Assembly (NCBI GenBank): GCA_014384545.1
Contig: JACNFQ010000033.1
Coordinates: 1-25,464, forward strand
Direction of reading: 5' to 3'
Length of the DNA: 25,464 nucleotides
DNA from: a bacterium
GTDB taxonomy: Bacteria > UBP7 > UBA6624
The position numbers and the translations under genes are program-made. This document shows, in pieces, positions 1 through 25,464 of the stretch; position 1 is the stretch's first letter; each line of letters opens with the position of its first letter. Under the pieces are notes generated by a model, which had not been told where the DNA came from, searched no databases, and worked only from the letters and a program-made list of their open reading frames with translations.

Positions 1-537
1 CCCGCCCCCTCCCCCGACACGAACCCCTACCAGTGCGCCGACGACGCCCTGGGCCGCCGCACGAAGTGGACCGACCGCCTGGGCCGCGTCACCGCATACG
101 GATACGACCTCGCCGGGCGGGAGACGCTCAGCGTCACCCCCGACGGCAAGGAGCATCTCACCGCCCACGACGCCGCGGGGAACGTCGTCGAACGCATATT
201 CCGCGGGGACCCCTCCGACGCCTCCCTGGACGTGACCGAGACCTACACCTACGACCAAAACAACCGCCTTGCCACCCGCACCGACCCCGACGGCTGCAAG
301 ACCACGCTGGGGCACAACGCCCTGGGGCTCCTCAAGACCGTCACCGACGCCAGCGGGGACACCCGCACCGACATCCACTCCCCCGGTGGCCAACTGGTGG
401 CGCAACTCGCCCCCGGGGGCGCCCGCATAGACTACGAATACACCCTCGACGGGAGGATCGCCGCCAACACCTACGCCCTCGCCTACGCCTATGTCGCCGA
501 CAGCGACCGGGTCGCCCCATGCGTCCTTTCCCGTTAG
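1..537 (+). CDS. RHS/YD-repeat protein, 3' fragment (5' end outside the window)
   Basis: The frame is open from base 1 and ends with TAG at 535-537. It encodes about 178 residues with several YD-type repeats, for example YGYDLAGRETLSVTPDG, YTYDQNNRLATRTDPDG and YEYTLDGRIA. RHS/YD proteins are very large secreted or surface proteins that form a beta-shell, often around a C-terminal toxin. No RHS core boundary or toxin domain follows here. The reading frame instead runs into a dispersed intergenic repeat at about base 511, so the last residues (VAPCVLSR) come from repeat DNA and the gene looks truncated at its 3' end. GC content, and especially third-position GC, is clearly higher than in the neighbouring genes, which suggests separate ancestry. 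The family call is safe. Whether the gene is functional is unknown because its upstream part is not visible. Confidence 0.8.
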   Translation, partial: PAPSPDTNPYQCADDALGRRTKWTDRLGRVTAYGYDLAGRETLSVTPDGKEHLTAHDAAGNVVERIFRGDPSDASLDVTETYTYDQNNRLATRTDPDGCKTTLGHNALGLLKTVTDASGDTRTDIHSPGGQLVAQLAPGGARIDYEYTLDGRIAANTYALAYAYVADSDRVAPCVLSR

Positions 538-651
538 GGCGACTACCACTTTAGGGCAAGGATTGTGTCTCGGAGAGACACCCCCGACCTAACGGAGAGC
601 CACAACCCCCCGCCTAATAAGGGGTTCTAGGGGGATGGGGGGGTTGTGTGG
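511..651. repeat. Dispersed intergenic repeat, copy 1 (two modules)
   Basis: Bases 511-557, read on the minus strand, match 17798-17846 closely. Both contain GCCCTAAAGTGG, then TCGCCCTAACGGG, then GCATGGGGCGAC, with only short differences between these blocks. A second module at 593-620 matches 8854-8880 with one substitution and one missing C. The second module starts a long imperfect hairpin: CCACAACCCCC at 600-610 pairs with GGGGGTTGTG at about 639-648. The repeat fills the space between the RHS end and the stop codon of the minus-strand gene at 664. It may act as a bidirectional terminator or be a mobile palindromic repeat, but there is no clear U-tract. Confidence 0.7.
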
Positions 652-663
652 AGGATGCTTACC

Positions 664-1212
664 CTAGTGATCGTGGGGGGTGCTATCGTGATCATCGGTG
701 TCGTCGGCATCCTCGTGGGTGTCAGATTCACTCTCCATTTCTAGAGGAATCACTTGGGCTGTTTCGCCTTCGTTTTCTCCCTCTTCATGTAGAGCGTGCT
801 CTCCACCCAGCCAAGATGTGGCACCCGCGATCACGAAGAGGAAGAGGAGAAGGTTCTTTTCACACTTAGAAACGGCATCCCCTGACTCTTTCTTACCTAT
901 TAGGACAACTATAACTAGCCCCACCAAGAAGAGCGTTGCTGCTAGGGCATGGAGCCCCATGGATGCTTCTCCCCACACTTCTTCCCATGCCTCGCCTAAT
1001 CCGCCAGCGGCATTGATCCCAAAAACGAATGCAGCTACGGCTGCAACCAATGCCCAGCGCAATGTCCATCGCACCACCTTCCCTGTTTGGGGAAACGCTG
1101 CTGCCATGAGGCAGGCCAGGATAGCAAACGCCACCGGAAACCCCACTGACATTTCGTGCAACCCATGCCCCAAGATGTTCCAACTCTCTCCGTGAAAAAC
1201 CATCAATAACAT
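664..1212 (-). CDS. DUF2231-like four-helix membrane protein with His/Asp-rich tail
   Basis: This 182-residue protein has four predicted membrane helices, at about residues 22-40, 51-70, 86-106 and 119-136. The N-terminal motif GHGLHEMSVGFPVAF resembles the conserved HP-x-hydrophobic-H-FP-I-A start of DUF2231 proteins. The last 45 residues are hydrophilic, acidic and His-rich (THEDADDTDDHDSTPHDH), a composition typical of metal-binding tails. It is the last gene of the copper efflux operon: the cusA stop lies 32 nt upstream and a strong AGGAGG lies 7 nt before the ATG. The position and tail suggest a role in metal handling at the inner membrane, which is inference. The DUF2231 assignment rests on motif resemblance and topology only, so a generic small membrane protein remains possible. 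Confidence 0.75.
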   Translation of the reverse strand: MLLMVFHGESWNILGHGLHEMSVGFPVAFAILACLMAAAFPQTGKVVRWTLRWALVAAVAAFVFGINAAGGLGEAWEEVWGEASMGLHALAATLFLVGLVIVVLIGKKESGDAVSKCEKNLLLFLFVIAGATSWLGGEHALHEEGENEGETAQVIPLEMESESDTHEDADDTDDHDSTPHDH

Positions 1213-1244
1213 ACAAAAACCTCCTATTGCCTAAACGATCGCAT

Positions 1245-4200
1245 CTACCCAGTTGATCCTCGTCGCGGACGCACTTCGCTCCACCACTTCCACACGACGA
1301 AAATGGAAGGAAAGACAAGGAGAATCATAAGCGTTGTAGTGATAATGCCCCCCACCATGGGTGCTGCGATACGTCGCATCACATCCGACCCCGCACCTGT
1401 TGAGAACATCAAGGGTAACAAGCCCACAAGGGTAACTGTTGAAGTCATAGCGACTGGGCGCACCCTTTGGACGGAACCCTCCATCGCTGCATTCTCCAAG
1501 TCGCCCAGCGTGGTCATCTGTCCTTCCTCCTTCCGTTTTTTGTAGGCAGTCTCTAGGTAAAGGAGCATCACCACGCCCATTTCTGCGGCGAGCCCCGCCA
1601 ACGCAATAATCCCCACCCATACAGCGATAGATAGATTGAACGACATTGCACTCAGTAGATGGAATGCACCCACTAGGGCAAAGGGTATAGATAGCAGGAT
1701 GATGTGAGTAGAAGCAAGGGATTTTGTATTTGTATACAGAAGAATGAAAACGACGAAAAGCGTAATCGGGATAACCACCTGGAGCCGCTTCGTGACCCGC
1801 TCCATCGATTCGTACTGCCCGCTCCAAGTCAAGAATGTCCCCTCAGGAACGAGCCCCGCACCTATCAACTTCTCTTCTACTACCTCCTTGGCTCGTGCCA
1901 CATAACCTCCCAAGTCTGTCCTAGAGAGATCCACATCCACAAAGACATACCCCACCAACCGACCATCTTCATCCTTGATAGCGGGTGGTCCCTTTGTAAA
2001 CCCAATCGTTGCAAGCTGCCCCAAAGGGATCTGTGCACCTGTCGGCGTGGGCACATAGATTTGAGCCAAAGCGGCTGGATCGCTCCGTAACTCACGCATA
2101 TACCTAACATTGATGGCATACCTCTCTCTCCCTTCAACAGTGGTCGTCACATCCATCCCCCCCACAGCTGTCATAATCACATCTTGGACATCCCCCACAG
2201 TCAGTCCATGACGGCTTGCGGCCTCACGGTCTACCTCAATATCCAGATATGTTCCTCCTGTTAGCCTGTCTGCAAAGACACTCCGGGTGCCCTCTAGGGG
2301 GGAGAGTATCGCTTCTAGATGCCCCCCAATCATCTCGATTTCCTCTAGGTCATCCCCATGAATCTTGATACCCACAGGTGTCCGAATGCCCGTTGTCAAC
2401 ATATCAATACGGGTGCGGATGGGGAAGACCCATGCGTTCGTCCATCCAGGAAGATTGACCTTTGCTTCTAGATCTTCAATGATCTCCTCCCAAGTAATGG
2501 GGCGGGATTCAGACCAGACTTTGCCCAATAGACTCTTGACCCACCCTTCCCGCCAACCAGAAAAAAACCGCGGTCTCTTTACCTGCCGCCATTCACTTTC
2601 TGGTTTGAGAGTAATCACAGTCTCAACCATTGAAAGGGGGGCGGGGTCGGTTGATGTTCGTGCCCGACCAGCTTTACCAAAAACCATGGCGACTTCGGGG
2701 ATCTCTTTTATCAACCTATCTTGGGCACGCATCGAGGCGAGTGCTTCACCCACCGAAATCCCCGGAATCGTGGTGGGCATATAGAGTATCGTTCCCTCGT
2801 TCAATGGGGGCATGAACTCGGACCCCAATCCTTTGAAAATAGGAAATGCCGAGGCAACAGCGACTATTGCCAACACCAACACCAGGTATTTACTCTTCAA
2901 CGCCCACTTAGCTAAGGGTGAATAGATTGCCGCAAGAACCCGATTGAAAGGGTTCTTCTTTTCAGGGAGGATCTTCCCCTTTAGGAGGAGTACCATCAGG
3001 GGTGGGGTTACCGTAACGGCTAAGAGTGCAGAAAACGCCATCGCATATGTCTTTGTATACGCAAGAGGTTTGAAGAGTCGCCCTTCTTGCGCTTCTAGAG
3101 TAAATATCGGCAAGAACGATACGGTTATCACCAAGAGGGCAAAGAAGAGAGAGGGGCCCACCTCTTTGGCGGCTTCGATAATGACTTCTTTTCGTTGCAC
3201 AGCTCCGCCTGGGCTCCCTTCTTTTTCCCACACTTCTAACCGTTTATGGGCGTTTTCAACCAAGATAATAGCGGCATCAACCATCACCCCAATCGCAATC
3301 GCAATCCCCCCCAGCGACATAATGTTCGCTGTAAGCCCCTGTGACATCATCGGAATAAACGCCAACAAGACGGCAATGGGAAGGGTCAGGATGATAACGA
3401 GTGCACTCCGAGTGTGGAAGAGGAAAAGGAGACAGACGATGAAGACCACGATAGCTTCTTCAACAAGCGTGTGGTTGAGGGTGTCAACCGAACGCTTGAT
3501 CAGTTCGGCACGGTCGTATGTCGTAACAAGCTCCACCCCAGGAGGAAAGGAGGAGTGCACCTCCTCCAGCCTATCCTTGACCCTCTCAATGACCTTCAAA
3601 GCGTTCTCTCCATACCGCATCACCACAATGCCCCCAACGACCTCCCCCTCGCCATTCAGGTCGGCTACCCCGCGCCTTATTTGAGGACCAAACGAAACGA
3701 CCCCCAAGTCCCCAATGCGAACAGGTGTGCCGTCGGAAGCGATCACGGGGATAGAACGCACATCCTCTAGGTTTTTGATATACCCCAATCCCCGAACCAT
3801 CGCATCTCGTCCTGCAAACTCCAAGATCCGCCCCCCCACATCGTTGTTCGATCGTCTTAGCGCCATCACGACTTTTTGGATAGGAATCCCATACCCTCGC
3901 AGTCGGTCGGGGTCAAGTTGCACTTGATACTGCTTGACCTGTCCCCCCACACTAGCAACCTCTGCTACACCTTGAACCGACTCAAGGGCGTATTTGAGGG
4001 TCCAGTCGTTGAAGGAGCGCAGATCCGCCAAGTCGTTCTGCCCCGTGTTGTCTACCAGAGCATACTCAAAGACCCATCCCACTCCTGTAGCATCTGGCCC
4101 CAAAGTGGGGTTAACCCCTTCGGGCAACGATCCTTGAATCTTGGAGAGGTATTCCAAAACACGGCTTCGCGCCCAGTAGATATCTGTTCCATCCTCAAAA

Positions 4201-4487
4201 ATGACATAGACGAAAGAGAGCCCAAAGAACGAAAAGCCCCTTACGGTTTTCGCTTGGGGAGCCGCCAAGAGAGAGGAGACGATGGGATAGGTCACTTGAT
4301 CCTCCATAATCCCTGGAGATTGCCCCTTCCATTCGGTAAAGACGATCACCTGAGGATCTGAAAGGTCGGGGATCGCATCCAAGGGAATCGCTCGAAACGC
4401 ATACCACCCCGATGCGACCGCGATACCCGTTAGTAAGAAGACAAGGAACGGGTTCCTTGCCGAAAACTCAATCAGTTTGGCAATCAT
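1245..4487 (-). CDS. cusA: Cu(I)/Ag(I) RND efflux pump inner-membrane subunit, CusA type
   Basis: At 1080 residues it is close to full length for a heavy-metal RND transporter, the proton-driven pump that moves metal from periplasm or membrane into the outer-membrane channel. TM4 carries GIAIAIGVMVDAAIILVEN with the proton-relay Asp at 404. The three methionines known to bind Cu/Ag in E. coli CusA (M573, M623, M672) have equivalents in the same motifs: M570 (LYMPTT), M620 (APLSMVET) and M696 (RIDMLTTGI). This favours Cu/Ag over the Zn/Co CzcA type. Relative to E. coli CusA there is an extra segment of roughly 27 residues around 636-665, before PITWEEIIEDL. The start codon overlaps the cusB stop as TGATG, showing translational coupling. 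A short broken copy of residues 98-136 lies upstream of the operon at 7680-7794. Confidence 0.95.
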   Translation of the reverse strand: MIAKLIEFSARNPFLVFLLTGIAVASGWYAFRAIPLDAIPDLSDPQVIVFTEWKGQSPGIMEDQVTYPIVSSLLAAPQAKTVRGFSFFGLSFVYVIFEDGTDIYWARSRVLEYLSKIQGSLPEGVNPTLGPDATGVGWVFEYALVDNTGQNDLADLRSFNDWTLKYALESVQGVAEVASVGGQVKQYQVQLDPDRLRGYGIPIQKVVMALRRSNNDVGGRILEFAGRDAMVRGLGYIKNLEDVRSIPVIASDGTPVRIGDLGVVSFGPQIRRGVADLNGEGEVVGGIVVMRYGENALKVIERVKDRLEEVHSSFPPGVELVTTYDRAELIKRSVDTLNHTLVEEAIVVFIVCLLFLFHTRSALVIILTLPIAVLLAFIPMMSQGLTANIMSLGGIAIAIGVMVDAAIILVENAHKRLEVWEKEGSPGGAVQRKEVIIEAAKEVGPSLFFALLVITVSFLPIFTLEAQEGRLFKPLAYTKTYAMAFSALLAVTVTPPLMVLLLKGKILPEKKNPFNRVLAAIYSPLAKWALKSKYLVLVLAIVAVASAFPIFKGLGSEFMPPLNEGTILYMPTTIPGISVGEALASMRAQDRLIKEIPEVAMVFGKAGRARTSTDPAPLSMVETVITLKPESEWRQVKRPRFFSGWREGWVKSLLGKVWSESRPITWEEIIEDLEAKVNLPGWTNAWVFPIRTRIDMLTTGIRTPVGIKIHGDDLEEIEMIGGHLEAILSPLEGTRSVFADRLTGGTYLDIEVDREAASRHGLTVGDVQDVIMTAVGGMDVTTTVEGRERYAINVRYMRELRSDPAALAQIYVPTPTGAQIPLGQLATIGFTKGPPAIKDEDGRLVGYVFVDVDLSRTDLGGYVARAKEVVEEKLIGAGLVPEGTFLTWSGQYESMERVTKRLQVVIPITLFVVFILLYTNTKSLASTHIILLSIPFALVGAFHLLSAMSFNLSIAVWVGIIALAGLAAEMGVVMLLYLETAYKKRKEEGQMTTLGDLENAAMEGSVQRVRPVAMTSTVTLVGLLPLMFSTGAGSDVMRRIAAPMVGGIITTTLMILLVFPSIFVVWKWWSEVRPRRGSTG

Positions 4488-5947
4488 CAGTGTTGGTGCC
4501 CCCCCATACCGGGTGCGACCGATTGCATTGATCTTTCGGAGTCTAGCAGGAAGGCAGCGCGAGAAACGACCATCTCCCCCCCTACAAGCCCTGACAAAAC
4601 CTCATACTTTTCTCCATAAACACCCCCCAGCGTTAGGAGGGTGGGTTGATAAACACCGACCTTGACTTGAACGAAGGCGATATCCCTTTCCCCCGTGCGA
4701 ATCACCGCATTGAGAGGAACCCAAACGCCTGCCCGTTCTGGCCCCTCAATCAAGGCTGACGCATACATGCCAGGTCTGAGAACACCATGGGGGTTGGGGA
4801 GCTCGATTCTTGCTTTCGTCGTCCTCGTTATGCCATTGACTGTAGGGTGAATGAACGAAACGACACCCTCAATGGGTGCCCCCGGTAGATGGTCCAGCGA
4901 GACAGTCGCCTTAGCCCCTAACTTGACCCGAGCCAAATCCCCTTCATAAATCTCGGCCTGGACCCAAACAGTGGCGAGATCTGCCAACGAGAAGAGCGTC
5001 ATTCCAGGGGTAATACGCATGCCCTCTTGGGCGTGGAGCGTCAAGACGACCCCACTGGCAGGGGCAGGAATGATGATGCGTTCCTGAACCTCTCTCGTTT
5101 GGACGAGGGATTCAATAAAACCCTGTGGAACCCCCCAAAGCCTTAGGCGCTCTTTGGCTGCAGCGACCATCGCACCACTCCCCCTCACCAAGTCGGGGTT
5201 CCCCGATTGGGCACTTTCGTCTTGAGCTTTTAGGGCAATGAGGACTTCCTTTTGGGTTGCTAGGACTTCGGGGGAGTAGATAGCGATAAGGGGCTGGCCC
5301 TCTTGAACCGAAGAACCCGTCTCGTTGACAAATACCGTTTCTACCCATCCAGAGAACCTCGTCTGTACTTTGTGCAGGGTTCTTTCGTCAGGATACACCA
5401 CCCCCACAGTAACCACCTCAGAAACCAATAGCCCCCTCGTTACTTTTTCGGTTCGTATCCCGATCGCTTGCCTTATTTCAGGAGCGACAGAGATCGTGGG
5501 CAATCCACCCATCTCCATCCCCTCTTGTTCCGATAGGGCAGAGGATTCGTCACCTCCACCCATATCCATCCCAGGCGTATGCCCTTCATGGGATTCGTCA
5601 CCCCCTCCCATATCCATCCCGGGGGTATGCCCTTCGTGGGATTCGTCACCTCCACCCATATCCATCCCAGGGGTATGGTCGTGGTCCATCCCCTCCATCT
5701 CCTCCATTCCTTCGTGGGATTCGTCACCTCCACCCATCTCCATCCCGGGCGTATGCCCTTCATGGGATTCATCACCTCCGCCCATATCCATCCCCTCATG
5801 TTCCGTTGGGGCAGGGGTTCCACCCCCTGCCAAGGCACCCTCGTTGGGCACAGCGATCGGTTTTTCCTCACCTTTGCAGGCACCCAATAGTGCCACCACA
5901 ACGAGGAATCCCACCCCTTTCCACACCTTTATTCTGTCGTTTTTCAT
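4487..5947 (-). CDS. cusB: CusB-type periplasmic adaptor lipoprotein with Met/His-rich repeat domain
   Basis: This 486-residue membrane-fusion protein would link the RND pump to the outer-membrane channel. A signal peptide ends in the lipobox LLGAC with the lipidated Cys at 24. Residues about 49-149 are a low-complexity domain built on MDMGGGDESHEGHTPG, with 15 Met and 10 His. The conserved adaptor core follows, with CusB-like motifs such as RFSGWVETVFVNETG and GQPLIAIYSPEVLATQKE, a barrel-sandwich hybrid domain and beta-barrel regions. E. coli CusB binds Cu/Ag through three N-terminal methionines. The repeat domain here is a much enlarged counterpart and may gather Cu(I) or Ag(I) in the periplasm; that is inference. 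The ATG overlaps the cusC stop as ATGA. The C-terminus ends in GMGGHQH, adding further potential ligands. Confidence 0.93.
   Translation of the reverse strand: MKNDRIKVWKGVGFLVVVALLGACKGEEKPIAVPNEGALAGGGTPAPTEHEGMDMGGGDESHEGHTPGMEMGGGDESHEGMEEMEGMDHDHTPGMDMGGGDESHEGHTPGMDMGGGDESHEGHTPGMDMGGGDESSALSEQEGMEMGGLPTISVAPEIRQAIGIRTEKVTRGLLVSEVVTVGVVYPDERTLHKVQTRFSGWVETVFVNETGSSVQEGQPLIAIYSPEVLATQKEVLIALKAQDESAQSGNPDLVRGSGAMVAAAKERLRLWGVPQGFIESLVQTREVQERIIIPAPASGVVLTLHAQEGMRITPGMTLFSLADLATVWVQAEIYEGDLARVKLGAKATVSLDHLPGAPIEGVVSFIHPTVNGITRTTKARIELPNPHGVLRPGMYASALIEGPERAGVWVPLNAVIRTGERDIAFVQVKVGVYQPTLLTLGGVYGEKYEVLSGLVGGEMVVSRAAFLLDSERSMQSVAPGMGGHQH
5501..5803 (-). repeat. 48-bp tandem repeat encoding a Met/His metal-binding domain in cusB
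   Basis: The unit MDMGGGDESHEGHTPG (16 residues, 48 bp) recurs with register distances of 16, 26, 16 and 16 residues. There are five M[DE]MGGGDES cores, at residues 53, 69, 95, 111 and 127, and a degenerate sixth (MEMGG) at 144. The 26-residue step contains an insert, EGMEEMEGMDHDH. The DNA copies are nearly identical, which suggests recent expansion by slippage or unequal crossover, and copy number may vary between strains. On the opposite strand the repeat creates an artefactual open frame. Confidence 0.9.
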
Positions 5948-7233
5948 TCGTTTACCTCTCTATAAAATCTTGGGTGCGTAGGCGATAACGCCCGCCCCAC
6001 CAATCGCTCTAGGCTTGCTATTGCAGCCCCCCAATCCTTGACTCTTTCTGCTCGCCCAATCTCAAACTCTTCCCACTTCAATAGATGGTCTAAAACCATC
6101 AGAATATCTGTTTTGCCCCCTTCGTACGAAGCGACAACAGCCCAATAGGCACTCTCTGCCTGCGGCACGAATCCCTCATCAAAGAGGGTGATCAAGTCAA
6201 GGGCAGCCTCCCCCTTTGCTAACTCCTGTGCCACCTGGGCAAGAAGAGTCCTTTCCAGCCCAGCAAGTGTTGCTTCTGCCTGTCTAACTCCTGCTTCGGC
6301 TTCTAATACGGCTTCGTCTTGCCTTTGCTCTGTCCGTGATGCCAAAGACCACCCCACTTGGGCTTGGAGAATCGGGTCAAGCCCCCCCCTGTTCCAATAC
6401 CCAAACCCCATCTGCATCGTGGGTCCATACGATGCCAGCGCCAAGTCCCTCTTCGCTTGCGCCATCTCCACATCTTGCTCCCCGAGTGCGTATTGTGCGT
6501 TCCCTCCTCTTACACCCTTCGCTATCTCCTCTGCTAGAAGTTCCCTCTGCAAATAAGGAACAACCCCCACAAAAATGGGGGTGTCTGCGGGACGGTCTCT
6601 AAGGGCGTTTAGCCCTGCCAATACCGTCTCTCTTTTAGCTATAACCAACCGCAATCTTGCACTTTGGGATGAGATTGCTAGCTGGATACGGAGGATGTCG
6701 CTTTGGGCACCCTTGCCCGAAGCATACCGTGCCTCTACCATCGCTAGAAGAGTGATTAGGGTCGATTTCTTTTCGCGAACGATCCTTAGCGTCTCGTCCA
6801 CCACTGCGAGTTCATATAACCCCCTAATCGCTTTTTCTCGCAGAGCATGAGAGAACACCTCTACCCTGCCCATAGAGAGAGCTACCGTGCGGTTTGCAAC
6901 CTCTCCTTTTCCTGCCAGAACGTCGGCATGGGGCATCATCTGGGTATAGAGAACCCCCATCGAGCTCATCATTTCGTCTCCCACCGTGAAATCATCCAAG
7001 CTCACATTCCGTAGCCCTACCATCAAGGTGGGATCGGGCCAGGCAGTGACTTGGGGGTAACGATGGGTAGTCCCCTCGGCTCCTTCGCGTAGAGATTGCA
7101 AAGCTGGGTTGCGCATCTCTATTTCCTCTAGGAACCTCTCCACACCTCCCCCCAACAAATCACCACTGCCAGCACCCACTAAGACAAGAGCAATGAGAAG
7201 TTGCCCCGCAAACCGAACAGACATCCTGAACAT
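5944..7233 (-). CDS. cusC: TolC-family outer-membrane efflux channel of the Cus pump
   Basis: The product is 429 residues from the start chosen here. An ATG 63 bp further upstream is in frame, but the ATG at 7233 has AGGAGG 7 nt before it and is followed directly by a signal peptide (MFRMSVRFAGQLLIALVLVGAG), so it is preferred. The mature part is rich in Ala/Glu/Leu/Arg helices in two similar halves, as in outer-membrane efflux proteins: one around DILRIQLAISSQSARLRLV and a second around AEAGVRQAEATLAGLERT. It would form the trimeric outer-membrane and periplasmic tunnel for the CusA/CusB complex. Several methionines occur early in the mature chain (GDEMMSSMGVLYTQMMPH), which may suit a copper substrate. 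No lipobox is seen, unlike many CusC proteins. The assignment to Cus rests on its operon partners. Confidence 0.88.
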   Translation of the reverse strand: MFRMSVRFAGQLLIALVLVGAGSGDLLGGGVERFLEEIEMRNPALQSLREGAEGTTHRYPQVTAWPDPTLMVGLRNVSLDDFTVGDEMMSSMGVLYTQMMPHADVLAGKGEVANRTVALSMGRVEVFSHALREKAIRGLYELAVVDETLRIVREKKSTLITLLAMVEARYASGKGAQSDILRIQLAISSQSARLRLVIAKRETVLAGLNALRDRPADTPIFVGVVPYLQRELLAEEIAKGVRGGNAQYALGEQDVEMAQAKRDLALASYGPTMQMGFGYWNRGGLDPILQAQVGWSLASRTEQRQDEAVLEAEAGVRQAEATLAGLERTLLAQVAQELAKGEAALDLITLFDEGFVPQAESAYWAVVASYEGGKTDILMVLDHLLKWEEFEIGRAERVKDWGAAIASLERLVGRALSPTHPRFYREVNE

Positions 7234-7310
7234 AAACGACCTCCTTGGGGCACAGCCCCATTCAAAGAAAAAACAAGGGAATGGTCCGAAGACCAAGAAA
7301 AGGAGTAGGT

Positions 7311-7643
7311 CTAGGTCAGGCTAAGTTGGAGGCGCGCCAAACTGGGCGGCCGCAAGGGAACCTGTGCCCTTAGAACGACCACCTTTGGCAATGAGGGGGC
7401 AACTGCCACCTGGAATTGAACGGGGGTAGCGAAGGCAACAACCGCCACAGTTGCTAGGCGAGGTTTGTCGGTATCGCCATCTGAAAAACAGTCCATAGCG
7501 GGCTGCTCAATCTGCCCCCCATCATGCCCTGTCATTCCACCACATCCATCCATACCTGTACTCATACCAAAACAGGGTAAAGAAGGCAACAGAGTAGCCC
7601 CTAGCACAAGGAAAAGGGTGCATGTCCTAATCGGTTGGCTCAC
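7311..7643 (-). CDS. Small exported Met/Cys/Gly-rich protein, first gene of the Cus operon
   Basis: A 110-residue protein starts with GTG. It has a signal peptide-like N-terminus (MSQPIRTCTLFLVLGATLLP), then a short segment rich in Met, Cys, Gly and His (GMSTGMDGCGGMTGHDGG), a further MDC, a hydrophobic stretch and a basic end. I do not recognise a named family, but small Met/Cys-rich periplasmic proteins often head copper operons. The GTG start has no Shine-Dalgarno site. TAGACT lies exactly 6 nt upstream, the same spacing seen at other operon-leading genes here, so the transcript is probably leaderless and this start is supported. A 77-nt gap separates it from cusC. It may act as a periplasmic metal chaperone or accessory factor; this is inference from composition and position. 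Confidence 0.65.
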   Translation of the reverse strand: MSQPIRTCTLFLVLGATLLPSLPCFGMSTGMDGCGGMTGHDGGQIEQPAMDCFSDGDTDKPRLATVAVVAFATPVQFQVAVAPSLPKVVVLRAQVPLRPPSLARLQLSLT

Positions 7644-7649
7644 GCCCCA

Positions 7650-7655
7650 AGTCTA
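7650..7655 (-). promoter_or_regulatory. Candidate -10 element (TAGACT) for the Cus operon, leaderless type
   Basis: TAGACT on the minus strand fits TANNNT and ends 6 nt before the GTG at 7643. No recognisable -35 was found. It lies where weak similarity to cusA extends beyond the clear cusA fragment, so the operon promoter may have arisen in pseudogene DNA. Confidence 0.45.
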
Positions 7656-7679
7656 CCACACCCCATTAGAAGCACTCAC

Positions 7680-7794
7680 CCACCCCTGTAGCATCAGGCC
7701 CCAAAGTGGGGTAACCCCTTCGGGCAACGATCCTTGAATCTTGGAGAGGTATTCCAAAACACGGCTTCGCGCCCAGCAGACATCAGTCCGCATG
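7680..7794 (-). pseudogene. Fragment of a second cusA copy
   Basis: This stretch aligns with 4080-4194 inside cusA (residues about 98-136). The central 64-65 bases, ending at GCGCCCAG near 7776, are identical. One T is missing relative to cusA around 7711-7712, which breaks the frame, and there are scattered changes on both sides, including amino-acid changes such as DIYWARS to DVCWARS. Weak similarity continues in register to about 7651 (roughly 59 percent over 34 bases). Beyond 7794 the similarity stops abruptly. It is best read as the remnant of a diverged or partly gene-converted cusA copy, not as an expressed gene. Confidence 0.88.
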
Positions 7795-7935
7795 GGATTG
7801 GATGCCGGTTACTACAAGCGCGTGGATCTGTGCAGTACCCGCACCTGCACCCCCGATCCGGGGAACCTGTTCACTCTGTTTCGAAGCCAAACCTCAGTGG
7901 TTAGAAGTGCGAGAGCGCTTTGGTGGGATAGCCCT
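7795..7935. other. Intergenic stretch with no recognised feature
   Basis: Between the cusA fragment and the end of the zinc-ribbon gene I see no credible gene. Open frames on both strands have no recognisable domain or ribosome-binding site. I looked for a tRNA and could not fold a cloverleaf. Confidence 0.5.
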
Positions 7936-8232
7936 TCAGTCCCACATGACCGTTGGCCCCTTCGGATCCACTTCCATCGTGCCGTTGCAGCGGGGACAGC
8001 GGCGAGATTCATCCCAGGGCGTGAGGTCGTTGCCTTCGCATCCGGGGCATTGATTCAACTTGTACGATGATATCTGAGCCGGATTGTGAGTTCCGACCAT
8101 GACATCCACCACCGCACGGCAAGTCTTGCAGATCATGGTCTCGGTCTGAGCGACGAATCCGCAGTCCGCACCCCCACTGACCTCGGCAGAGTAGCCACAG
8201 CCCGAGCAGCAAAAAGCGTAGTGCCTTCCCAT
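7936..8232 (-). CDS. Small zinc-ribbon protein with four CxxC knuckles
   Basis: This 98-residue protein has four CxxC pairs: C9/C12 (CSGCG), C35/C38 (CKTC), C62/C65 (CPGC) and C79/C82 (CPRC), enough for two zinc ribbons. The end, GTMEVDPKGPTVMWD, resembles the conserved tail of small uncharacterised zinc-ribbon proteins that I recall from bacterial genomes, so the C-terminus looks complete. No catalytic motif is visible. A regulatory or adaptor role in protein or nucleic-acid binding would be typical, but nothing here shows it. The start lies 1 nt after the stop of the upstream frame. There is no Shine-Dalgarno site; TATCCT ends 7 nt upstream. It could be translated by coupling or from its own leaderless transcript. 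Confidence 0.75.
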   Translation of the reverse strand: MGRHYAFCCSGCGYSAEVSGGADCGFVAQTETMICKTCRAVVDVMVGTHNPAQISSYKLNQCPGCEGNDLTPWDESRRCPRCNGTMEVDPKGPTVMWD

Positions 8233-8233
8233 G

Positions 8234-8683
8234 TTATAGAGGATAGCCCGGCAGAACCCGAACCCACCACCCCTCGTTTAGGAAACCGGGCACGGGGGAT
8301 TGGAGGTATTTGGCAAGGGTCTGGAGAAAATACCGAGCACCCCTCTCGTTATCATCGGCGCTTAGTGCTTGGCGTAACGCTTGTTCGGCAAGGGGTAACG
8401 AAACATCCCGATACCATTTCATACCATCTTGGAAAAACCCCGGCCCCAAGAGATGGCAGCGCTCTCCCTGAACCGAAATGATGACGAGTGGGATGTTCCC
8501 TGTCAGGCGTTTTTTGTGGAGTTTTTCCATCGCTTGCTTCGTTGTTGGATTGCCCTTGGCAACTAAGACCTCAAACGGCTTAGATGCGTTGCGACGAAAG
8601 ACGACAGTGTGCCCTTCCCAAGAAAGGGAATCAAATCCCTCTAGGAAAGTTTGGGAATCATCTAATGGAGCAGGGGTGTGCAT
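8234..8683 (-). CDS. Hypothetical protein, possible truncated N-terminus of an Eco57I/PglX-like enzyme
   Basis: The 149-residue frame is well formed, but the product looks incomplete. The segment FEVLVAKGNPTTKQAMEKLHKKR, continuing to NIPLVIISVQGERCHLLGP, and the end RGARYFLQTLAKYLQSPVPGFLNEG resemble, from memory, the N-terminal domain of large bacterial restriction-methyltransferase proteins. In those proteins a similar ALPGLRNEG-like motif precedes the methyltransferase domain. Here the chain stops 9 residues after that motif and no methyltransferase motif is visible downstream. It could be a relic of a defence gene whose remainder was deleted and replaced by the zinc-ribbon gene. Alternatively it is an independent small protein. 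The ATG has TATAAAAT ending 6 nt upstream and no Shine-Dalgarno site. The homology claim is tentative; that the frame is coding is more likely than not. Confidence 0.5.
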   Translation of the reverse strand: MHTPAPLDDSQTFLEGFDSLSWEGHTVVFRRNASKPFEVLVAKGNPTTKQAMEKLHKKRLTGNIPLVIISVQGERCHLLGPGFFQDGMKWYRDVSLPLAEQALRQALSADDNERGARYFLQTLAKYLQSPVPGFLNEGWWVRVLPGYPL

Positions 8684-8689
8684 TCTTCC

Positions 8690-8697
8690 ATTTTATA
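8690..8697 (-). promoter_or_regulatory. Candidate -10 element (TATAAAAT), leaderless spacing
   Basis: TATAAAAT on the minus strand ends 6 nt before the ATG at 8683. This places the expected transcription start at or next to the start codon. No convincing -35 was found. Confidence 0.5.
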
Positions 8698-8740
8698 GCG
8701 ATACGCCCGAAATGCTCACCCAAAGAGGGGAAGAGGGGTT

Positions 8741-8907
8741 TGTGTGGCGACCCTTCCACGGGTCGCCACGCGTCGTGGCGTGGACATGAGGGACGGAGGT
8801 CAGAGAAGGACGCTTGCGTCCGGCTCTGTGCCGGAGCACCCAACATCGTGGCTCGGAGACCCACAACCCCCGCCTAATAACGGAATTTGTGTGGGTGCGG
8901 GGGGGTT
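8741..8907. repeat. Dispersed intergenic repeat, copy 2, with nested hairpins
   Basis: The left module is a perfect 10-bp stem: GTGGCGACCC at 8744-8753 pairs with GGGTCGCCAC at 8760-8769 around a 6-nt loop. Its minus-strand reading corresponds to the GGCGACCCGTGGAA module found twice in copy 3. Smaller hairpins follow at 8809-8822 (GGACGC/GCGTCC) and near 8819-8834 (CCGGC/GCCGG). The right module at 8854-8880 matches 593-620 of copy 1 and pairs with the G-rich run at 8897-8907. The repeat ends at the stop codon of the 4Fe-4S gene (8906-8908), so it may serve as its transcription terminator. Confidence 0.7.
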
Positions 8908-9949
8908 AGGGGTCGGTGGCGAAGGCGGGGGGGTGCGTCCAGATCGCTTGGGGTTTGTGCCTAAACACCAGAAGATAGAGAAACGCTGTGGTGGTAATAA
9001 GTTGGCACGCTATCGGAAACCATCCGGGTAGCGTTGCCGTCATATCAACCAACATCCCATCCCCTGGGAATGGTCCATACCCAAATAGAGCAGGCAACCT
9101 AAACCAATAATAACAAGAGACAGCCGCTGCCCCAAAGAGGCGAATGAGGAAGGGGTGATCTTTTCGGGGTAGGACCTTTTGGAGAATAACAAAGAGGAGG
9201 AATGTAACCAGAAGCCCACCCAAAGGCCATGAATACGCCTCGGCAAGTTGCCCCAAGCCATCACGGAGCTTAGCTTGATCTTGGACTTGAAACCACCCAT
9301 ATACGAAGCCAGGGAACCCCCCCACCAGAAGCATCCCCGGGAAGACACGGCTAAGCGGAATCTCTACCGAAAGTGGGTGCCCATTGGGGATCGATTCGGG
9401 ACAGGGTTGGACACACTTCGTGCAACGATCACACTGGGCGTTGGGGGGCGAAAACAGAGGGGCTTGACCATAGAGTTTTTCGACGGGGTGAACGGGACAG
9501 ATGCCCGAGCACCATCCACTTTTTCCTTCAAAGAAGACGCCCATCAAGAAAGCGATTCCCGCCATAGAAAGGAGAAGCTTTGCTGTGGCAGGACCGTTTA
9601 GGTCAAAGATGACATGCCGAAGGGGGACGATAAGGAGAAGGAGGAGAACCCCCGTCGTTGCAAATACAGCCTGTGTAGCCACTGAGAGTTTGCGCCCCTT
9701 AGAAAACCCAAAGCGTCGGGGAATAAGAGAAGTCATGCCTAGAGGACAGATGTTCCGCCAGATACCAGGAGCCAAAACAAGTAGGGCAGGTGCTACAGGG
9801 ATGAGGACATTCCAAAAGGCATCAATCCCAATCTTGGGTTTCCAGAGCAAGGCACCAACGATCGCGACCCCCACCAGCCATACGACGGCTTGGAGAATTC
9901 GCCAACCGACTCTCTGTTTGGGTGTCAAGAGTCGTTCCTCTTTGTTCAA
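8906..9949 (-). CDS. Polytopic membrane 4Fe-4S protein (NapH/NosR/CcoG-like)
   Basis: From a TTG start the protein has 347 residues with about seven or eight membrane helices and one classical 4Fe-4S motif (C173, C176, C179, C183; CDRCTKCVQPCP). Two further cysteine motifs, WRNICPLG (C68) and GWCSGICPVHP (C147, C151), resemble the CP motifs of NapH/NosR-type membrane electron-transfer proteins. It likely moves electrons across or along the inner membrane, but partners are unknown. The TTG is chosen because TAAGGAGGG, containing the stop codon of the DUF1501 gene, lies 4-5 nt before it. A further ATG at 10024 would overlap DUF1501 by 65 nt without such a site. It is the last gene of the DUF1800-DUF1501 operon, and a repeat begins at its stop codon. 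Confidence 0.85.
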   Translation of the reverse strand: MNKEERLLTPKQRVGWRILQAVVWLVGVAIVGALLWKPKIGIDAFWNVLIPVAPALLVLAPGIWRNICPLGMTSLIPRRFGFSKGRKLSVATQAVFATTGVLLLLLIVPLRHVIFDLNGPATAKLLLSMAGIAFLMGVFFEGKSGWCSGICPVHPVEKLYGQAPLFSPPNAQCDRCTKCVQPCPESIPNGHPLSVEIPLSRVFPGMLLVGGFPGFVYGWFQVQDQAKLRDGLGQLAEAYSWPLGGLLVTFLLFVILQKVLPRKDHPFLIRLFGAAAVSCYYWFRLPALFGYGPFPGDGMLVDMTATLPGWFPIACQLITTTAFLYLLVFRHKPQAIWTHPPAFATDP

Positions 9950-9959
9950 GATTCCCTCC

Positions 9960-11255
9960 TTATGCTCTCCAAAGGCGCAGGGGGTCTCCCCTCCATTCAG
10001 GAAAGAGAGTTTGGCTATCTTCAATACCTAGGTGGCGATTGGCGACTTCAGAAAAAACCTCCCTAAAGTCGGTCGTTACAGGCAAGTCCCTGCCGTCCTC
10101 AAGATTGTCCTTATGGAGCGTAGGAACCGTTCCGTGAACCTGTCCTCCATCAACCCCATTACCCAAAAGGAAGAGACAGGATCCTCGGCCGTGGTCGGTG
10201 CCACCCGTCCCGTTTTCGGCTACGGTGCGTCCAAACTCGGTCATAGTCAGAACAACGACCTCATCACGCCTCCCAGCCATATCCGCCCAGAAAGCAGCGA
10301 TAGATTGAGCTAAATCCCCCCCGCGTTGGGCAAATGTCCCATTCGTTGTCCCTTGCTGAACATGGGTATCCCACCCCCCCGTTTCGGCGACTGCCACTTC
10401 GAGCCCTACACCCCCCTTGATAAGTTGAGCAATCTGCTTGAGAGCATTCCCCAATGGCGAGTTGGGGTAATCGGCACCCTCCACTGGTTGGTAGGGTTCG
10501 TGCCGTAGAGCATCTAATGCTTCCAAAGCCTCAAAAGTGCTTTCACCAGTCTCGCGCATGAGGTCTTGGCTGGTCTCAGCATATAGCGATTCGAAACTAC
10601 TACCCGACATCGCCCCCAAGTTCCCCAAACCAACACCTAGCCCGAAATCTGCAAGGTTGTTGATCGCTAGGGCGGATCTTTCTCCATACAAGGAGCGAGG
10701 AAGCCCGCCCCCCATAGAAACGGCTTGGAAAGGGGTTGCTTCATGCCCCAAGAGACCCACAGCCCTGTTTAGCCACCCATCGGGGGTTCCTTTGACTCCT
10801 GGGGTTCCCGTCTCCATATAATCTTGCGCGTCAAAGTGCGAACGCGTCGTATCGGGGCTTCCTACCCCATGGACGATGGCGAGTCGTCCTTCATCCCATG
10901 ATTCACGCAAGGGAGCAAACGAAGGGTGTAAGCCAAACCCTACCCCCAAATCGCCCACTTGACTCTCTGCACCTCTGGAAGCTGACATCCCCAAGCGAGG
11001 GCGGAGTTTGGAGAGATAAGGGTCGTCCAATGGGGGGACTGCCATGAGCCCATCCATCGCCCCCCTCTGAAAAATCGTAACGAGCGTCTTCTTCTTGCCA
11101 AAGGGTGCAACCTCTGCCGCACCTAGGGCGGTGCGACCCAAGAAGAGAGGGCTTCCACCCACCCCCAAAGAGAAAAGGGCAATCCCCCCCGCCTTTACGA
11201 ACGCGCGCCTTGTCAGGCGACCCTCTTGATTGTCATCCATCCTATGATTAGTCAT
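9960..11255 (-). CDS. DUF1501 protein with Tat signal
   Basis: The product is 431 residues from the ATG at 11255, which follows AAAGGAGG at good distance. An in-frame ATG 87 bp further upstream lacks support and lies inside the DUF1800 gene. Residues 14-24 (LTRRAFVKAGG) form a twin-arginine signal, followed by a hydrophobic stretch, so the folded protein should be exported. DUF1501 belongs to the alkaline phosphatase/sulfatase-like fold superfamily. Recognisable family segments are TLVTIFQRGAMDGL, SHFDAQDYMETG, AETGGWDTHVQQG and VVLTMTEFGRTVAENG. The biochemical role is unknown. DUF1501 is very often paired with DUF1800, as here, where only 2 nt separate the two genes. Confidence 0.93.
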   Translation of the reverse strand: MTNHRMDDNQEGRLTRRAFVKAGGIALFSLGVGGSPLFLGRTALGAAEVAPFGKKKTLVTIFQRGAMDGLMAVPPLDDPYLSKLRPRLGMSASRGAESQVGDLGVGFGLHPSFAPLRESWDEGRLAIVHGVGSPDTTRSHFDAQDYMETGTPGVKGTPDGWLNRAVGLLGHEATPFQAVSMGGGLPRSLYGERSALAINNLADFGLGVGLGNLGAMSGSSFESLYAETSQDLMRETGESTFEALEALDALRHEPYQPVEGADYPNSPLGNALKQIAQLIKGGVGLEVAVAETGGWDTHVQQGTTNGTFAQRGGDLAQSIAAFWADMAGRRDEVVVLTMTEFGRTVAENGTGGTDHGRGSCLFLLGNGVDGGQVHGTVPTLHKDNLEDGRDLPVTTDFREVFSEVANRHLGIEDSQTLFPEWRGDPLRLWRA

Positions 11256-11257
11256 CT

Positions 11258-13282
11258 TTACCTCCTTTGGAACTCGGGCGAACCCAGCAATACGCCCACA
11301 ACCTGGGCCAAGACCTTTGGATTGTTCACGGGGTGATCCCAATCTACCGTTTGCTCGTTCTCTCTCCTTTCGGACATCCCGCCACCCCTTGACATCCCTC
11401 CACCCATTGAACTCGTTCCACTTGCATAAGTGGAATCGGGTGTGGCACTCTCCACTTTTTGGGCGAAGTCTGGGTCGGCTACCACGGGCGCTAAAAGGGC
11501 TAAAGTATCGGTCAAATCACGCCCGTCCAAGATGTGCCCTGCATAAACCTCTAACGCATGCTCAATGCTCTCTGGTTCATGAAAAACACCCCCAAAGGTG
11601 TTCAGCCCCCTTAGATCAAATCGCACCCCACGAATACGCCCCATTGCTAGATTCAACCCAAAGTTCATCCGTGAAAGCAACGAACCGGCATTGACCCAAG
11701 CGTCTGCCCTGTCGGGATACCCTGTTGGAGCTTCGTATCTGTAGAGGGGCTGTCCCATTCTCTCCACCCATTGAAGAGACGCACGGGGGAGTGTCATTTG
11801 CACATCAAGAGCCCTGAGTGCAGAAGCGACAACCTCGAAAGGAGACTTGATCTTAGAGCGCACCGAACTTACCGACCAAAACTCGTCGCTCCAAAAAAGC
11901 ACCTTCATGACTTCTCTTAGGTCTCCGCCTGTTTCTGAGAATCGAGTTGCCATCGCATCAACCAAACGATCGGATGGTGTGTCAGAAACGAACCGAATAG
12001 CGAGCTTCTTAGAGATAAAACGAGCCGTCCATGGGCTACTTACCAATAGATCCATGACCCGTTCGCCCTCTTCTACACCGCCACCCGCAGGAAAGGTATT
12101 GCCCATAATCAACTTGCCATCCGCATCATGCATGTCCGCACGGAAAAGAAACCCCTCTTGGGCAACGAATCCCAAAGATTCTGCTTGTTCTAGAGTTGCT
12201 GAAAGCTCTGGGTGGTCATCTCTTTCCATCATCCCGCCCATATCTTCCCCCATCATCCCGCCCATCTGGCGGTCGTCGTTCATCTCTCCCATTCCTAACC
12301 GAGAAGCGACTTCGGGGGGGAGAAAAGTCCACCCTGTAAATGCCCTTGCAACCTCTTCTACATCCCCTTGGGAATACCCCAATGGCTGATTGAATGCTTC
12401 TACACCCAATGTGTGGAGTTCCATGATTTCCCGAGCGTAGTTCTCGTTGAGCCCCCTCCTGCCCCTGCCCATCCCCCTAGGCATATCTCTTTGAGAACGG
12501 CCACTTTCTGCCAACGCCATCTGGGCTGTAGTATGAGCCCCCTGCTCTGCATTCGACATCGCATTATCTAAGTAAAGCAACATCGCTGGGTGCTTCGCTG
12601 TTGCACCCAACATCTCGCGGAAGTTCCCCAATACATAGGGACGAATCGCTTCTAACTCGTAGTTCACTACATAGGGTCGTGCTTGGTTCTTTGAGACAGT
12701 GATGTTGAAATGGTTGAACCAAAAATCAGCCAAGACCTCCTCTAACTGGTTCTCTGAATAGACCGCACGCACCAACTTATGAGCCATCAACTCGCCCGTG
12801 AGTTCGTTTTGCGAGCGAATACCATATGTCTCCATATACTCTGCACGAATCTGGTTGATTTCTTGATTAGTAAGGTCATCTTGCTCGGCTTGGGTGATGA
12901 TGCCGTTCTGGCGTGCCCAAGCCAATGCCCGATTCGTTACCACCCCGGGATTGGGGTAGGTGCGGGTTATCTCTACAATGGAAAGATCTAGGGTGCGGAA
13001 GGGCTCAAGAGCGTCCTCCAGTTCCCCATCAGGAATCTCACCCCCCAATTGGGCTTCGAACCAAGCTTCTGGCCCCATTGCCAAGACTGTAGCAATATCC
13101 CCTGGGCGGGGTCCGAACGCAAACCGATCCAGTAAATGACGGGCAGTTTCCTCTTCTGTTAGCCCACTGGTCTCCCACGGGTATGGACTCGTTTCTGGTG
13201 TTTGAACCTGAATCGAAACCCCACGGCTGCCCCCTGCTGCTAAGAGTGTGGCAACTGTCGCCATCCAAAAGATCTTCTTCAT
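11258..13282 (-). CDS. DUF1800 exported protein with Met-rich inserts
   Basis: This 674-residue protein has an N-terminal signal (MKKIFWMATVATLLAAGGS). It shows typical DUF1800 segments: ARHLLDRFAFGPRPGD near 47-62, VLADFWFNHFNITVSK near 183-198, HPAMLLYLDN near 231-240, NENYAREIMELHTLGV near 279-294 and EVARAFTGWTF near 310-320. The family has no established biochemical function and usually accompanies DUF1501. Two low-complexity Met-rich segments stand out: residues 331-352 with eight Met (GMGEMNDDRQMGGMMG and following), and 626-636 (MGGGMSRGGGM). These resemble copper-binding Met motifs and recall the MGGGDES units of CusB. AAGGAG precedes the ATG. It is the first gene of the minus-strand operon and diverges from the EF-hand operon. 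Confidence 0.92.
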   Translation of the reverse strand: MKKIFWMATVATLLAAGGSRGVSIQVQTPETSPYPWETSGLTEEETARHLLDRFAFGPRPGDIATVLAMGPEAWFEAQLGGEIPDGELEDALEPFRTLDLSIVEITRTYPNPGVVTNRALAWARQNGIITQAEQDDLTNQEINQIRAEYMETYGIRSQNELTGELMAHKLVRAVYSENQLEEVLADFWFNHFNITVSKNQARPYVVNYELEAIRPYVLGNFREMLGATAKHPAMLLYLDNAMSNAEQGAHTTAQMALAESGRSQRDMPRGMGRGRRGLNENYAREIMELHTLGVEAFNQPLGYSQGDVEEVARAFTGWTFLPPEVASRLGMGEMNDDRQMGGMMGEDMGGMMERDDHPELSATLEQAESLGFVAQEGFLFRADMHDADGKLIMGNTFPAGGGVEEGERVMDLLVSSPWTARFISKKLAIRFVSDTPSDRLVDAMATRFSETGGDLREVMKVLFWSDEFWSVSSVRSKIKSPFEVVASALRALDVQMTLPRASLQWVERMGQPLYRYEAPTGYPDRADAWVNAGSLLSRMNFGLNLAMGRIRGVRFDLRGLNTFGGVFHEPESIEHALEVYAGHILDGRDLTDTLALLAPVVADPDFAQKVESATPDSTYASGTSSMGGGMSRGGGMSERRENEQTVDWDHPVNNPKVLAQVVGVLLGSPEFQRR

Positions 13283-13484
13283 TCTCTGTTTCTCCTTTTC
13301 TTGTTCAAACCTACTCTATACCCGAATCAGGCAACTCTGTTTCCCGATAGGTGAGTCTACCAAGACTTACCCACCCTCACCAACGGAACTTTTCCATCGT
13401 AGGGGTGATAATGGGGTTGAGAGACGAATAGAACAACAAGCGAACAGACTCGTTTTTCAGATTTGGTATTGGAGGTTTGTGATT
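13283..13484. promoter_or_regulatory. Divergent intergenic region between the DUF1800 and EF-hand operons
   Basis: These 202 bp separate two divergent start codons and must hold both promoters. I found no convincing -35/-10 pair or palindromic operator. TATAGA at 13315-13320 (minus) is a possible -10, but no -35 fits it. Both flanking genes have Shine-Dalgarno sites, unlike most first genes here. Confidence 0.4.
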
Positions 13485-15026
13485 ATGTATCAATACAATA
13501 AAAAAGGTTTTGGCGTCCTATTGGGGCTTTTCTTTCTGCTGGGTGTCCTACTCCCTGCCCAAGGAGGGCAACGGGGAGAGAAGAAGAGCGTTTCGTCTTG
13601 GATCAAGAAGAACGACACCAACGAGGACGGCAAAGTCTGTCCTGATGAATCCGACTTGCCTGCCGAGATCTTTGATCGGCTGGATCAAGACGGTGACGGC
13701 TGTTTCAATGCCGAAGAGGCAGGAGCTTCCAAAGGCGGCCCCCAAAGAGATAGACAAAGGAACATGCTCTCTGGGTTAGACAAGGATGGCGACGGTAAAG
13801 TCTGTTTGGAGGACTTACCCAATGACCGGCCCGAAATGGTTGAACGAGGGAAAGAGATGCTTGCTCGACACGACAAGGATGGCGATGGATGTTTGTCGGG
13901 GGATGAGATACCCCAGGGTGGCTCCAATCCGGGTGGGAATCGGAACCTATGGTCCATGCTCGTTCCCCTAGATAGGAACGGAGATGGACTTGTTTGTCGG
14001 GATGAAGTCCCCCTCTATGACATGCGCGCAACGGGGCGCATCGGTGAACTCTATATTGAATATTTGGATGTGGGCGATATCAATAACGACAACTGCTTGG
14101 AAGAGAGTGAAGTCAACATCCCCTTAGAAGAAAGGGCGCAGTGGGAACATCTTAGCCGAATGGACATGAATGGAGATGGTTTGGTATGTACCGATGAGAT
14201 GCCCCTTACAGACAGAGGCTCGGAAAACCCCCAATCTCTCATACAAAGACTTGATAAGAATGGAGACGGGTGTCTCTCCGAAGATGAAGCCGCCCTACCC
14301 CCTACACCCCAAAGTCCGTGGGCAAGAATCTCCACCATGGACCTCAATGGAGATGGGCTCGTATGTAGGGACGAAGTGCCTGATGTTCTCTTTGGCGAGG
14401 GGGGTCGGTTTGGGAGGGGGCAAGATGCCCCCCCAAGATCCGCAGACCAAGGAAGACGGGGCGAAGGGCAAGGGAGAGGGTCGTTTGGGCGGCCACCAGA
14501 ACCCCCCTCCCCTGAAATGGAGTTCAACGCGATGTTGCGGTCTTTTGATCACGATGGCGACCGATGTCTCTCCGAAAGTGAGATTCCCCAAGGTCCAGTA
14601 GGTGGAGGTATCAGTTGGTCTCACTTTGAGAGGATGGACACGAACAAAGATGGGCTCGTTTGTATGGATGAGTGGGCGGCAATCTCTGATGGGTTTCAAG
14701 GTCGCCCCCAGCAAGAAGGTAGGGGGGGACTCCAAGGGAACCCTCAGGGTGGAAGACCTGAAAGAGGAAGGAGGCCTGATTTTGGACAGATTCTAGAGAA
14801 GTTGGACTTGAATGGCGACCGTTGTATTGAGGAATCGGAAATCCCCACCCCACCCCAACAGGGGCAGGGAAACAGGAAGCCAAGAGGCGCTAACTTTGTG
14901 GAGAGGTTTGATGCGAATGGGGACGGTGCCGTTAGCCCCGACGAGTTTGATGGTCCAGAAGATGTCTTTGCCAAACTTGATCAAAACGGCGATGGTCTCA
15001 TTGATCACGCAGATCTTGACCACTAG
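13485..15026 (+). CDS. Exported EF-hand repeat protein with Cys-paired calcium loops
   Basis: The ATG at 13485 follows GGAGG by 9 nt and opens a signal peptide (MYQYNKKGFGVLLGLFFLLGV), so the longer upstream frame is not used. The 513-residue product holds 14 EF-hand loops, including DTNEDGKVCPDE, DQDGDGCFNAEE, DRNGDGLVCRDE, DKNGDGCLSEDE and DANGDGAVSPDE. Nearly all keep Asp1, Asp/Asn3, Asp5 and Glu12, so calcium binding is very likely. All 12 cysteines (52, 73, 107, 136, 171, 204, 235, 263, 294, 361, 393, 447) sit in loops, alternating between loop positions 9 and 7. The last two loops have none. Gly/Pro/Arg/Gln-rich linkers separate pairs at about 301-345 and 401-433. It is likely periplasmic or secreted. 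No enzymatic domain is seen. Confidence 0.9.
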   Translation: MYQYNKKGFGVLLGLFFLLGVLLPAQGGQRGEKKSVSSWIKKNDTNEDGKVCPDESDLPAEIFDRLDQDGDGCFNAEEAGASKGGPQRDRQRNMLSGLDKDGDGKVCLEDLPNDRPEMVERGKEMLARHDKDGDGCLSGDEIPQGGSNPGGNRNLWSMLVPLDRNGDGLVCRDEVPLYDMRATGRIGELYIEYLDVGDINNDNCLEESEVNIPLEERAQWEHLSRMDMNGDGLVCTDEMPLTDRGSENPQSLIQRLDKNGDGCLSEDEAALPPTPQSPWARISTMDLNGDGLVCRDEVPDVLFGEGGRFGRGQDAPPRSADQGRRGEGQGRGSFGRPPEPPSPEMEFNAMLRSFDHDGDRCLSESEIPQGPVGGGISWSHFERMDTNKDGLVCMDEWAAISDGFQGRPQQEGRGGLQGNPQGGRPERGRRPDFGQILEKLDLNGDRCIEESEIPTPPQQGQGNRKPRGANFVERFDANGDGAVSPDEFDGPEDVFAKLDQNGDGLIDHADLDH

Positions 15027-15067
15027 TCTGGTGCGTTTGAGTTTCGAAGGCGTAAGATAGGGGGTGT

Positions 15068-16345
15068 ATGTCAACGAGCGTTTTTTCGAAGCTAACATTC
15101 GTGGTTCTCTTGATCGTTTCGTTCTGGGTAGGACGACTCTGGGAACAACGCCATTCCCCTTCCATTTCAACAACGACCAGCACCACCCAACCGATCAACC
15201 CTGTTGCCCTCCCCTCTGTTCAATCAGAATCTGTTCCCCTTGAAGTCCTTACCTTAGTAGAGACGCCCCCTATTGAAGAGAAGCCCCAGAAAGAGTGCTA
15301 CCCCCCACCCCCAGCTCCCGGAGACTGGGCATGGAATCAATTTGTCCTACTGGACAGGAATGGGGATTGTGTCGTTACCTTAGACGAACACCTTGATCAC
15401 ATCGAGTTTGCTCGCTTGGATCGGGACGAAAATGGATCGGTCTCTCTGGTTGAAGTGGAGTTTGAAGTTTTCGTCACCCATATTGATCACAACCTAGATG
15501 ATGAGGTGAGTTCTGGTGAGTTGGGGACCAGTTGGCAACCCGCTGATGCCGCAGCCTTTGTAGCCGTTGTTGATATTGACTTGGATGGGCGTATTTCCTT
15601 TGATGAATATCGGTTTCGGTTGGAGATACTTAGAGAGGGCGATTCCAGATATTGGACCTTGGCACATGCTCAAGAGGACGTCTTTTTTGAACGGCACGGT
15701 TTGGGCAACCAAGGGGTTCACGTGGCTCAGATCCGCTTTTCCCTAGCCTCTTCGTTGGATAGTGATGGGAATGGTGTCCTTTCGAGACATGAGTACCGCG
15801 GACGCCTTGCTCAGTCGTGGGACATTGCTGAGCCCCTACGCACCCTTGATAGATGGATGGCAAGGGATGAGTTTTTGGAGGCTGGGGTTGGGGGTTGGAT
15901 CTTTATCCCTATGGACAGGAATGGAGATGGTGGTGTAGAGAGGAGTGAAGTAAGAGACTACATTGCACGGAAAATATCTGGTCATGGGAAACTTCCCGAA
16001 GTGGGGCTTTTTCTGTTGTTTGATAGTAACCACTCGGGATTCTTGGAGTTTGAAGAGTTCCAACCCGATTCTCTGGATTGGTTGTTGGGCTTTGATGTGG
16101 ATGGGAATGGCATACTAAGTTGGGGCGAGTCGGAACTCTTCTTGACCCCTTGGGCACGAAAAGATGCCATAGAATGGGGTAAGGACTTTGGTTCATTTTT
16201 CCCCTCTCTGGACGGGGATGGAAATGGAACGCTCTCACGGATTGAATCGGGGCTGAACAATCCTTTCTTTGACAGCGTGGACGAAAATGAAGATGGTGAA
16301 CTCTCGCTTAGTGAAATAGCGGCAGCAAACAAGAACGATTACTAG
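15068..16345 (+). CDS. Membrane-anchored EF-hand protein, paralog A
   Basis: The 425-residue protein has an N-terminal hydrophobic segment (residues about 8-22) that may be a signal anchor or uncleaved signal. A Thr/Ser/Pro-rich linker to about residue 75 follows, then roughly ten EF-hand loops, starting at about 96, 118, 140, 169, 231, 283, 319, 343, 382 and 405. The only two cysteines are C77, in CYPPPPAPGD, and C101, at loop position 6 of DRNGDCVVTLDE, where Gly is normally found. The downstream neighbour has the same architecture and cysteine pair, so the two are tandem paralogs. It starts 41 nt after the first EF-hand gene with an AGGGGG stretch before the ATG, so the genes are probably cotranscribed. 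A calcium-responsive or structural role outside the cytoplasm is inferred. Confidence 0.88.
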   Translation: MSTSVFSKLTFVVLLIVSFWVGRLWEQRHSPSISTTTSTTQPINPVALPSVQSESVPLEVLTLVETPPIEEKPQKECYPPPPAPGDWAWNQFVLLDRNGDCVVTLDEHLDHIEFARLDRDENGSVSLVEVEFEVFVTHIDHNLDDEVSSGELGTSWQPADAAAFVAVVDIDLDGRISFDEYRFRLEILREGDSRYWTLAHAQEDVFFERHGLGNQGVHVAQIRFSLASSLDSDGNGVLSRHEYRGRLAQSWDIAEPLRTLDRWMARDEFLEAGVGGWIFIPMDRNGDGGVERSEVRDYIARKISGHGKLPEVGLFLLFDSNHSGFLEFEEFQPDSLDWLLGFDVDGNGILSWGESELFLTPWARKDAIEWGKDFGSFFPSLDGDGNGTLSRIESGLNNPFFDSVDENEDGELSLSEIAAANKNDY

Positions 16346-16368
16346 AGTCTGATTCGGAGGTTCGTATT

Positions 16369-17616
16369 ATGAAGGTATTCAAGAATATTCTGTCTGTCTT
16401 TGGGGGATTGGTTCTATTCTATATGCTCCTCTCCTTATTGGAGGAGAAAGAAGCACTCACGCCAGCAACCCCAAACCCTATGGGTATCAAGGGTGCCGCG
16501 GAACCCCCTATTACCCCGCCCACCCCAGCCCCACTGTTGGTGGGCACTGTCTGTTCCCCCGCCCTACCTGGGGATGACGAAGGGCGCACTGAAGCGCGCG
16601 CCCAGTTCCATGCATGGGATCGCAATGGCGACTGCCAGATTACTCAAGATGAACATCCAGACAGAATGCTCTTTGCAGAATCTGACAGAGATGAGGATGG
16701 TTACCTTTCAGTAAACGAAATCCACTACGAGGGGATGGTTACTTTCCTTGATAACAACAATGATGATACGGTAAGTAAAGGAGAGCTTTCTGCGATCTTT
16801 GCAGGCCCCGAAGCCGACGCTATTTTTGGATTGCTGGATGCCGACATGGATGGTCGCATCTCCTTCTGGGAGTTTGACCTTTTTCAAGTTACCAACGACC
16901 AAGCATGGGGGAAGGATCCACCCACAAGCTTTACACAAACGAACGCTCTCTTTGATGGGGACAGTAATGGTGATAACTTGCTTTCTGCCTCGGAATTACC
17001 TTTGGGCTCGGAAGCCCTTCAACTGGACAAGAATGGCGATGGTCTTTCTAGAAGCGAGTACTTGGAGAGGTATGTAGTGGCACTTCTTCCCATGTTCTTG
17101 GAACACTTTAGAGAGGCTGATGAAGATGGCGATGGCGAACTGACATCATGGGAATTGACCGCTGCAGGTAATGACGATGCGGAGTTTGCCATGATGGAAA
17201 CGAATGGTGATGGGGTGGTGGTTGTTGACGAACTAAGGGATTTCATCTTACGTATTGTCACAGGTGCCGGTAGCCTCCCTGAACGCACTTGGTTCATCCT
17301 GATGGATTCGGATCGCTCTGGGCATGTTGACCTTTTTGAGATTCCTGGTGAAGAAGGACAGGAAGGATTCCCCTATCTAGATCTCGATGGAAATGGGGTT
17401 TTGTCTTGGGAAGAGTTTGAGGTTGGTCTTCGCCCCATAGCGCGTAGCGACGCACTGAGAGATGGAGGCTTGGTTTACCATTTTGGGACACTTGATGCGG
17501 ATCGTGATGGGGTGCTTTCGTTTGAAGAAACGGGTGCTGAAAAGCCTGCTTTTGTGGAGGCAGACAAAGACGGGAGTGGCTCGTTGACGATCGGCGAACT
17601 CCTCCCCAAATCCTAG
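16369..17616 (+). CDS. Membrane-anchored EF-hand protein, paralog B
   Basis: This 415-residue tandem paralog of the preceding gene has an N-terminal hydrophobic anchor (residues about 6-24), a Thr/Pro/Ala-rich linker and about twelve EF-hand loops. The first is DRNGDCQITQDE, again with Cys (C89) at loop position 6. The only other cysteine is C62 in CSPALPGDD. Shared blocks with paralog A include the DRNGDC-x-x-T-x-DEH motif, the D-x-x-x-DGRISF loop and W-E-F-type helices. One loop at about residue 220 (DKNGDGLSRSE) is one residue short, and one at 277 begins with Glu, so not all sites need bind calcium. GGAGG precedes the ATG; the gap to paralog A is 23 nt. It ends the EF-hand operon and is followed by the intergenic repeat. 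Confidence 0.88.
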   Translation: MKVFKNILSVFGGLVLFYMLLSLLEEKEALTPATPNPMGIKGAAEPPITPPTPAPLLVGTVCSPALPGDDEGRTEARAQFHAWDRNGDCQITQDEHPDRMLFAESDRDEDGYLSVNEIHYEGMVTFLDNNNDDTVSKGELSAIFAGPEADAIFGLLDADMDGRISFWEFDLFQVTNDQAWGKDPPTSFTQTNALFDGDSNGDNLLSASELPLGSEALQLDKNGDGLSRSEYLERYVVALLPMFLEHFREADEDGDGELTSWELTAAGNDDAEFAMMETNGDGVVVVDELRDFILRIVTGAGSLPERTWFILMDSDRSGHVDLFEIPGEEGQEGFPYLDLDGNGVLSWEEFEVGLRPIARSDALRDGGLVYHFGTLDADRDGVLSFEETGAEKPAFVEADKDGSGSLTIGELLPKS

Positions 17617-17639
17617 GCTCCCCCAAATCCGTTAGGGGA

Positions 17640-17847
17640 AGGGATGCATATGGTGGCCTACCCAACGGCGACCCGTGGAAGGGGCGCCAAAAGTGGAGGG
17701 TGCGCCCTAAAGTGGAAGGGTCGCCCTAATACTACGCCTGCCCACATCCCCCCCGCAATAAGGAACCTCATCGCATGTGGCGACCCGTGGAAAGGGCGCC
17801 CTAAAGTGGAAGAGTCGCCCTAACGGGGATGTATGCATGGGGCGACC
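17640..17847. repeat. Dispersed intergenic repeat, copy 3 (tandem modules)
   Basis: Most of the 269 bp between the EF-hand operon and the M28 gene is repeat. The module GGCGACCCGTGGAA plus GGGCGCC occurs at 17667-17688 and 17779-17800. Each is followed by CCCTAAAGTGGAAG-type units ending in GTCGCCCTAA (17702-17729 and 17798-17823). Between them, near 17741-17763, is a degenerate copy of the CCACA/CCCCCCGC/AATAAGG module of copies 1 and 2. The stretch 17798-17846 matches the DNA that ends the RHS frame at 511-557. The units are self-complementary and can form hairpins. Confidence 0.75.
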
Positions 17848-17873
17848 AATCGGTTTGGGGTGCTGGGTATTGG

Positions 17874-17879
17874 TAGGAT
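17874..17879 (+). promoter_or_regulatory. Candidate -10 element (TAGGAT) for the M28 operon, leaderless spacing
   Basis: TAGGAT ends 6 nt before the ATG at 17886, and there is no Shine-Dalgarno site at normal distance. The spacing equals that at csoR, the epimerase gene and the Cus operon. No clear -35 was found. Confidence 0.5.
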
Positions 17880-17885
17880 GAGTTT

Positions 17886-19172
17886 ATGTGGGTCTTATCT
17901 CTTGTATTATGGGCGGGTTGGGGGGAGCAAATGGAAACGGTGCAGACTTTGATGGAAACTGCGAGGAAGGATACCCTTGCCTACGAACGATTGGGGGAAC
18001 TCTGCTTGGGGATCGGTCATCGCCTCTCGGGATCCAAAGGGTTGGAAGAGGCGGTGGTGTGGGGACAAGCTACGATGGAAAAGGACGGGGCAGACCGTGT
18101 GTGGTTGCAGGAAGTGATGGTGCCCCACTGGGAAAGGGGCGAAGAACATCTATGGTTGACAGAACCTACCCACGAAGAACTCCCCTTTCTCTCGTTTGGT
18201 GGCTCGGTGGGTGGGGTGGCAGAAGGAGAGGTTTTGGTCGTCTCTTCCTATGACGAACTGGGACCCCGAGCCGAAGGAAAAATCATCCTCTTCAATATCC
18301 CCAAAGAGACACCAGGGCTAGAGGGTTATGGCGACGTGGTGGGCTATAGATACGGGGGCGCTACGGCTGCAGCAGAATGGGGTGCAACAGGGGCACTTTT
18401 ACGAAGTATCGCTGATGGAAGCCTACGCACGCCCCATACAGGGGGGATGAGTTACGGGGAAGGGGCGGAAAAGATCCCCTATGGAGCGATCACAGTGGAG
18501 GATGCCGAACGCCTCCAATGGCTCCAAGACCGTGGCACACCGGCAAGAGTCAAGATGTCGCTAGGTGCAAAGACTTACCCAGATGCCCTCTCCCACAATG
18601 TGATTGGAGAGATTAGAGGCACAACCTATCCCGATGAAGTCGTGATCGTTTCGGGACACCTTGATGCTTGGGATGTGGGACAAGGAGCTCATGATGATGG
18701 TGCTGGGGTGATACACGCCCTAGAAACCCTCCGACTTATTAGGGAACTAGGTATCCAGCCCAAACGGACGATTCGTGCGGTACTTTGGACGAATGAAGAG
18801 AATGGTTCCCGCGGGGGGAAATCGTATGCTGATGCGTTTGGAGAGGGGACATTTGCGGCGATTGAATCCGACTTAGGTGGATTCCAGCCCATTGGGTGGG
18901 TTTCGACAGGAACAGGTGAACAGAAGGCTTGGCTGGATCGTCTTCTGGAAGGATGGGGGTTGCCCCATATCGGGAATGGAGGTGGCGTTGACATCGGTCA
19001 TCTAGAGCCCCACGGCACACTCCTTATTGGATTGCGCCCCGACGATACCCATTACTTTGATTACCACCACGCCCCCTCCGACACTTGGGATGCGGTGGAC
19101 GAAAGAGAACTTCGTGAAGGGTTAGCCCATGTCGCTGCTTTGACATGGCTTCTAGCAAACACGGAGGAATGA
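17886..19172 (+). CDS. M28-family zinc metallopeptidase with PA-like insert, exported
   Basis: This 428-residue protein begins with a short hydrophobic signal (MWVLSLVLWAGWG). The peptidase part has the two-zinc ligand set of M28: H258 (VSGHLDAWD), D270 (HDDGAG), the E304/E305 pair (NEENGSRGG), D329 (ESDLGG) and H395 (DYHHAPSDT). Residues about 85-230 between the two conserved parts look like a protease-associated domain, as in carboxypeptidase Q and PSMA relatives. It should cleave peptides from an end in the periplasm or outside the cell; specificity cannot be read from the sequence. GLCIGHRLSGS-type motifs near residue 40-50 match carboxypeptidase Q-like members. It is separated by 1 nt from the AhpD-like gene and appears cotranscribed with it. 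Confidence 0.93.
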   Translation: MWVLSLVLWAGWGEQMETVQTLMETARKDTLAYERLGELCLGIGHRLSGSKGLEEAVVWGQATMEKDGADRVWLQEVMVPHWERGEEHLWLTEPTHEELPFLSFGGSVGGVAEGEVLVVSSYDELGPRAEGKIILFNIPKETPGLEGYGDVVGYRYGGATAAAEWGATGALLRSIADGSLRTPHTGGMSYGEGAEKIPYGAITVEDAERLQWLQDRGTPARVKMSLGAKTYPDALSHNVIGEIRGTTYPDEVVIVSGHLDAWDVGQGAHDDGAGVIHALETLRLIRELGIQPKRTIRAVLWTNEENGSRGGKSYADAFGEGTFAAIESDLGGFQPIGWVSTGTGEQKAWLDRLLEGWGLPHIGNGGGVDIGHLEPHGTLLIGLRPDDTHYFDYHHAPSDTWDAVDERELREGLAHVAALTWLLANTEE

Positions 19173-19173
19173 G

Positions 19174-19731
19174 ATGCCTTTTATCAAGATCATCAGCCAA
19201 GAAGATGCTGGACCTCTGTTGTCTGCGATTTACAAAGGCGTTTCGGGGGAACGAGGGCGCGTAAGTAATGTGTTGATGATCCAATCGTTAGATCCCCCAT
19301 CCCTAAAAGGGCATCTTGACCTTTATAAGGCAGTTATGTTTTCTCGTGAGGGGCTTTCTAGACGCGAGAGAGAGGTCGCTGCCGTCGCCGTTTCGGTAGC
19401 GAATCGTTGCCCCTATTGTGTCGCTCACCATGGGGCAGCTCTTCGGACATTGGCACCATTGGAACTATCTGAAGGGTTAGAGAATGGGGCACTTCCTGAC
19501 GACCTCACACCGAGGGAATTGGCGATTGTGGCATTCGCCAAAGAACAGACATCAGCCCCCGTTGCCGATCTATCCCTTGTGGAAGAACTAAGAAAGGTGG
19601 GGTTAGATGACTTAGAGGTGTTACAAGTAGCAGAAGTCGTTGCCTATTTCAACTTTGTGAACCGCATCGTCCTCTCCCTAGGCGTCTCGCTAGATGGAGA
19701 TGCCGGGGTAGAAGGGTACAGATACGACTAA
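19174..19731 (+). CDS. AhpD-like peroxidase-related protein (carboxymuconolactone decarboxylase family)
   Basis: The 185-residue protein has the family signature CPYCVAHH, with redox-active C79 and C82 and H86 placed as in AhpD-like proteins. The arrangement LSRREREVAAVAVSVANRCPYCVAHHGAAL and the second-half motif ELAIVAFAKEQT fit the uncharacterised peroxidase-related subfamily. Such proteins are thought to reduce peroxides or act as thiol oxidoreductases, but physiological partners are rarely known. No signal peptide is seen, so it is cytosolic. The ATG follows the M28 stop with one base between, which implies translational coupling. Its end lies 5 nt from the convergent copA stop. The functional link to the peptidase is unclear. 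Confidence 0.9.
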   Translation: MPFIKIISQEDAGPLLSAIYKGVSGERGRVSNVLMIQSLDPPSLKGHLDLYKAVMFSREGLSRREREVAAVAVSVANRCPYCVAHHGAALRTLAPLELSEGLENGALPDDLTPRELAIVAFAKEQTSAPVADLSLVEELRKVGLDDLEVLQVAEVVAYFNFVNRIVLSLGVSLDGDAGVEGYRYD

Positions 19732-19736
19732 CGGAG

Positions 19737-21914
19737 TTAGATCTTTGCCTTTTGAAGGCGAAGGCTGTTCGCAATGACGATGATATCGCTTGCCGCCATC
19801 GCTGCTTGGGCCACTGCAGGGTGGAGGATACCGATAAATGCCAAGGGGATTGCAATTAGGTTATAAGCACCCGCCCAAGCGAGATTTTGCCCCACGATAC
19901 GGAATGTCACCCGGCTTAGATTGACCGCACGCACAAGGGCGCGAAGGTCGCCTTGAGCCAGAATAAGGTCGCCTGCTTCTTTTGCCAAATCCGTTCCTGT
20001 CCCCATCGCAACCCCTACATGAGAAGCTGCCAAGGCAGGGGCATCGTTTAGCCCATCTCCGGCGAAGACAGAGAGGCGTCCCTCTCTCTCTAGTTTTTTG
20101 ACAAGGGCGACCTTTTCTTCAGGGCGCATCGCTCCGTGCCACTCGCTGATACCGGCAGCCTCGGCAGCCCGACGCACAACCTCTGGGCGATCGCCACTGG
20201 CAACGATCACCTCTAAACCCATCTCTTGGAGTGTGCCGACTGTCTCCTCAGCCTCTTCTCGCAAGATATCCTCCAACCCCATCACGCCTAGGAGTTGTCC
20301 TCCCTTTTGGATACCGACAGCACTCTGTTGGGGGGGGAGGGAATCGGCTAAAGACTCTGCTTCCTTCCCCAACCACTTGGGGCGACCGACCCGTAGCTGT
20401 ACTCCATCCAGCATAGCTTCCATACCCTCACCCGCTATCGCTTGGAACGCCTTTGCAGTTGGAACCTTTAGCCCTTCTTTGGCTCCGTGGCGAAGAATCG
20501 CTCTGGCGAGGGGATGTTCGCTACCCGCCTCTACCGCCATGGCCATTGTAAGGACGCTCTTTTTGTCGATACCATCGGCGGGAAGGACTGCACCCACTTG
20601 GGGACGACCAAGGGTAAGTGTACCCGTCTTGTCGATAATGAGGGTCTTGCAGTCTTTTAGGGCTTGGATACCACGGCCTTCTCTGATGATGACACCTGCT
20701 CTGGCGCCTCTACCTGCCCCTACAAATAGTGCAAGGGGTGTGGCGATGCCCAGAGGGCAAGGACAAGAAACAACGAGAACCGCCAACGAAACCAACCACC
20801 ACGCCATGGGGTCAGGAGAAAGCCCCAAGGGATCGGCTAGAGTACTACGAATCGTCGCCATACTCTCGGGGGCAAGAGCCCAGAGGAGTGCTGCTCCTGC
20901 AGCGAACGCGAGGACTATGGGAACGAAAACCGCGACGATACGGTCGGCTAATCCTTGGATAGGCACACGCGTGGCACTTGCTTCGCCCACCATCCTTGCC
21001 AGTTGAGACAAATAGCCATCTGCACCCGATGACTCCACCCTAATAATCAGACACCCCGATCCGTTTTGGGTACCCCCAATCACTTTGTCACCGACGATTC
21101 GTCGAACCGGGAGGGACTCGCCTGTTACCAGAGATTCATCTACCTCCCCCTCGCCATCAATCACCTCTCCATCCAATGGAATCGTCCCACCAGGCAAGAC
21201 GACAACGATATCTCCCACCCCAATCTCTTCTAGGGGAGTCTCTCTCTCTTCGCCCGAGGATGACCTGACCACAGCCAAAGGGGGGGAGAGTTCTAGAAGC
21301 CCCTTGACGGCACGGTCGGCACGACCCTTGAGCAACTCTTCAAGATACTGCCCACTTATATAGATAGCAAATAGGAGCAGGCCTTCCCGCCCCATTCCAT
21401 CAAGGGGGGTCCCTTTTATCGTGGAGATAACAGCAACGGCGTGATGTCCAACAGCCCCCGTAATCCCGATACCAATAAGCGTTTCCATATTGAAGTTTCG
21501 GGTGCGTAGTGTCGTCCAAAACTCAGCCAATAGATCCCTTCCCGCAACGCCCAAGACAACGAGCAGTGTCCCCATCACGCCCAAATCCCCAAAGGGGACA
21601 GAGTGGCGGAAGGCTACAAAGCCTAGGAGGGCACCCACCCACGCCACAGCCATCTGGAAATGAGGGTTCTTTATCTGGGGGTGGTCATGGGGTGCAGAGG
21701 GGCTCGCTACAGGATCGTGCCACGAATACCCTGCCTTGGCAACCGCACGGGCAATCGCTTCCTTTTCCACCTCACCATGAACGACCGCATCCCCCGAAAC
21801 CCCGCTAATGAGGACATCTTCTACCCCAGGAAGAGCACAGATTACTTTTTTAGCCGCTGCAGCACATGCGCTACAGCTCAGCCCTGCAATCTTCCCACGG
21901 AGTGTCGGCGTCAA
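19737..21914 (-). CDS. copA: Cu(I)-exporting P1B-type ATPase
   Basis: At 725 residues it has one N-terminal heavy-metal domain (GLSCSAC, C14 and C17), the actuator TGES at 264-267, the membrane CPC motif (C384-P-C386), the phosphorylated D428 in DKTGT, the HP motif in SEHPLA near 466-469 and GDGLNDAP at 619-626. Late-membrane motifs YN (685-686) and M706 with S709 match Cu(I) ATPases. The residue corresponding to the second Ser of the usual MxxSS motif is Asp (D710), which is unusual. It pumps Cu(I) from cytosol to periplasm, feeding the Cus system. The start is TTG directly after the copZ TAA, with AAGGAAG upstream. It is the third gene of the csoR-copZ-copA operon and so should be induced by copper. 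Confidence 0.95.
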   Translation of the reverse strand: MTPTLRGKIAGLSCSACAAAAKKVICALPGVEDVLISGVSGDAVVHGEVEKEAIARAVAKAGYSWHDPVASPSAPHDHPQIKNPHFQMAVAWVGALLGFVAFRHSVPFGDLGVMGTLLVVLGVAGRDLLAEFWTTLRTRNFNMETLIGIGITGAVGHHAVAVISTIKGTPLDGMGREGLLLFAIYISGQYLEELLKGRADRAVKGLLELSPPLAVVRSSSGEERETPLEEIGVGDIVVVLPGGTIPLDGEVIDGEGEVDESLVTGESLPVRRIVGDKVIGGTQNGSGCLIIRVESSGADGYLSQLARMVGEASATRVPIQGLADRIVAVFVPIVLAFAAGAALLWALAPESMATIRSTLADPLGLSPDPMAWWLVSLAVLVVSCPCPLGIATPLALFVGAGRGARAGVIIREGRGIQALKDCKTLIIDKTGTLTLGRPQVGAVLPADGIDKKSVLTMAMAVEAGSEHPLARAILRHGAKEGLKVPTAKAFQAIAGEGMEAMLDGVQLRVGRPKWLGKEAESLADSLPPQQSAVGIQKGGQLLGVMGLEDILREEAEETVGTLQEMGLEVIVASGDRPEVVRRAAEAAGISEWHGAMRPEEKVALVKKLEREGRLSVFAGDGLNDAPALAASHVGVAMGTGTDLAKEAGDLILAQGDLRALVRAVNLSRVTFRIVGQNLAWAGAYNLIAIPLAFIGILHPAVAQAAMAASDIIVIANSLRLQKAKI

Positions 21915-22142
21915 TTAGGCTTCCTTCGTAATGACCATAAACCCAGCGTCGTCAATCGCTGCGGCAATGTCGGGGAGGTTGCTGGGGCAACCGCATGTAA
22001 ATGTAACAGACCCAGCATCGGTATCTGCTTCAATATCCGACGAACAATCACAGGCACCCAAGATCGCATCTCTAACCTTGGAGGCACACCCCCCACAAGA
22101 CATTCCCTCTACGCGTATCGTCACTCTATCTCCCTTTTCCAT
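21915..22142 (-). CDS. copZ: CopZ-like copper chaperone with extra CxC motifs
   Basis: The product is 75 residues from the ATG at 22142, which lies 8 nt after AAGGAGG. A GTG three codons upstream overlaps that site and is rejected. It is a single heavy-metal-associated domain with MSCGGC (C16, C19), which binds Cu(I) and hands it to CopA. Unlike ordinary CopZ it has four more cysteines in two CxC motifs, C31/C33 (GACDCSS) and C50/C52 (TCGCPS), placed in the first helix end and the following strand. These could add binding capacity or form a second site, or a disulfide. It sits between csoR (14 nt gap) and copA (stop and start directly adjacent). Confidence 0.92.
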   Translation of the reverse strand: MEKGDRVTIRVEGMSCGGCASKVRDAILGACDCSSDIEADTDAGSVTFTCGCPSNLPDIAAAIDDAGFMVITKEA

Positions 22143-22156
22143 ATCTCTCACCTCCT

Positions 22157-22465
22157 TTATTTTACGAACCGACGGACCGTTTCTGCAAACTCTTTGATTC
22201 GGGCTGAAGCCAAATCAGGATCATCCGAACGAATCGCCTCTGTGCAGCACGTCTCTAAGTGGTTTTCCATCAAGAGGACTGCCACCGAATCCAACGCTGA
22301 ACGCGCCGCGTGAATCTGATTCAAAACATCCACACAGTAAGAACGCTCTTGAATCAACCGCTGAACCCCGCCCACTTGCCCCTTTACCCGAGCCAAACTT
22401 CGTAAAGCTTGCCCCTGAAGAGGCGTCAAAGAATCCGTCTGTTCGCAACACGGTTTATTATCCAT
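22157..22465 (-). CDS. csoR: CsoR-family copper-sensing repressor
   Basis: This 102-residue, all-helical protein belongs to the CsoR/RcnR/FrmR family. The copper ligands of M. tuberculosis CsoR (C36, H61, C65) have exact spacing equivalents here: C44 (SYCVDVL), H69 and C73 (ENHLETC). The Tyr before the first Cys is also kept. Two further cysteines (C6, C7) lie in a short N-terminal extension and one (C74) follows the third ligand. It should repress the csoR-copZ-copA operon by binding the palindrome at 22475-22491 and release it on Cu(I) binding. The ATG has no Shine-Dalgarno site. TATAAT ends 6 nt upstream, so the mRNA is probably leaderless. Confidence 0.95.
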   Translation of the reverse strand: MDNKPCCEQTDSLTPLQGQALRSLARVKGQVGGVQRLIQERSYCVDVLNQIHAARSALDSVAVLLMENHLETCCTEAIRSDDPDLASARIKEFAETVRRFVK

Positions 22466-22471
22466 ACCATC

Positions 22472-22477
22472 ATTATA
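22472..22477 (-). promoter_or_regulatory. -10 element (TATAAT) of the csoR operon
   Basis: A perfect TATAAT on the minus strand overlaps the edge of the CsoR operator and ends 6 nt before the csoR ATG. Transcription would start at or beside the start codon. The overlap explains direct repression by CsoR. Confidence 0.7.
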
Positions 22478-22491
22478 CCCCCCGGGGGTAT
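22475..22491. promoter_or_regulatory. CsoR operator
   Basis: ATACCCCCCGGGGGTAT is a near-perfect GC-rich palindrome with TA-rich ends, matching the published type of CsoR operator (TACCCC-spacer-GGGGTA). It lies between csoR and the divergent exchanger gene at 22524, so copper could control both. Confidence 0.85.
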
Positions 22492-22523
22492 CAAACTGAG
22501 ACTATTGGGTAGAGAATGGGGGG

Positions 22524-23474
22524 ATGGTCTGGCTTCTTCTCTTTCTCTCGTTTGGTGCGATGTGGCTCGTTTCTGTGGAACTGGAAAAAGGGTGTGCTGG
22601 TGCTGCCCATCGCCTCAGGCTACCTCCTTCTGTTGCTGGTGCAACCCTGTTGGCGATCTCCTCTTCGGCGCCTGAGTTCTTTACCAGCCTGCTGGGAACC
22701 GTTCGTCATGGAGTCTTTGAGATTGGCTTGATGGCGATCTTATGGAGCGCTATCTTTAACCTGACTGTTCTGCCTGGCGCTAGTGCCCTTGCCACACCCC
22801 ACGAAAAGAGAGGGAAGGGGACGATTTTTCATAAAGTCGTTTGGCGTGATGCCCTCTCTTATCTCGTCATTGCGCTCCTCCTCCTCTTCCTTGTAAGTGA
22901 TGGGAACCTCTCGGCTCTCGATTCTGTAATTCTGCTTGGAGCTTATGGTGCTTACATCCTTTTGCTCAAGGACTCCCAAGGGGGGGAATCTGTCATACCT
23001 TCCCAATACGCGCCCTGGCGCATCGCTCTCTCTCTGATCCTGGGCATAGCCTTGATTGCCCTTCTGACCGAAGTGATGATCGGTGCAGGCACCCAGATCG
23101 CCGCTGGGATCAGTGGACTCTCTTTGCCCTTGGTCTCTGCCCTTCTTTTTGCTGCAGGGACCTCGGTACCTGATACATTCTTGTCGGTAATATCTGCGCG
23201 TAAGGGAAATATCTCGGGGAGTATCTCGAACGCTTTTGGGAGTAATAGTTTCGACTTGACCGTTTGCCTCGCTGTGCCTGCCCTTGCCGTAGGCGGTGTC
23301 GAGGTTCCCTTTACACCGATGGTATCAGTGAGTTTTTCGATGTTGTTGGGCACACTCTTGGTCGCTTTGATTCTAGTAAGGACAGGATACGAAATCTCAA
23401 AGAAAGAAGGAGTTTTCCTCCTTTTCCTCTACCCCGCCCTGCTGTGGGGATTGCTCTATTTGACACCCACTTAG
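22524..23474 (+). CDS. CaCA-superfamily Na+/Ca2+-type cation exchanger
   Basis: This 316-residue integral membrane protein has about ten helices and the two inverted alpha repeats of the family: GATLLAISSSAPEFFTSLLG near residues 39-58 and LLFAAGTSVPDTFLSVISA near 207-225, followed by GSISNAFGSNSFDL. The acidic residue in each repeat (E51 in APE, D in VPD) lies where calcium is bound in family members. It probably extrudes Ca2+ or a similar ion in exchange for Na+ or H+. The ion cannot be read from the sequence. It diverges from csoR and shares its 58-bp promoter region, which contains the CsoR operator. The ATG is preceded by a G-run, not a typical ribosome-binding site. It ends 4 nt from the convergent methyltransferase gene. 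Confidence 0.88.
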   Translation: MVWLLLFLSFGAMWLVSVELEKGCAGAAHRLRLPPSVAGATLLAISSSAPEFFTSLLGTVRHGVFEIGLMAILWSAIFNLTVLPGASALATPHEKRGKGTIFHKVVWRDALSYLVIALLLLFLVSDGNLSALDSVILLGAYGAYILLLKDSQGGESVIPSQYAPWRIALSLILGIALIALLTEVMIGAGTQIAAGISGLSLPLVSALLFAAGTSVPDTFLSVISARKGNISGSISNAFGSNSFDLTVCLAVPALAVGGVEVPFTPMVSVSFSMLLGTLLVALILVRTGYEISKKEGVFLLFLYPALLWGLLYLTPT

Positions 23475-23478
23475 GTTG

Positions 23479-24132
23479 TCAAGAGCAACGAAACAAAGTG
23501 CATAGGCAAGTTGGGCAGCCTCCTTCATTGCTCCTAGACCCCCCAGAGGAAACTATTTGCGAAACGACCTCAAACCCAGTTGAGAACAGTTCTCTAATCT
23601 CTTCGGCTGGAATCTGATAAGGTCCCCCTTCTCTATCCGCGTCCAACCCCATCGTCCATAACGAGAATAGAGCTCCTTTTCTAAGCAATCGGTGAAGAAC
23701 AGAAGGGTAGAGTCTTCGGCGTCTAGGTGCCAAGCAATGGAAACAGCCCCTGTCGTGTCCATACATGAACGCTCCGACGTCTGCACGCACCAATTCGAGG
23801 ATGTTTGCTTGCACCAGCCTTACCCTCCCCAATACTCCTGCTCTCTTTAGTCGGGTAGCCGCAATGCCCAATGCAGCCGCTGATAGGTCAACCGCCGTCA
23901 CATCAAACCCCTTTTTTCCGAGATACCGTGCATCATTCCCTGGTCCACATCCCAAATCCAGAACGGGGCCAGGGGGTTGGAAGACCCCCGTCCTAACCAA
24001 CCGGGCGAGAAAGGGCACAACACGGTTGTTGTCCCAGGGCAAATCTCCCCCCTTGTATCGCTCTTCCCACCGTGCACGATTGGCTTGGGGAGACTCCCCC
24101 CGCTTTCCCCTAACAGATTGCGTATCGCTCAT
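23479..24132 (-). CDS. Class I SAM-dependent methyltransferase (TPMT/TehB-like)
   Basis: The 217-residue protein has motif I DLGCGPGNDARYL (D59-G65) for S-adenosylmethionine, the acidic residue ending strand 2 (D82 in VTAVDLS) and a DRGCFHCL motif near 128-135. That last motif, together with WDNNRVVPFL near the N-terminus, resembles thiopurine methyltransferase-like enzymes. Substrates of such bacterial enzymes include thiols, tellurite or selenium compounds, but nothing here singles one out. The C-terminus is Cys-rich (GGCPTCLCTLFRCS), which could be related to metal or thiol chemistry. The ATG overlaps the epimerase stop as ATGA, so it is translated from the same message. Confidence 0.88.
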   Translation of the reverse strand: MSDTQSVRGKRGESPQANRARWEERYKGGDLPWDNNRVVPFLARLVRTGVFQPPGPVLDLGCGPGNDARYLGKKGFDVTAVDLSAAALGIAATRLKRAGVLGRVRLVQANILELVRADVGAFMYGHDRGCFHCLAPRRRRLYPSVLHRLLRKGALFSLWTMGLDADREGGPYQIPAEEIRELFSTGFEVVSQIVSSGGSRSNEGGCPTCLCTLFRCS

Positions 24133-25106
24133 CCATCACTCCACGGAGGGTCTTTAGGTGGTGCAAAGGGGTTTTTGGGACTATCAAACCAATCAAGTGT
24201 CAAGGGTAGCCATCTATCGATAGGGGTCGCTTTCCATCCCAGCTCCTTCTTCGCTTTGGTGGTGTCCATCACAATATCATGATCAAACCCAAAGGGATGC
24301 CAAGGAGACCGTTTTTCTGGACCTGTTCTTCGCGACGACTGCGTAAAGAATGCCGGCTCTACACCCAAATGGGCTGCCACCTCTTCTAAGTATTCCCTAT
24401 GCGTAAGGGGTTCCGCTTGGGCAAAATTGTACGCTTGCCCTTGCGCCTTTTCCCCCTTTTCTACCACCTTGAGAATCGCCGAAACAACATCTTTGGAGTA
24501 GATATGTGTGTACTTGAATCTACCCCCATCCAAAAGCTCCACCCTATGCCCACTCTGTAGCCACAACTGGTACCGCCAAGCCCTTAGGGTATAGTCCCAA
24601 GGTCCCTGCACGATGGGGATGCGGATCCGTGTCTCTGGAAAACCGTGCACACCATACGCTTCAAGTAAGACCTCTTCACACCCTCTTTTGCCCATGCCAT
24701 AATCCCAGCCTTGGGGCGCTTTTGTGGGGCGAGGAATGGCGGGGTTCTCTACATCTTCTTCTGTAATAGGACCATTGTGGGTGCGTTGTCCCACAGCGTA
24801 TACAGAGCCGGTAGAGATGTGGACAAAGTGACCCACGCTTCCAGAGAGTACCGCAACCGCATCCTCGCTCTCTACTGGTTTGTAGGCAAGAAAGTCCACC
24901 ACAACATCCCATTCCCCAGATTCTCTAAGTAGCTTTCGGAAATCTGCTCGGTCTGTGCGGTCGCAGACCAATCTATTCACGACTTTGCCAAAGGGGTCAT
25001 CTACCTGCCCTCTGGTGAGAATCGTCACACTGTCCCCCCTGCTATTGAGCGTCTCCACCAAAGTGCGCCCCATGAACCGTGTGCCACCCAAAACGAGAAT
25101 TCTCAA
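24129..25106 (-). CDS. NAD(P)-dependent sugar epimerase/dehydratase-like extended SDR
   Basis: The 325-residue protein has a Rossmann fold with GGTRFMG (residues 7-13) at the N-terminus, the active-site YGMGK (Y136, K140) and HISTGSVY near 96-103, all typical of extended short-chain dehydrogenases. It resembles the subgroup often annotated as NAD-dependent epimerase, related to chloroplast CSP41-like proteins. Substrate is unknown. The start is TTG. No ATG exists before residue 12, which lies inside the dinucleotide-binding loop, and a stop codon precedes the TTG closely. No Shine-Dalgarno site is present; TAAGAT ends 6 nt upstream, consistent with leaderless translation. It is the first gene of a two-gene operon with the methyltransferase. 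Confidence 0.9.
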   Translation of the reverse strand: MRILVLGGTRFMGRTLVETLNSRGDSVTILTRGQVDDPFGKVVNRLVCDRTDRADFRKLLRESGEWDVVVDFLAYKPVESEDAVAVLSGSVGHFVHISTGSVYAVGQRTHNGPITEEDVENPAIPRPTKAPQGWDYGMGKRGCEEVLLEAYGVHGFPETRIRIPIVQGPWDYTLRAWRYQLWLQSGHRVELLDGGRFKYTHIYSKDVVSAILKVVEKGEKAQGQAYNFAQAEPLTHREYLEEVAAHLGVEPAFFTQSSRRTGPEKRSPWHPFGFDHDIVMDTTKAKKELGWKATPIDRWLPLTLDWFDSPKNPFAPPKDPPWSDG

Positions 25107-25112
25107 GGTGGT

Positions 25113-25118
25113 ATCTTA
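25113..25118 (-). promoter_or_regulatory. Candidate -10 element (TAAGAT) of the epimerase operon, leaderless spacing
   Basis: TAAGAT on the minus strand ends 6 nt before the TTG at 25106. No -35 was recognised. The in-frame TAA stop upstream of the TTG is part of this hexamer. Confidence 0.45.
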
Positions 25119-25210
25119 GGTAATGGAATAGAACTCAGACTCATTAGGAGAAAATGGGTGAATAGAGCGCACCCCAAAGAGATGGTTGGGGAAAACCCCT
25201 GAGCAAGGGA

Positions 25211-25464
25211 CTAGCCAGGCCGGGCGTATTGGGCGTCGATAGCCTCTTGAATCTCTTCTATTGGCAAGCCGGCTTTCGATAAGCGGTAAGCGGTGCGCAC
25301 CTCGTTGATACAGATGGCACAGTTCGCACCGTGGTCGTTGGTAAAGCAAGTCAGCAGACTCTTATGCCCAGAATGGTCCGAGCAAAAGCAGTAGCAGAAG
25401 AGCTGGTCAATCACCTCTGAAACTTCTGCTGCCATCTGGTAAGTCTCTCTAACCACCCCTGCGG
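25211..25464 (-). CDS. Cys-rich PCYCGC-like protein, C-terminal part (5' end outside the window)
   Basis: The frame is open to the window edge and about 84 residues are visible. A GTG at 25456 could serve as start, but the sequence continues in frame beyond it, so the gene is probably longer. The signature FCYCFC, then GHKSLLTCF, then HGANCAICINE, followed by an amphipathic helix (GLPIEEIQEAIDAQYARPG), fits the family known for the PCYCGC motif, whose function is not established. The seven closely spaced cysteines and three histidines suggest metal binding. In a window rich in copper genes a metal-related role is tempting but unproven. Before the Cys motif is MAAEVSEVIDQLF. It is separated from the epimerase gene by about 100 bp with no recognised feature. 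Confidence 0.75.
   Translation of the reverse strand, partial: AGVVRETYQMAAEVSEVIDQLFCYCFCSDHSGHKSLLTCFTNDHGANCAICINEVRTAYRLSKAGLPIEEIQEAIDAQYARPG

Follow-up and report, generated by a model that had tools for sequence, protein, structure and literature searches.

Introduction

Loops of the EF-hand superfamily comprise 12 residues, with Ca2+ ligands at positions 1, 3, 5 and 12 and a hydrophobic residue at position 8. The hydrogen bonds of the strand pair in EF-hand pairs join position 8 of one loop to position 8 of the other (8'). Thrombospondin type 3 repeats are extracellular, and their tandem DxDxDG Ca2+ sites are linked by disulfides. Two hydrogen bonds join the EF-hand strand pair (PMC4196763). 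The Excalibur domain (PF05901) has a single EF-like loop, DxDxDGxxCE, in which the cysteine at position 9 forms a disulfide to a short upstream helix and Ca2+ is still bound; its authors suggested that this bridge substitutes for the missing larger EF-hand framework (PMC5137146). Secretagogin, NCS-1 and other animal EF-hand proteins can also form disulfides (PMC5094748, PMC8623652).

The window analysed in this study is a stretch of 25,464 nucleotides from a bacterial contig, which contains a gene for a protein with 14 EF-hand loops, referred to here as the array. Like canonical EF-hand pairs (calmodulin lobe, parvalbumin; Pfam EF-hand_1/5/7), it has the loop D-x-[DN]-x-D-x-x-hydrophobic-x-x-x-E and is predicted to join odd with even loops by way of a short strand pair around position 8. 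Unlike them, it has cysteines at position 9 of the first loop and position 7 of the second (Cys9/Cys7') in six pairs, exit helices that are short and stop near proline, seven tandem pairs and low-complexity inserts, and is likely exported. Excalibur and the array both have a cysteine at position 9 of a DxDxDG loop, but Excalibur has Glu at position 10 and a cysteine in the upstream helix, whereas the array has Glu or Asp at position 12 and, as presumed partner, Cys7 of the next loop. The resemblance to thrombospondin type 3 repeats is one of principle only: their cysteines lie outside positions 7 and 9, and they have neither EF-hand helices nor a strand pair. Secretagogin, NCS-1 and the other animal proteins are cytosolic and have no repeated 9/7 pattern; the disulfides of secretagogin destabilise the fold, and some link monomers.

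Characteristics of the EF-hand array gene

The features of the array gene, in coordinates of the window, were as follows.

13471..13475 (+): GGAGG ribosome-binding site, 9 nt before the ATG of the array gene (sequence only)
13485..15026 (+): EF-hand array gene, 513 aa, 12 Cys, 14 EF-hand loops (translation; Pfam EF-hand_1 114 bits, EF-hand_7 95 bits)
13485..13565 (+): likely Sec signal peptide MYQYNKKGFGVLLGLFFLLGVLLPAQG of the array protein (sequence pattern; predicted helix 8-21 in the low-confidence full-length model)
13614..13649 (+): loop 1, DTNEDGKVCPDE, Cys9
13683..13718 (+): loop 2, DQDGDGCFNAEE, Cys7
13779..13814 (+): loop 3, DKDGDGKVCLED, Cys9
13872..13907 (+): loop 4, DKDGDGCLSGDE, Cys7
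13971..14006 (+): loop 5, DRNGDGLVCRDE, Cys9; modelled strand at positions 7-9
14076..14111 (+): loop 6, DINNDNCLEESE, Cys7; modelled strand at positions 7-9
14163..14198 (+): loop 7, DMNGDGLVCTDE, Cys9; modelled strand at positions 7-9
14253..14288 (+): loop 8, DKNGDGCLSEDE, Cys7; modelled strand at positions 7-9
14340..14375 (+): loop 9, DLNGDGLVCRDE, Cys9
14376..14546 (+): insert between loops 9 and 10, 57 aa, Gly/Arg/Gln/Pro-rich
14547..14582 (+): loop 10, DHDGDRCLSESE, Cys7
14637..14672 (+): loop 11, DTNKDGLVCMDE, Cys9
14673..14804 (+): insert between loops 11 and 12, 44 aa, Gly/Gln/Arg-rich
14805..14840 (+): loop 12, DLNGDRCIEESE, Cys7
14910..14945 (+): loop 13, DANGDGAVSPDE, no Cys (Ser9)
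14979..15014 (+): loop 14, DQNGDGLIDHAD, no Cys

The protein matched Pfam EF-hand_1 with an E value of 4.3e-34. Its loops start at amino acids 44, 67, 99, 130, 163, 198, 227, 257, 286, 355, 385, 441, 476 and 499, have the length, ligand positions and hydrophobic residue of the EF-hand superfamily, and all 14 carry the Ca2+ ligands D1, D/N3, D5 and E/D12. The array protein is a member of this superfamily and not an Excalibur domain. Position 10 of the Cys9 loops is occupied by P, L, R, T, R and M in place of the Excalibur Glu, and all 12 cysteines lie inside loops, none in a helix preceding one, although the whole-protein score against PF05901 (31.4 bits) exceeded the cut-off of 22.

The original prediction placed all twelve cysteines inside loops 1-12, at position 9 of odd and position 7 of even loops. 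The translation bore this out, with 12 of 12 cysteines in loops and none outside, Cys9 in the six odd loops from 1 to 11 and Cys7 in the six even loops from 2 to 12. Loss of one cysteine of a pair with retention of the other, which if regular in homologs was named there as evidence against the proposal, was seen in none of the array's own loop pairs; the last pair (loops 13/14) lacks both. The protein had also been treated as exported and, as its N-terminus resembles a Sec signal peptide, export is likely.

Two other family models were compared. The XopAW-type effector model NF041410 gave 136.2 bits against a cut-off of 120, summed over five EF-hand stretches, which probably reflects a general resemblance among EF-hands; with its Sec-like N-terminus, the protein is unlikely to be a type III effector. 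The score against lanmodulin (NF053806) was 36.5 bits, under the cut-off of 135, and proline was found at loop position 2 in none of the 14 loops.

Divergence of the repeats and constancy of the cysteines

The array units were about 33-38% identical to the first unit, loop DNA was 58-66% identical among loops, and the codon differed in 61% (odd loops) and 55% (even loops) of the cases in which loops share an amino acid. The repeats are old, derived from one ancestral pair by duplication, and not recent copies. The cysteine columns were constant in both classes (6/6 in odd and in even loops), as constant as the Ca2+-ligand residues Asp1 and Asp5, and the normally fixed Gly6 was replaced by N, R and R in three of the six even loops. 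Because units, loop DNA and codons have diverged strongly, neither chance nor recent copying accounts for the cysteine pattern; given the common ancestry of the repeats, this constancy cannot be expressed as a simple probability. A paired function, for example a disulfide, would predict such joint retention of both cysteines in each pair.

Loop pairing and cross-strand geometry

Linkers from odd to even loops were of 11, 19, 23, 18, 57, 44 and 11 aa, and those from even to odd loops, more regular, of 20, 21, 17, 17, 18 and 23 aa. Linker lengths alone leave the choice of loop partners ambiguous, and loops 5-8 were therefore modelled with AlphaFold2, using the other array repeats as alignment (three repeat sequences). 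The model had a pLDDT of 64.6 (71-79 around the loops) and a pTM of 0.39, and in each of the four loops it placed a strand of three residues that covers exactly positions 7-9. Model residues 67-127 (loops 7 and 8) aligned with the C-lobe pair of calmodulin and residues 1-70 (loops 5 and 6) with the EF pair of CRACR2a, both with Z of 5-6 and rmsd of about 3.5 Å, where a Z under 8 may mean a common arrangement only. Together with the EF-hand sequence match, the fold of loops 5-8 is expected to be that of EF-hands. The predicted odd-even pairing, with strands centred on residue 8, was thus recovered, at moderate confidence, for pairs 5/6 and 7/8, the two pairs that the model covers. A full-length AlphaFold2 model without alignment was too poor to use (pLDDT 40.7); at low confidence it connects loops 1 and 2 through their residues 8, and also bridges loops 4/5 and 10/11. 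The aromatic-cluster rule for odd and even hands (PMC4196763), read off the array sequence, gave no discrimination.

With hydrogen bonds between 8 and 8', the flanking pair 7-9' is non-hydrogen-bonded. In a simple backbone calculation on an idealised strand pair with these bonds, the C-beta distance of 7-9' was 4.1-6.9 Å (10-90%; median 5.6 Å) and that of 9-9' was 9.4-11.1 Å. The claim that this geometry favours a disulfide is therefore matched to the extent that 7-9' lies within reach and 9-9' does not, which is compatible with a bond but no proof of it. On account of the modelled strands at positions 7-9 and the alignment to solved EF-hand pairs, Cys9 and Cys7' of the array pairs would be expected to lie next to each other across the strands.

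Proline occurs within four residues past position 12 in 11 of the 14 loops, and the modelled exit helices of loops 5-8 are three residues long where formed; for these reasons the usual EF-hand helix packing appears to be reduced in the array pairs.

A proposed disulfide-stapled array

The array is probably an exported protein that binds Ca2+ and contains a disulfide in every pair from 1 to 6 (loops 1/2 to 11/12), six in total. Seven EF-hand pairs in tandem would make up an exported, multi-domain protein in which Cys9 of the first loop opposes Cys7 of the second across the short antiparallel strand pair, and one disulfide would be formed per pair in pairs 1-6. This staple would grip both loops where early prolines shorten the helices leaving them, and each stapled pair would thereby be kept folded and Ca2+-competent outside the cell. 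By analogy with Excalibur, each pair may be held by one bridge across its loops. What the analysis shows is the pattern in the sequence, its constancy and, for loops 5-8, the predicted odd-even pairing; that the protein is exported, forms disulfides, is occupied by Ca2+ and has a structural role instead of one in signalling is our inference.

If the disulfides form, they would be a natural lock for EF-hand pairs at the sole contact point of the two loops, and a second disulfide solution, beside Excalibur, for folded EF-like Ca2+ sites outside cells; Cys9/Cys7' would then also be a ready design rule for stabilising EF-hand sensors. The reach of the pattern is limited so far, since a single protein in a single incomplete genome shows it.

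The genome of the array (79% complete) encodes a short VKOR-like protein (about 118-130 aa; contig C97, about 1377-1770), which is common to two genera (also present in G002). It has both cysteine motifs, a CxxC (CQAC) and a loop cysteine (CVLES...), and its match of 21.7 bits is below the family cut-off of 27.5; it is possibly a minimal periplasmic disulfide oxidase. DsbB was not found in this genome.

Alternative explanations

Disulfides that join even loops to the following odd loops (2/3, 4/5 ... 10/11), with Cys9 of loop 1 and Cys7 of loop 12 left over or joined to each other, are considered unlikely. Such an arrangement would suit the uniform even-to-odd linkers (17-23 aa), the long low-complexity inserts in two of the odd-to-even linkers and the 4/5 and 10/11 bridges of the low-confidence full-length model, and positions 7 and 9 face each other under either pairing. 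However, two cysteines, as well as loops 1 and 14, would then have no partner; the better model pairs 5/6 and 7/8, and units 1/2 and 13/14 have the short linker of 11 aa that also occurs in other bacterial EF-hand pairs. That the cysteines are an inherited repeat motif with no bonding role would fit the duplication of units from one ancestral pair, but silent sites and flanks have diverged strongly and yet all 12 cysteines were kept, which renders this highly improbable.

The remaining alternatives concern the state of the thiols. Binding of a soft metal such as Cu(I) by free thiols, with one two-thiolate site per loop pair within a copper-handling island, is quite unlikely: the window does contain a CusA-type pump, a CusB-like adaptor with Met/His repeats, a Cu-type P-ATPase and a CsoR-type repressor, and a P-type ATPase lies near the DUF1800 gene in same-family genomes as well, but the copper genes are separate units kilobases from the array, His (6) and Met (14) residues are scarce in the array, close unprotected thiols are expected to oxidise outside the cytoplasm, and the canonical Ca2+ ligands are kept. 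Copper-thiolate binding, which the original prediction had offered as an alternative, thus agrees with the gene neighbourhood but has no direct support. Redox-sensitive Ca2+ binding had been suggested too, and reversible disulfides at positions 7 and 9, within the Ca2+ loops, could change binding on opening. The array gene has no linked redox partner or regulator, though, a permanent staple is the likelier outcome with external Ca2+ in an oxidising environment, and the comparable bridge of Excalibur is structural (PMC5137146); nothing favours a switch over a permanent staple, and a redox-controlled Ca2+ affinity is regarded as very unlikely. Little probability was likewise given to a broader proposal, a new EF-hand architecture in which the 9-7' disulfide would replace helix packing and its opening and closing would tune Ca2+ binding at up to fourteen sites in response to extracellular redox conditions.

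Searches for relatives and distribution of the pattern

The original prediction had proposed a search for alternating Cys9/Cys7 loops. A DNA pattern of Cys9 followed by the start of a Cys7 loop 14-24 residues later was scanned against about 1,000 genomes (386 diverse, 294 of the phylum of G386 (Planctomycetota), 193 of the phylum of G030 and 148 of the phylum of G025). The array gene was the sole EF-hand match, no second EF-hand protein with a Cys9...Cys7 pair being found in these genomes; the pattern catches three of the six array pairs (1/2, 3/4 and 7/8), and diverged or longer-linker cases could be missed. The other matches were rejected as EF-hands, being Cys-rich repeats (phylum of G030; L005/L006) or a chance match with an in-frame stop. 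Cys9...Cys7 EF-hand pairs were absent from 51 viral loci, no close relative of the array appeared when six short peptides were searched for in 84,980 species genomes, and viral contigs, plasmids and phages gave generic EF-hands or nothing. No orthologue was found, and same-family genomes are without the gene. The statement that no described family has this pattern thus stands as far as searched, but Excalibur already offers a Ca2+ loop whose position-9 cysteine is tied by a disulfide (PMC5137146).

Among 99 genomes from the phylum of G386, none had strict Cys9 loops, and the few strict Cys7 loops were mostly in FG-GAP-like DxDGDG repeats. Lone Cys7 EF-hands were detected once in this phylum (L112) and once in Desulfovibrio (L004); they are not orthologues of the array and are therefore no test of cysteine pairing. 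A dockerin-like module with a cysteine at loop position 7 (L107) was observed in a genome of the phylum of G386.

Gene neighbourhood and synteny

The neighbouring genes were as follows.

9960..11342 (-): DUF1501 protein with a twin-arginine-like RRAFVKAGG motif; synteny kept in G001/G002
11258..13282 (-): DUF1800 protein, divergently transcribed neighbour of the array gene; synteny kept in G001/G002
15068..16345 (+): second EF-hand protein, 41 nt downstream of the array gene
16369..17616 (+): third EF-hand protein; relatives in G001 and G002

The genes for the P-type ATPase, DUF1800, DUF1501, an M28 peptidase and the third EF-hand protein keep their synteny in G001 and G002. Since the array gene is missing from this otherwise syntenic region in both genomes, together with the second EF-hand gene, the array looks either specific to its genus or lost in the other genus. 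No established function of DUF1501/DUF1800 pairs was found in the literature (PMC5122149).

In each of the second and third EF-hand proteins, two cysteines follow the hydrophobic N-terminus: the first precedes all EF-hands, and the other occupies position 6 in the first loop. This arrangement is common to relatives in two same-family genomes of another genus (L068, L071), which have one further cysteine, and may represent a disulfide from helix to loop, as in Excalibur, within a complete EF-hand protein.

Copper-type efflux genes flank the EF-hand cluster on both sides (1245-7296 and 19737-22465, both on the minus strand), and include CusA/B-like, outer-membrane-factor-like, Cu P-ATPase and CsoR-type repressor genes. 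The N-terminal part of the CusB-like adaptor (4487-5947, minus strand) contains repeated Met/His-rich segments, HTPGMDMGGGDESHEG, which are probably a metal-binding tail. A YD-repeat (Rhs-like) fragment is located at the window edge (232-537, plus strand).
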